Shown here: piece by piece, positions 1 to 64,000 of the stretch
Layout of the letters: each line of letters begins with the position of its first letter
Position numbering within the stretch: position 1 is the stretch's first letter
Source of the DNA: Echinarachnius parma
Taxonomy: Eukaryota > Echinodermata > Echinoidea > Clypeasteroida > Echinarachniidae
DNA: 64,000 bases
Assembly (NCBI GenBank): GCA_037951105.1
Contig: JBAMJV010003053.1
Coordinates: forward strand, 1-64,000
Direction: 5' to 3'
The notes under the pieces: generated by a model
Databases searched by the model: none
Told to the model about the DNA's origin: nothing
What the model saw: only the letters and a program-made list of their open reading frames with translations
Translations under genes and position numbers: made by a program

Positions 1-660
1 TGAATAAATATATAACGATTAGCGTACGCTGTGTCCCGACTGTTAAACCTTATGCACTTTATTCGGTAACACTAGGAAAAAAATACATTCATTTTTAATA
101 TGAGTATACAATTTGACAATAACTTGGTGTATTGCTAATTATACCACTTGACTGTGAAAATGGACGTGGTCAATTTAGTGATGTTTATAGTAATACTATA
201 CTAGTTGCAGCATACTTCAATTGTCATGTTCAAAACCTTCAGAAAGACATAAGTAATTTTTTGATGATTTTGTGATAACGTCAGTTTGAGTATGTACATA
301 CAAGACGGCAATTTCTTTTTATTCTAGTTACATCCTCTTCAATATCATGTTGTGACTCACAATCAAATATATATATTCGATCCATTACCAAAAAAAGGAA
401 CAATTTGTATTTGTAGTGTCGATTAAGTTTAGTGTATGATAATTTTATATCTTGCCTTTCGTATTGTCGAAGCTTCCTTTACTGGACACTACGGCTTGAA
501 CGGAGGGTGGTGCAGGCTTCCCTAGATGGCACTAGCCCACAGACGTTTACCAACCGAAGACTGATTACTCACTTTACTCCGTGCCGTGGTGGAGGTACGT
601 AATGACGTAGACAAAAAATCAGTCTCTATATTATAAGGGGAGGGCCAACATCGAAAAAGT
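1..660. other. AT-rich intergenic or intronic DNA, nothing recognised
   Basis: I see no ORF of note, no clear splice-flanked exon and no internal repeat here. The stretch is plain AT-rich sequence up to the first transposon-like element. Confidence 0.5.
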
Positions 661-667
661 GGCTTCC

Positions 668-1465
668 TTAAGGCTCGGTCACATCTGACCGGATTGAGTA
701 AACGTATGCCAAACGAACAGCAAAATTGTCAATCCGTTCGTCTCCGTTCGTATACGTTTCTTGTCCTTTTCTTGTTCGGTGAATACGTTCCTTGTACGGC
801 GATGTCTGTTCTATCCGTTTGAACTTGAATCGGACACCACCGAATACAGTCGTCCGTTGGTCGTACGTTTGTTGTACGCTGTGCATCCATTTTGTTCGTT
901 ATCTGTTAGTTGTCCGGTCCACCGGACATCAACGGATACGAACTGACAAGTACAGGACGAGAAACGTACGAGTTCCGAACAAAACGGATGCACAGCGCAC
1001 AACAAACCGTACGACCAGCGGACGACTGTATTCGGTGGTGTCCGGATAGAACAAACATCGCCGTACAAGGAACGTATACACCGAACAAGAAAAGGACAAG
1101 AAACGTATACGAACGGAGAGAAACGGAGACGAACGGATTGACAATTTTCTGTTCGTTTGGCATACGTTTTCGCAATCCGGTCAGATATGACCGGGCTAAT
1201 AAATACGTTCCAAGAACGTTTTGTCAGTTTCTTATACGTTCCACTTTCGTTTTGACCGGTTCTTGTAAGTTACTCGTACGGTGTTGTCCGTTGCTCATAC
1301 GGTGATGTCTGGTAATCGTGCGTTTTTGTACGTTAAATCCGTTTCATATCCGTTCTTCGAGCAAGAATGGAGATTACGTTCGTCACCGAATGATTTTATT
1401 TCGCATATTTTCTATACGTTTGGCAAACGTTTACGCAATCCGGTGAGATGTGACCAGGCCATTAA
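668..1465. mobile_element. TTAA-flanked fold-back (palindromic) MITE
   Basis: Terminal inverted repeats are visible: GGCTCGGTCACATCTGACCGG just inside the left TTAA (668-671), and the reverse complement of a close variant just inside the right TTAA (1462-1465). About 674-1197 is itself nearly perfectly self-complementary around position 935. An internal copy of the end sits near 1190, so the element may be two nested copies or have an extended right side. Overlapping ORFs on both strands give related peptides because the DNA is palindromic; I do not regard them as genes. TTAA flanks fit piggyBac-type or another TTAA-specific transposase acting in trans; which one is inference. Confidence 0.75.
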
Positions 1466-2384
1466 GGACTTAGGTTGCCAGATCTCCACAACAAGTTTAA
1501 ACCAATTTTATTTGCAAGTATTTTTAATGAGACAAATTAATTCAGAGGTCTACCTAAAAACATTTGTTGCGTACACCTCCAAATCCAAGATGGCGTCTAA
1601 AGAAGTAGCCATTTTGACTTGCTATAGATTATTGGTGAGATTTCCCAAACAACACCTGAAATAAGCATGACTTGCAGTCATATTAAAGACAATCAAATTT
1701 CCTATAATCCGATACCAAACACAATGGGTTTCAGGATATGTAACACGGTAATTTTTAGCCCCAAACTCAAATTTTCGGAATTTTTTCCCAAAATATGAAA
1801 TTATTGATTTACATAATTCGGCATATATCGATAATTGCATTAGCAGTTGAATTAATACTTTTCAAAAAAATGTCCAATTATATCAACAATACTCTCTGAA
1901 AATTTCAAGTGTATATCTATCTGAACAAAAAGTAATAGTTCTTGATATCGACAAAATATACAGCAAATTTGTACGATTTCGAACACTACACAGGGTGCCC
2001 CAATAAATGTAATTCGTGTTTACGGTAATTTCACTGCAATAATAAATCCATCATGCAAAGTGTATAGTGCAATATTCGAATGGGAGGCGCTCGTCATTTA
2101 CAGTTGGATCGACCATATCTGGATAATTATGTTTTTAACATGATTATTATTCGGAACACCACAGTTAGCTAGTCTTTTTCAGGGTTCGGAGAACACTTTG
2201 AAAAGGCTATTAGGTTTATCGTAGGGTAAATTTTTGTACCATCGTGTACATTTGTAACCATAGTAACAACAACAATAGAAATACAATAAATCATTTATCT
2301 GGCTACTACAAGCCGCATTATGCACACTAATTTTCGCGTGAGCATGGAGGAAAACAAATCACATGTGAAATAACGGTGATACGA

Positions 2385-2815
2385 CATATGCTCCGCCGAC
2401 ATATGCTCCGCCGACAATTGCTCCGAAAAATGCGACAAATGCTCCGCGACAAATGCTCCGCGATATTTGCTCCGCCGACATTTGCTCCGACAACAATTGC
2501 TCCGCCGACAAATGCTCCGCCGACATTTGCTCCGCCGACAAATGCTCCACCGACATTTGCTCCGCCGACAAATGCTCCGCCGACATTTGCTCCGCCGACA
2601 AATGCTCCGCCGACATTTGCTCCGCCGACAATTGCTCCGCCGAAAATGCTTCGAATATGCGACAATTGCTTAGCCGACAATTGTTCCGCCGAAATATGCT
2701 CCGGAGACAATTGCTCCGCAGAAATATATGCTCTGAAGATGACAGTACTTCAAATGGTCCAAAAACATTATGTTCCTCAACCATAATTGTTCCACCGACA
2801 TTTACTCCGCTGAAG
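2385..2815 (+). repeat. 15-bp minisatellite, left array (TGCTCCGCCGACAAT unit)
   Basis: More than twenty tandem copies of a 15-bp unit, with alternating AAA/ATT/AAT at the variable position. Degenerate units continue to about 2815. The unit length is a multiple of three and lacks stops in most frames, so long ORFs arise on both strands at once. That is a by-product of the repeat, not evidence of a protein. Confidence 0.9.
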
Positions 2816-3426
2816 ATTAAACTCGTGAATTAATTCTCAAGTACCTTTGGTATGAAGTGCGCTTTTATATGTCATGTGAATCTCTTGTGAAATTGGAGTA
2901 CAATCGATTCAGTAACCATCGATTCATTAAAATATTTTATTGGCTGGTTTGTTTGTTTCACGTTTCTTTATACAGGGTGGGGGGGGGGGGGGCAGTCAAG
3001 CCCAGTGTTGTAAGGATGCGTGACCCTGCAGCCTGCATCTAGTAGCATAAGGGGAGGCGCAATAACACACAACACTGGCTTTAGTTGTTGATGTTACATT
3101 GGGTTCGACTGGAGTCGAACCACGGACCCTCATAGTATCCTCATAGTACCCGTAAACAATTAAGGCTGCCTTATTGTCCAACAGAAAAGAACAAACTTCC
3201 AATGCATTTTGCATTCTTATAAACGGAAGGATTGGCAGGAAGCAGCAGAAAATTGAAATTCAATAATCTAAGGAATTGAGGGGTCCTCTTACCTCCACAG
3301 TGAGGTAAGATGAACACTTCACCCCTTTAGTGACTATGACGTCATATTCCATAAAAAGCAATATGTGATCAATTTCATTGTTAATATGTGAAGAATAGAT
3401 TGTCTTCTAGACGATGTGATCTTTAT

Positions 3427-3774
3427 TTAAAGGGGTAGTACAGTTTTGGTAAGGCTGAACTTTAGTAACCAAACCTTAATAAACTAATGGTTATAACTCC
3501 ACCATGCTCGAAAGGTATGCAAAATTACAACGACTTAGTAAAACGCCAGTTATCATTAAAAAAGAGTCATTTAAACACAAAAGGGCGCTTTTCTAAAAAG
3601 GCATTGGTTTCAACCATTTTCATACAAAATTATGCATGTGGTGTTTTATTGGAATGATGATTAGATAGAGAGATCATCAACAACTATTCCAAAAATGATT
3701 TTGAAAATTTTTGAAAAAGTGCAATCATTTTAAAAATATATTTTTTTTTTTTTAAATCATATAATTATTTGGGC
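3427..3774 (+). mobile_element. TTAA MITE family (GGGGTAGTACAGTTTTGG), left half only
   Basis: It begins TTAAAGGGGTAGTACAG and matches the first half of the full-length copies at 24203 and 32246. It stops exactly at the palindromic centre of that MITE (ATTATTTGGGC), where the right-hand 15-mer array begins. The other half is missing. Confidence 0.7.
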
Positions 3775-4166
3775 ATTTGTCTGCGGAGCATTTGGCGGCG
3801 GAGCAATTGTCGCGGAGCAATTGTCGGCGGAGCAAATGTCGCGGAGCAATTGTCGCAGCTTCGAAGCATTTGTCGGCGGAGCAAATGTAGGCGGAGCAAA
3901 TATCGGCGGAGCAAATGTCAGCGGAGCATTTGTCGGCGGAGCAATTGTCGGCGGAGCAAATGTCGGCGGAGCATTTGTCGGCGGAGCAAATGTCGGCGGA
4001 GCATTTGTCGGCGGAGCAATTGTCGGCGGAGCATTTGTCGGCGGAGCAATTGTCGGCGGAGCATTTTGTCGGCGGAGCAGATATCGCGGAGCATTTGTCG
4101 CGGAGCATTTGTCGCATTTTTCGGAGGCAAATGTCGCGGAGCATATGTCGGCGGAGCATATGTCAT
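3774..4166 (-). repeat. 15-bp minisatellite, right array (inverted copy)
   Basis: Tandem GTCGGCGGAGCAATT units, the reverse complement of the left array. Irregular landmarks are shared with the left array in mirror order: a doubled GCGGAGCATTTGTC without the extra GGC, a GCATTTTTCGGAG unit near the outer edge, and a GCTTCGAAGC unit near the inner edge. The arrays are thus an inverted duplication rather than independent expansions. Confidence 0.9.
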
Positions 4167-5648
4167 GGAACCGAAAATAACACCCTTTAGCTGCTATTTT
4201 TGTTTTTAAAATAAATATTGTTGATTTGGTATATATTTGTCCATAATCGGCTGTTGTTACCATGGTTACACGAGTACAGTGTAGTGCAAAAAAAAAACAT
4301 TCGTCTTGCTGAGGCTTTTCGGTGTTGTGCATATTAGTTCTGCAATTGAGTTGTTTTGTTTTTAATACTGAGTCAGACAATTTGTATAGACCTTTATGGT
4401 CTCCAGGTACATGTAATAAGATATGAAGGGCATGAAGGGTGCGTTCCTCGCGATCAAGATGGTGTTCGGATCAAGATAGTACGCTCTGCACCTATTACAG
4501 TATATGTCCCGAATATTGTGTACTTCAGTAAGACACTTATTACAGATAATGAGCATGATCTTGATACTGTTTTAAACATATCATGGACACCCAGTATGAT
4601 TCGAATTCGCTATATGCATGGCATGCGCGTCACTATGCAGCTGACTGGAATGCTCCACGTGGAGTGGAATTAAGTTGATTTTTAGCGTTTGATTATGATA
4701 AATGCAAATACAGGACAGACACGACATCTACGCGGACTACATAATGATGGTGGAATATTCATCACATTACAAGAAATGGTGTTTCTTTTTGGTATTTTGT
4801 TTATAACTGGAATTGAAGGTGTCCCGAGATTGACGCAATCATTTGGTATACAAATCCTCTCATAAGATTACACATTTTTGAGACACCCTGTATAGCATGA
4901 GAAATTATGCCAAAATACCCGTTTTGTGGATATCTAATGCTGACTTCCAAGAACTTTTTGTTCAGATACGGTATACACTTGAAATTTTCAGGGAGCATTG
5001 TTGATATAATTGGACAGTTTTTTGAAAAGTATTAATTTAACTGCTATTACAATTAATGATTTATGCGTAATTATGTAGATCAATAATTTCATATTTTTTG
5101 GGGGAAATGCATACAATTTGAGTTTGGGGCTAAAAATGACCGTGTTACATAATCCTAAACCTCATGGTGTTTGGTATCGGATTATAGGATATTTGATTGT
5201 CTTTAATATGATTGCAAAATAATGTTGATATCAGGTGTCGTTTTGGGAAATCTTGCAACTTATCTATAGAAATACAAAGAACGGCTGCCTTTTTGGACGC
5301 CATCTTGGATTTGGAGGTGTTCGCAACAAATATTTTGAGGTAGACCTCTGAATTATGTTGTCTCATTCAAAATACTTGCAATTAGAATCGGTTTAAACTT
5401 GTTGTGGAGATCTGGAACCTAAAGTCACTTTTTCGACATTGGCCCTCTTTTTACGCTTGATATTTCACTTACCACTTCATACAGAGACCGAAGTTCGCAC
5501 TGAGATTTGTAAGTATTGCTTGAGTCGTGCGTTTTCGACTCGACTACCACTGCGATAGATAGGGCCGCTAGCGCAGGCTAGTTTGGGAGTTCAAACATGC
5601 CAAAGTAAGAAATTGCCAACTCTGCGTTACTAAGTGGCCCATATATAT

Positions 5649-6416
5649 CAGTGGCTATAGGCGTACCCAGGGGGGGAGGGGAGGGGGGGGGGGGGGGTTG
5701 GGGGGTTAAACCCCCCCCTCCCCTTTGACCAAAAAATTGCTGTTTTGGGGGTTTGACACCCCCCCCCCCCCTACCCTTTTCAAATTTTAGCCGGATCGAG
5801 ACTACTTTTAAGCGGTCTCGATCGATTAAAACCTGGTCTTGACCGACTAAAAGCGAGGTCTCTGCCCCAAATTTTTTCGAAGATCTCTGGTCTCGGGCTC
5901 CAAAATTGGGAAAACTTTTGTCTCGGATTCGAACAATTTTGACGGACGCCCCCCCCCCCCCCTCCACCTCCCCCACTGAGAGGGGTTTTAAACTTTGAAG
6001 GCACTTGGTCTCGGTCTCGAAAATGTTGAAAGTACTTGGTCTCAGCTTCGAAACAAATTTACGGAACCCCCCCCCCCTCTCCCCCCCACTGAGAGGGGTT
6101 TTCAATTTTGATTGTACTCGGTCTCGGCTTCGAAAATTGTTTACGGACACCCACCCCCCACTGAGAGGGGTTTTTAACTTTGAAGGTACTTGGTCTCGGT
6201 CTCGAAAATTGTGAAAGTACTTGGTCTCGGCTCCGAAACAAAATTCACGGACACCTCCCTCCCCCCCCCCCCCCCCCCCCCCCCCCACACACACTGAGAG
6301 GAGTTTTCAACTTTGAAGGTACTTGGTCTCGGTCTCGAAAATGTTGAAGGTACTTGGTCTCGACTTGGATTTTTTTACAAAATAACCCCCCCTTGAAAAA
6401 ATCCTGGGTACGCCAC
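5649..6416. mobile_element. G/C-tract element with 'ggcgtacccagg' ends and internal ~110-bp tandem repeats
   Basis: The left end reads GGCGTACCCAGG followed by G-tracts. The right end is CCTGGGTACGCCACTG, its inverted counterpart. Between them several degenerate units repeat the phrase ACTTGGTCTCGG next to CCCCCACTGAGAGG. The ends resemble hAT-type termini starting CAGTGGCG, and a relative at 43280 has an exact 8-bp target duplication. I could not find a matching duplication for this copy. ORFs rich in G, R and P are composition artefacts. Confidence 0.6.
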
Positions 6417-6773
6417 TGTCAGCAGAAATGTAGCCGGATTCCACCAACACAGTACGAACACATTAATTATATTACTCACTCAGTATGGGGCGGTAGTTTG
6501 ACGTCATACAGGGCGTATCAGAAAAAAGGTAATCAAAGTTCAAAGGTCACACATTTCAAAGAAGGAAGCTTTCATATAAAGAGTAACTATTCAGCTTTCA
6601 TTTGACACCTTTCCTGAATCAGCAGTGTAAGGCATCGCTGAGTTCTTAGTTGAAGATGACAAGTGCAAAACCCACTTTTTGCAAGTTTTGGCTAATGAAG
6701 GAATTCTTGAAATGAAAATAATGGTGCCACAGTCAAATGAACGCATCAATTTGAACTGAATCATTTAGCTTAA

Positions 6774-7646
6774 TACAGACTGTCCCAGATAAAACGAAAC
6801 CGGGTTCCATGGCAGAAATTTTCTGTCATAATGAATAATTTCCTTAATGATATAAATATGTCTGGAAAGCTCTGTGTCTCTTCTTTTATTTGATGTACAA
6901 CTTATGGCACATAATTCAAGCATGACTGAATTAGAACAATGGAAAGTGGTGTTACCATTATTCCATTTGCACGCATAAATTTTAAGTTTGGGTGAGTTTT
7001 TTGGTTGAGTTTTAAGGGTTGTAAACGTACTTATTTTTAAAAAGGACAAACACCACATAAAAGTTCATATTTTTATCTTTTACATGACACCTCATACTAA
7101 AAAAATAAATGATTTATGCCAGAGAACGAGTACAATGAAAACATGACTGATTTCTGCCCAAATGAGTGAAGTTGAGTAAGAAGTCGCTCACCTTTCGTGA
7201 ATGCACTTTGATGAATGAGTGAATTTACACAAACCCATGGGAAACAGGCTAGATCAGGAAAGTTGCTCATTTGGGCTGGAATCAAGCATGTTTTCATTGT
7301 TCTCGTTCTCTGGCATAAATCATGTATTTTTTAATCATGAGGTGTCATATAAAAGATAAAATTATGAATTTTTATGCGGTATTTGTCCTTTTTCAAAATA
7401 AGTACGTTTACTACCCTTAAAACCTCACCCAAACTTGCAATTTCTGCGTGCAAATAGAATCTTGGTAACACCACTTTCCATCGTTCTAATTCAGTCATGC
7501 GTGAATTATGTGCCGTAAGTTGTATATCAAATGAAAGAAGAGACACAGAGCTTTTCAGACATATATATATCATCAAGGAAATTATTCATTATAACATAAC
7601 ATTTCTGCCATGAAACCCGGTTTCGTTTTTTCTGGGACAGTCTGTA
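6774..7646. mobile_element. TA-flanked fold-back element (ends CAGACTGTCCCAGA)
   Basis: The left end TACAGACTGTCCCAGA and right end TCTGGGACAGTCTGTA are perfect inverses with TA on both sides. The arms stay complementary almost to the centre near 7205, so nearly the whole 869 bp can fold into a hairpin. TA target duplication and these ends suggest a Tc1/mariner-mobilised MITE, which is inference from the flanks only. Confidence 0.75.
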
Positions 7647-7984
7647 CATCCAATGATATCATGCATCATTAAGTAATTTTTTTTATTAAACATGAAAATG
7701 CGCCGGCCTGACATCAACCAGAATTTAATTCTGATGTTAATATCAGTCGTCTAAAAAGGAATGTTTGGGTTAGGGACTTTGCGGAAGTGGTAAAATGAGC
7801 GGGCCATTTCTTTGAAAGGAATTAGATGGGAACATGTACCTTCAGATCATAAATGACGATGTACCTCAGTTAGAGAAACAGATTGAGCGACAGGAGCGAG
7901 GAGTATAAAGACAGATATGATGGGTCCAAGAGGGTGCAAAAACCCATGTAATTGTCTTGTTTCTGTCAGAGATAGACTAGGATT

Positions 7985-8130
7985 TTTTTAAAGGGAACCA
8001 ACACCCATAAATAATTTTAATTTCGAGCATGGTAGAGTTATAACTGTTAGTTTGTACCGCAATGGTGCAGGTTTTGGTTACTAAAATTAAGTTTGACCAA
8101 AACTAAAACTAAACTAGACTAATTCCTTTA
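7985..8130 (-). mobile_element. TTAA MITE family, end fragment
   Basis: Contains the GGTTTTGGTTACTAAAATT phrase and a terminal AAACTAGACTAATTCCTTTAA, the same order as the ends of the copies at 20315 and 24203. It is a truncated, diverged fragment. Confidence 0.5.
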
Positions 8131-8224
8131 ACCCGATTTTTTTTATTGCTCCAAAACGCGGTAAGATGACGCGCTGCTGCTTGGTGACCTTTTTCTTTTG
8201 GGTCTTGCGCATATTTTGAAACAA

Positions 8225-8866
8225 AAGTTTGGAAATCGGACCAACCGTTACGAAGTCACGTGACATTTTGTCTATGCATGTCAGCCCGAAAATGACTAAA
8301 TTTCGTGATTTGTGTACAAAGCATATGGAAATATCAGTTTTCGTAAAAGGAGGTATATCATTGGTTATTTGGTCTTGCTTACATTTTATATGTTTGTTTT
8401 GGGGTTCAAAATAGTTGAATTATAGTTAGAAATAACAAAAACAATAAAATACATAAGAAAAACAAACAAAGAAATACAAAAGAAATTATAAACAAACAAT
8501 AGATAACATAATGAAGAACCTGGCTCTTCCAAATCTGTTTGTCGTATTATTATTCCAAATGCTCTAAAGAATAAATGTAGTGAAAGCCAGAGTTTAATTA
8601 TGAAGAATATATGATTGATTGGTAAAAATATGAATTTTATGACCTTATTTGCATAAATTACCATAAATATACAAATTAATACATTTTTCAAAAAATTGTA
8701 ATGACCATTGTATTCTATACACTTCACTTATCATGCGTGCAAATTTTCACGGCGATCGGCCGCTTCGCGGTCGAGATCTTAAGGGGGGGGGGGGGGGCAA
8801 TATTGCCCCCCCCCCCCCCCCCGGCCGTAGGAAGACCTCAAATAGCCCGGCCTTTTTAGGGTTAAG
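8225..8866 (+). repeat. Dispersed repeat, copy 1 (second copy at 38755)
   Basis: It shares GAAGTCACGTGACATTTTGT, CGTGATTTGTGTACAAA and the terminal CTCAAATAGCCCGGCCTTTT with the direct-orientation copy at 38755-39311. It carries a G15/C17 palindrome at 8783-8822 that the other copy lacks. Confidence 0.7.
8783..8822. repeat. Poly-G / poly-C palindrome
   Basis: About 15 Gs, then CAATATTG, then about 17 Cs: a near-perfect hairpin able to form G-quadruplex and i-motif structures. It is adjacent to CGGCGATCGGCCG. Confidence 0.8.
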
Positions 8867-9091
8867 TTCAGGAATTAATTAGCTAAAACTTGCAAAAAGT
8901 GGGTTTTGCACCGCTTACTTTCACCAACAAATAACTCGGCAATGCCTTCAATTATTGATTTAGGAAAGGTATCAAATTAAACCTAAATAGTGACTATTTA
9001 CATCCACTTCTGATTTAAGGTATGACAATATATAATTATAAAATTATTGACCTTTGAAATTCGATTACATTTGTGTGATACACTGTGTTTA

Positions 9092-9587
9092 TACAGGGTG
9101 GCCCAGAAATAACGGAACGGGGCACTTACCAAAAAGTAAAGTAACAAAATGAACATGTCCATCGGATAGGGTATCCTTTCCAATGAACAACGATACCAAG
9201 AAAAGTAATTTTGGACGTGTAGTTTTTGTTTTACGGCGCTTTGAGTGAGACCATGTCAGGTTCCTATTTTGGTCAATTTGTACCAAGTCAGTGCCTGATA
9301 ATTGAGACTTATTGCCCTACATACCATTGAGAGAATGGGCTTAATTGGTCACTAGTATGACGGGCAGTAAGTCTCATTTATCAGACACTGACTTGGTAAA
9401 AATTGACAAAAAAAGGAACCTGACATGGTCTCACTCAAAGCGCCCTAAAACAAAAACTACACGTCCAAAATTACTTTTCTTGGTATCGTTGTTCATTGGA
9501 AAGGACACCCTATCCGGTGGACATTTTATTATTTATTTCATTTATTTTGGGAAGTGCCCCGTTCCGTTATTTCTGGGCCACCCTGTA
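9092..9587. mobile_element. TA-flanked fold-back element (ends CAGGGTGGCCCAGAAATA)
   Basis: The left end TACAGGGTGGCCCAGAAATA and the right end TATTTCTGGGCCACCCTGTA are exact inverses with flanking TA. The arms are complementary through the 9120-9300 and 9350-9560 segments. The ends resemble mariner-type termini; there is no transposase. Confidence 0.75.
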
Positions 9588-9599
9588 TTAATGAGAACG

Positions 9600-9995
9600 C
9601 CATAGAGTGGTGAAGTGTGATGTCATCCAAAATCTATTTTTCGAATTTTCAAATTTAAACTTCATTTTCCGAAAGAGCATCAAAAATAATGTCCAAATAC
9701 CAAAAATCAATAGAATATGTTATGTATTGGCTGAGATATGGCCATCCGAAAGAATTTTACTTCAATTGGCAATCAGTGTTATAGTGCTCTGGTTCATAAA
9801 GTTATGAACCAGACCACTATAACACTGATTGCCCATTGACCAAAAAATTATTCGGATGGGCATATCTCAGGTAATACTGAACATATTCAATCGATTTTTG
9901 GCATTTAGAAATTATTTTGTATGCCCTTTCGGAATTCAATTTCGAAAATTCCCCCAAAAAGATTTTTATGACGTCATGGCTTCTGTACTCTATAC
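9600..9995. repeat. Fold-back palindrome centred near 9799
   Basis: The phrase CAGTGTTATAGTGCTCTGG is followed at once by its inverse CCAGACCACTATAACACTG. The arms continue outward through ATATCTCAG-type and GACGTCAT-type matches to about 9605 and 9990. It lies directly beside the preceding TA element. Confidence 0.6.
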
Positions 9996-9999
9996 ATAG

Positions 10000-11120
10000 T
10001 CGGTATTCCTGACTAGTAATGTCATAGCCTATCCGATATGCATCGTGCTGTTCTGGCAGGTTATTCAACTGCAGTGTACTAACCGCGAAATGCCGAGCTC
10101 GAGCGCGCAGCGCGAGTGCCTATCGTCAGTCGTGAACGTGAAAAGTTTTCTTTTCTTTTATTAACATTGTTTCGTTCGTAGACAATCTACGAAGCCCATA
10201 TTCATATGCCACGGACCAGGTAGATCAGCTGTTTATGAGTGTTAGTCTTGGTTTTGAAGCTGCATAGTAAAACCAAACGCGCAACCTTGCACAGTACACT
10301 GGCATAGAATAACTATAGTGGTTGTTAATAAATTATAGGGTCTCCGCGACGGACTAGCGTAGGCTGTATGCACTGAAACCCTTCGGTGCGGACGTGTCCA
10401 TTATTTATAGGGTACGTCATTACAAAATATGTTGTTTCCTTTTAAAATAAAGAGTTGAGATTTTATATGGATGCAAAAAGGTATTTCCAAGCTTTAGTTT
10501 TTATTGTAATGTATCTCATATTTTATCATTATGATACTTATGATAATATTAATGTCTGATACTAAATAAACCCCTTAATACACGATGGAACACGCCACCG
10601 ATTAGGCAGACGGTATGCACATCTGGCGATCTGATTGGTTGATGATTTCTCTCATGAATTAGTAATGCCTTATTTTCTTTGCTCATTAATAAATTACTGC
10701 GAATCGAGTGACTAAAGGCTATATGTGGGAGCCAGTTAGTATTATTATAGCTCTCTCACAGCTAGCTAGCTCGCGATCGCATAGAGAATCTCCAAGCCAT
10801 ATAGAGCCTTGACTAAAGGCTAGTAATGTCACTGCGTTGCTGGTGTATGGAGAACTAAAAATCGTCACCCAGACTACCCATTTAAAATAATTTAGCGTGA
10901 TCTTATTACATGGATTTTTTTTAATATTTGTTTATATCGGTCTACCCCTAGTTTGCTTATTATAATTGTTGTGACTTTAAAAGGTTGTACAGGATAATTT
11001 TTAGCGGTTGCGGAAGACAATTAATGATTTTAAAAATTGCAATTGTTTGGTTTGGTTACAATAGAACCTAACTATTCTACTACATGAAGTTTTTTGGTGG
11101 TCATTGTATGATAACGTGCA
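10000..11120. other. No gene seen
   Basis: AT-rich sequence with a short GC-rich island at 10080-10130 (CGAGCGCGCAGCGCGAG) and a short imperfect repeat of GACTAAAGGCTA at 10710 and 10810. No ORF or exon is convincing. Confidence 0.4.
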
Positions 11121-11127
11121 TGGTGTA

Positions 11128-11325
11128 ATCCAGGCCCATAGCCAGGATTTTTTCAAGGGGGTGCGTAATTTACCAAATCGGGACCAAGACCGAGACCACT
11201 GGTTGAGTCGTGTGGGGTGGGGGGGGGGGGGGGGGGGCGGCTTTGTCCGTCGCCAACACATTGCGAGGCCATGTACGCGGGTGGGGGGGGGGGGGGGGGT
11301 CGTCAACAAGCCTGTTACCATAACA
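11128..11325 (+). mobile_element. G-tract element fragment related to the hAT-like family
   Basis: Begins CCATAGCCAGGATTTTTTCA followed by GGGGG, the same phrase as the ends of the elements at 5649 and 33767, then two long G-tracts. No paired end or target duplication was found. Confidence 0.45.
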
Positions 11326-11417
11326 ATTATGTAATCTTAATGTATGATTTATTAAATTCAAACATAGAGGAAACTGACTAGAAATATTTTAATGATTGAA
11401 AATGAGCAAAGAAAAAT

Positions 11418-11475
11418 AGGCTTCGCCGGAAATCGAACCCGAGACCTCCGGATTGCTAGACCGGTCTAGCAAAAT
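11418..11475 (-). repeat. tRNA-like 3' half (SINE or tRNA pseudogene remnant)
   Basis: On the minus strand there is a B-box-like GGGTTCGATTTCC, preceded by an anticodon-arm-like CCGGTCTAGCAATCCGG. The D-arm, A-box and 5' acceptor strand are not found upstream. It is therefore not a functional tRNA call, only a tRNA-derived remnant. Confidence 0.3.
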
Positions 11476-11509
11476 GTTCAATCTATGATGAATTGGTACA
11501 ATCTTTCAG

Positions 11510-11827
11510 GTGGTGTATTCGCCTACGCTGGAATTGATGCACAATATATGACCATATTCGGTGCCATTGCAACTAACCTTCCGTGGAATCAGACCTACTT
11601 GGAGCCAGGCACAATAGCTTCTGGAACGTTTGCAGGAGTGGCCCGTAAGGGCGCTTTCAGATACTGGGTAACAAGACAAATTGGTGAAAATCCAAATGAA
11701 GATTACATTAGTGTGTACGACACGAAGCAACGTACACATGAAACGGTGTCGATAGTAAACGTGACGTTGGCCGATGATTCTACGTACTCCATCAGCTCTC
11801 CCTCTCATATTCGTATCGTCACACCAG
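11510..11827 (+). CDS. Probable internal exon encoding an Ig-like extracellular domain
   Basis: A 318-bp open segment is bounded by an acceptor (ATCTTTCAG, AG at 11508-11509) and a donor (CCAG|GTAGAT after 11827). Both junctions split the codon after its first base (phase 1-1), the usual arrangement for shuffled extracellular domain exons and the same as the EGF exons downstream. The ~106-residue product has a late strand pattern VSIVNVTLADDSTYSI. This resembles the E-F strand region of Ig V/I-set domains (the D-x-x-x-Y corner), but the usual Cys after the Tyr is absent. Two N-glycosylation sequons (NQT, NVT) are present. The in-frame ATGs at 11485/11488 precede the acceptor and are probably intronic. 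It could belong to the same modular gene as the EGF array, but 23-31 kb separates them. The family call is an inference from the pattern. Confidence 0.5.
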
Positions 11828-11959
11828 GTAGATATACTTATCACTGTTACCAAAAGACTTGTAATCGATTGCAAAGTTGCAATTGATTGAAAGTCGGATA
11901 ATGTGACTTAACGCACACATTTTCTTACTTGCGATTGATTTTAACTTTACAATCGATTA

Positions 11960-12010
11960 ATACAAATAATGATAATAATACCTTGCATTTATATAGCCAA
12001 ATGATAGCAA
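11960..12010 (+). repeat. AATAATA...CATTTATATAGC tail-like motif
   Basis: The phrase ATAATAATACCTTGCATTTATATAGC resembles the 3' tail shared by many short retroposons in aquatic animals. Only the tail is visible. Confidence 0.3.
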
Positions 12011-12082
12011 TGGGAAACGCCCCAAACAAAAAATAATTACATTTATGCATTTATCACCGACCATTTGAATGGATATATTTTA

Positions 12083-12470
12083 ATTAAAGGGTACCACCAC
12101 CCAAAAATAATATTCTTATTAAAGAAAGGTAACATCTTTAGTATTCAATTCCATCAACAAGTTCACACAAAATATGTTTCCAGAAATAAAAAATTAATAA
12201 TTGGAAACGCATTACCATTCTAAAGCATGCGTTCATGCGGTCTGATTGTGTTTACAAACGTGCGCGTGAATAGCATTGGCGCACTCGCAAATGTTTGGCC
12301 CGTATGGAACCAGGAAATAGCAGTGGTTCCGTAAGTGGTGGAAATTAATTGCTTTGTTTATGAATTACACAACCCTTTGCAAAATGTTGGGTATCTATTT
12401 GATATCACAAAACGGTACCAAAACATATAATAATGTGTTGTTCTTTGCCTGGTGGTCCCTCTTTCATATG
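12083..12470 (+). mobile_element. MITE with ends AAAGGGTACCACCA / TGGTGGTCCCTCTTT, copy 1
   Basis: It matches the sequence at 63024-63442 in reverse complement along its whole length, including AAGCATGCGTTCATGCGGTCTG and TAGCAGTGGTTCCGTAAGTG. The ends are imperfect inverted repeats. The ORF at 12354-12575 runs across its end and is not supported. Confidence 0.65.
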
Positions 12471-12714
12471 GGATTATACAAATCTGGCCACGAAACCGCC
12501 TATCAAATGATTTATTTGCAATTAAGAAAACAAATCTTTGGTAAAAGAAAAATATCGCCGACGGTTGTAATTTGAAATGTTCGTCTGCACATTACATGCA
12601 AAGCACACGCAAACCCAACCGCGCGTGGCAGATCGGCTAGCCGTTCGGCTAGCTACAAGCAAAGACTAAACAATTACAAGATTGATCACTGACGTGTGTG
12701 CAGAGATGTCCCTT

Positions 12715-13150
12715 GGGGCAGAATGAAGATTCAATTCGAACTTAAGAGGTACCTCAGTAACCATAAGGGTTTGAAATATCAGTGGACTTATGTCATTTTT
12801 ATTAATACAAAAATATTTTAAAATTATAGTCGATAGCTTTTTTGGATCACATGTTCCCTTCTTTTGAGTGAATTTGTAAGAAAATAAGGATTAGACCGTT
12901 CTTACTAAAACTAGGCAAATTCAAGTATTCATGAAGATTGAACAACAGCTTAGTGTCGACATCAGCTGTATCCCAGAGGCTATGTCTGTATGTAGAATCA
13001 ATATTATCCTTGTGGTGAGAAAAATATTTTGAAATTATAGTGGATAGCTTTTTTGCAATTGAAATCATAGCTATGAGAAACATTGCCGTTGCCATGGTAG
13101 TTATGGAGTCGCGTATATTTTAACGCGCTCTCAGTCAACGCAATGTCTTT
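12715..13150 (-). repeat. Dispersed repeat, inverted relative of 29240-30260
   Basis: Shared landmarks in opposite orientation include GCTATCGACTATAATTTT, CATAGCTATGA, TACCATGGCAACGGCAA and a GTTACTGAGGT-like stretch. The 29-30 kb copy is interrupted by a further TIR element at 29343. ORFs here are not conserved as protein. Confidence 0.6.
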
Positions 13151-13289
13151 ATTAAATTCTTTATCATTGCACGCGTACCATAATGCGCAAAACAAACTTG
13201 ACGCGCGCAGTGCAAATTTGGTGTCATCAAACATTATCACGTCTTCTTGAGATTATTTTCATTTAGATCAAAGACGCTTAATGGAAAGA

Positions 13290-14165
13290 CCGACCCAGGG
13301 GGTTGTCACTCTGCCACAATGACCGCGATTTGTGTAGACCGGAACGACTGCTTCTCTACGTTGCATTGTGGGTTATTTGGGGAACTACATGAACCAATCA
13401 CATGGCAGTTCATAGCGTCGTCACCCGATCGAGGTCATGAAAACCAATTCATATGCATACGTTACCATGGATCCCATTGTGCTCATAGCGTGATAAATTC
13501 CAGGGGGGTGTCACTGCTGCCAGAGTGCCGCGATTTTTGGTCACCGGAAGGGACTACAACTGGTTGCATTATGGGCTACTTGGGAACTACAGTTAACCAA
13601 TCACAGAGTAGTTCAAACGCGTCGTCACGGGATCGAGGTCAATAAAACAAGTTCATATGCATACGTCACAATGGCTCTCATTGTTCTCATAAGCGTGATG
13701 AAATCTAGGACAGTGCGCAGGAAAATAGGCGCGATAGTCTACGCACTGCATAGCATGATGATTGGTCAAGTATTTCTAGGTCACTACGCGATGACGTAGA
13801 GAAGTAGTCCACGGGAGCTTCAAAAATCGAGTCACTCCGCCATATTGCCCATGTACAAAGTCTATGGGAAACGTGACTTGCGCGTGTTAAGTGAGCCTTC
13901 TAGTTATAAACGGGTTGGTTTGTTTATTCATACTTCTATGATAAAATCTTGGACAGTGCGCAGGAAAATAAGCGCGATAGGCTACGAACTTCACATGATG
14001 ATGATTGGTCAATTATTTCTAGGCCAACCGCGATGACGTAGAGAAGTTTACCTTGGAGGCTTCAAACATCGCGTCACTCCTCCATCTTGCCCATGACACG
14101 TGACTTGCGCGCGATAAATGGGCCTTCTAGTTATAAACGAGTTGGTTTGTTTATTCATAATTCTA
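13290..14165 (+). repeat. Composite block of a dispersed non-autonomous element family
   Basis: Repeated phrases include GACAGTGCGCAGGAAAATA, TTCTAGGTCACTACGCGATG and GGGAACTACATGAACCAATC. They occur at least twice inside this block and again, mainly in reverse complement, at 28130-29250 and 30500-31660. The copies look fragmented and inserted into one another. No coding potential is supported. Confidence 0.6.
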
Positions 14166-14166
14166 T

Positions 14167-14308
14167 GTCAGACAGAGCCAAAAATACTAGTAATACTAGA
14201 TAATTCTATCTAGATAATTCGGTGTCTGACATCAATAATCCCGCGAAAAATCCCGTGAATAATCTTATTATACTAGTTTTTTTCGCGGGATTTTTCTGTC
14301 AGACACCG
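14167..14308. mobile_element. Short element with GTGTCTGACA ends
   Basis: GTCAGACAGAGC at the left and CTGTCAGACACCG at the right bracket AT-rich sequence with an internal GTGTCTGACA and a CGCGGGATTTTT phrase. Relatives at 28382-28470 and 28624-28712 form an inverted pair. Confidence 0.5.
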
Positions 14309-14667
14309 ATGTTGAATTATCTCGCAAAAAATCTTGTTGAGGTTAGCAACCATTGTAAAGTTTTACCTGTAAAAGTGGATGCTTCATGGCTAATTTAGTT
14401 GCTAACTTCAATCTTTCAAATATCATAATGTTAAGTCACGGCGCGTACGTGCTGTGCGCTAATGAGTAAAATGCCGTCTACAGCGAATAATTTCCGACAA
14501 TTTCGTGCCAAAAATTGTTCGAAAAAGGACAATATTGTGGAGAATAAATCGCAATGGACACCTGAAATACCAAATTATCGTGCAGTGAATAATTATTACT
14601 AAATCCCTTCGTTCAAATATGCTATTTGCCTTAAGTTAAAACAACTAAAATGTACTAAGAAGAACGA

Positions 14668-14709
14668 AAATGAGCGAGTGCGTGAGTGAATGAGTGAGCG
14701 AGTGAGTGA
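14668..14709 (+). repeat. (GAGT)n-type microsatellite
   Basis: Interrupted tandem GAGT/GCGT tetramers. Confidence 0.8.
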
Positions 14710-15186
14710 CATGCGCCCAGAAAAACACTCATAATAAAAGAATGGACGATTGTTATACGGTTCTGCTGTCATATTTTGGCTGATGTTCATATTATTGGTC
14801 ATTTTTTAGTAACATTTGCTAAATTATACAAATTTCATTCTTATTTTCTGTCTTGTTTATGGACATCTCGGCGCTCGTTGCACAGCCTACCAGCGCCGCA
14901 CGATCGACCCTGTACTGAAGCAGGGATTTTATTATTAACGACCTCTAGCGTTCTAAAGTGGTAAGGCTCGTTGTTGTAAATGTGTGCAAATTGCATATCG
15001 TGATTACCTGTGGCCTGAGACACAAAATAGGATTCCTGCCGGCAAAATGTAAGTTAAGTTTCAAGAGCAATAATCAATGTATCATTTCGTTCATTTTCTG
15101 ACAAAATATGATGTATTTTTGCAAAGTTATGCTGCTCCAAAGAAGGGTTATTGAAAAAAAAAAAGATTTTGCATGCCCTCAAACTT

Positions 15187-16160
15187 TGCTGGATCCTGAC
15201 CCATATTACAAATGGGTTAAATTAATTTTACATGCACTGGCAAGCTGAGATTCTGGCGATAATTCTCATACCAAATTCGTTTGGGCTCAATAATAAAACA
15301 TTTTCACAATTTTGTGTCAAAGTCGATGTTAAATCCGAGAAATAATTAGAATGAGGTGCGATAGGGCTGTGTGCTGTGTCACGTGACCTTCGCACGAACG
15401 TGCAATTTTGAGATAATCGGGTCAGGGGCCAAGAACATACCACTCGAGAATGCGGACGAGCATTCTCATTGGATGATACGAAGGGGTGTACGAATTCAAA
15501 CAACGCAACACTACACCAGATTCCCCCTCAGAACAACACACGCGCGCTGTGCGTGAAAGAGAAAATCTCTCTCTCCTTCTCTCTTCATCATGGGGAATCA
15601 CCTGACGTGGATCACGCAGATTCACAAACTGACGTCATCATTCTACCGCTAACTGGCCAATCACAGCGCTAGATCGAGTATTTTCCTAAACTGCGAGTCG
15701 TTACGATTTTGGCATTGTAGTTGGGTTCGATTTTGCTGGATCCTGACCCATATTACAACATTTACACCACCTTATTTATATTTTCGGAAAGAAGAATAAA
15801 TGGCGATTCTAAACGTTAGACTTTCATTTGGGCTCAAAAATAAAACTATGTGTCAAAATTCGAGTTGTTTTCAAAGTTTTCTCTTTTGTAAAATACACAT
15901 TTTGAACGTGAAAATTGAATAATTTACAGGAATCCTATAATAAATATGTTTAGATATTCAGTAACTCCAGATATTTATTATGATATTGCAAAAAACAGAG
16001 CGCAAAAAAGTGATAAAATAAAGGAGATATCGTCGTTTGGAGATGTGCCTTCGCGGAGAGCTCTACGGTAGGGGTCAAACCGGAGTCGGTACCCTGTAGA
16101 ATAAAATAGACGTGATTTTGCACCCCTGAATATTGGCTGTGCAAGCACTGTCTTCAATCA
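15187..16160 (+). repeat. Diverged direct duplication (period ~545 bp)
   Basis: GCTGGATCCTGACCCATATTAC occurs at 15189 and again at 15736. It is followed in each case by a CATTTGGGCTCAAAAATAAAAC-like phrase and TGTGTCAAA. Otherwise this stretch holds no convincing gene. Confidence 0.5.
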
Positions 16161-16274
16161 TTCAATCTCTAGTGTTACGTCACGGCGTATCGCGCGCAGA
16201 CTGTTTCCGCGAATTGCGCATGCCTATGGGATTTTTTTCATAGAATTATGAATAAACCAGGGGGGTGTCACTCT

Positions 16275-16829
16275 AGCTGCATTCAGACGATAAATGCCAA
16301 TCTCGTGGTTATCTTGTGGTTATCTTGTGGTTTGCAATTCTTAAGAATATCTTGTGGTTAGCGCTCGTTTGAACACGCAAAACTCGTGGTTATCTTGTGG
16401 TTTCCAAACCACTAGATTGCGCGCACTGCAAAATATGCGCAATCTCGTGGTTATCTTGTGGTTATCTTGTGGTTTGCAAACCACAAGATAACCACAAGAT
16501 ACTTGTAAGATTTTGCGCAGAATGAGCGCGCGATAAGCGCGCGACTGCGCGCAGTCTATTTTTTTTACCGTCTGAACACAATCAGATTCGAGACTCGTGG
16601 TTTGGGTTGACCTCATGACCGAGATATGCTTCCGGTGTGAAAACAAGTCAAGTGAGTGCGCGTGACCTCAAATGAGAAAGGCGCGCACACTACTTCCGGT
16701 TTTAATTCTTAAGAATTGCAACTCTCGAGAATTGGCATCGTTTGAACACACATTTTGAAGTTCTTAAGAATTGCAATTCTTAAGAATTGCAATTCTTAAG
16801 AACTTGGCTTTCATCGTGTGAATACGGCT
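16275..16829 (+). mobile_element. TIR element with GCATTCAGACGATAAA ends, copy A
   Basis: The left end AGCTGCATTCAGACGATAAA and right end TTTCATCGTGTGAATACGGC are inverted. Inside are repeated TCTTGTGGTTATC units and a palindrome joining GTGGTTTGCAAACCAC. It is over 95 percent identical by eye to copy B at 29343-29886. The minus-strand ORF at 16341-16646 has a counterpart in copy B only because the DNA is nearly identical; I do not call it a gene. Confidence 0.75.
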
Positions 16830-16845
16830 TCTGTCAGACAGGCAA

Positions 16846-17813
16846 TTCATACTTACGTCTAGCACTGGCTCGGCACTGGATAAATCCACTGCCGAGCCAG
16901 TGCTAGACGAAAAAGCCGACCATTCATACTCGGCATCAACAGTGGATAACTGACTCGCAAGTATAAATACAACAGTGGATCGAAAAGCTGTCTAGGACAT
17001 GACTGGGCATGCGCACTAGTACACTTCTATTGTGACGTAACGATGACTTGCAAATTCTGAACGCGCAATACCGTAATGCGCATGCGCAACCTTGTGCTAG
17101 ACGAGGTGTCTAGCATCAACAGTGGATCAACAGTGGATCAAAGTTATGCCAGGCTGAGCACAGACTGATGCTAGACATTCCATTCATATTTGCGTCTAGC
17201 AGTGGATTTATCCAGTGCTGAGCCAGTGCTAGACGTAAGTCGTCGCTGGGCAATAAAAAGGGCAAAATGGCCGATATTATCGTCGAATATCGATTTTGTT
17301 TTTATTTTATTTTCAGATAGAGTTCTTTAAAACCTATCCGATGATATGTTTAGAATTCCCATATGTGCCCAACTTTTTGAGAAAATCAAAAATATATATC
17401 ATATGGGCAATACGAAGGACAAAAAGGGATTTGCCCTTTTAGCTGCCCATTATTGCGCCAAGTTGCGCGCATTGCCTGTGCATTATCAATGCGCGTAAAA
17501 GGGCAATACGCATTTTGTCCTTTTTCATGCCCAATATCGACGCGATATCGTGCATGTAAAAAGGGCAAATTCAGAAATGCGTAAATAACTCCGTTAAAAA
17601 GAACTGAGCGTAGGCCAAATTAAACGACTTGATTGCTTTATAGCCTACATAACTGTTTCACTAAACAAGATTACTGGATTTGGCATTTTAAAAATATTAT
17701 TGCCCAAAATGTCAAAATGATGTTTCTTCCAAAAAAGTAAGTATCGTTTTTTGCTATCGATACCGTCAATTTGTCCTTTTAATTGCCCATCGACGAAGTA
17801 TGAATTGCCTGAG
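16846..17813. mobile_element. Nested fold-back elements (outer ends AGGCAATTCATACTT)
   Basis: The outer element starts AGGCAATTCATACTT (16850) and ends AAGTATGAATTGCCT (about 17796-17812). Just inside each end are GGGCAATAAAAAGG-type sequences. An inner element, bounded by ACGTCTAGCACTGGCTC and its exact inverse GAGCCAGTGCTAGACGT at about 16857-17235, interrupts the outer left arm. The inner element carries GATCAACAGTGGATC repeats. Confidence 0.6.
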
Positions 17814-17950
17814 AGTGACCGCGATTTTGGGTCACCGGAAGGCATACCATGCACTACAGGTTGCATTATGGGCTACTTGGGAACTACATAAACCAATCAC
17901 AGAGCAGTTCATGCGCGTTGTCACCAGGGCCCTGGGAACGATTTTTTCAC
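17812..17950 (+). repeat. Fragment of the 13-31 kb dispersed family
   Basis: Carries GAGTGACCGCGATTTTGGGT and TGGGCTACTTGGGAACTACA, matching the block at 13530-13640 and its inverted relatives at 28300 and 31370. Confidence 0.6.
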
Positions 17951-18449
17951 CGGGGGTGCTGAGATATATATACGTATATATCTATATATTCTTCTTCTTC
18001 TTCTTCTCCTTCTTTTTTTTCTTTTTCTAATTCATTATCAGAGGTGGATCTCGCTTTTTGCTAAGGGGGGGGGGGGGGGGGGTTCAGTCAATGGGGGGGG
18101 GGGGGGGGGAACTCTCCATAGACGTACGTGTTAAAAACAGTGTCAAATTTGAAGCGATTTATCTAGGTCTTGAATATTCATGAGCTGTTCGCTTGCCCTC
18201 CAGTCCTCATATCTCTTAACTGTTAATCCAACATTTTTTGTAGGGAAAGCGAAAGAAGAATACATTTTGATGAATATTCATGAAGAATTTCGTCATAACT
18301 TTTACCTTATTTAGTAGTGGATATGCATTATTAGTCTTACTTATTAGTTTTACCATGCATAATGTCTATGAAATTATCAGTAATGAATAATTAAGTATCG
18401 ATAATATCGCGAAGTATCGCTAATCAGCTGATTTATTGCGGTCAATTCA

Positions 18450-18625
18450 ATTGTCCACACGAATTTAGTGCGACGGTACAACTTTCTCAACCCATCATCG
18501 GAATTTTAAATCATTTTGTGGCGCAAAGCGGCATTTTGAATGCCTAATTTCATGATCATCGGGTCCAGAATATTGAGTGGAACGGAACGCAGTATTTGAA
18601 CCATCAAGAGTTTACAGCAATATCG
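18450..18625 (+). other. Candidate first (non-coding) exon
   Basis: Unique-looking, moderately GC-rich sequence ending in a consensus donor (ATATCG|GTAAGTG). It is followed 1.35 kb later by a segment with good acceptor and donor sites. There is no ORF of note. This is the only part of the 12-35 kb region that looks more like a transcription unit than a repeat. Evidence is limited to splice-site consensus. Confidence 0.2.
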
Positions 18626-19081
18626 GTAAGTGTGCCTAAAATTCTCATCTACGGTAGATAGTGATATTTAGTGTTTTGCTGGGCCACCAGCCACGGGGAC
18701 AAATTGTCTGTAGGACCGTACCTAGAGTTTGCTGCTGCATTCAGGCAACTTACAAATAAGCGAAAGTTAGATTTTGTATTAACAAAAACGAATGGTCAGG
18801 CCATTAAATGTTGGTTTCGAGAGTCTAAATAAAGATCAGTATCATCATGTCAAGTCTCAAGATCAATTGAATTGAGGAATTAGTCAGAAACTATTGAAGA
18901 AACAAGTTTAAATACTACTTTAGTCTTTACTAGTTTTCAAATCTAACTAAAATTGAATGAAGTTTGATACGAGTCTGTGACTTCCAACTTGTACTGGCCA
19001 AGCTTTGGCTTTTAAAAGGCAAAGTTGGTCTAGGAATTAGGGTAGGACTAGGAGTAGGACTAGGCCGGGTATACCTCAGTC

Positions 19082-19082
<1 letters not shown>

Positions 19083-19126
<44 letters not shown>
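19083..19126 (+). repeat. (CAGGCT)n hexamer microsatellite
   Basis: Seven to eight perfect tandem copies of CAGGCT. It is preceded by a degenerate run of GTAGGACTAGGA-type repeats. Confidence 0.9.
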
Positions 19127-19972
19127 TCATTCTAATATCTGGAAACACTGGAACACAGACTGATTTTGGTAACTGAAGTGATTACAACTTTTTAAAAAGA
19201 AATCCATATCACACTAGACAGTCAGTAGACAATGAAAATCAGTGCCAGCGGTTGTGGCCCAAGACTTAACTAGGTTACTTGGTCTTGGCCTTGCCCTTGG
19301 CCTTGGGTGGTTCATTACGGTCATTCATAAACCAAATTGTGTACATTATTACGTATACGTGTACGTACTACGTAAGGCCTAAGGGCTAATTAGATTAGGG
19401 CCATATTAAAATAGTGGCTGGACCTGGTCTAGTCAGAAATAACCAACTCTTTGTGTGGTTTATTATGTGTTGTTGTTTTTTTATTTAAATAAAAACTTAT
19501 ACAGTACTACCCCTAAATGGAGCGGTCAGTGGAGCAACTGTCGTATATATAGAGACTGTTTTTTTTTCTGGTCTAGATACAACATGTACAATGAAAGGTG
19601 GTAACATTTCTGCTTGTGCAGGGTCCAGAAACTGCCGAGCTATGATAGTTGATGATTTTTAAAATGATTGATAATTTTGCATGAATCTATGTTTGTTGTG
19701 GTAGTACTACTAGTAGGATTCTATGTGAAATTATGAATGTAGACTATAGTATTTTAGACTCGTCTCAAAGCAAATTACTGATTAATATCTATGTTCCTCT
19801 TTTTTATTTGGTGAACTGGCACTGATGGTTCGAAAATCCAACGATGGACACTGTCTAAGTGCTCTTGAATTGAGTATTTACTGTGATATAAACAAATTCA
19901 TAATCGGATTTATGTTTGTTTATTATTAATGTAGATATTTTGTTAATTTATTCCGTTTACAGCAGTCTGATT

Positions 19973-21139
19973 CTGGTGCTTCATTTCTTGGAGATTCCTT
20001 CGGCTAAGGTGTGCTTCATGTCAACTCACTTCCTTTTCACCCATTGCCAATGCATGACATGGATCATCACACCCAACAGGTAATCAACTTTTTTTTACTG
20101 ATTACATTTCTGTCAATTTGTATAACAAATAGTGATATTAGATGTTTCTACTATTCTAAAACTTATTCGTAAATATTAATATTATAATGAGTGCATTTGG
20201 TGAAAAGATTTGATAAATCTCAATTGAAATTATGGCATACAAAATATTCCCTGCTATATTCATAACAAGGTTATTTTTTATTGATTTTATTTGTTTACAT
20301 TATCTAAGATAACATTAAAGGGAAAGTTGAGTTTTGGTAGAGAGGGCGCTAGACTACTTAATTGGTTTGTGAGGTAATGAAAAACTGAGTGTAAAATTTG
20401 AAAGAGCATAATATTTAAACAATAAAATCATCTTTGTTTGATCAAAATCGGTTCAGAAACGGCTGAAATATCCATAAATATAACAATTTGTAATAAACCC
20501 GGGGCCCCGGGTTTATTAGAGAATTTTGAACCAGCCGTTAAAAATTCAAAAAAATGCTTCCTCTTTTCAAAAAGTTACAAAATAGGTATTTAAATAGTTG
20601 TTGGTTATTTCTCTATCTAATCACTATTTCAACAAAGCATCACATGCACAATATTTTATTCAAAATGGTTGAAACCGATGAGTGTTTAGAGAGCGCCCTC
20701 TTACGTTTTAAAGGCTCTTTTTTAATGATAACATGATCTTTACTACGTCATTTGTAATTTTGTGTTCCTTTCTAGTTATAACTATTAGTTTGTATGTAAT
20801 GATGCAGGTTTTGGTTACTAAAATTCAGTTTCACTAAAACTGTACTCTCCTTACCAGAACTCAACTATCCCTTTAAATGTCTTGCAAATTTTATGAAGCA
20901 ATATTCTAGGAAACAATAATTACCTCATGGAATTAAATTTTAAAAGCAAACAAAATAGACACCCACAGAGTGATATAAAGTACACACACCTTTCAAAATT
21001 AAACCAATACTTCTAGTTTCTATAGTAACGTATGTTTTGCTTCGTGTATTTTTTCTTGATTCAACAGATCAAGTTCTACCAGTATCAAGGTGAACAGACT
21101 GCGTGGACAGCAAGCCAGAGGACGCAAGCAATGATTTAA
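19973..21139 (+). CDS. Candidate spliced short ORF (two exons), function unknown
   Basis: Exon 19973-20079 is bounded by TTTACAG and CAACAG|GTAATC. A second segment starts after TTGATTCAACAG at about 21068. Joined, an ATG in the first exon (20051) reads through the junction into a Gln-rich tail (IKFYQYQGEQTAW...) and ends at TAA near 21139, giving only 33 residues. A second frame is also open across both segments. No family is recognised. Splice sites are the only support, and the peptide may be a UTR-contained or non-coding artefact. The coordinates include the intron, which contains the MITE at 20315-20876. Confidence 0.15.
20315..20876 (-). mobile_element. TTAA MITE, full length
   Basis: TTAAAGGGAAAGTTGAGTTT and AACTCAACTATCCCTTTAA form the ends, and the centre is the palindrome AACCCGGGGCCCCGGGTT. 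It belongs to the same family as 21888, 24203 and 32246. Confidence 0.75.
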
Positions 21140-21887
21140 GGGACCCCATGGAAGATCGGCCATGTCTACAAATACGATGCTGAATAGGCACACACACACC
21201 AGGACAATTATAAAAACAGAAAATGATATTGACCATGCGGTCGAGTGAGTCATTTGTTATACACAGTAAAACCTGTGTTTAGTGGCCATCCATGGGAACC
21301 AAGAAAATAGGCCACTGTAGAGTGTGGACAGGTGATCTCTACATAGGTTCTCTACCTTTTCCTCTGCATTAGATCACTTTTGTGGCCATTGCAGGCAGGA
21401 TATGGTTGCTATCGACAAGTGGTTTCTAAAAGGCAGGTTTGACCTCTTTTTGTTTGTAATTACACATGGCAAGACAGCCAACAAAAAGTTGAATAAGGGG
21501 AGAGGTTTAATTCTGGGCCGGTATTTGATTCCATACTAGTCAAAATGTAGCTTAAGTAAATTCCTTAGCCAAAATTGAGCTTTGATTATTACATCAACTG
21601 AAAATGTTGCCCAAATTTTGCTGTCATTATGTCTTCAAATATTTTATTTAGACTTACTGAAATAAAATTATAAAAAACGATTTTAATACAAGTTCTCAGC
21701 CTAGAAAATGCTAAGTAATTTTTTTATTAGAAAGTATTGAATTGAATACCAACCCTGGTGATTATAATTTTTTTTTTACAGGTGCTCAATTATTGGTTCA
21801 TTTTAACAAAGTCTTCATTAGATTAAATATTTAAAAATTCACATTTTTAAATGTAATAATTACATCACAAGTTACTGCCGGGAATTA

Positions 21888-22433
21888 TTAAAGGGATAGT
21901 TGAGTTCTGGTAGAGAGAGTACAGTTTTAGTAATCAAAACCTACACCATTACCATGATTACATTATAAACTAATAATTATAACTCCACCATGCTCAAAAG
22001 GAATATAAAATTAACGACTAAGTAAAAAGCCTGTTATCATTAAAAAAGAGCTGTTCAAACTAAAGAGGGCGCTTTCAAAAAACGCATTTGTTTAAACCAT
22101 TTAAAATAAAATATTGTGCATGTGATGTTTTGTTAAAATAGTAATTAGATAGAGAGATAATCAACAACTATCTATAAAACCTCTTGAAAAGAGGAAGCAT
22201 TTAAAAACGAATTTTAACGGCTGATTCAAAATTATCGGATTCTTGTGGGGCCCCACATTTATTACAAATGGTTATGTTTATGAATATTTCAGCCGTTTCT
22301 GAACCGATTTTGATCAAATAAAGTTTATTCTTCCATTAAAATTGTATGCTCTTTCAAATTTGACACTCAGTTTTTCATTTTTTCACAAAAATTATTTTGT
22401 GTAGCGCCCTCTCTACCAAAACTCAAAACTTAA
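21888..22433 (+). mobile_element. TTAA MITE, full length
   Basis: Starts TTAAAGGGATAGTTGAGTTC and ends ACCAAAACTCAAAACTTAA, with a GTGGGGCCCCAC centre. It shares the phrase AACTCCACCATGCTC with the other copies. Confidence 0.75.
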
Positions 22434-24202
22434 AGATGGTTTTTGTTAAACAATATATTGATGCAATATTTATCATACAGTAGCAAAGGGGTTAGTAACA
22501 TTCTCTTTTATTTCAGAATACTTTTGCACAGACTTAATACATCAGGATTTATGGTGTTAATATTTCAAACAGTATAGCAATAATGAATCAATAATTTGAT
22601 ATACAGTATTAGTTACTTTAGAAAATTTTTCTAAGTAAACTTAATTAACCAAAATAAATTTCTTGCATTGCCCCATCCATCTTGTGTAATCTATATTTTG
22701 ATTATATAAACCCATTTTGGTAAATTTCAATATGACTATAGTTTTTAATTTGTCAATTCTCCCTACCATAACTCATATTATATAATAATTGATATTTTAT
22801 TGAAATAACATTTGTACTTATTTATTATTAGTGAATGTGTATATATTCTGGGTTTAAAAAAAAGTAGAATTATACAATTTTTTTTATTCATGTAACTTTC
22901 AAAAAATTTTTTTTTTTTTTTGGTAAACCAAATTATTAGTTACAGAATATTTTGTCTTATATCAAAGTGTATGTGTATATAGTAGGACCTCAATTATGTT
23001 ATTGTATTTTATCATGTTTGGATGCTATTATTTTCAATGCAATGTTTCAAATGATCTGCATGTATTTATTATTTTGTTAATGTGAAATTTTGTATATTTT
23101 CCCAATCAGCCTTTACCTGCCTACTCGACGATTAAGCTACTTGCTTCATGCCTCTTTTAGGTGTTTGCCGTTACATTTCATGTGTACATTTTGTGTATGA
23201 ACTCTGTTTGAAAAAAAACAACAACACTGAATTGAATTTGAGATTTCAAATAGTGAACTGTATAACTTGCATTAAAATATCATAATTATAAATGTAAATT
23301 GAAGAAATATGGGGTCAGTAACACAGTGTGGTCAAAAGAATTGGGGAGGCACATAGATTGTTGTTGGGGCAGACTTATTATTATGTTTCTCCTAGTTTTT
23401 TGTGTCAAATAATTGCATGGGGGCAAATGGCCCATTTATAATCTTTTTATATGGTCTAGATTATATGACATTGTTTTTGTAAAAAAATTGGGGAGCGTGC
23501 CCCCCCCCCCCCCCCCCCCTCTCCCCTCTCCCCTGGAGTTATACTGGGTTGGTTATATTTTCTTTGGTCTACTTAATTTATATATGACTGTTGTTGTTTT
23601 TTAATTAAAAGTTAATGGAAACCTATATACATTTATCATGTATATTTATTTATGTGTGGTATGAGAGGGTGTGCAATTAAAAGTGAATGCTGTTTAGAAG
23701 TGTATTCTGACAGGCCTACAATTACTTATTACTTAATCTTTATTACATACATGCTATGATGACATGCATGTGCAGTAATGATATGACTACGATGGTGAAT
23801 GACATCAATTAAGTTGTGATGGTTTATAATCAGTGAAAAGTTTGATAGTGATGTTGGTGGTGGCACACATTAGAACCAGAAGTAACCTGTTGGATTTATT
23901 TAGTTGAATTTGTTGTTGTTTGTTTGTTTATTTGTTTGTTTGTTGTTGTTGTTTTTTTTTTTTTGGGGGGGGGGGGTCAACAACTTAATTGCTGCTCTCT
24001 AGTCTTGTTGACAATAAAGACAACAATCTAAACCATTAAATTACCTAATCCATAAGAACAATTTCCACCAAATATAAAACAGTTTAGCATGCCAACTCAC
24101 CCCCATACACAATTGGCCCCATAACAGTAGGATTTTTGTCTTTAATATGAAGACTAAATCAGAACTCAAAGCTGTACATGATACATTTAGCAAGGGAAAT
24201 AG
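22434..24202. other. AT-rich stretch, nothing coding
   Basis: Long A/T-rich sequence with T-runs (22908-22921, 23951-23963), a poly-C tract at 23501-23519 and a G-tract at 23964. An AATAAA hexamer near 24014 could be a polyadenylation signal if the 18-21 kb transcript candidate is real. Confidence 0.35.
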
Positions 24203-24742
24203 TTAAAGGGGTAGTACAGTTTTGGTACGGCTGAACTTTAGTAACCAAACCTGGACAGTAACATTATAAACTAAATGTTATTACTCCAGCATGCTCGAAA
24301 GGTATACAAAATTACAAACGACTAAGTAAAAAGCCTGTTATCATTCAAAAAGAGCCATTAAAACACAAGAGGGCGCTTTCTAAAAAGGCATTGGTTTCAA
24401 CTATTTTTCATACAAAATGATGCATGTGATGTTCTATTGAAATAATGATTAAGTAGATAGATCATCAACTATTTAAAAAACGCTTTTTTAAATTTTTGAA
24501 AAATTGTAAGCATTTTTTTTATTTATTGAAAAAATCATCTAATTATTTGGGCCCCAAATAATTATGAGATCAAATATATTTATTGATAGTTCAGCCGTTT
24601 CTGGACCGATTTTGACCAAATAAAGTTTATTCTGCCATTAAAATTGCATGTTCTCTCAAATTCGACACTCAGTTTTTCATTATCTCACAAAAAAATTTTG
24701 ATGTGCAGCGCCCTCTCTACCAAAACTAAACTACCCCTTTAA
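24203..24742 (+). mobile_element. TTAA MITE, full length reference copy
   Basis: Both TTAA ends are intact: TTAAAGGGGTAGTACAGTTT at the left and AAACTAAACTACCCCTTTAA at the right. The centre is ATTTGGGCCCCAAAT. About 540 bp and no ORF; the family is non-autonomous. Confidence 0.8.
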
Positions 24743-25125
24743 CTGATGAAATGATAAAAAAAAAAACATATACTAGACTGTATTGGAGAGCATAATCAAC
24801 ATTGTAAGAGTACGTAAACACTATACACGTGCTTTTATGAGAGAAAAAAACATCTCATGAATAATAATGATATGCTAATGAGAAAATTTGTGCGTAAATA
24901 TGCAAATCATATAAATACAGCGCGCAAGTTGAACTGCGCATGCTCAGTAGAATTTCGCTGCTGTACAGTTTCAAAACACTTCAAATACTTTTACGTGAGA
25001 AATAGCATTAAATGGGATCATCCGGCGCCTCATGAATATTCAAGACCTAGATAAATCGCTTCTAATTTGACAGATTTTTTGGCCGAGTTACCTCTCTAGT
25101 CTTTATATTATAGTTACTCTATGGT

Positions 25126-25769
25126 TTCAGTGATAGCCGAAAAGCGGCGATTTTTTTTGTGCTATTTTGAACCCCCGTAAGTGATTTTTGTTAACTTTTG
25201 TCAGTGATAGCCGCAAAGTGGCGAATTTTTTGCTATTTTGAACCCCCGTAAGTGATTTTTGTTGATTTTTTTGGTGCTATTTTGAACCCCCGTAAGTGAT
25301 TTTTGTTAACTTTTTTCAGTTGCTATTTTGAACCCCCGTAAGTGAATTTTTAAAACTTTTTTCAGTGATAGCCGAGAAGCGGGGATTTTTTTTTGCTATT
25401 TTGAACCCCCATAAGTGATTTGCGTTCACTTTTTCACTGATAGCCGCAAAGTGGCGATTTTTAAAGCTATTTTGAACCCCCGTAAGTGATTTTTGTTCAG
25501 TTTTTTCAGTTGCAATTTTGAACCCCCGTAAGTGAATTTTTAAAACTTTTTTCAGTGATAGCCGAGAAGCGGGGATTTTTTGTGCTATTTTGAACCCCCG
25601 TAAGTAATTTTTGTTCATTTTTTTTCAGTGATAGCCGCGAAGCGGCGATTTTTTTGGTGCTATTTTGAACCCCCGTAAGTGAATTTGGAAACAAAATTCA
25701 GTGATAGCCGCGAAGCGGCGATTTTTCTTTTGCTATTTTGAACCCCCGTAAGTGATTTTTGTTCACTTC
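25126..25769 (+). repeat. Satellite, ten units of ~45-75 bp with splice-site-like motifs
   Basis: Ten copies of GCTATTTTGAACCCCCGTAAG occur, one with an A in place of the first G of GTAAG. They are separated by T-rich stretches that usually end TTTTTTCAG and by a short stem GATAGCCGCGAAGCGGCGA. Unit lengths vary because the stem part is sometimes missing. The minus-strand ORFs reading LTGVQNS repeats arise from the satellite and are not genes. Confidence 0.85.
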
Positions 25770-28125
25770 ACGTATGTACACACCGCCGATACCATGCTTT
25801 GCGCCATGTTAACTTCGCGCATGCGCACACGCGTACTTTTTGTTTACGTTTTCACGAATTATTTTGGGGAGATATTGACGTATTTCAATGACAATTTGCT
25901 CAAAAATGAAAAGGCATTACAAATTAAACAAGTTATTTATTAATAGTCCCAATCCTAATTTACGGAAATTTATCAATGAAAATGATTTTTGGTTTCTTTA
26001 AACCTTGTATTTTCCATAAATCTGTTGGATTTCCGAAGAAATTGTAAAAATCTCCATGGTACCTGTTTCCGAGTTTTCCGACCTTAACCAGTTAGTGCAT
26101 TTGAAAGAACACCTTTTATTACCACTATATCATCCATCACTGAAGTGTTAACACTTTTCCCCCAAAGCCAATTGACGTCACAATTCACCCTAAAAACAAC
26201 ATTTTTTCATCCGACGTCAACTATGCCTGCAGTCCCATCTATAGGTGATCACGTAAGTAGTTTTGTGTGCTCTGCCTTTTCTGATTAAATCCCTGATTTT
26301 ACAATTTCTGTCAAAAATGGTAACATAAAACCAAACCTAAACCGTGATGATAGTTATGAAATATTTATTTATCAAATTTTATTACAATGATATTATTATT
26401 TTTTTTTTGTTGTTGTAATATTACGTTCAAAATCCCAGTGTTCCGAGCACGAACATCACGAGAGTGACTACGGTGCGCGGCGGTACGCTTGCCCCGGCCC
26501 TCCGGTAAGGCTCTAACTGAGATTACGTAGGAAAATGCTGCCATTCACGGGCACTATCAATTATGATTTTGTGTTGTGATGTTTACATTATTTTACTTCC
26601 CAGTTTTAAACTGTTACGGTTTTTATAGTCTCCTATTATATTCAGATGGATATGTAGTAATTTTGTTTATAAATGATATATATGCATGCAGCCGGGCTTT
26701 ATGTATGATGGACGCCAGACGTGATCGTGACGACGCAAATCATAATCATTCAATGTATTTGTACATGCCAAATAAAATGTCACATTTTGTTCATAAGAAT
26801 GCAACTGACCTCTGAATGCCTAGAGTAACAGTCACAGACAATGAATACTAATTACTATAAAAACAAGTACATGAAGTGTGCATTATTCTACAGGGGAAAA
26901 CATTTTATTTAGGCGTTTAGGCTTAGCTGGCATGCAAAATTGCAAATCATGAAAAGGTATTTGGGATTATTATAACATTCTACATCTAAGATGAGATATT
27001 TACAATTTATTGTAAAATAATTGGTTGCATGTGCATCTTTTTCCTACCCTGCTATCAACGTCCTATTATGTTGGAAATAAATATGTGCGCTTTATAATCA
27101 AAATTTGACCTACATCTAATTACCACTGATAACTCAAACCAATTAAAACAAAAGAACATATAAACACTCTTGACGAGACAAATAAAGTTGTCTATCAATC
27201 ACTCAATATCATATTAGACAGATATAAACATTTCTTGATACCCTGCCACGCGCTTGATAATTTAGGGATGGGGGCACAAACCCTTAAATAATTGTGTGAG
27301 GAGGGGGGGGGGGGGGGGGTCTATAGTTCCTTCCTTTAATTCCTTATAAGTCTTGCCCATTCCTCCAAAATACAAAATGAGTACAGTGTACTTGATTATG
27401 TTCCTCCCACAAGATAACATATGTTTCCTTGGTCCCGAAGAAATAATTCTTCGTTAATATGTGCAAAACAGGAACCCCAAGAAAATTAAGCCGCACACCC
27501 CCATCACCCCCTCCCCATGTTTTTGTATGGTCTGAGCTATTTTAATATATTCTGGTGTTATGAAAGTCTTCCCATTAGACCTGAACAACAATTACAAGAT
27601 AACAGGTGCTCATATAACCCCCTCATGCCCTCCTTAGGGCCCCTATTGACCCCATCCCTGGAGATAACAGCAAAAAGTGTGTGTCGGACTGGGCTGTTTG
27701 AGGTCATTTTCAATGTCTTGTTTCGATTTGGGGAAAAAGTGTTAACTGATGTATACAAGTTTAGTTATGAAGTATAACCATTATTCTTCATAAAAAATCA
27801 ATTCCCCTATACCAGAAAACTCGGGATCATTTTTTATGATGATTATAAAAAATGTTCTAGAAAAACCTCATTTTGAACCCCCCTTGGAGTTACGGAAAAA
27901 TCGTCAAAGTTCGATCGATAATTCTAATGAATTGACCCCGAGTTAGGCGGTACCCGCAAAACGTACGTGACGAGAAATGTCTAGGTAAGCATTGTTAAGT
28001 CTCTGAGATTTCATTGGTCAGTGATATTTTTTTTACAAGCCCTTAACCCCGCCCCTTTCTCGAGAATATTTTGCCCGATGCGAAAACAACGAGAAAATAT
28101 GTAGCGCCATCACGCGGCTTGTTGT
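25770..28125. other. No gene seen
   Basis: Mostly AT-rich DNA with one GC-rich patch (26455-26510) and a G-tract at 27302-27320. The ORFs at 26576 and 27517 resemble nothing known to me and lack splice or composition support. Confidence 0.4.
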
Positions 28126-28129
28126 GAAT

Positions 28130-29250
28130 AGTCGTCAATATGGCGCAACGCATTAAGCTGGCGTACGGTCAATGCGCGGTGTACATACGTGGCTTATGAG
28201 AACAATGGGATCCATGGTGACGTATGCATATGAACTTGTTTTATTGACCTCGAACCGGTGAAGACGCGTATGAACTGCTCTGTGATTGGTTTATGTAGTT
28301 CCCAAGTAGCCCATAATGCAACCTGGCAGAGTGACACCCCCGGGAGTTTTTAAATACCGGTATTATTTACGCCTGTCTGACACCTGTCTGACACCTACGT
28401 AAGTGATCTATCGGGATTTAAATTATACTAGTATATTTCAGATGGGTCGGGATTTTTCTGTCAGACACCACCTAATGTCTATGGAGCACGTGACTTGCGC
28501 GCGATAAGTCGGCCTTCTAGTCATAGAATTATGAATAAACAAACAAACCCTAGTTCTATAACGGCAGTTGGAGTCATACTTCTATGATTAACACGCACTT
28601 TGATACGCAGGCTTTTCATTATAGGCGGTGTCTGACAGAAAAATCCCGACCCATCTGAAATATACCGATATAATTAAAATCCCGATAGCTCACTTACGTA
28701 GGTGTCAGACAGAGCAAAGAATACCGGTATTTTAAAAATCCCATTTCAGGCATGCGCAATGCGCGGAAACACTCTGCGCGCGATACGCCGTGACGTAACA
28801 ATATATATTGAATGATTGAAGTTAGCGACTAAATTAGCCATAGAGCATTTACTTATTCGGGTTCAACATCAAAATTCTGGCTAATCTCAGAAAAAAGATG
28901 GCGGAGTGACGCGATTTTTGAAGCTTCCGAGTATTACTTCTCTACGTCATCGCGTAGTGACCTAGAAAGACTTGACCAATCATCACCATATGAAGTGCGT
29001 AGACTATCGCGCTTATTTTCCTGCGCACTGCCCTAGATATTATCACGCGTACAAGAACAATGGGATCCATAGTGACGTATGCATATTAACTTGTTTTATT
29101 GACCTCGATCCGGTGACGACGCGTATGAACTACCCTGTAATTGGTTCATGTAGTTCCCAAGTAGCCCACAATGCAATGTAGAGAAGTAGTGGTTCCGGTG
29201 ACCAAAAATCGCGGTCACTCTGGCATTGACATTGCGCGGACTGACTGCGC
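28130..29250 (-). repeat. Composite block of the dispersed family (mainly inverted relative to 13-14 kb)
   Basis: Carries GTAGTTCCCAAGTAGCCCA, TGACGTATGCATATGAACTTG and GACTATCGCGCTTATTTTCC, the reverse complements of phrases at 13.4-14.0 kb. An inverted pair of GTGTCTGACA elements lies inside at 28382-28470 and 28624-28712. Confidence 0.6.
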
Positions 29251-29342
29251 GTTAAAATTATAATGCGCGGCTCCAAAACTACCATGGCAACGGCAACACA
29301 TCTGAATGATCTATCCATTGACATTTTGCCCAACACGTTAAT

Positions 29343-29886
29343 AGCCGCATTCAGACGATAAAAGCAAACCTCGTGGTTATCGTGTGGTTATCTTGTGGTT
29401 TGCAATTCTTAAGAATATCTTGTGGTTTGCGCTCGTTTGAACACGCAAAACTCGTGGTTATCTTGTGGTTTCCAAACCACGAGATTGCGCACACTGCAAA
29501 AAATGCGCATTCTCGTGGTTATCTTGTGGTTTGCAAACCACAAGATAACCACAAGATACTTGTAAGATTTTGCGCAGAATGAGCGCGCGATAAGCGCGCG
29601 ACTGCGCGCAGTCTACTTTTTTTACCGTCTGAACACAATCAGCTTCGAGACTCGTGGTTTGGGTTGACCTCATGACCGAGATATGCTTCCGGTGTGAAAA
29701 CAAGTCAAGTGAGCGCGCGTGACCTCAAATGAGAAAGGCGCGCATGCTACTTCCGGTTTTAATTCTTAAGAATTGCAACTCTCGAGAATTGGCATCGTTT
29801 GAACACACATTTTGAAGTTCTTAAGAATTGCAATTCTTAAGAATTGCAATTCTTAAGAACTTGGCTTTCATCGTCTGAATACGGCT
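29343..29886 (+). mobile_element. TIR element with GCATTCAGACGATAAA ends, copy B
   Basis: Near-identical to 16275-16829. The ends GCCGCATTCAGACGAT and ATCGTCTGAATACGGC are flanked by TA on both sides. It sits inside the dispersed repeat whose other copy is at 12715-13150. Confidence 0.75.
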
Positions 29887-30499
29887 AATATCTTTACATT
29901 TCAAAAATATTGTTCTCATAGCTATGATTTTGATTGCAAAAACACTATCGACTATAATTTTTAAATATTTTTCTGATCACGTTGATAATATTAATTCTAC
30001 ATTTTAGACATAGCCCTAAAGGTTACTGAGGTGGACACTAAGCTGTGGTTCATTCTTCATGAATAATTGAATTTGCCGGTTTGTAGAAAGTACGTTCTGA
30101 TCCTTATTTTCTTAAACATTCATACAAAAGAATGGAACATGTCGTCCACAAAAGCTATCGACTATAATTTTTAAATATTTGTTTATTAATACAAATGACA
30201 TTAATCTAGTGATATTTAATTACCCTATGGTTACTGATGTGCCTCTTAAAGGGATCTAGTAACTCTGTTGAAATGTGCAAAAAAAAATGATGAGTGGATG
30301 ATACAATGTATAGTGTTATTATCTGATATGTCCACTGGGTGTTGTGTGAAAATGTCAAGTTAAATGGACGTTATATGGCCGAGTAATGAGCAAAATTTCA
30401 AAGTGATATACACTAACTCATTGCACTCACTTTGTACACGGTTTTCGCGGTCCAGTGGATAATTTAACATCTGAACACTTCAATCGTAAATATCTTTTT

Positions 30500-31660
30500 A
30501 ACGGAAGGCGGAGTGAACCGATTTTTGAAGCACAAAAGGAATACCACTAGACGTCATCGCGTCGTGACCTAGAAAGACTTGACCAATCCATAGAAGTATG
30601 AATAAACAAACCAACCCGTTTATAACTAGAAGGCTCACTTAACGCGCGCAAGTCACGTGTCCCATAGACTTTGTACATGGGCAACATGGCGGAGTGAACC
30701 GATTTTTGAAGCTCCCGTGGACTACTTCTCTACGTCATCGCGTAGTGACCTAGAAATACTTGACCAATCCAGGGGGGTTATACTGCGCGCTAATCTGGGA
30801 AACTTTCATGGACTGGCTAACATGGAATTCTGGGATACGTTTAGTCTAGGATCGAGACCCTCGATCGTATGCTGAATATAGCGCGACCAACGAGAGAGGT
30901 CTGCGTAACATCAGTGATCGCTGCTTACGAGGCCTCGGCTGGCAGCCATCACTGCTGTTGTGCAGATCTCTCTCGTTGGCGGCTATCTATTATGGGGGTG
31001 GGAGTATTTTTAGCATGCGATCGAGGGTCTTGGATCATAGACTACAACATACCCAGCATTCCATGTTTGCCAGTCCATGAAGATTCCCTAACCGGCCATG
31101 TTTGCTGCGTGTTAAGGCTATGGGAAAATTAGCGCGCAGTGCGTAGATTCTCTTCTAGTTATTTATATACTACTTCTATGGACCAATCATCATGCTATGC
31201 AGTGCGTAGACTATCGCGCCTATTTTCCTGCGCACTGTCCTAGATTTGTATCACGCTTATGGACAATGGGATCCATGGTGACGTATGCATATGAACTTGT
31301 TTTATTGACCTCGATCCGGTGACGACGCGTATGAACTGCTCTGTGATTGGTTTATGTAATTCCCAAGTATCCCATAATGCAACCTGCAGTGGTATTCCTT
31401 TCGATGACCAGTGCGCGTAGGCTATTTTCCTGCGCACTGTCCTAGAATGTATAACGCTTGAGAACAATGGGATCTATGGTGACGTATGCATATGAACTTG
31501 TTTTATTGACCTCGATCTGGTGACGACGCGTATGAACTGCTCTGTGATTGGTTTATGTAATTCCCAAGTATCCCATAATGCAACCTGCAGTGGTATTCCT
31601 TTCGATGACCAAAAATCGCGGCACTCTGGCAGCAGTGACACCCCCCTGGTCCTGTAATTC
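30500..31660 (-). repeat. Composite block of the dispersed family with tandem duplication
   Basis: Reverse-complement relatives of 13.3-14.1 kb. A segment containing GTGACGTATGCATATGAAC through CAGTGGTATTCCTTTCGATG occurs twice in tandem (about 31270 and 31470), almost identically. Confidence 0.6.
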
Positions 31661-31814
31661 TATAGTCTTTGGTGCGAGCAAAGTGACGTCATAATGAAAA
31701 GCCTACGCGCCTTACGCACATATACCAACACTTTGTTTTATTATCGAGGAGATTTTATATATTTCATGTAAAATTCATTGAAAGTCTCAAATGGCTGCAA
31801 ATATCTTTTCATAA

Positions 31815-32889
31815 CTGTAAGGGGATAGTAGAGTTTTGGTGAAACAGAAATTTAGTAATTAAAATATCCAAATTATCATTACAAACTAACAGTCAATTAT
31901 AGTTCAATGATGCTTGAATGGTATTACAAAAATATACGCGTAATGTTACAGGGCAGTTATCATTTATAAAGAACAGCCGTTAGCACAAGAGGCCGCCCCC
32001 AGACACCGCAAGTTTTCAACAATTTTTTTTTATCATCAAAATGTGAATGTGATGTTTGTTTAAAATATTAATTCAATCGAGAGTTCATCAAAAACAATTT
32101 TAAACATTTTTGGTAGATTTTCACAAATATTGTTTTTGAATTGTTTAATAAAAGTGGGTCCTCCACATTTATTGAATGTAATATACTTATGGATATTTCA
32201 GCTGTTTCTGATCCGATTTTGTACAAATAAAGTTGATTATGTCAGTTAAAGGGGTAGTACAGTTTTGGTAAGGCTGAACTTTAGTAACCAAACCTGGACA
32301 GTCACATTATAAACTAATATAATATAACTCCACCATGCTCGAAAGGTATACAAAATTACAAACGACTAAGTAAAAAGCCTGTTATCATTTTTTTAAAAGC
32401 CATTCAACCAAAAGAGGGCGCTTTCTAAAAATGCATTGGTTTCAACAATTTTTCATACAAAATTATGCATGTGATGTTTTATTGAAATAATGATTAAATA
32501 GAGAAATCATCAACAACTATTCAAAAAACGCTTTTGAAAATTTTGGAAAAAGTGCAAGCATTTTTTAAATTTTTTGAAAAAAATCATCTAATTATTTAGG
32601 CCCCAAATAATTATAAGATCAGATATATTTATTGATATTTCAGCCGTTTCTGTGTCGATTTTGACCAAATAAAGTTTATTCTGCCATTAAAATTGCATGT
32701 TCTCCCAAATTCGACACTTAGTTTTTCATTACCTCACAACAAAATTGTGATTTGCAACGCCCTCTCTACCAAAACTAAACTACCCTTTAAATGTGTCGCT
32801 CTTTCAAATTTTATACTCAGTTCTTCATTACCTCACACACAAAATATTTCTTGAAGCTCCCTCTATACCTAAACTGTACTATGTCTTTA
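31815..32889 (+). mobile_element. TTAA MITE, diverged copy split by a second MITE
   Basis: The left part runs from AAGGGGATAGTAGAGTTTTG to GATTATGTCAG. The right part resumes at ATGTGTCGCTCTTTCAAA (32791) and ends near 32889. The interruption is the younger copy 32246-32790, with TTAA on both sides. Confidence 0.7.
32246..32790 (+). mobile_element. TTAA MITE nested inside an older copy
   Basis: Full-length, TTAAAGGGGTAGTACAG to AAACTACCCTTTAA. Deleting it with one TTAA restores the host MITE's continuity, which is direct evidence for a TTAA target duplication in this family. Confidence 0.8.
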
Positions 32890-33515
32890 AGTCCAACTTA
32901 AATTCAGTTCAATTTAAAATGTTTGTGAAACAGCCGGCGTGTGCACTGAAGGGGCTTGGTACGAACAGTCACGTCATGTTCACGTTCACGTCACGTTCAC
33001 GGTTCTGTACCTTTTGTGAAACAGGTCACCCAAATCTACGAAGTGTAGGGTAAAGTGACCCAACAATTTGTCGTTTTCCATGCCGGTAAAACTCGAAGTG
33101 TCGCGTTAACCAAATTGTGACGTGAGCGTTTAATCAAGATTTTTTAAATTGCAAACGCTTGTTACTAAGACTAGACATACACGCGCAAAGAGATTTAAAA
33201 ATATCGACGAAAATGCCGATACCCCCTTATCAAATCTTTTCAATCATTATGTTTATAATATGTACGTGCATAATTCAGAGTAATCTGAGACGATAATATG
33301 CAGTTCTGTCATTTAGGTAATGTACAACCATACCACTTGCATTATTTGTCTTGTTATTGGGGTATTTCTAAAGACGTGTCGTGCGTGGATTTTGGCAAAT
33401 GTTGATTTCCAGCTGAATTGCTACACGCAGCGGACAATTCAGTTCGCATACGCCTGAAGTTCCCGTGCTCGACGTCTGCGCGTACTGGCGTTGTATGTGC
33501 ATGCCTAGCCTGTGA

Positions 33516-33547
33516 AAGTGAGTGAGTGAGTGAGTGAGTGAGTGACT
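33516..33547 (+). repeat. (GTGA)n microsatellite
   Basis: Seven tandem tetramers inside the Mutator-like element. Confidence 0.85.
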
Positions 33548-33766
33548 GGCAGCAGTGATCAATGAGTTTAAAAGTAATAAAACAATGATTTGATTAATAG
33601 TGTTTATTTATGGTTATTGAATCGAGTCAATCTATAAGTCAGTCATTTAATCTAATAAACAATCAATTAATCAGTCAATCATTATAATGAAACAATCACA
33701 CCAACCAATCAATATTAAATAAATCAATTAATGTATTTGACATTCGAACTAGCTACTTGTAGGCAG

Positions 33767-34012
33767 TGGCGTACCCAGGATTTTGTCAAGGGGTGGGTGT
33801 AGGGGGGGGGGGGATATTTCGTCAGACAAATTGAAGTAAGCGGGGGGAGTGTGGGTAGGGGGTGTCCGTAGAAAATGACTGCAGCCGAGGACGAGACCAG
33901 GACCGGTCACAAATTTCGAGGCCGAGACCAAGACATTTCTTGAATTATGTAAGGGGGTGGGGATAGGGGTAGGGGGTGTCCATCCCCAGCCCCAGGCCTG
34001 TGTACGCCTATA
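33767..34012 (+). mobile_element. G-tract hAT-like element nested in the Mutator-like element
   Basis: Begins CAGTGGCGTACCCAGGATTT followed by G-tracts. It ends with CCTGTGTACGCCTATA, an imperfect inverse. I could not confirm the target duplication. Confidence 0.5.
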
Positions 34013-34345
34013 TAATTGTATACAGTATTACAGTATAGGTAGGACGGGTTCGTTCACGATTAAATTTACCGAGAATTAGTCTCTTCTCAACGACAATTTA
34101 CATTAATTTGTTTTACGCAAGCGCCAATTTACGTGAGCTTTCATGAATTGCATATAGTATATCTACAAACTGTTGGGTCACGTAACCCAACACTTCGTAG
34201 ATTTGGGTGACCTGTTTCACAAAAGGTACAGAACCTGAACGTGACACTTCGTAGATTTGGGTGACCTGTTTCACAAAAGGTACAAAACCTTCACGTGATG
34301 TGAACGTGAACGTGACGTGACTGTTCGTACCAAGCCCACTGAAGG

Positions 34346-35290
34346 ATATAATTAGGTTCAGATTAGGGCAATGATTCGCCCCTTAACCCTATGATCCCCG
34401 GGCGTTTTTATTAAATCGATGTGCCGAGATTTGGTTGGATTTGTTTCCCGGTGGACGTGTCACTTCACATTGGCCGTGTCTGCGCATGATCGTTTACAAT
34501 TAGATCGCGAACAGAAACATCGCGAAAATGGAATAAACTGGGTATAATATTTCATGAATATGTTCTCGAAAATAGAAAAAAAAGAATACAAATTTCGTTA
34601 AAATGTTTGCAAAATTTGCTAAATATGGTACCTTTTCGTGAAGGGCCTCAAATTATCTTTTATCTGTGTACTTGAAGATTTTAAAAAGGGGTATTTTGGT
34701 TATTGTGTACTTGAAATGCAACAAAAATAGGGAAATATTTTCAATGCCAATTTGTGCCCGTTTGAGTGTTTAAAAAAGGGTATAATTTTCGGAAAATGGA
34801 CGAGAAACGCCGCAAATATGGGGTCATTGTTCATTCTCCTGAACAGAACAACCATGTGTCATACCTTTCAATACGAAGTGACACCGCCGAGATTTGATTG
34901 CACCCAACTGCAGAATAAAGTTGTTGGTATCATTGCACAAGTTGCCTGGTGGTCCCCCTTAAGTTTGTGACGGAATATACTTTAGAGGCCAACGACATCC
35001 CAATGAATACAAATATGTTTGTTTGGGTTAAGTCGAACATTTCTGGTTAGATAGCATGGGCATATTTTTGTTCATGTGTACACAACGATTTTGTAACAAC
35101 TGTTGCTATCTAAAATTACTTTTAAAAATATTGACTAATGTGAAATCGAGTGTGCATTATCAAAACGACCACACAATTACGATATTAGCTGACTTCTGCT
35201 CCAATGAAAGTGTATGTGTTGATTACATTTGTCGCAAGTAACAATATATCAATGTAACACCAAGTAAATCAATTGTTCTTACTTTTACAG
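34346..35290. other. Mostly unassigned; MITE-like end near 34945
   Basis: The phrase TTGCCTGGTGGTCCCCCTTAA at about 34940-34960 matches the end of the 12083/63024 MITE family, so a diverged member may occupy part of 34620-34960. The 72-residue ORF at 34752 overlaps that element and is not supported. Confidence 0.35.
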
Positions 35291-35425
35291 AGAAATTTAC
35301 GTGTTCATCGGAAAGCCTGTCATTTGACATTATCAACGGTCAATGCACGGAAATGGTGGGTGGGGCTGCTGAGTGTGTCTGTAAGGCTGGATGGACCTTC
35401 GGGAGCGATGGCCAAACGTGTGAAG
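35291..35425 (+). CDS. Internal exon encoding a degenerate EGF-like domain
   Basis: The exon is 135 bp, bounded by ACTTTTACAG (AG at 35289-35290) and the donor GAAG|GTTTGTG. It is phase 1-1 like the EGF exons at 43-63 kb and ends with the same C-E-G pattern. The product has FTC at the start, then GQC, ECVC and QTC, matching EGF cysteines 1, 3, 4, 5 and 6. Cysteine 2, expected in the SLSFD stretch, is absent, and the DVNEC calcium-binding start is replaced. It may be a structural variant or a decaying exon. Its strand and phase fit an upstream module of the same gene. Confidence 0.65.
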
Positions 35426-35578
35426 GTTTGTGTTACACTCGCATCATATTTGAAAAGTATGCGCCCTTCCAAACCCTTCACGGAACAATGCTTGTAATAC
35501 TATCACTACTTGTATAGGCCTACTACTATTAACAAAATGTACTACTGCAACTAATAAGAAAATAACCATCGACTGGGA

Positions 35579-35701
35579 GGGTAATGGTACAAACTATACG
35601 TGCCGAGGTGATCTGCGAAGGTACCGTCATGCCGAGGCGTAGTCGAGGCATGATAGTTCCTCCGTAGATCAACGAGGCAACGTATAGTTTGCATCCATCA
35701 C
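35579..35701. repeat. Short hairpin (MITE-like) element
   Basis: GGTAATGG...AAACTATACGT at the left is the inverse of ACGTATAGTTTGCATCCATCACC at the right. The stem continues through GCCGAGG, GATCT and GTCATGCC to a loop at GAGGCGTAGTCGAGG. The whole ~123 bp folds on itself. Confidence 0.65.
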
Positions 35702-36220
35702 CAGAGAAAGGAGATTTGGTTATTTGATTTATATATATCCTTCATATTGGTTTGCTCACACAAAGACCTAAACATTAATACTGAGGAATTATTACACATA
35801 CAGGCCAGTTTTCCAATTCAATAAATCATGTACATGTATTTTGTTTCCGTTTTGGGTTTGTCTTTTACAGCGGTCATTATTGTTATGATATTGATCGAGT
35901 TTTTTTATTTTAATGTTCTCAATTGTAAACGCATACAGGTACAGGTAGCCGTGCGTAAACTTTGAGCACAAACGCGCTGCTATTCTGCGCAATTACGATT
36001 TTACGCGCACAAGGCATTGCGCGCGTACGAGCGTTCTCATTGGCTGCCTCTGCGCACTGGGTTGTCATGGAGGCAAAACAACTCTTCTGTAAACGTTAGC
36101 CGATTCCTAATTTTAAGATTTTTAACAACGTGTCCTGTGATTATTGCATGCGTATCAGACATTTGTTATCCTACTCTCCGCAGAGCCAAAAAGTTCGTTA
36201 CTCCTGACCAAAAAGGTACT

Positions 36221-38594
36221 GGGTCATTCCATGTCAAATCACCCAATGGATTTCATCGCACCCCCTCCAAATTTGCTAATATTTGGTATGTATGATATTT
36301 CAACCTTAAAAAGCTCAAAATAATATTTAAGTTTTAGCCGAATCCGCCCAACGGTTTTGGCGCTATGGTCGATTCTTATGGGGGAGTTTTGTAAGAAATG
36401 GGCGTTGGCACCATTTTTCAAATGGCAATTGTCCGTTAACCGTTGGGTCAATTTATGTTGTGATGGTGTCATTGGACTGGGGATGTTATATGCAATCCAT
36501 TTATGCCATTTGTTTTCATGCATGAGTGAGTTTGGATACGATAACCTTTGACCTTCCGTTTTATCTCGTGGATCAAATAATTTTGAGATTTTTTGGGCTT
36601 AAATGTTGTCTTGATATAATTTCTACAACATATGAAAGAATTGGAGATAAATTATTTCTTGTTTTTTCTACAGCCTTGTTTTAAGTTTGCAAATTTCATG
36701 TAAAATTGTTTTAAAAATTATTTTAGACCTACACCCATGTCCAAGAATTCTATAGGGGTGTATTATGTATGAAAAAGACCTATTCAAAGCCATGATTAGA
36801 GCCTATTCACACCCTGGCTTACCACAGTTAAATAGACCTGCTAATCCCAATACAATAGAAATCCAGACAAATGGCATCCATTGATGTTCCAATGACAAGG
36901 GCCCTGTTTCAGAAAGAGATACAATCAATTGTGAGCCAGATCAAATGTTCTTAATGCACACATCTGATTGGTTGAAATGCAGAAAATGTCCCTCTCTGCA
37001 ACAGGGCCTAGGTGTAGATCTTTTCTTGAATACAATCTTTCAAGTTCAAATTCAAAATGCAAACTTGTACATCAATCATGAAAGCAAATATCTACAGGTA
37101 TCCCTTTTCAATGAATTTCATGTTTCTATGCAACATTTTATGCAATTAAGTTACATGATTTGCAATCTGTAAAAATTCAAACCCGATTCTTTCCAACTAA
37201 TCAAACACAAAAAGTAACTACCCCCTTGACAACTGCTCATAATTACATAACCAATAATTGTTTCAAGATGTCATTTTACCACAATATTTCTACAGTTGTT
37301 TTGTGTGAAAATCAAACAGCATTGTTTCACAAACCATCAATAATGCATTGAGCCATAAGTATGTGCTGTTTCACAAAAAATGGACAGGCATGTGCAAGTT
37401 CTTGTGACTTTTGAAATTGGGTCATTTGTCTTTAATCTAGCTGTGCTCATTCAGCCATCTCTCATTTCCACACATAATGTACAAAAAACTGTAGAAATAT
37501 TGTAGTAAGATGACATCTTGAAACAATTATTGGTTATGAAATTATGAGCACTTGTCTTAGGGGGTAGTTACTTTTTGTGTTTGAATTTTTACAGATTGCA
37601 AATCATGTTACTATTGCATATATTATTGCATAACTATTGCAATTTATGGTGCATAGAAACATGAAATTCATTGAAAAGGGATACCTGTAGATATTTGCTT
37701 TCATGATTGATGTACAAATTTTAATTTTGAACTTGAACTTGAAAGATTGTATTCAAGAAAAGATCTACACCTAGGCTCTGTTGCAGAGAAAGATATTTTC
37801 TGCATTTCAACCAATCAGATGTGTGCATTAAGAACATTTGATCTGGCTCACAATTGATTTTATCTCTTTCTGAAACAGGGCCCTTGTCAGGTTGGAAACA
37901 TGTGGTATCATTGGAACATCAATAGATGCCATTTGTCTGGATTTCTATTGTATGGGGATTAGCAGGTCTATTTAACTGTGGTAAGCCAGGGTGTGAATAG
38001 GCTCTAATCATGGCTTTGAATAGGTCTTTTTCATACATAAACCACCCCTATAGAATTCTTGGACATGGGTGTAGGTCTAAAATAATTCAATTTTACATTA
38101 AATTTGCAAACTTAAAACAAGGCTGTAGAAAAAACAAGAAATAATATATCTCCAATTCTTTCATATGTTGTAGAAATTATATTAAGACAACATTTAAGCC
38201 AAACAAAATCTCAAAATGATTTGATCCACGAGATAAAACGGAAGGTCAAAGACTAAGGTCAAAGGTTATCGTATCCAGACTCGCTCATGCATGAAAACAA
38301 ATGGCATAAATGGATTGCATATAACATCCCCAGTCCAATGACACCATCACAACATAAATTGACCCAACGGTTAACGGACAATTGCCATTTGAAAAATGGT
38401 GCCAACGCCCATTTCTTACAAAACTCCCCCACATGAATCGACCATAGCGCCAAAATCGTTGTGCGGATTCGGCTAAAACTTAAATATTTGAGCTTTTTAA
38501 GGTTGAAATATCATACATACCAAATATCAGCAAATTTGAAGGGGGTGCGATGAAAATTTTCACTTTTTTGGGGTGATTTGACATGGAATGACCC
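36221..38594. mobile_element. 2.4 kb fold-back element, ends GGGTCATTCCATGTCAAATC
   Basis: The two ends are exact inverses over about 24 bp and the arms remain complementary for roughly 1.1 kb each, meeting near 37395. TACT lies just outside both ends (36217-36220 and 38595-38598), a candidate 4-bp target duplication. The 64-residue peptide encoded at 36357-36551 (+) and 38259-38453 (-) is the same because the arms are the same DNA. Its differences are few, but no family is recognised. Confidence 0.75.
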
Positions 38595-38754
38595 TACTAT
38601 AATAATAATATTAATGGTATTTTATTCAACAAACAAAATGTCACATTCGCAGCTACAGACTGAATTGCAGTAACAAGTGCAACGGTATATACAAACATCA
38701 AAATAACAAAATAACTTCACCCTAATAAGTCCGTGGGGCCATTATGGCCTCTCC

Positions 38755-39311
38755 CTCCTCGAAAATCGGACCTACCGTTGCGAAGTCACGTGACCTTTTG
38801 TCTTTGCATGTCAGTCCGAAAATTCGCTAATTTTCGTGATTTGTGTACAAAACATAGAAATATCAGTTTTCCTAACAAAAATAAAACATTGGTTATTTGT
38901 TTACATTTTTGTTGTTTACATTTTAGATGTTTGTTCTGGTGGTCAAAATAGTTTAATTATAGTAAGAAATTAAATAACAACAACAAATACCCGACTCTTC
39001 CAATTTTGTTTTCTTGTGCTATTATTCCAAATGGTCTAAAGAATGTATGTAGTGAAAACCAATGTTTAACTATAAAGAATATGTGATTTATGGGTAAAAA
39101 TATGAATCTGTTGACCCTATTTGCATAAACTACCATAAATATGCAAATTAATGATTTTTTTCTAAAAATTGAAATTACTATAGTTATTCTATACACTTCA
39201 CTTGAAATGCGTGCACATTTTCACGGCGATCGGCTGCTTGACAGGGCTTGGCGATATCTTAAGGGGGGACGCCGTATAAATACCTCAAATAGCCCGGCCT
39301 TTTTAGGGTTT
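38755..39311 (+). repeat. Dispersed repeat, copy 2 (see 8225)
   Basis: Direct-orientation match to 8225-8866, ending in the identical CTCAAATAGCCCGGCCTTTT phrase. An AT-rich (ATAATA)n stretch precedes it at 38600-38630. Confidence 0.7.
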
Positions 39312-39466
39312 AACGAGAACACGAGGTAAAAAGAAATGTTAATGTAACATACAAAAATGAAAGTGTAAGTACGTAATAATTACACATAGATAATAATATT
39401 TACGACTTAGCAGTGAATACTAACGAAAGTACTACTGTATGTATACCTCTCTGGGCCGGTGTCAAC

Positions 39467-41463
39467 GTTTTTCTCGTTACTTCGGATAACTGGTAACCCG
39501 AACCAGTTACTCTATATAGAGTAATTTTTCCACTCATCCGCAAATGATATCCGCATGATATGATGATTGTTATTATAAAACGGCTCCGGTAAATGCAGGA
39601 TAACGTGATTGGCTAATACCGATCACGTGGGCATTGATCACTTTTCACCAACTGCACCACCGTGCCGATACCGCGCAACCACCGTGCCGAAGGTGTGCAA
39701 CCCCGTGACGTAACAATGCTTGTTTACATAGTTCTACGAAGACAAACTTGCCAAAGTGAAAACAAAGATGTAAAATGCTTCGTTTTGTAAATTATCTGTT
39801 CTGTAGTAAATAAATCGAGCAATTTCGTAAATTATATGGTATGTGGTTTGATATTGGTAAGTTTTGGTATGGAAATGCATACAATTCTTTGATAATTCTC
39901 ACTTTCATGGGAAAATCTTCGGCAATTTCCCATCAACTGCATTTGATCTGCATAGTCAAATTCAGTGAAGCGAGTGCAGTAAGTGTTGATGAATGTTGTA
40001 AATTCCTAATATAGGTTTTCCCGCTCAATTTCGCGATTGTGTCAATCGAATTGATAATAGGAGCAAGCGAATTCGCGCGATTTGCGATCGCCGTACCAAA
40101 GCAGCATTCGAATTCGTAAATAGTCGTTCAAAATCACGTAGGAGCAAGTGAATTTGCACAAAGTGCATACCTTTTCATCAATGGTCATTCGAATTCGCGA
40201 AAGGCCGTTGACAGTTGGCTGCACATTCGCGAATTCGAATGCCCATAAATGAACTTCTGTGCCTATTCACGAAAGCGTGTGCGTATGCATGAATTCGCAT
40301 GCACTTATTCGGAATTTGGAAGACCGATACCAACGATTACGCGGCAACGCGCGAATTCGAATGACCCGAAATGAATTCGATTGAAAAAAGTGCAAAATTG
40401 AGCGGGAAAACCTATAAATTCACACTTTAGAGAGTAGATAGTCTCGGTTACTAATTTTGGCAAGTCTGTTTTCAATAATCCAGCAAAATGAAACAATCCG
40501 TGGTTGAGCTCGTTTTATAAAACAAAAATTACTACGGTCTTATTATCGATGCAGCGATGCATTTACACAACACACTCTAGACCGTGTATTATTTGTATAT
40601 CATCATTGTACTCATTCATCATGTTCATATCGATTTTGTTTACGTGGGCGCGCGTGCAGTGCGTGCCGGCAATTCGAGGGATCGACAATAGCTGTAAGAT
40701 ATTCGCCGATGGCAGCGATATATTACCTTGGTTGTGCTGCCTACTTCCGGTACAGGCGCGCGTGAATAGCTTTCCTATTGAAATCAGCCAAAATCACGAT
40801 GTGTCGTTTTTAAGAACGGGTCTAAAAGGGATTCAAACATTAATTTAAATCACAGTTTATTTGAAAGTATTTTTGTTATGGGTTTCCGTTGCGGATGAAA
40901 TCATCAAAATTAGCCTGCAAAACTTGATGAATTATTCGTGTGTAGCTGTAGGATTTTGACGTTCGTGCATAGAAAATGCAAGCAGTGTAAAAGACCGGAA
41001 GTAAGTAGCACAACCGGAAGCTGGACCCGGTGAACCAACAGCGCGCGTCAACCAATCATAAACAAGCATTTCATTAATGTTATTCAACGCCCTCTAGCGG
41101 CCAAATATTTATATCTATTTTCGATCCCTCGAATTTGCAAAGACGCTTTCTATGGTCTATAGATAAACGCACGTTTAAACATTTCGGGAATTCGACGGAT
41201 CGCGAACGATCGAACGTATACGCGCGCGCGCGTAACATGACATGAATGCGTGCGCACGTACATGTGTGTACGCATGTTATTGTATATTAAAAACACGTAT
41301 GGGGACCCGATTTTCGTATTTTCCGTCTCCGGAAAAGACGATTATTGTGTCCGGGGCCAAGAAAGTCTAGACTAACATGTCCTTTGAACCAGTTAATGTA
41401 GAGTGACTGATTCGGGTTATCAGTTATCCTGAAGTAACGAGAAATCCTATAACACCGGGCTGG
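39467..41463. mobile_element. Possible ~2 kb TIR element (ends CTGGGCCGGTGT / ACACCGGGCTGG)
   Basis: About 60 bp near the left end (including TTTCTCGTTACTTC, GGATAACTG and TAACCCGAA) recurs inverted at 41395-41463. Inside lie the fold-back at 40012 and a further inverted pair of ATTCGAGGGATCGA at 40670 and 41125. The unrecognised 114-residue ORF at 40504-40848 spans the latter and is not supported as a gene. Target duplication is unclear. Confidence 0.4.
40012..40414. mobile_element. TA-flanked fold-back MITE (ends TAGGTTTTCCCGCTCAATTT)
   Basis: The left end TAGGTTTTCCCGCTCAATTT and right end AAATTGAGCGGGAAAACCTA are exact inverses. TA occurs outside each. The interior is packed with GAATTCG and TTCGCGAATTC motifs. 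Confidence 0.7.
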
Positions 41464-41867
41464 ATGGGAGAAATTATATCTCGCACACACAAAATTTATG
41501 AAATTGGTCCGCCGGAATCGCAAAGTTTTCATGTTTTCCACTCTTATTTAATAAATATTATAGCTAAACAAATATAAGCATCGGCTATTTAAAATACAGG
41601 AGGTTCCCTTTCCATTCATGAACATGTTATTGTTATTGGATACAAATAACCTCCGTAATTTTTGTTTACATCGAATCAAGCTTTCTATACAAACTTCATC
41701 AATTTTGGGCTTGATATCGCGCATCCATCGAGGTGCATTTTTTTATACACAAAATGCAGTCATTGTCTTCCAAACACGATACAATAAGGGTGCTGTTCTA
41801 GTAGGATATTTCCTGCTATTTTGCCTCAACTTCCAAAGAAATAATATCAATTGACAATCAATTAAGG

Positions 41868-41975
41868 TGGCTCGTACCCCCTCCCCCAAATAATTTGCCA
41901 AAACTATATAAAACATTAGGGGTAAGGGGTAAATGTTATCATTTTATGAGCAGCGACCCTCTTCTTACACTATGA
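41868..41975 (+). repeat. EGF-locus satellite leader, interrupted
   Basis: Carries the standard leader (CCCAAATAATTTGCCAAAAC, then GGGGTAAGGGGTAAAT) and the first GCGACCCTCTTCTTACA units. It is then cut by a LINE fragment; the satellite resumes at about 42910. Confidence 0.65.
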
Positions 41976-42908
41976 ATTTTTCAATTTCAATTTCGATTAT
42001 TCCACACTTTTATTAAAAACATACAAAGCAAACAAATAAAAATACATGCAAATGTATAAAAAAAAACGAAAAAAAAAAACATACAAATATACTCAATAAC
42101 ACATTACATGAAAGTGTTTGGTACCAGTAGAAAGGCTGAGCCTTATATGAAAACTGGTGCCAACCTAGTAAAGAAATAGCGATATTTAAAGTAAGATAAC
42201 ATAATCAAATAATTCCACACATACGTACAAACACACAAACAAACACTCACATATACACAAAATACAGGCCTTGTGTGTTATCATTGCACATGGTATTTAT
42301 CAAGTACAAATGTTTCGTATCTCATTTTAAAAACATTTAGAGAATGACTCTCTCTAATATGATTGGGCAAATTATTCCCGATTAAAGGACCATGAAAAAA
42401 TATAGATTTATAAAAGGCTGAAGTTCGAGAGAAGGCAAATTAAAATTGTTGCTATTTCTTGTCATATGTTCATGTATACTGTCGAAGTTAAATTAAAATG
42501 GCTTAAAATGGACGGAGGAAGTACATTTTTTGGCGATTTTTGGTACATAAAATTGGCGATTTGAAAATTATATTATCATTAATATTTTAAAGTTTGAGGC
42601 TTAAAAAGATTGGCATACTAGGGGCAAGGTATTTACAATGATTTATAATGCGAACAGATTTTTCCGGTAATTTTAAAAGTCTATTCATATTAAAGTTGGG
42701 GAATTTGGCCAGGCAAGAATGCAATAATTAAAAAAAGGTAAAATAAGAGTATTGTACAGCATCATTAACATATTTGTAGGAAGCGTCTTCAATCTATATA
42801 AAATACCTATGTTTTAGACAACCTTTTGCAGACATCACCAACATGTTCATTCCAAGTTAGTCTTTCTTCGATTATAACACCTTAAATTTGTGTATATTTC
42901 ATTAATAT
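41976..42908 (-). pseudogene. 5'-truncated non-LTR retrotransposon, reverse-transcriptase C-terminal remnant
   Basis: Read on the minus strand, the DNA around 42880-42660 gives fragments typical of the region after the RT domain of CR1/L2/Jockey-like LINEs. These are GVIIEERLTWNEHV, then after a frameshift GILYRLKTLP, LYNTLILPFFNYC and AWPNSP. The more distal 42390-42290 gives LPNHIRESHSLNVFKMRYE and a stop. The 3' end has a long UTR and a GAAATTGAAATTGAAA tail. Stops and shifts make it non-functional. It is inserted in the EGF-locus satellite, whose units flank it on both sides. Confidence 0.7.
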
Positions 42909-43121
42909 CGATCCTCTTCTAACATTATGAATAGCGACCCCTTTCTTAGATTATGAATCTAATATAACTTATAAATATATTAGTACAACACATACTACTA
43001 TCACTACTTGTATACTACTATCAAAATGACTTCTGCAACTAATAAATAATAACATTGATACTAATAACATTAGCAATGTCGATCATATACCCAAATAATC
43101 GGTTCTACTCGACAATTTCAG

Positions 43122-43208
43122 ATGTGAACGAGTGCACAGTGAGTAATCCTTGTGACACCACGAATGGAGATTTCACCAACATCGATGGATCGTATCAGTG
43201 TACATGTA
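43122..43208 (+). pseudogene. 5' part of a cbEGF exon interrupted by transposon (type 1)
   Basis: Acceptor AATTTCAG at 43114-43121, then the usual DVNEC start. The exon breaks inside the C4-x-C5 region at TGTACATG|TA. The third cysteine codon is TTC (Phe) instead of TGC, so this copy had lost, or has since lost, a disulfide partner. The remaining 42 bp lie at 53809-53850. 87 + 42 equals exactly 129, the length of the intact exons. Confidence 0.85.
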
Positions 43209-43279
43209 CACACTAAAAAAAGGGTCAATCTTACACCTATATAGGGGCAAGTCGTTGCCACACTGGGATCACCTATATA

Positions 43280-43980
43280 CAGGCGCGCCGGAAGCAGTTT
43301 TGGATTGGGGGGGGCAAAACCCGAAGAGGGCTCATGTGTTTAGGGGCTCATGCCCAACCACACTCACAGGGTTGCCAACCCCCCCCCCCCCCCCTCCCAC
43401 GGTCAAGGGAGCTTTTGCATTTTTGGACTTTGGACAAACCATATGCCAAATTTGTATGATTCAACATCATAACTTTCAGCTAAAAATGAGTCCCGAGGGA
43501 GCGAAGCGACCGAGGGCTGGGGCAGAGCCAGAGGGGAGGGTCTGGGAGGGGGTATCCCCCTCCCACGGGGAAGATTTTGCATTTATTCACTTGTAATGGT
43601 GCGATTTGGTGCACGTCACACAAACAGTAGAGCAATAACAGCCTACACAAGAAGTACCTGGACTGGTACAGAAAAACCCATCCCAGACCTACCAAATGCA
43701 AGTTACACAACAAACTGAGATAATTTGTTTGCGCGCGAAGCGCGCAGCGAAAATTTTAAATGGATGAATAACTCAGTTTTTAAACGTTAGAATTAATAAA
43801 TACTGGCTGATACATTTAATTTGTTCCTTTCCTTTTTCTTTCTTTCTTTCTTTTTTCTTCCTTTTTTTGAGGGGGGAGGCTTTTTTGGGGGGGCAAAAAC
43901 GCGTTTTGCCCCCCCACTTTTTGGATTGGGGGGGGGGGGGGGGCGGCCGCCCCCCCTGCCCCCCACTTCCGGCGCCTATG
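43280..43980. mobile_element. hAT-like G-tract element with exact 8-bp target duplication
   Basis: CCTATATA flanks it on both sides (43272-43279, 43981-43988). The ends CAGGCGCGCCGGAAG and CTTCCGGCGCCTATG are imperfect inverses starting with CA. An 8-bp duplication is characteristic of hAT elements. The interior contains GGATTGGGG tracts, a palindrome around GGCAAAAACGCGTTTTGCC and T/C-rich runs. It encodes no protein, so the family is non-autonomous. Confidence 0.75.
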
Positions 43981-44064
43981 CCTATATAAGTGCAACATTT
44001 CACCTTTTGGTAAGGTTGCAGAGTTGATCCTTTACCGTTTTGCACCTTTAACCCGTTTACTACG

Positions 44065-45600
44065 ACTATATAAGCACCATTTCCTACCCTGAAAACGAGA
44101 TTCTTTTCACTGTGCGAGAAACCGAAGCCCCCAACAAAAGCCCAGCGGTCTGCATGTGGCCGCGTGTGCGAGCCAAGACCGAATTAGCGAACGCACTATT
44201 CATCAGTGCATGCAGCTGGTGACGTCTTTCGCGCATGCGCAATTCATTCCTTGTTTTGACATCAGCATGAACAGAGGCAAATTATACGGAGCTCTCTCCG
44301 CTCCCCACGCCACGCAGCCACTGAGTAGCCTGGCCTCGATCGCAGCGGATTGCCCGCCCGCGCTGTCCGGCCTGGTGGCTGTGTGGCGCTGGCTGCTCGG
44401 CATGCACAGCTAGCTAGCCTGTCAAATCAGCATGGCAGATGTGTATCGAAAGGCTTTCCGTTTGTTTCTGAAATGATTACAGAGACATGTCGTTACCTAA
44501 CATTCTCTCCACCTCGAATAAAACAAAACAAACAACAATCACACAATAACTGAACCGCTAAAACGGCCTCAAAACTAATATAAGATACAGTTAGTATTGA
44601 GTAGATCCAAAATGATTACCATTACGAATTGATGACTATATCCTTCTAGCCTTTTTTTCAGGTACATTTTATATCGGCGATATCCCGATCCGTGATACTA
44701 AAATACTTTTTTGCAGTGCTCCTATATTATGTGTGAGAGTGGTTTGTGTGTGTGGATGCAGATACGTTTGTTTCTGTTTATGTATTGGTAAACATAAATA
44801 TCATATTTGCACTATTTTATATTCTTGCATCATTTCATCAATTTTCCTTGAAAATAAAACAATAAGGATAAATGTACAAACAGTTACATATTTTCAACGT
44901 GAATTCATAATTATTTTAAATCTAATTCATAATAATGTATCTTATATGTAAAGATAATTGTTTCAATATAATTACGATGAACAAATACAATCGTAAATAA
45001 ACTTGAGTAGAATCGTATAACATACATGTAGACTGAGTTATGGGCCTAATTTATTTTTTGTTTACTAATAATCTCAGCCTCTGCTTTAGCATTACAGTAT
45101 TTTTGTTAGCAGTATACAAATGTTTTATGTCAGAGCGGTACATCGTGGCAGTTCGGTAAAAGAACAATCATAATTATAGCTACGATGTAAATCTGATCGT
45201 AAAATGAATGAATGGATGAATAACAAGATAGATGATATAATTATGGATATTTGTTTACAAATATAAACTAATAAGATAATCAACTAATGAACGAACGAAT
45301 GTATGAGTATACGAATTAATTAATTTTTTGAATAATACATGACTGTGTTCATTATAATTTGTGCGGGGCTCTGGGTGGGTTGACTATTTTAGGGAAAAGG
45401 TTTTTCGCAGTGAAAAATGGGTTTGACGGGCATTATGACTTCATAATTTATCACACAGGAATCTTACGAATTGATCTTCGAACTGTGTATTGTTCGCTCC
45501 ATATAATGATAACATTATGATAATATATATAGGGAACATATTTCTCAGATGCTGCGGTATTTTGTTGAAGCCCCTAAATGCAAAACAAATATGTTCTATA
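44065..45600. other. piggyBac left non-coding region
   Basis: There is a GC-rich patch at 44130-44420 with overlapping ORFs on both strands (85 and 66 codons) that resemble nothing known, then AT-rich DNA. No supported gene. Confidence 0.4.
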
Positions 45601-45603
45601 AAC

Positions 45604-45855
<252 letters not shown>

Positions 45856-46294
45856 ATAATCTATGAAAAAATCTATGAAATATATATTATATAAAAAAGT
45901 CAATAAAATAAATTTGGACTCTATAATTCATTGGTAAAGTCTTTATTCAATTCAAGAAAGGATTAAATAGTTATTAATTAGTTTTGAAGGAATATATATA
46001 TATATCTGTATATATATATTATTTACGTATTGATATATTTATTCATGTATTTATTTATAATTTTACAAATATTTGTTTAACCTAATCTTTACTGGTGCCT
46101 ACTGATGCGCTCCTTTGTGATACATTTTGAATGGATGGTGTTGATGTGTCATAAGCGTATATAAACACACACAATATATGTTTATAATCATGGCGAGTTT
46201 TTGTCAAGGCATATTAGAACGATTGAAATAAAATGAATATGTTTTGCTTGCAAAAGCATGTATTTAAAAAAGGACAGTATTCTTTTATATGTTT

Positions 46295-47370
46295 TAGTTC
46301 ATCATCATTATCATCATTACCATCATCATCATCGATATCATTATCATCATCATCATCGTTATCATCATCATTATCATCATCGTCATCATTATCATAATCG
46401 TCATCATCTTCATCAGTATAATCATCGTTAATTTCATTCATCAGCATCATCGACACGATCATCATTATCATCAGTATCATCATCGTGAATTTCATTCTTA
46501 TCATCATCTTCATCAGCATCATCGACACGATCATCATCATTTTCATCATTTTATCATTATCATCATCATCGTCATCATCATTATCAGCATCATTATCATC
46601 AGTATCAGCATCATTATCGTCATCATCAGTATCATAATCGTCATCATTATCATACTCGTCATCATTATCACACTCGTCATCATCTTCATCAGTATCATCG
46701 TGAATTTCATTCTTATCATCATCATCTTCATCAGCATCATCGACACGATCATCATTTTCATCATTTTATCATTATCATCATCATCATCGTCATCATCATT
46801 ATCAGCATCATTATCATCAGTATCAGCATCATTATCGTCATCATCAGTATCATAATCGTCATCATTATCATACTCGTCATCATTATCACACTCGTCATCA
46901 TCTTCATCAGTATCATCATCGTGAATTTCATTCTTATCATCATCATCATCTTCATCAGCATCATCGACACGATCATCATCATCATCGTCATCATTATCAG
47001 CATCATTATCATCAGTATCAGCATCATTATCGTCATCATCAGTATCATAATCGTCATCATTATCATACTCGTCATCATTATCACACTCGTCATCATCTTC
47101 ATCATCGTGAATTTCATTCTTATCATCATCATCATCGACACGATCATCATCATTTTCATCATTTTATCATTATCATCATCATCGTCATCATCAGTATCAT
47201 AATCCTCATCATTATCGTCATCATCATTATCATACTCGTCATCATCTTCATCAGCATCATTTTCATTACTATCATCAGCATTATCACCATCGATATCATT
47301 ATCATCATTAATCGTCATCATCATTATCAGTATCACCTTCATCATCATCATTATCATCATCAGTGATGAA
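46295..47370 (+). repeat. (ATC)n compound satellite with ~200-300 bp higher-order repeat
   Basis: Trinucleotide ATC/ATT/GTC mixtures are punctuated by recurrent phrases such as GTGAATTTCATTCTTATC and ATCATCGACACGATCATC, recurring about four times in the same order. Long Asp- or Met-rich ORFs are by-products. Confidence 0.9.
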
Positions 47371-48064
47371 CCAGTTACCGACATCATTGCAACTTATCCA
47401 ATCAGTGTAAGCACAAATTTAAGCAGAGAACATTCCATTTAGTTATGTAATCATACAAAAACACATCACTTTATTCCATGAATTTACTCAACTTGTCGAT
47501 GTCATTACTAGGTGACACCCAATATTTATTATGAAAGATGCATACTACTACATATTCAAACTCCATGATGATTGCACATTACATTTCATTTTTGTGCATT
47601 TATTATGATGACAAATAATTCTTATCACACAATATATCATCCTCCTGATATTTATATCCATGCTGTGAGTATAGTTCACTTGAGTACTTCAGTATATTCC
47701 ATGCTCATGTTGATACAAGATCTACATAATTAATTCAAAGATATGTAGTATGTATTTTTGCATATGAAATATCAAGTAATTACATTTTCAAATTCAAATT
47801 ATGTACATCAAAATATTGCAAAAGGCAAGTCTTGATACATATTTCTTCCAATGGTCATGAATAAATTATTACAATTTAGAAAAAATCAATTCATGAAGAA
47901 CATGTCTGTGAGTAGATACGAGAATTGACAGCAATGTACAATTTTACACAATTTATAAATTACAAGATCATGTAGTTGGACAGAAAGCATACCTATAATA
48001 ACAAAATATAAAGTAAAGGTACACAAAGTATGAGTCAAAATAAATACTGTACTAATCTGAAGTG

Positions 48065-48530
48065 TTCAATGTCACTTGTTGATCCGTCATAAGATTTACA
48101 CAAAACATTTCATACATTTACATATCACATGCTGGGAATATCTCATGTCGGAAGAAATATTTTCATGTCAAGGTAATAACAATAAGTCACTCGTACATGT
48201 AGATCCATGAGATGCAGATACACGCTGGAAATATCACATGTCCATAAATAGATATTGAATTCTTTCACCTCAACGTAATAAACAAGTGTTCTTATAAAGT
48301 CACTCGTAGCGGCTCCTCATCATGAGCAGATACATGCTGGAAGAATCACATGTCCATCAAGGAAAATTTAATTATTTCATCACAAAGTAATAAAACATTT
48401 AGCGTTCTTATAAGGTCATTTGTAACCTTATGAGCAGATACATGCTGGGAATATCAAATGTCCATAAAGAAATATTCAATTCTTTCACCTCAATGTAATA
48501 ATCAGTAAGTGTTCTTATAAAGTCGCTTCA
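48065..48530 (+). repeat. Four degenerate ~115-bp direct repeats inside piggyBac
   Basis: Units share GCAGATACATGCTGGAA, ATCACATGTCCATAAA and TAATAA...GTTCTTATAAAGTC. They lie downstream of the transposase stop codon, in the element's 3' region. Confidence 0.65.
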
Positions 48531-48843
48531 CGGTATGTATGTGAGTGAAGAGACACATTATACAAATAAACTCAATCATTGTAATAAATAAGGAAAGATC
48601 GTGTATCCACAAATAAATCAATTTGATCATCTATACATACAATTAGTGAAATAATGTTATGGCAACAATGGCATAGATATGAAAACATGAATTAAATACG
48701 ATGCATCAAATGAAAGCAGATCTATACAGAATAATTAACCCATTTTGTTATTCCAAATTATTCAATGTATTTATGTTTCATGTGTCTTTGGTAACTGATG
48801 ATTACATGTAGCCTAACAACAAGGATTAAGATCAAGTTCTGTA

Positions 48844-51122
48844 CTATCCTGAGCGATAATTTGCTTTGGTGTGGTATCGTTCAAAGCAAAGGATGTGGAG
48901 AGGGACTTCACACTTTCTGCACATAAATCTTGATTCAGGGCGTGATGTTTGATCTCCTTTTTGCTTCCGTTTTCCTAGCGGCTTAGGCTTGCACGCAACA
49001 CATGGTCGAGTTGCGTCTGGCTTATTTGCTGTAGGAGGGACATGCATGGGCCAATGTTGAGATTCTGAAAATTCCAGCCTTAGTACGTTTTCCTTATTGC
49101 ATCTCCTCCCAGATCGGACTGGTCGCGGTCGGTCCTGCGCAAGCTGGTTGCCAAAGGCAATCATCTGCTCGATGAGGTCTATGACAAAGTTTAAATGGTC
49201 TACATTCCTGTCTGATACATGGCAGTACACAATGTACGCATTCGTCACCGCCAAATCGTTCAGATGAAATATGAGTTTTTTATACCACTTGAGAGATTTT
49301 CTCATATCTGCGTATTTGTTAGTTAGAAAGTCTGACAAGTCTACTCCACCCATGTATTTGTTATAATCGAGAACAACGTCTGGTTTTTGAATGTTTTCCC
49401 CTGTCACAGGATGTTTTTTCTGTGTATCACTGAAGGTGTTGGTATGGAGAGTGCTCAGCATTGTTACATCACGTTTATCAAACCACAGCATGGCGAGCAG
49501 TTCCTTAGATCGTCTGAAGATGGACATCCCACGGGTTAGCTTTTGAGCCGGTTTCAGATTTTTAGGCATTTCACGTCTATTTGCTCTAACAGTTCCACAA
49601 GCATGGGTCCTCCGCTTGAAAAGTTCTGCAAAAAGTGTAGGACTTGTGTACCAATTGTCCATGAAAAGGCGGTATCCTTTGTCCAAAAGTCCTGTCATCA
49701 TTGACATCACAAGTCCAACAATGGTGTCCTTAGCTTTACCGGTGTAAAGTCTAAATTTCCACGTATATCCAGTCGGATCACATATCTTATACGCTTTCAT
49801 GCCATACTTTGCTGGCTTGCGGGGGTTATATGTCTTGAAGCTCAGGCGCCCATAGAACTTGATGAGGGCCTCGTCGATCGCGATGGAGCGAAATGGTGTG
49901 AAGACTTTATGGAACGCTGTCGTTACTGCGTCATAAAATGGCCGGAGTTTGAAGAGCGGGTCGTAGCTTGGGTCACTGCGCTGCTTGGCCTGGTTGTTAT
50001 CATTGAAGTGAAGGAAGCGGAGAAGAAGAGTGAAGCGGTCCCTCGTCATAGTCTGGCCGAAGAAAGGGGTGGCAAGGATGTTCCTGGTAGACCAGTAGAG
50101 ATGGATTGCAGGTTTCCCGACGACTCCCATGAGCATGCATAACGCCCAGAAGATGATGAGCTCTCCTGCAAAATAAAAAGAAAGAAAAAACAATTCTTCA
50201 ATACTTCATACTCTTCATACATGTAAAAATGACACGAGTCATAAACTTCACTATAAATATCAAACTAACATTTGAAAAGGTCTTTTGTCAACACTATGCC
50301 ACATACATGTAGTTACAGAACATCTTCTTAGTCTTACAATCTTCTTACATTACAATTGAAAATAAATAAGATAATAGAAACCCTTTTTTATTCGTATGCT
50401 GAAGAAAAACAGAAATAATACATATCAATTGTATGTTTAGTAAAGGTAATTTTGATATTATTTCTGGATTAACAAAATACAAGTCTTAGACTGTACATAC
50501 CTGCACTAGTTCTGGTCCAGTTCTTGGCTGGTGATGATGGCGATGGAGGGGATTCTCTCACTCTCAGGACCGAAGACGCGTATTTGTTGGTCTCAACTGC
50601 AACTTCCTCAAATGTTTCCTTTGACACAAATTTGAGATAACAGTCCAGCGGAGTTGAAGTTGGTGACAGGCCTGTATCAGGACTGATACCAGGGGTGCCT
50701 GTAAACTCGAAGTGTTGAGGTCCGTCAGATGGGTTATCCTCCCAGGTCCGCCCCACTGGCTCTGCAGCTGCGACTCGACGACGCTTGTTCCCGCTATCCC
50801 CCGGCACGGAAGCGGTCGCAATGGGCTCGGCTGCATGTTGGTCCCCCCTAACTCCCCGGTCGGTTCGGTCTGGATCGAGGGTATCGTTACGAGCGCTGGC
50901 GGGGTTTACATGAGTATTTCCATTCGTGGACTCTGCTGTATTCTCCGATTCAAAGAAATCATCGAACGTCGTGGTTTCATATTGTTCATTTTCTACGTCC
51001 GACGAATACTCTTCTTCGCTTGATAAGTCCATTTTATCAAATTCATTTTCAGAGTCCGAGTCAAGGATCGCTTCTCGAGCATCTTCAACGCTAAACAGAG
51101 ACTTCGTTCCATGACGAGACAT
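48844..51122 (-). CDS. piggyBac transposase (PGBD-like), apparently intact, two exons
   Basis: The protein excises and inserts DNA at TTAA. Exon 1 is 51122-50501, starting ATG and ending GTGCAG|GTATGT. Exon 2 is 50165-48844 after TTTTGCAG. Both junctions are phase 1 and the join gives NWTRTSAGELIIFWALC, with 647 residues in total, typical for the family. There is an acidic Ser/Glu-rich N-terminus (about 1-60). ETNKYA lies near 185, then the YWS and RF...LHFND block. Catalytic Asp candidates are D305 (IDEALIKFYG), D377 (MDNWYTS), and D483 with D486 (GGVDLSD). The C-terminus has a Cys/His zinc-binding domain: C596-x2-C599, C623-x2-C626, H631-x2-C634, H639. There are no stops or frameshifts. It lies inside perfect TIRs with TTAA flanks, which argues for a mobile element rather than a domesticated host gene. 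The intron is 335 bp. Confidence 0.92.
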
Positions 51123-51910
51123 TTTGAGATACGATGTTACATTGATAGTGATAAGCTATTACCAACGAATTGAGAACTAATTTGTGAAACAAACTACTCA
51201 TGAAAATCAAAACGTTGTACTAAATAGTACAAATCCGAGACTTTATGGCACGATGCGCAGTTGATATCCGACAAGCTTGCATTGAAATAATGGGAATGAC
51301 TAGATCGAGACTAGCTAATATCCTAAATAATAAACCGGCCCGGTAGCCTGTATACGCATGAATGACCTGGAGATCAGAGCTAGGGCTTACCGCGAGCGAG
51401 ACGGCTTATAACACTGTAAGCTATTCAATTCTGGGCCCAGTACCGTGTATACGCGTGAATGAATATCGATCGATCTCATTGTGTAAGTACGTGTGCGCGC
51501 GTGCCGTGTACAAACGATACACAGAGCGAGTTTGGAATTCGCTGCTTGTAAAATCATAATGTCCGGCTTACACAGTTCTAGGTAATAATAGACCCAGCGA
51601 AACCAAAATCCAGTCAAAATTGCATAAACTCACTTTGTATACGAATATCCTGAAAGAGGACTCATGCATTTCCATGCTAAACTTGTAATAAAACGAAAAA
51701 TACACAACTACAGTCGGTAAAAATTGAGATGCATGTAGCCAAGAGATCAAGGTTTGTATCCATATAATTTATATTTAATTTAGAAGGAAAATAGATGTAT
51801 TTTTATGCAATTAAACTAGCCCTTTCTCGGACCCGAGAAATCTCGGTTCCCGTCTGTGAGTAGGCTCCACGGGAACCGAGAATTCTCGGGCCCCGTAGTA
51901 AACGGGTTAA

Positions 51911-53806
51911 GGTGCAATATTGCATCTTCAGGAAAAGGTGCAAAGTTACACTGAGAAGTAGATGAGCACAATTGCACTTTCAAGGTGCATCTTTGAAATG
52001 AGAGAAATTCAAATTGAAAATTGAATTTAAATTTAATGTAATTTAAAGTTGCACCATTTGAAAAAGGTGCAAATATGTAATTTCATAGTGCAACATAACA
52101 CCTTTGAGTTAAGTGCAAAGATGCACCTAAAATGGTAGAAAGTTTCACTTTTAACAAAGGTTTGCTAAGTAAACTAAGCAAAATATTTCAAGGTGAGCAT
52201 TTGTAAAAAAAAACCTCAAAAAAACAGGAAAATTTGTAGATAGTACAAACGACCGTTTATTAACAGTTATGAATGTTGATAATTGTAAATAAAACATAAT
52301 TTCCATAAACTAACATTTCTGTTATTCTACAGAATAAGTTCTGTAAAATCAATAGAACGGTGAAAAGATATAATTCTAAGGGCCAAGAAAAATATTTTAC
52401 ATCTATTGTTTTTGTTATTAGAAAGTATTGTCTTTTTACAGGCGAATTGCATATTTCCCAAGCCTGTCTACAAACTTATAGGCCGACTTGTAATCATACA
52501 TGGAATATTTTAATTACTGGATATTGAGTGGTTTAACGGTAATAATTACGGTATATTTGTATTTAGTGTGTACAAGAAACCGTAGGTTTTTTAACAGGTT
52601 CCCTGTTTTTCCACAGACCGGGGTAGTAAACAAAACAGCCTGTGTTGTCAGCATACATATTGTTTTTTGTTTACAGAAGAAATTTTCTTTTTTTTACAGG
52701 AACATTTTCGCCTATCAAATCAGAGCCAAGCGAACATTTTGTAACAAAAAAACAGGGACAGTCGTAGGTAGCATGAGAAAACTGTTTATTAACATTAATG
52801 AATAAAGGTAATTGTAAATAAAAGAAATCATTCTAAGAAGACTTCTCTTTAAAAAAAAAGAGTTATATTCCAGGGTTTGATGGACCAATTGCATAAACAA
52901 TGTTATTCAAGCAAATCAAGTCAATAGACCGTCCAGCGGTGACCTGGCGACGAACTATTCAATTTAATTTATATGAATTCGATTTAATATGTAGACAAAA
53001 TCGTACACAAATCAGCTGTTGCTGTGTCGGACAAACCCCTGCAAAGCTTTTCAACTTGCCATGAGCAACCATTGATGATAGGCTACGCATGAACTGGTCT
53101 TTAGAGCATCGAATCAATGACGTCGCATTATGTTGTTATTACTCCTATACTGTACACTCTGCACCATTGTCGAGTCTGCACTTTCCGCCTTATTTTTTCT
53201 CTTTGCTATTTGTATGATTCGCGTGTGATAGCTTATCAAGCAAATTACCAATCAGAGGGGCTGTATCGAAACTATGTGTGACTTAGAAATATTTTCATAG
53301 TAATTTATTTCCAATTTCTCTATTTTTCAAATCCCTTCATGCATAATGAGCTATTACTTCACAAAAATAAATCATAGATTAGTTATGGAAACATTTGGCA
53401 TTAAAACACGAAATACATGTTTTGTCTCTCTGTGAGTGAATTATTTCTCTTGGACCCTGTAATTGGCTGGCGGCCTTGCTTTGACCGTAGTTGTCATGAA
53501 TATACATTTTCAGTAAATATGAAAAGACAGTTGGTATATTTTCATTATAAAACCATAAACGTATACACTCATTATGTTGCACGATAACATAGAGTTTATT
53601 ATGAATGGAATATTGATAGAGGATCGTAGACAACCAATTGTGCAGTATGGCATGGTAAAGGAACAAGACTAAGAAAGGTGGGATTTTGCACTTTAGCAAA
53701 AATGCACCTAAATATGTGCACAAAATGGTGCAATTTTACTCCTTTGCCGAGTCTGCACATTTTGCGTTACTTTGCACCTTATTTTAACCCTTTTTTTCTT
53801 AGTGTG
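51911..53806. other. Right part of the TA-flanked outer element
   Basis: AT-rich sequence with recurrent GGTGCAA, GCACCTT and AAAGGTGCAAA phrases near both ends (51910-52150 and 53690-53790). ORFs at 52500 and 53379 are not recognisable. No transposase domain is seen. Confidence 0.5.
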
Positions 53807-53808
53807 TA

Positions 53809-53850
53809 ACACTGGATGGAGGATGGCAAGCGACAACTCAACATGCGAAG
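53809..53850 (+). pseudogene. 3' part of the transposon-split cbEGF exon
   Basis: The sequence after the second TA encodes NTGWRMASDNSTCEG and is followed by the donor GAAG|GTATGTC. It completes the exon begun at 43122. The reading frame is kept across the join. It is functional only if the 10.6 kb insertion is absent in other alleles or spliced around. Confidence 0.85.
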
Positions 53851-54093
53851 GTATGTCTCACAATGTCATGATATTAGTTTTTAATGTTGATGATCATTGT
53901 TATAATGTATCTGCATATGACATGTAATTTCTTCAATAACTTATATATGTGCTTATAGGAATGTTATATACTACCATCACTACTTGTATAATACTAGTAA
54001 AACTACTACTGTAACTTATACATAATACTAATGTTATTATTAACATGAATAATATCCGCTAAAATTACCGGATTTACAAATGTATTTTTATAG

Positions 54094-54217
54094 ATGTGAA
54101 CGAATGCACAGTAATCCTTGTGACACACGAATGGAGATTGCACCAACACCAATGGATCGTACCAGTGTACATGTAACACTGGGTTAAGTCTGGATAGCGA
54201 AAACTCAACTTATGAAG
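54094..54217 (+). pseudogene. Decayed cbEGF pseudo-exon
   Basis: An acceptor remains (TTTTTATAG), but the exon has lost four bases in ACAGT(GAGT)AATCC and one in GACAC(C)ACG. It gains an in-frame stop where GGGTGG became GGGTTAAG, the last Cys codon reads TAT, and the donor GT is replaced by AA. It is certainly not used as a normal EGF exon. Confidence 0.85.
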
Positions 54218-54442
54218 AAATGTCTTACAATTGCATTATATCTATTTCTAATACGGATATTGTCATAATTTATCTACATACGACATATGTAATTGTTTCA
54301 ATAATTGTTGCACTAGTATGATCGACTTATACTTCTATCACTTCTTCGTGTAGTTCAATTGGTACTGTAACTAATACTAAATAATGATAATAATAGGGTG
54401 AATAATGTTGATTACATACTCCAAATACTTGATTTTTGTTAG

Positions 54443-54571
54443 ATGTGAACGAATGCACTGTGAGTTATCCTTGTGACACCACGAATGGATATTGCACCAA
54501 CACCAATGGATCGTACCAGTGTACATGTAACACTGGGTGGAGTCAGGATAGCGACAACTCAACTTGTGAAG
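54443..54571 (+). CDS. cbEGF exon (type 3), intact
   Basis: The exon is 129 bp, phase 1-1, between TTTTGTTAG and GAAG|GTATGTC. All six EGF cysteines are present; DVNEC starts the domain. Differences from neighbours include SYPC and GYC (Tyr for Asn and Asp) and SQDSD. The sequons NGS and NST are kept. This is the only intact type 3 exon before 61602. Confidence 0.88.
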
Positions 54572-54802
54572 GTATGTCTTACAATGTCATAATATTTATT
54601 TTAATACGGTCATACGGATACTGTCATAATTTATCTACATACGACATATGTGACTGTTTCAATAATATTTTTACTAGAATGATCGACTTATACTTTCATC
54701 ACTTCTTCGTGTAGTTCAATTACTACTGCAACTAATAATAAATATTGATAATAATAGCATGACTAATGTTGATTATATACTTAAACACTTGATTTTTTTA
54801 AG

Positions 54803-54862
54803 ATGTGAACGAATGCACAGTGAGTAATCCTTGTGACACCATAAATGGAAATCGTTTCAAGT
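54803..54862 (+). pseudogene. Truncated cbEGF exon (type 3) followed by poly-C
   Basis: Starts normally (DVNECTVSNPCDT) after an AAG acceptor. It departs at AATGGAAATCGTTTCAAGTG, before cysteine 3, and runs into about twenty Cs. The same break occurs at 59518 and, slightly altered, at 57878 and 62172. Confidence 0.8.
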
Positions 54863-55700
54863 GCCGCCCCCCCCCCCCCCCCCCCGTCTCCAAATAATTT
54901 GCCAAAACAATAGAAACATAAAGGGTAAGGGGTAAATTTTATCAAGTTATGAATAACGACCATTATCTTACATTATGAATATCGACCCTCTTCTCACATT
55001 AGAAATAGCGGCCTTCTTCTTAAATCATGAATAGCGACCCTTGTCTTACCTTATGATTGGCGACCCCCTTCTCATATTATGAATAGCGACATTCTCCTTA
55101 CATTATGAATAGCGACCCTCTCCCCAAATAATTTTCCAAAACAATAGCAAACATAAGGGGAAAGGAGTAAATTTGATCAATTAATGAATAGTGACTCTCT
55201 TCTTAGATTATGATTAGCGACCCTCTTCTTACATTATGAATGGCAACCCCTTCTTATATTATGAATAGCGACCCGCTTCTTACTTTATGAATAGCGACCC
55301 CATTCTTTTATATTCATGAATAGCCACCGATAATTCGTATTATGAATAGCAATTGTGATGAGTAGTGACCCCCTATATGAATTATGAATCGCACCACTTC
55401 TTCATGTTCATGAGTAGCGACCCTGATTTCGTAGTATGAATTGTGGTCCTTATGAGTAGTGACCCTCAATGTGAATCATGAATAGTGACCCTAATCTTAC
55501 ATTATGAATAGCGGTCCTCGTAAAAACGGTCCTGATGACGTAATGAATAGCGACCCCTGTTGTGTTTTATGAATAGCGGTCCTTAAGTATAGGGAAATAA
55601 CACATTGTGAATAGCGGTTCTTAAGTATATTGAAATAACACATTATGAATAGCGGTCCTTATGAAAAGCGGTCCTTATGAATAGCGTGATTATCCCGTAA
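54863..55700 (+). repeat. EGF-locus satellite S1 (ATGAATAGCGACC units)
   Basis: The leader CCAAATAATTTGCCAAAACA...GGGTAAGGGGTAAAT is followed by about thirty 20-30 bp units of two sorts, ATGAATAGCGACCCTCTTCT and ATGAATAGCGGTCCT. It ends at GATTATCCCGTAA, where normal intron sequence resumes. Confidence 0.85.
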
Positions 55701-55847
55701 GTCCTGTAATATAACTTATGAATTTACTACTATCAATACTTGTATACTTCTTTAACAAATTACTACTGCAACTTATAAATAATAATAATATAACATGCCA
55801 ACATTCGATAATATACTTAAATAACCAGCTCTACTCGACATTTTCAG

Positions 55848-55976
55848 ATGTGAACGAATGCACAGTGAGTAATCCCTGTGACGCCATGAATGGAGATTGT
55901 ACCAACATCAATGGATCGTACCAGTGTTCATGTAACACTGGCTGGAGTCTGTATAGCGACAACTCAACTTGTGAAG
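55848..55976 (+). CDS. cbEGF exon (type 1), intact
   Basis: The exon is 129 bp, phase 1-1, between ACATTTTCAG and GAAG|GTATGCC. Six cysteines and the DVNEC calcium-binding start are present. Distinct residues are DAMNGDC, NINGSY and SLYSD. The upstream intron piece, from the satellite end to the acceptor, is the type 1 context also found at 43122, 57165, 58696 and 62872. Confidence 0.9.
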
Positions 55977-56191
55977 GTATGCCTTATAATTTCCTATTTT
56001 GATATAGATATTGTCACAATTTATCTACATACGACGTAATTGTTTCAATAATTTGTGTACTACTTTTATTGACTTATACTTGAATCACTTCTTCGTGTAG
56101 TTCAATAACTACTGCAACTGATAATACACATTGATAATAATAACATCAATAATGTTAATTATAAACTCAAATACTTGATTCGTTTTCATAG

Positions 56192-56320
56192 ATTTGAACG
56201 AATGCAGAGTGAGTAATCCTTGTGACACCACGAATGGAGATTGTACCAACACCAATGGATCGTACCAGTGTTCATGTAACACTGGGTGGATTATGCATAG
56301 CGACAACTTAACTTGTGATG
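56192..56320 (+). CDS. cbEGF exon (type 2), intact
   Basis: The exon is 129 bp, phase 1-1, between GTTTTCATAG and GATG|GTACATC. It begins DLNEC, with ECRVSNPC (Arg unique here), and has the IMHSDNLTC ending shared with the type 2 exon at 57521. All six cysteines are present. The donor GTACAT is weaker than in other copies. Confidence 0.88.
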
Positions 56321-56504
56321 GTACATCTTAAAATTTCATTATATATATTTGTAATACGGATATTGTCATAATTTATCTACATACGACACATGTATTTTTT
56401 TTTCAATTTATTTTGTTACTAGTATAATCGACTTATAGTTCTATCACTTCTTCGTGTAGTTCAATTACTACTGCAACTTATAATAAATATCGATTAAAAT
56501 GGCA

Positions 56505-57020
56505 TAAATAATACATTATAAATAGCGACCTTCTTCTTATATTATGAATAGCGACCCTCTTCTTACATTATGAATGGCGACCCCTTCTTACATTATGAAT
56601 AGCGACCCTCTTCTTACATTATGAATAGCGACCCTCTTCTTACATCATGAATAGCGACCCCATTATTTTATATTCATGAATAGCCACCAAGAATTCGTAT
56701 TATGAATAGCGGTTCTGATGAGTAGTGACCCCCTATATGAATTCTGAATAGCATCCCTTCTTCATGTTTATGAGTAGCGAACCTGATTTCGTAGTATGAA
56801 TTGCGGTCCTCATGAGTAGTGACCATCAATGTGAATTATGATTAGTGACCCTAATCTTACATTATGAATAGCGGTTCTCGTAAAAAACGGTCCTGATGCC
56901 TTAATGAATAGCGACCCCTATTGTGTTTTATGAATAGCGGTCCTTAAGTATAAAGAAATAACACATTATGAATAGCGGTCCTCATGAAAAGCGGTCCTGA
57001 TGAATCGCGAGATTACCCAG
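56505..57020 (+). repeat. EGF-locus satellite S2, without leader
   Basis: Joins intron sequence (GATTAAAATGGCATAAATAA) directly to ATAAATAGCGACC units, so the truncated type 3 exon and the leader present in the other copies are deleted here. Units alternate GCGACC and GCGGTCC sorts in the same order as S3. Confidence 0.85.
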
Positions 57021-57164
57021 TAATTTCTGAAATATAACTTATGAATGTACTACTATCACTACGTGTATACTTCTATAACAAATGTACTACTGCAACTTAT
57101 AAATAATAATAATGATATAACATGCCAAAATTCGATAATATAATTAAATAACCTACATTTTCAG

Positions 57165-57293
57165 ATGTAAACGAATGCACAGTGAGTAATCCTTGTGACA
57201 CAACGAATGGAGATTGCACCAACATCGATGGATCGTACCAGTGTTCATGTAACACTGGGTGGAGTCTGGATAGCGACAACTCAACGTGTGGAG
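57165..57293 (+). CDS. cbEGF exon (type 1), intact
   Basis: The exon is 129 bp, phase 1-1, between CATTTTCAG and GGAG|GTATGTC. DVNEC start, NIDGSY, SLDSDNSTCGG ending; all six cysteines. The acceptor region is shorter than in the other type 1 copies (CCAGCTCTACTCGA is missing). Confidence 0.9.
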
Positions 57294-57520
57294 GTATGTC
57301 TTACAATTTCATAATATCTATTTCTGATATGGATTTTGTCATAATTTATCTACATACGACATATGAAATTGTTTCAATAATTTTGTTACTAGTATGATCG
57401 ACTTATACTTCCATCACTTCTTCGTGTAGTTCAATAACTACTGCAACTAATAATACATATTGATAATAATAACATCAATAATGTTAATTATAAACTCAAA
57501 TACTTGATTCGTTTTCATAG

Positions 57521-57649
57521 ATTTGAACGAATGCACAGTGAGTAATCCTTGTGACACCACGAATGGAGATTGCACCAACACCAATGGATCGTACCAGTGT
57601 TCATGTAACACTGGGTGGATTATGCATAGCGACAACTTAACTTGTGAAG
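57521..57649 (+). CDS. cbEGF exon (type 2), intact
   Basis: The exon is 129 bp, phase 1-1, between GTTTTCATAG and GAAG|GTATATC. Nearly identical to the exon at 56192, including IMHSDNLTC, which marks a recent duplication. DLNEC start; six cysteines. Confidence 0.9.
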
Positions 57650-57877
57650 GTATATCTTACAATTTCATTATATATATTTGTAATACGGATATTGTCATAA
57701 TTTATCTACATACGACATATGTAATTTTTTTCAATTTATTTTGTTACTAGTATAATCGACTTATAGTTCTATCACTTCTTCGTGTAGTTCAATTACTACT
57801 GCAACTTATAATAAATATCGATTAAAATGGCATAAATAATGCTGATTATATACTAAAATATCTGATTTTTGTTATAG

Positions 57878-57937
57878 ATGTGAACGAGTGCACAGTGAGT
57901 AATCCTTGTGACATCATGTATGGAAATTGTACCAATG
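57878..57937 (+). pseudogene. Truncated cbEGF exon (type 3)
   Basis: A normal acceptor (TTGTTATAG) and DVNEC start, then ATGGAAATTGTACCAATG and a run of Cs. Cysteine 3 is just retained, but the rest of the domain is missing and no donor follows. Confidence 0.8.
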
Positions 57938-58545
57938 CCCCCCCCCCCCTCTCCCCAAATAATTTGCAAACAATAGCAAACATAAGGGGAAAGGAGTACA
58001 TTTGATAAATTAATGAATATCGACTCTCTTCTTAGATTATGATTAGCGACCCTCTTCTTACATTATAAATAGCGACCCTCTTCTTACATTATGAATGGCG
58101 ACCCCTTCTTACATTATGAATAGCGACCCTCTTCTTACATTATGAATAGCGACCCTCTTCTTACATCATGAAAAGCGACCCCATTCTTTTATATTCATGA
58201 ATAGCCACCAAGAATTCGTTCTATGAATAGCGGTTCTGATGAGTAGTGACCCCCTATATGAATTATGAATAGCATCCCTTCTTCATGTTTATGAGTAGCG
58301 AACCTGATTTCGTAGTATGAATTGCGGTCCTCATGAGCAGTGACCATCAATGTGAATTATGATTAGTGACCCTAATCTTACATTATGAATAGCGGTTCTC
58401 GTAAAAAACGGTCCTGATGCCTTAATGAATAGCGACCCCTATTGTGTTTTATGAATAGCGGTCCTTAAGTATAGAGAAATAACACATTATGAATAGCAGT
58501 CCTCATGAAAAGCGGTCCTTATGAATCGCGAGATTACCCCGTAAT
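57938..58545 (+). repeat. EGF-locus satellite S3
   Basis: Poly-C, leader CTCCCCAAATAATTTGC and ATGAATAGCGACC/GCGGTCC units. Very similar to S2 over the last ~480 bp, supporting duplication of the whole block. Confidence 0.85.
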
Positions 58546-58695
58546 TTCTGAAATATAACTTATGAATGTACTACTATCACTACTTGTATACTGCTATACA
58601 AACATTACTACTGCAACTTATAAATAATAATAATGATATAACATGCCAAAATTCGATAATATAATTAAATAACCAGCTCTACTCGACATTTTCAG

Positions 58696-58824
58696 ATGTG
58701 AACGAATGCACAGTGAGTAATCCTTGTGACGCCTCGAATGGAGATTGCACCAACACCGATGGATCGTACCAGTGTTCATGTAACACTGGATGGATTCTGT
58801 ATAGCGACAACTCAACTTGTGAAG
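58696..58824 (+). CDS. cbEGF exon (type 1), intact
   Basis: The exon is 129 bp, phase 1-1, between ACATTTTCAG and GAAG|GTATATC. DVNEC start; DASNGDC, NTDGSY and ILYSDNSTC are its distinguishing residues; six cysteines. Confidence 0.9.
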
Positions 58825-58973
58825 GTATATCTTATAATTTCAGCATATCTATTTTGATATAGATATTGTCACAATTTATCTACATACGACGTAATTGTTT
58901 CACTAATTTGTGTACTAGTATGATCGAATTATACTTGAATCACTTCTTCGTGTAGTTCAATAACTACTGCAAC

Positions 58974-59084
58974 CACGGGCGTAGCAAGTTACGTAATACC
59001 TATTCAACTGGGGGGATGGATGAATAGATCACCCCCCCCCCCCCCACAGTTGAATGGGTATCAATGACATGTCTACGCCCGTGT
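58974..59084. mobile_element. 111-bp hairpin MITE in an EGF intron
   Basis: Ends CACGGGCGTAG and CTACGCCCGTG with CTGCAAC duplicated on both sides (58967-58973 and 59085-59091). The eighth base differs (A/T), so the duplication is 7 bp or a mutated 8 bp, consistent with a hAT-type element. The interior pairs ACCTATTCAACTG with CAGTTGAATGGGT around G and C runs. Confidence 0.7.
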
Positions 59085-59164
59085 CTGCAACTAAAAGGAA
59101 ATATTGATAATATTAACATCAATAATGTTAATTATATACTCAAATGCTTGATTCGTTTTTATAG

Positions 59165-59293
59165 ATTTGAACGAATGCACAGTGAGTAATCCTTGTGACA
59201 CCAAGAATGGAGATTGCACCAACATCGATGGATCGTATCAGTGTACATGTAACACTGGATGGAGTCTGGATAGCGACAACTCAACTTGTGAAG
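59165..59293 (+). CDS. cbEGF exon (type 2), intact
   Basis: The exon is 129 bp, phase 1-1, between GTTTTTATAG and GAAG|GTATGTC. DLNEC start, DTKNGDC, NIDGSY, SLDSDNSTCEG ending; six cysteines. Unlike the other type 2 copies it has the common SLDSD ending, so gene conversion between types is possible. Confidence 0.9.
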
Positions 59294-59517
59294 GTATGTC
59301 TTACAATTTCATAGTATCTATTTCTAATACGGATATTGTCATAATTTATCTACATACGACATATGTAACTGTTTCAATAATATTTTTAATGGAATGATCG
59401 ACTTATACTTACATCACTTCATCTTGTAGTTCAATTACTACTACAACTAATACTAAATCTCGAAAATAATATCATGACTTATGTTGACACTATACTCAAA
59501 TACTTGATTTTTATTTG

Positions 59518-59577
59518 ATGTGAACGAATGCACAGTGAGTAATCCTTGTGACACAATGAATGGAAATCGTTTCAAGT
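59518..59577 (+). pseudogene. Truncated cbEGF exon (type 3), acceptor lost
   Basis: Same break as 54803 (AATGGAAATCGTTTCAAGTG, then CCGCCCCC). In addition the acceptor AG is changed to TG (TTATTTG|ATGTG), so it should not be spliced in. Confidence 0.8.
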
Positions 59578-59790
59578 GCCGCCCCCTTTCCCCAAATAAT
59601 TTGCCAAAACAATACAAAAACATAAGGGTAAGGGGTAAATTTTATCAATTTATGAATAGCGACCCTTTTCTTACATTATGAATAGCGACCCTCTTCTTAC
59701 ATTATAAATAGCTGCCTTCTTCGTATATTATGAATAGCGACCCTCGTCTTACATTATGAATGGCGACCCTTCTTACATTCAAGAAATGTC
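59578..59790 (+). repeat. EGF-locus satellite S4, short
   Basis: Leader and about five ATGAATAGCGACC units, then a junction (TTACATTC|AAGAAATGTCTTAC) to intron that matches the sequence after the pseudo-exon at 54217. The junction marks another recombination breakpoint. Confidence 0.8.
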
Positions 59791-59939
59791 TTACAATTTC
59801 ATTATATCTATTTCTAATACGGATATTGTCATAATTTATCTACATACGACATATGTAATTGTTTCAATTATTGTTGTACTAGTATGATCGACTTATACTT
59901 CCATCACTTCTTCGTGTAGTTCAATTACTACTGCAACTA

Positions 59940-61531
59940 AACCCCTCAAAAAAAGTTCGGAAACTCAACTTTGATCGATTGTATAACTTGTATTGTCAAA
60001 TTGTATTTGTTCTTTTTAGTGTCATTGCAATGCATGATGATTTCCCTTTAAAATGGTACATTATTTGTCATTCATTTCAAATCAGGGAATACGCAGTGCG
60101 TTTCAGAATGGAGGACGGTCAGAAGTCAAATGTCGCAAAACGGGCCGAAAGTATTCAGTTGGGAAATTTGACTCTTGTGCCGTATTTTTTAATGTTCAGG
60201 TTGTATCGAAGATTGTAGCGTGTTCAAATGATTTAAACTTATCAAATTTGGTATCATTTTAAAGCCTATGTGTCTATCTTTTCAATACGGTTATGTCCGT
60301 AACAATTTTATTAACAGGTTAAGTATGGTACAGCTGAATATGGGGAGGGCCGAAAGGGAAATGTTGCAAAATGCATTTCTTTTTGTGAAATTGAAGGCGT
60401 TGCATCGAAAAACGACTATTGGAGGGATGTTTTAGGGTTGTAAATTGCATAATCATCAGTAAATTTAGTATCATGTGAAAGCGTTTTTATTTTTCTTTAA
60501 AATCATGTCTCACCTGTAATAATTATGCTATTGGGGTGTGTGCAGTAAAACCGGATATGGGGGTCTATAAATGCTATGAATTTAAGACCATGGCTTCTTG
60601 TTTCAAGATTCCGGTAAGATATTGTTGTATTAAGCATAACTCTATCATCATTACGTTTTGCACTATCGGAAAGCTCGTTAATTTACCTTTAATATGGTGT
60701 CTCATTTGCAATGATTATGCTGAATGTGAGTGTGTAATACAGGAAACTCACAAACTTGATGTATTGAAAATGCTTCAAATTTCTCTAAACCTACGCAAAC
60801 TGGCCAGAACTGGCATATTAGCGCCCTCTTCGACCGTGTAGGTATGCCGTTATTACCACGTATCAAACGGTAGAAAGTCGACCTAACAACGTGTCATTTT
60901 GAGCCCCATACATTTAGAGGTACTACACACACCTCAATCACATAACCACTATGAATGGGGCATTATTTCATTGACAAATTAACACGCTTTAACATAATGT
61001 TGAATTTGATAATGATTATGTAAAGTAAAGTACTAAGATATCCCCACAAAAGTCGTTTTTGGATGCAACGCCTTCAATTTCACACAATCAAATGCATTTT
61101 GCTTACATTTTGCTGTCGATCCTCCCAAATATTCACCTTAATTGTACCTACCCGGCTTTCATAATTATTCCAAGTGAGGTGTCATTGGAAAGATAATTAA
61201 ACAGGCTTTTGTCTGATACCATATTCAACAGTATCTCTTCATTGACAAGATATTCATCGTCGAAAGAATTTGAACTTGAGAAAGACCGTGATATGGTTGT
61301 CAGACCTTCCAACTGAAGTTTGTTGGCGCATTTTGCGACATTTCACTTCTGACTTTCCCCCATTCTCAAGTATACTGCACATACCTCGTGCTCGCGATGC
61401 TTACGAATTTGGTATCATTCTAAAGAGGTATACACACCCTTTCAAGTGATACCAAATATAACCATTATGATTTCTTAATAAAATAGATATAATCGATCAA
61501 ACTTGAGTTTCCGAACTTTTTTTGAGGGGTT
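59940..61531. mobile_element. 1.6 kb TA-flanked fold-back element in an EGF intron
   Basis: Ends AACCCCTCAAAAAAAGTTCG and CGAACTTTTTTTGAGGGGTT are exact inverses with TA outside each (59938-59939, 61532-61533). The arms pair internally, for example AAGTCAAATGTCGCAAAA with TTTTGCGACATTTCACTT and GAAATTGAAGGCGTTGCATC with its inverse near 61060. ORFs of 69-101 codons inside show no family. Tc1/mariner-type mobilisation is inferred from TA only. Confidence 0.75.
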
Positions 61532-61601
61532 TAGTATTGAATAATCATAATAATAGTATGAATAATATTAATTATATACTCCAATACTTGATTTATGTTA
61601 G

Positions 61602-61730
61602 ACGTGAACGAATGCACAGTGAGTAATCCTTGTGACACCACGAATGGAGATTGCACCAACACCAATGGATCGTACCAGTGTACATGTAACACTGGGTGGA
61701 GTCTGGATAGCGACAGCTCAACTTGTGAAG
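61602..61730 (+). CDS. cbEGF exon (type 3), intact
   Basis: The exon is 129 bp, phase 1-1, between TTTATGTTAG and GAAG|GTATGTC. DVNEC start, NTNGSY, SLDSDSSTCEG (Asn of the NST sequon replaced by Ser); six cysteines. Confidence 0.9.
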
Positions 61731-61930
61731 GTATGTCTTACAATTTCATAATATCTATTTCTAATGCGGATATTGTCATAATGTATGTACATACGACGTA
61801 ATTATGTAACTGTTTCAATAATATTTTTACTAGAATTATCGACTTATACTTCCATCACCATGATCACTTCTTCGTGTAGTTCAATTACAAATGCAACTAA
61901 TAATAAATAGTGTTAATAATAACAAGAATA

Positions 61931-62165
61931 ATGTTAATGTCTTACAATTTCATAATATCTATTTCTGATATGGATATTGTCATAATTTATCTACATACGA
62001 CATATGAAATTGTTACAATAATGTTGTTACTAGTATGATCGACTTATACTTCCATCACTTCTTCGTGTAGTTCAATTACTACTGCAACTAATATATTATA
62101 TTAATGATAATAGCATGAATAGTGCCGGGGAATAATGTTAATTATATACTCAAATACTTGATTTT
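61931..62165 (+). repeat. Duplicated EGF-locus intron segment without an exon
   Basis: TGTCTTACAATTTCATAATATC and TTATCTACATACGACATATG recur here as in the introns after each exon, but no EGF exon precedes this copy. It appears to be a leftover of a duplication whose exon was deleted. Confidence 0.65.
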
Positions 62166-62171
62166 TGTTAG

Positions 62172-62224
62172 ATGTGAGCAAATGCACAGTGAGAAATCCA
62201 TGTGACAGCATAAATGGAAATTGA
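62172..62224 (+). pseudogene. Truncated cbEGF exon (type 3) with stop
   Basis: Acceptor TTTTTGTTAG is present, but the start reads DVSKC (the calcium-binding NE is lost) and then SINGN followed by TGA and poly-C/poly-A. It is the most diverged of the four truncated copies. Confidence 0.8.
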
Positions 62225-62236
62225 ACTATTAGTGTC

Positions 62237-62252
62237 CCCCCCCCCCCCCAAA

Positions 62253-62286
<34 letters not shown>

Positions 62287-62695
62287 TTTGCCAAAACAAT
62301 AGAAAACATAAGGGGTAATGGGTAAATGTTTATCAATTCATGAATAGCGACTCTCTTCTTACACTATGAATAGCCATCCTCTGTTAACATAATAAATAGC
62401 CACCTTCTTATTATATTATGAATAGCAACCCTCTCCTTACATTATGAATAGTGACCATCTTCTTACATTATGAATAGCGACTCAGATTTCGTATTATGAA
62501 TAGCGGTCTTCATGACTAGTGACCCCTAATATGAATTATGCATAGCGCCCCTTTTTCATGTTTATGAGTAGCGACCCTGATTTCGTAGTATGAATAGCGG
62601 TCCTTATGAGTATTGACCCTCAATGTGAATTATGAATAGCGACCATAATCTTACATTATGAATAGCGGTCCTTATGAATAGCGAGGTTAATAACC
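62237..62695 (+). repeat. EGF-locus satellite S5
   Basis: C- and A-runs, (TA)n, leader TTTGCCAAAACAATAGAAAA and ATGAATAGCGACC/GCGGTCC units to GAATAGCGAGGTTAATAACC. Confidence 0.85.
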
Positions 62696-62871
62696 CCGTA
62701 ATTTCTTTAATCTAACTTATAAATGTATTAATACATCGTATACTACATGTACTATCACTTCTTGTATACTGCTATTAAAATTACTACTGCAACTAATACA
62801 TAATGATAATGATATGACATACACAATTTCTATAATATACTCAAATAACCGGCTCTACTCGACATTTTCAG

Positions 62872-63000
62872 ATGTTAACGAATGCACGGTGAGTAATCCT
62901 TGTGACACCGCGAACGGAGATTGCACTAACTCCAATGGATCGTACCAGTGTACATGTAACACTGGGTGGAGTCTGGCTAGCGATGGATCAACGTGTCAAG
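62872..63000 (+). CDS. cbEGF exon (type 1), intact, last of the array
   Basis: The exon is 129 bp, phase 1-1, between ACATTTTCAG and CAAG|GTTCGTG. DVNEC start, DTANGDC, NSNGSY, SLASDGSTCQG ending; six cysteines. It differs from the others in the final residues, and its donor starts GTTCG rather than GTATG, like the lone exon at 35291 (GTTTG). It may be an original boundary exon of the array. Confidence 0.9.
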
Positions 63001-63023
63001 GTTCGTGTTTAATCTTACATAAA

Positions 63024-63442
63024 AAGGGGACCACCAGGCAAAGAACAACACATTATTATATTTGTTGGTACCGTTTTGTGATATCAAATATATACCCAAC
63101 ATTTTGTAAATGGTTGTTTAATTCATAAACAAAGCAATTAATTTCCACCACTTACGGAACCACTGCTATTTCTTGGTTCCATACGGGCCAACCATTTGCG
63201 AGTGCGCCATGGCTATTCACGCGTACGTCTGTAGACAATAGATTCCCGGGCGATTCGTTCACCGCACACATCGCAGTCTTCGCAATTCAGACCGCATGAA
63301 CGCATGCTTTAGAATGGTGATGCGTTTCCAGTTATATATTTTTTTTCTGGAAACATATTTTTGTGAACTTGTTGATGGAATGGAATACTAAAGATGTTAC
63401 CTTTCTTTAATAAGAATATGATTTTTGGGTGGTGGTACCCTT
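63024..63442 (-). mobile_element. MITE with ends GGGGACCACCA / TGGTGGTACCC, copy 2
   Basis: Reverse complement of 12083-12470 along its length. It is inserted only 24 bp after the donor of the last EGF exon. Confidence 0.65.
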
Positions 63443-63489
63443 TAATTTGATTTTGATGATTAATTTCATCAATACATGTACAATTTACA

Positions 63490-63575
63490 GTTGGACTCTT
63501 TACAATTATTTCTGGTTCTAGCAGTGTTACTGATATTACTATAACTTCCACTTCGAATAAAACTAACGACTTCTG
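63490..63575 (+). CDS. Possible further exon (Ser/Thr-rich), uncertain
   Basis: After CAATTTACAG the phase 1 frame is open for about 29 codons, reading VGLFTIISGSSSVTD... and Ser/Thr-rich to a TGA. The composition would suit an extracellular stalk. No donor is evident, so it would be terminal. A second acceptor (TTTTTGCAG at about 63608) also opens a short phase 1 frame ending at TAA near 63650. I cannot choose between them, and both may be chance. Confidence 0.15.
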
Positions 63576-63681
63576 AAAACAATTAAACAATTTTATTTGT
63601 TTTTGCAGATGCAAGTTTTTTCTGTGTCGCATTTTGTATTTATGGACTATAAATGTATATCATTACGTCATATTCACCGTC

Positions 63682-63845
63682 CTTAATGGGATAGTTGAGT
63701 TCTGGAGGTAAAGCGAGTACAGTTTTGGTCAAACTGAATTTTAGTAACCAAAAGCTGCACCATTACATTACAAACTAATAGTTATAACTCCACCATGCTC
63801 GAAAGGAATACAAAATTACAAATGACTAAGTAAAAAGCCTGTTAC
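63682..63845 (+). mobile_element. TTAA MITE, left-end fragment
   Basis: Starts TTAATGGGATAGTTGAGTTC and matches the family through AACTCCACCATGCTCGAAAG and TAAAAAGCCTGTTA, then diverges. Confidence 0.65.
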
Positions 63846-64000
63846 TCTAATCCAGACAACGAATAAACTACAACAAACAACCAAATTTGCGGTATTCCAT
63901 GGCTTTAATTTCGAAAAGCATGTCCGAAATTTCAACAATAAATTGAAACAAAAGTACAATTACATCACGCACTTATTATCGTTATCTATCATTAACATAT

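Follow-up and report, generated by a model that had tools for sequence, protein, structure and literature searches.

Transposons of the piggyBac superfamily insert into TTAA and duplicate it, have terminal repeats that start with CCC, and encode a transposase of the DDE_Tnp_1_7 type. MITEs of the hAT superfamily are marked by an 8-bp target duplication and short terminal repeats starting with CA(G/T), and Tc1/mariner-type non-autonomous elements by a TA duplication and imperfect terminal repeats. Some transposons that inserted into exons are spliced out of the host transcript, as in the maize Ds and dSpm alleles. In the window, that is, the whole stretch of 64,000 nucleotides of Echinarachnius parma contig JBAMJV010003053.1 analysed here, one exon of an array of EGF modules is interrupted by a TA-flanked non-autonomous element, a hAT-type MITE and a piggyBac. 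Nesting of this sort is common; of greater interest is the young piggyBac, which is also the main new result. Taken as a whole, an EGF module was very probably split by a TA element, which later received a hAT-type element and a young, probably still mobile piggyBac, with the damage presumably tolerated either by skipping or by use of an acceptor at 53803. The exon, its array and the two non-autonomous elements are laid out as follows.

35291..35425, plus strand: upstream diverged EGF exon, phase 1-1, likely partner for skipping
43122..43208, plus strand: first 87 nt of the split EGF exon, with acceptor CAG and Phe in place of cysteine 3
43207..43208: left copy of the outer element's TA target duplication
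43209..53806, no strand assigned: outer TA-flanked non-autonomous element, own sequence about 2.03 kb, host to two inner insertions
43280..43980, no strand assigned: hAT-type MITE, 701 bp, with the CCTATATA duplication at 43272-43279 and 43981-43988
53807..53808: right copy of the outer element's TA target duplication
53809..53850, plus strand: remaining 42 nt of the split EGF exon, with donor GTATGT
54094..54217, plus strand: following module, dead: 124 nt long, frameshifted and without its donor GT
54443..63000, plus strand: remainder of the array, with 9 modules of 129 nt intact and 4 truncated (54803, 57878, 59518 and 62172)

The original prediction that the exon halves restore an intact module was borne out, as 87 and 42 nt give 129 nt once one TA is dropped, a length shared by the window's 9 intact modules. 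Equally, the three proposed layers are present with their target duplications (TA for the outer element, 8 bp for the hAT-type element and TTAA for the piggyBac), and each layer was compared with further copies elsewhere in this genome. The proposal that nesting orders all three insertions holds in part: the outer element came first, while the hAT-type element and the piggyBac adjoin inside it, and because these two lie side by side nesting dates the outer element only. In a tandemly amplified array of EGF exons, one module would have taken a TA-inserting non-autonomous transposon, which later would have received the hAT-type MITE and the autonomous-looking piggyBac at two separate places. Such a nested insertion is a clean and checkable record of successive transposon waves within one exon.

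Without its two inserts the outer element matches 40 places in the genome at 84-88% identity (40 scored of 348 candidates), none of these 40 exceeding 88%, and both inner junctions are crossed without a break in every one of them. For the left end I fetched 30 loci, 29 of which passed the position filter; 24 of the 29 start as TA/CACA.. and 5 do not fit, and these loci are not all independent, because two pairs share their flank and a third pair has similar flanks. The bases that precede the TA are unrelated among the relatives, which supports this boundary. An alternative boundary, with a 4-bp TGTA duplication and an element ending in TTAGTG, was rejected, since the left ends of the relatives are mostly TA/CACA... 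At the right end, 36 of the 39 other matches end at base 53808 or at the base before it, an edge that is partly a unit junction, because many matches run on into another unit of this element. A TA target duplication of the Tc1/mariner type is seen both at the split exon and at the 24 fitting left ends, and the imperfect terminal repeats CACACTAAG also resemble those of Tc1/mariner-type non-autonomous elements. The outer element differs from them in that a unit of about 600 bp at its right end is repeated in many copies, and in that no transposase was found in the one fuller copy read (L078, largest open reading frame 94 aa).

The element at 43280..43980 resembles the MITEs of the hAT superfamily in its 8-bp duplication, its short terminal repeats starting with CA(G/T) and its length of 701 bp, and it is non-autonomous, being devoid of a transposase of its own. 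There are 3,975 candidate places for it in the genome, and a perfect 8-bp duplication flanks 8 of the 9 other copies read. A stretch of 178 bp, repeated in tandem several times in relatives, is present once in the window copy. A third CCTATATA, at 43236, is the outer element's own sequence and is found in most of its relatives.

That the exon halves were misjoined around repeats during assembly is highly improbable, even though the locus is repeat-rich and the assembly offers no second allele to compare, as each of the three layers has a target duplication of the right kind, and the reconstructed inner sites agree across their junctions with relatives that carry no insertion there. A scaffolding error was rejected on the strength of these duplications and of the unbroken inner sites in relatives, which a misjoin would not yield. 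The search for a second allele of the split-exon locus scored 40 of 65 candidates and found none in the assembly. All matches among those scored that cover the upstream intron lie on the same contig and are the array's own modules, at 84% at most, and the matches listed on other contigs cover the split exon, some with about 20-25 preceding bases. Nor was an allelic empty site for the window copy of the piggyBac found among the matches scored. What is directly observed is the structure itself, the three target duplications, the relatives' empty inner sites and a transposase frame that is open.

The other inner element is the piggyBac, with the following parts.

44052..51906, minus strand: piggyBac transposon, 7,855 bp, TTAA at 44048-44051 and 51907-51910
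45600..47370, no strand assigned: simple-repeat tracts within the piggyBac, TATC and ATC-type, lying in the part that varies in length among copies
48844..50165, minus strand: transposase exon 2, GELIIFW...RSG and stop, DDE_Tnp_1_7
50501..51122, minus strand: transposase exon 1, MSRHG..., predicted splice with last exon base 50501, then GTATGT

It has the features of its superfamily: the TTAA target and its duplication, terminal repeats starting with CCC and a DDE_Tnp_1_7 transposase. The transposase frame is open over two exons joined by the predicted splice (647 aa), and an open frame of 645 aa was found in all three other copies read. The protein matches PF13843 (E 2.2e-73), and its closest solved relative is piggyBat (PDB 9c0f, E 5.6e-65). 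A putative C-terminal cysteine-rich finger scores 21.6 bits for PF13842 against a cut-off of 24, and several cysteines align with those of piggyBat. Aspartates also align with piggyBat in the stretches IDE, MDN and GVD, and these I take to be the three catalytic residues. In contrast to this nearest relative, the window element has a predicted intron in its transposase gene, a distance from left end to transposase that varies among its copies, and an echinoderm host, to which the mitochondrial gene order also points. The element looks autonomous.

Its copies are very similar to each other. There are 55 exact left ends in the assembly (0 for the control), the left 589 bp are 99-100% identical in all 40 scored copies (115 candidates), and the 2,276-bp transposase gene is present at full length and 98-100% identity in all 40 scored copies (78 candidates). 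The distance from the left end to the transposase ranges from 4.7 to 11.8 kb across 28 copies, and in the window copy simple repeats were read there. Near-identity of this kind could also stem from a recent segmental duplication or from contamination, and one copy, C4760, does sit where sequence has been duplicated locally, its contig also carrying four empty sites at 97-99% (36 of the 40 matches listed for it are partial, most of them hitting a dispersed repeat on the right-hand side, and one of the 36 is the copy's own). As a general explanation this is very hard to sustain, however, because TTAA borders each end of all 10 other copies read there and their flanks differ, and because an unoccupied relative exists for copy C6065 (94.6% over 1,165 bp, the similarity ending on both sides; an allele or a paralogue). 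At the place of the window insertion itself, 29 relatives of the outer element read TGAC, TGAA, TGAG or, once, TAAA, and none reads TTAA.

With present mobility judged from copy identity, transposition would have produced this family in a very recent, probably current burst. A stronger version, for which I see about even chances, is that a live autonomous piggyBac is spreading now, with at least 55 left ends and most insertions polymorphic, that its simple repeats have lengthened or shortened by as much as 7 kb with hardly any change in the coding sequence, that the window copy is a recent landing, and that the old element which received it supplies a ready-made 3' splice site keeping part of the broken EGF module in frame. 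Families of piggyBac that are naturally intact and have multiplied recently merit trials as tools for gene transfer and for the study of how hosts control transposons. The window piggyBac would be a native element in the echinoderms, a phylum in which stable transgenesis is recent (PMC11361634). Among the leading search results, no title or opening of an abstract concerned this locus or the window piggyBac. The three elements may already be named in Repbase or Dfam.

The split exon has lost its third cysteine to phenylalanine as well, a change absent from the original prediction, and with it 6 of the 15 copies in the array are broken. Both the missing cysteine and the dead module next to it would also be expected if this part of the gene had gone out of use. 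A rival reading makes the whole array on this contig a decaying pseudogene, with the insertion landing in dead sequence and having no effect on any transcript. The pN/pS ratio among the intact modules, just moderately below 1 (0.51, 36 pairs), is in line with such decay; it is 0.34 for the 9 pairs with the split exon, and as the modules are too short these ratios cannot tell decay before the insertion from decay after it. I nevertheless consider a pseudogene unlikely, as the 9 intact modules retain an open frame, their six cysteines and the splice sites on either side, and further EGF units follow beyond the window, with a six-cysteine module at 70626 and another EGF exon at 72227 (both judged by coding sequence).

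The nested insertion offers a natural way to examine how a repetitive EGF gene copes with broken modules. The original prediction held that skipping the module keeps the frame because the EGF exons are phase 1-1, and the phases agree, since phase 1-1 is found in every one of the 9 intact modules and also in exon 35291-35425 upstream. The dead exon 54094-54217, likewise absent from the original prediction, would have to be skipped too, because it is frameshifted and without a donor. The spliceosome would then join 35291-35425 to 54443, and the gene on this chromosome would tolerate the damage because its modules are interchangeable phase 1-1 exons. Read-through into the insertion, on the other hand, would meet a TAA after two residues. 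As an alternative to skipping, an acceptor of the outer element may include an in-frame half-module of 48 nt.

53803..53850, plus strand: predicted in-frame exon, 48 nt, using the outer element's terminal acceptor (CCCTTTTTTTCTTAG/TGTG)

This acceptor, at the right end of the outer element, is a candidate partner for the donor at 53850 that had been proposed before. With splice sites scored by a consensus matrix, so that all of these are predictions, it reaches 6.7, more than any of the 15 native acceptors that were scored (highest value 6.3, at 35291; highest within the array 5.3). The insertion into an exon and a usable splice site near the terminus are shared with the transposons spliced out of host exons, but here the splicing is predicted, and a strong 3' site is not matched by a good donor at the left edge. 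Removal of the insert as an intron from a left-edge donor was rejected, the best site within 43181-43300 reaching -1.7 bits, below the 11 native GT donors. Cryptic exons from the insert are just as possible, because 4 of its 506 AGs (52700, 43872, 52677 and 48979) outscore 53803 and several donors inside it score well, such as 52193 at 7.1.

The nested insertion in the EGF exon is real and is ordinary transposon biology; what is new here is a very young piggyBac family, a split module that is one of six damaged ones, and a predicted acceptor borne by a transposon. The exon ends at 43208 and restarts at 53809, and removal of one TA gives a join of 129 nt, as the original prediction had it. From 43122 on, the window contains 15 copies of the EGF module, and the features concerned are the following.

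Intact modules, 9 copies: each 129 nt long, with all six cysteines and both splice-site dinucleotides (AG, GT)
43122-43208 and 53809-53850: split module, interrupted by the outer element
54094-54217: frameshifted module, next after the split exon, 5 nt missing, without donor GT
54803, 57878, 59518 and 62172: short modules, the match spanning only 51-59 nt, followed by C-rich sequence and a minisatellite (ATGAATAGCGACC...)
43209-53806: outer element, a TA-flanked non-autonomous transposon
43280-43980: hAT-type MITE, inside the outer element
44052-51906, minus strand: piggyBac, inside the outer element
45600-47370: simple repeats (TATC and ATC-type), within the piggyBac, between its left end and transposase

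With six of the 15 copies damaged, the split one among them, the array has been injured in other ways besides this insertion. The third cysteine codon of the split module also reads TTC instead of TGC, while all nine intact copies carry G at that base. The array seems to have kept duplicating, and the damage in the four short modules seems to have been copied along with it. Two further insertions lie in introns here: 59938-61533, which has ACCCCTCAAAAAAAGTTCGGAAACTCAA and the complement of this sequence as inverted repeats at its termini and TAA and TTA at its edges, and the short 58974-59084, with inverted ends CACGGGCGTAG and CTACGCCCGTG and CTGCAAC on either side.

Relatives were searched for in the 1.2 Gb assembly (14,790 contigs), in which the window is bases 1-64000 of contig C3052. 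With the right end of the outer element and its flank as query, 40 places including itself were scored (of 533 candidates, 81-85% identity); 35 of the 39 others end at base 53808 (TA), one ends a base short and three end earlier. In many of these matches another copy of the same right-end unit of about 600 bp follows ten bases on, so that the edge they share marks the place where two units meet rather than a new insertion. The left end is more informative. For the outer element rebuilt without its inner inserts, 40 of 348 candidates were scored, and all 40 match at 84-88% identity and are continuous through both inner sites; the split copy in the window does not figure in this set. I fetched 30 of these loci and compared 29, one lying outside the position filter. 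TA precedes CACA.. at the left edge in 24, and five are off pattern; two pairs have identical flanks and a further pair similar ones, so the independent count is somewhat below 29.

The 701-bp hAT-type MITE is bounded by two CCTATATA, and at the aligned place 26 of the 29 outer-element relatives have a single ACCTATAT and three a variant. Its own long matches elsewhere are 89-95% identical (40 scored of 3,975 candidates). Of nine other copies read at both edges, eight have all eight bases duplicated and one, on contig C939, only two of eight, which bears out the proposed 8-bp duplication. The same holds for the TTAA duplication of the piggyBac (7,855 bp, ends CCCGTTTACTACG and CGTAGTAAACGGG): ten further copies were read across their two ends, and every one has TTAA on both sides, with differing flanks. 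The aligned bases in the 29 outer-element relatives, present once, are TGAC (19), TGAA (7), TGAG (2) or TAAA (1). Because they are never TTAA, the window's outer element probably gained this target through a base change prior to the piggyBac insertion. Empty relatives were found for a copy on contig C4760 (four places on the same contig, 97-99% over 107 bp) and for one on contig C6065 (one place, 93% over 107 bp, 94.6% over 1,165 bp). The flank of the latter copy (C6065:100500-102600) has about 1.6 kb extra with respect to its empty relative, with 4 bases common to the edges of this extra stretch.

It had been proposed that nesting fixes the order of insertion. This stands for the outer element, which is the first of the three since it contains both others, but not for the hAT-type element and the piggyBac, which nesting leaves unordered as they occupy separate sites. 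Divergence among the matches listed (5-11% for the hAT-type family versus 0-2% for piggyBac) suggests that the piggyBac came later, on the basis of family age and not insertion age.

The left 589 bp of the piggyBac are 99-100% identical in all 40 scored places (including the window's, of 115 candidates), and its 2,276-bp transposase gene is full length and 98-100% identical in all 40 scored (of 78 candidates). There are 55 exact occurrences of the 28-base left end with TTAA in the assembly, and none of its backwards control. Once a predicted intron is removed, the transposase frame is open over 647 aa in the window and 645 aa in the three other copies compared; a 6-nt in-frame insertion is the sole difference from two of them, with one further base from the third. 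It matches PF13843 (2.2e-73) and, as structural relative, piggyBat (5.6e-65). In the 28 copies common to both sets of 40, the left end and the transposase gene have 98-100% identity to those of the window copy. The distance between the two ranges from 4,679 to 11,797 bp (median 6,776.5); other insertions could contribute to this variation, the repeat content having been read in the window copy. A survey of small genomes, 69 from invertebrates and 8 from vertebrates (PMC10813416), reports 212 piggyBac types, of which 85 have intact copies and only 24 have more than five of them, and three intact copies from echinoderms, so that an intact echinoderm piggyBac has precedent there. Measured against those 24 types, the size of the present family would be unusual, provided that most of its members share the intactness of the four copies read.

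Read-through from the 5' half of the exon would add two residues and then TAA. Skipping, from the diverged upstream exon at 35291-35425 (phase 1-1, AG and GT present) to 54443, would keep the frame, in agreement with the original prediction. Alternatively, the outer element's terminus, CCCTTTTTTTCTTAG|TGTG, forms a predicted acceptor, the use of which would give a 48-nt exon of phase 1-1 without a stop. On a consensus matrix it scores 6.7; the highest value among the 15 native acceptors with AG (16 considered, one having lost it) is 6.3, and the best one inside the array reaches 5.3. By the same matrix it ranks 5th among the 506 AGs of the insert; position 52700 scores 9.6 with good donors close by, so cryptic exons may also arise from within the insert. 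Removal of the whole insert as an intron is unlikely, as this scoring found no good donor at its left edge.

Elsewhere in the window, tandem repeats at 2330-2750 and 3715-4206 have several open frames (SAEQLSAEQM..., GGANVGGAFV...). Contig C14600 of the same assembly has 12 in-frame TGA in cox1 and the order cox1, tRNA-Arg, nad4L, cox2, tRNA-Lys (tRNAs by ARAGORN, nad4L and cox2 by eye), which is the echinoderm order.
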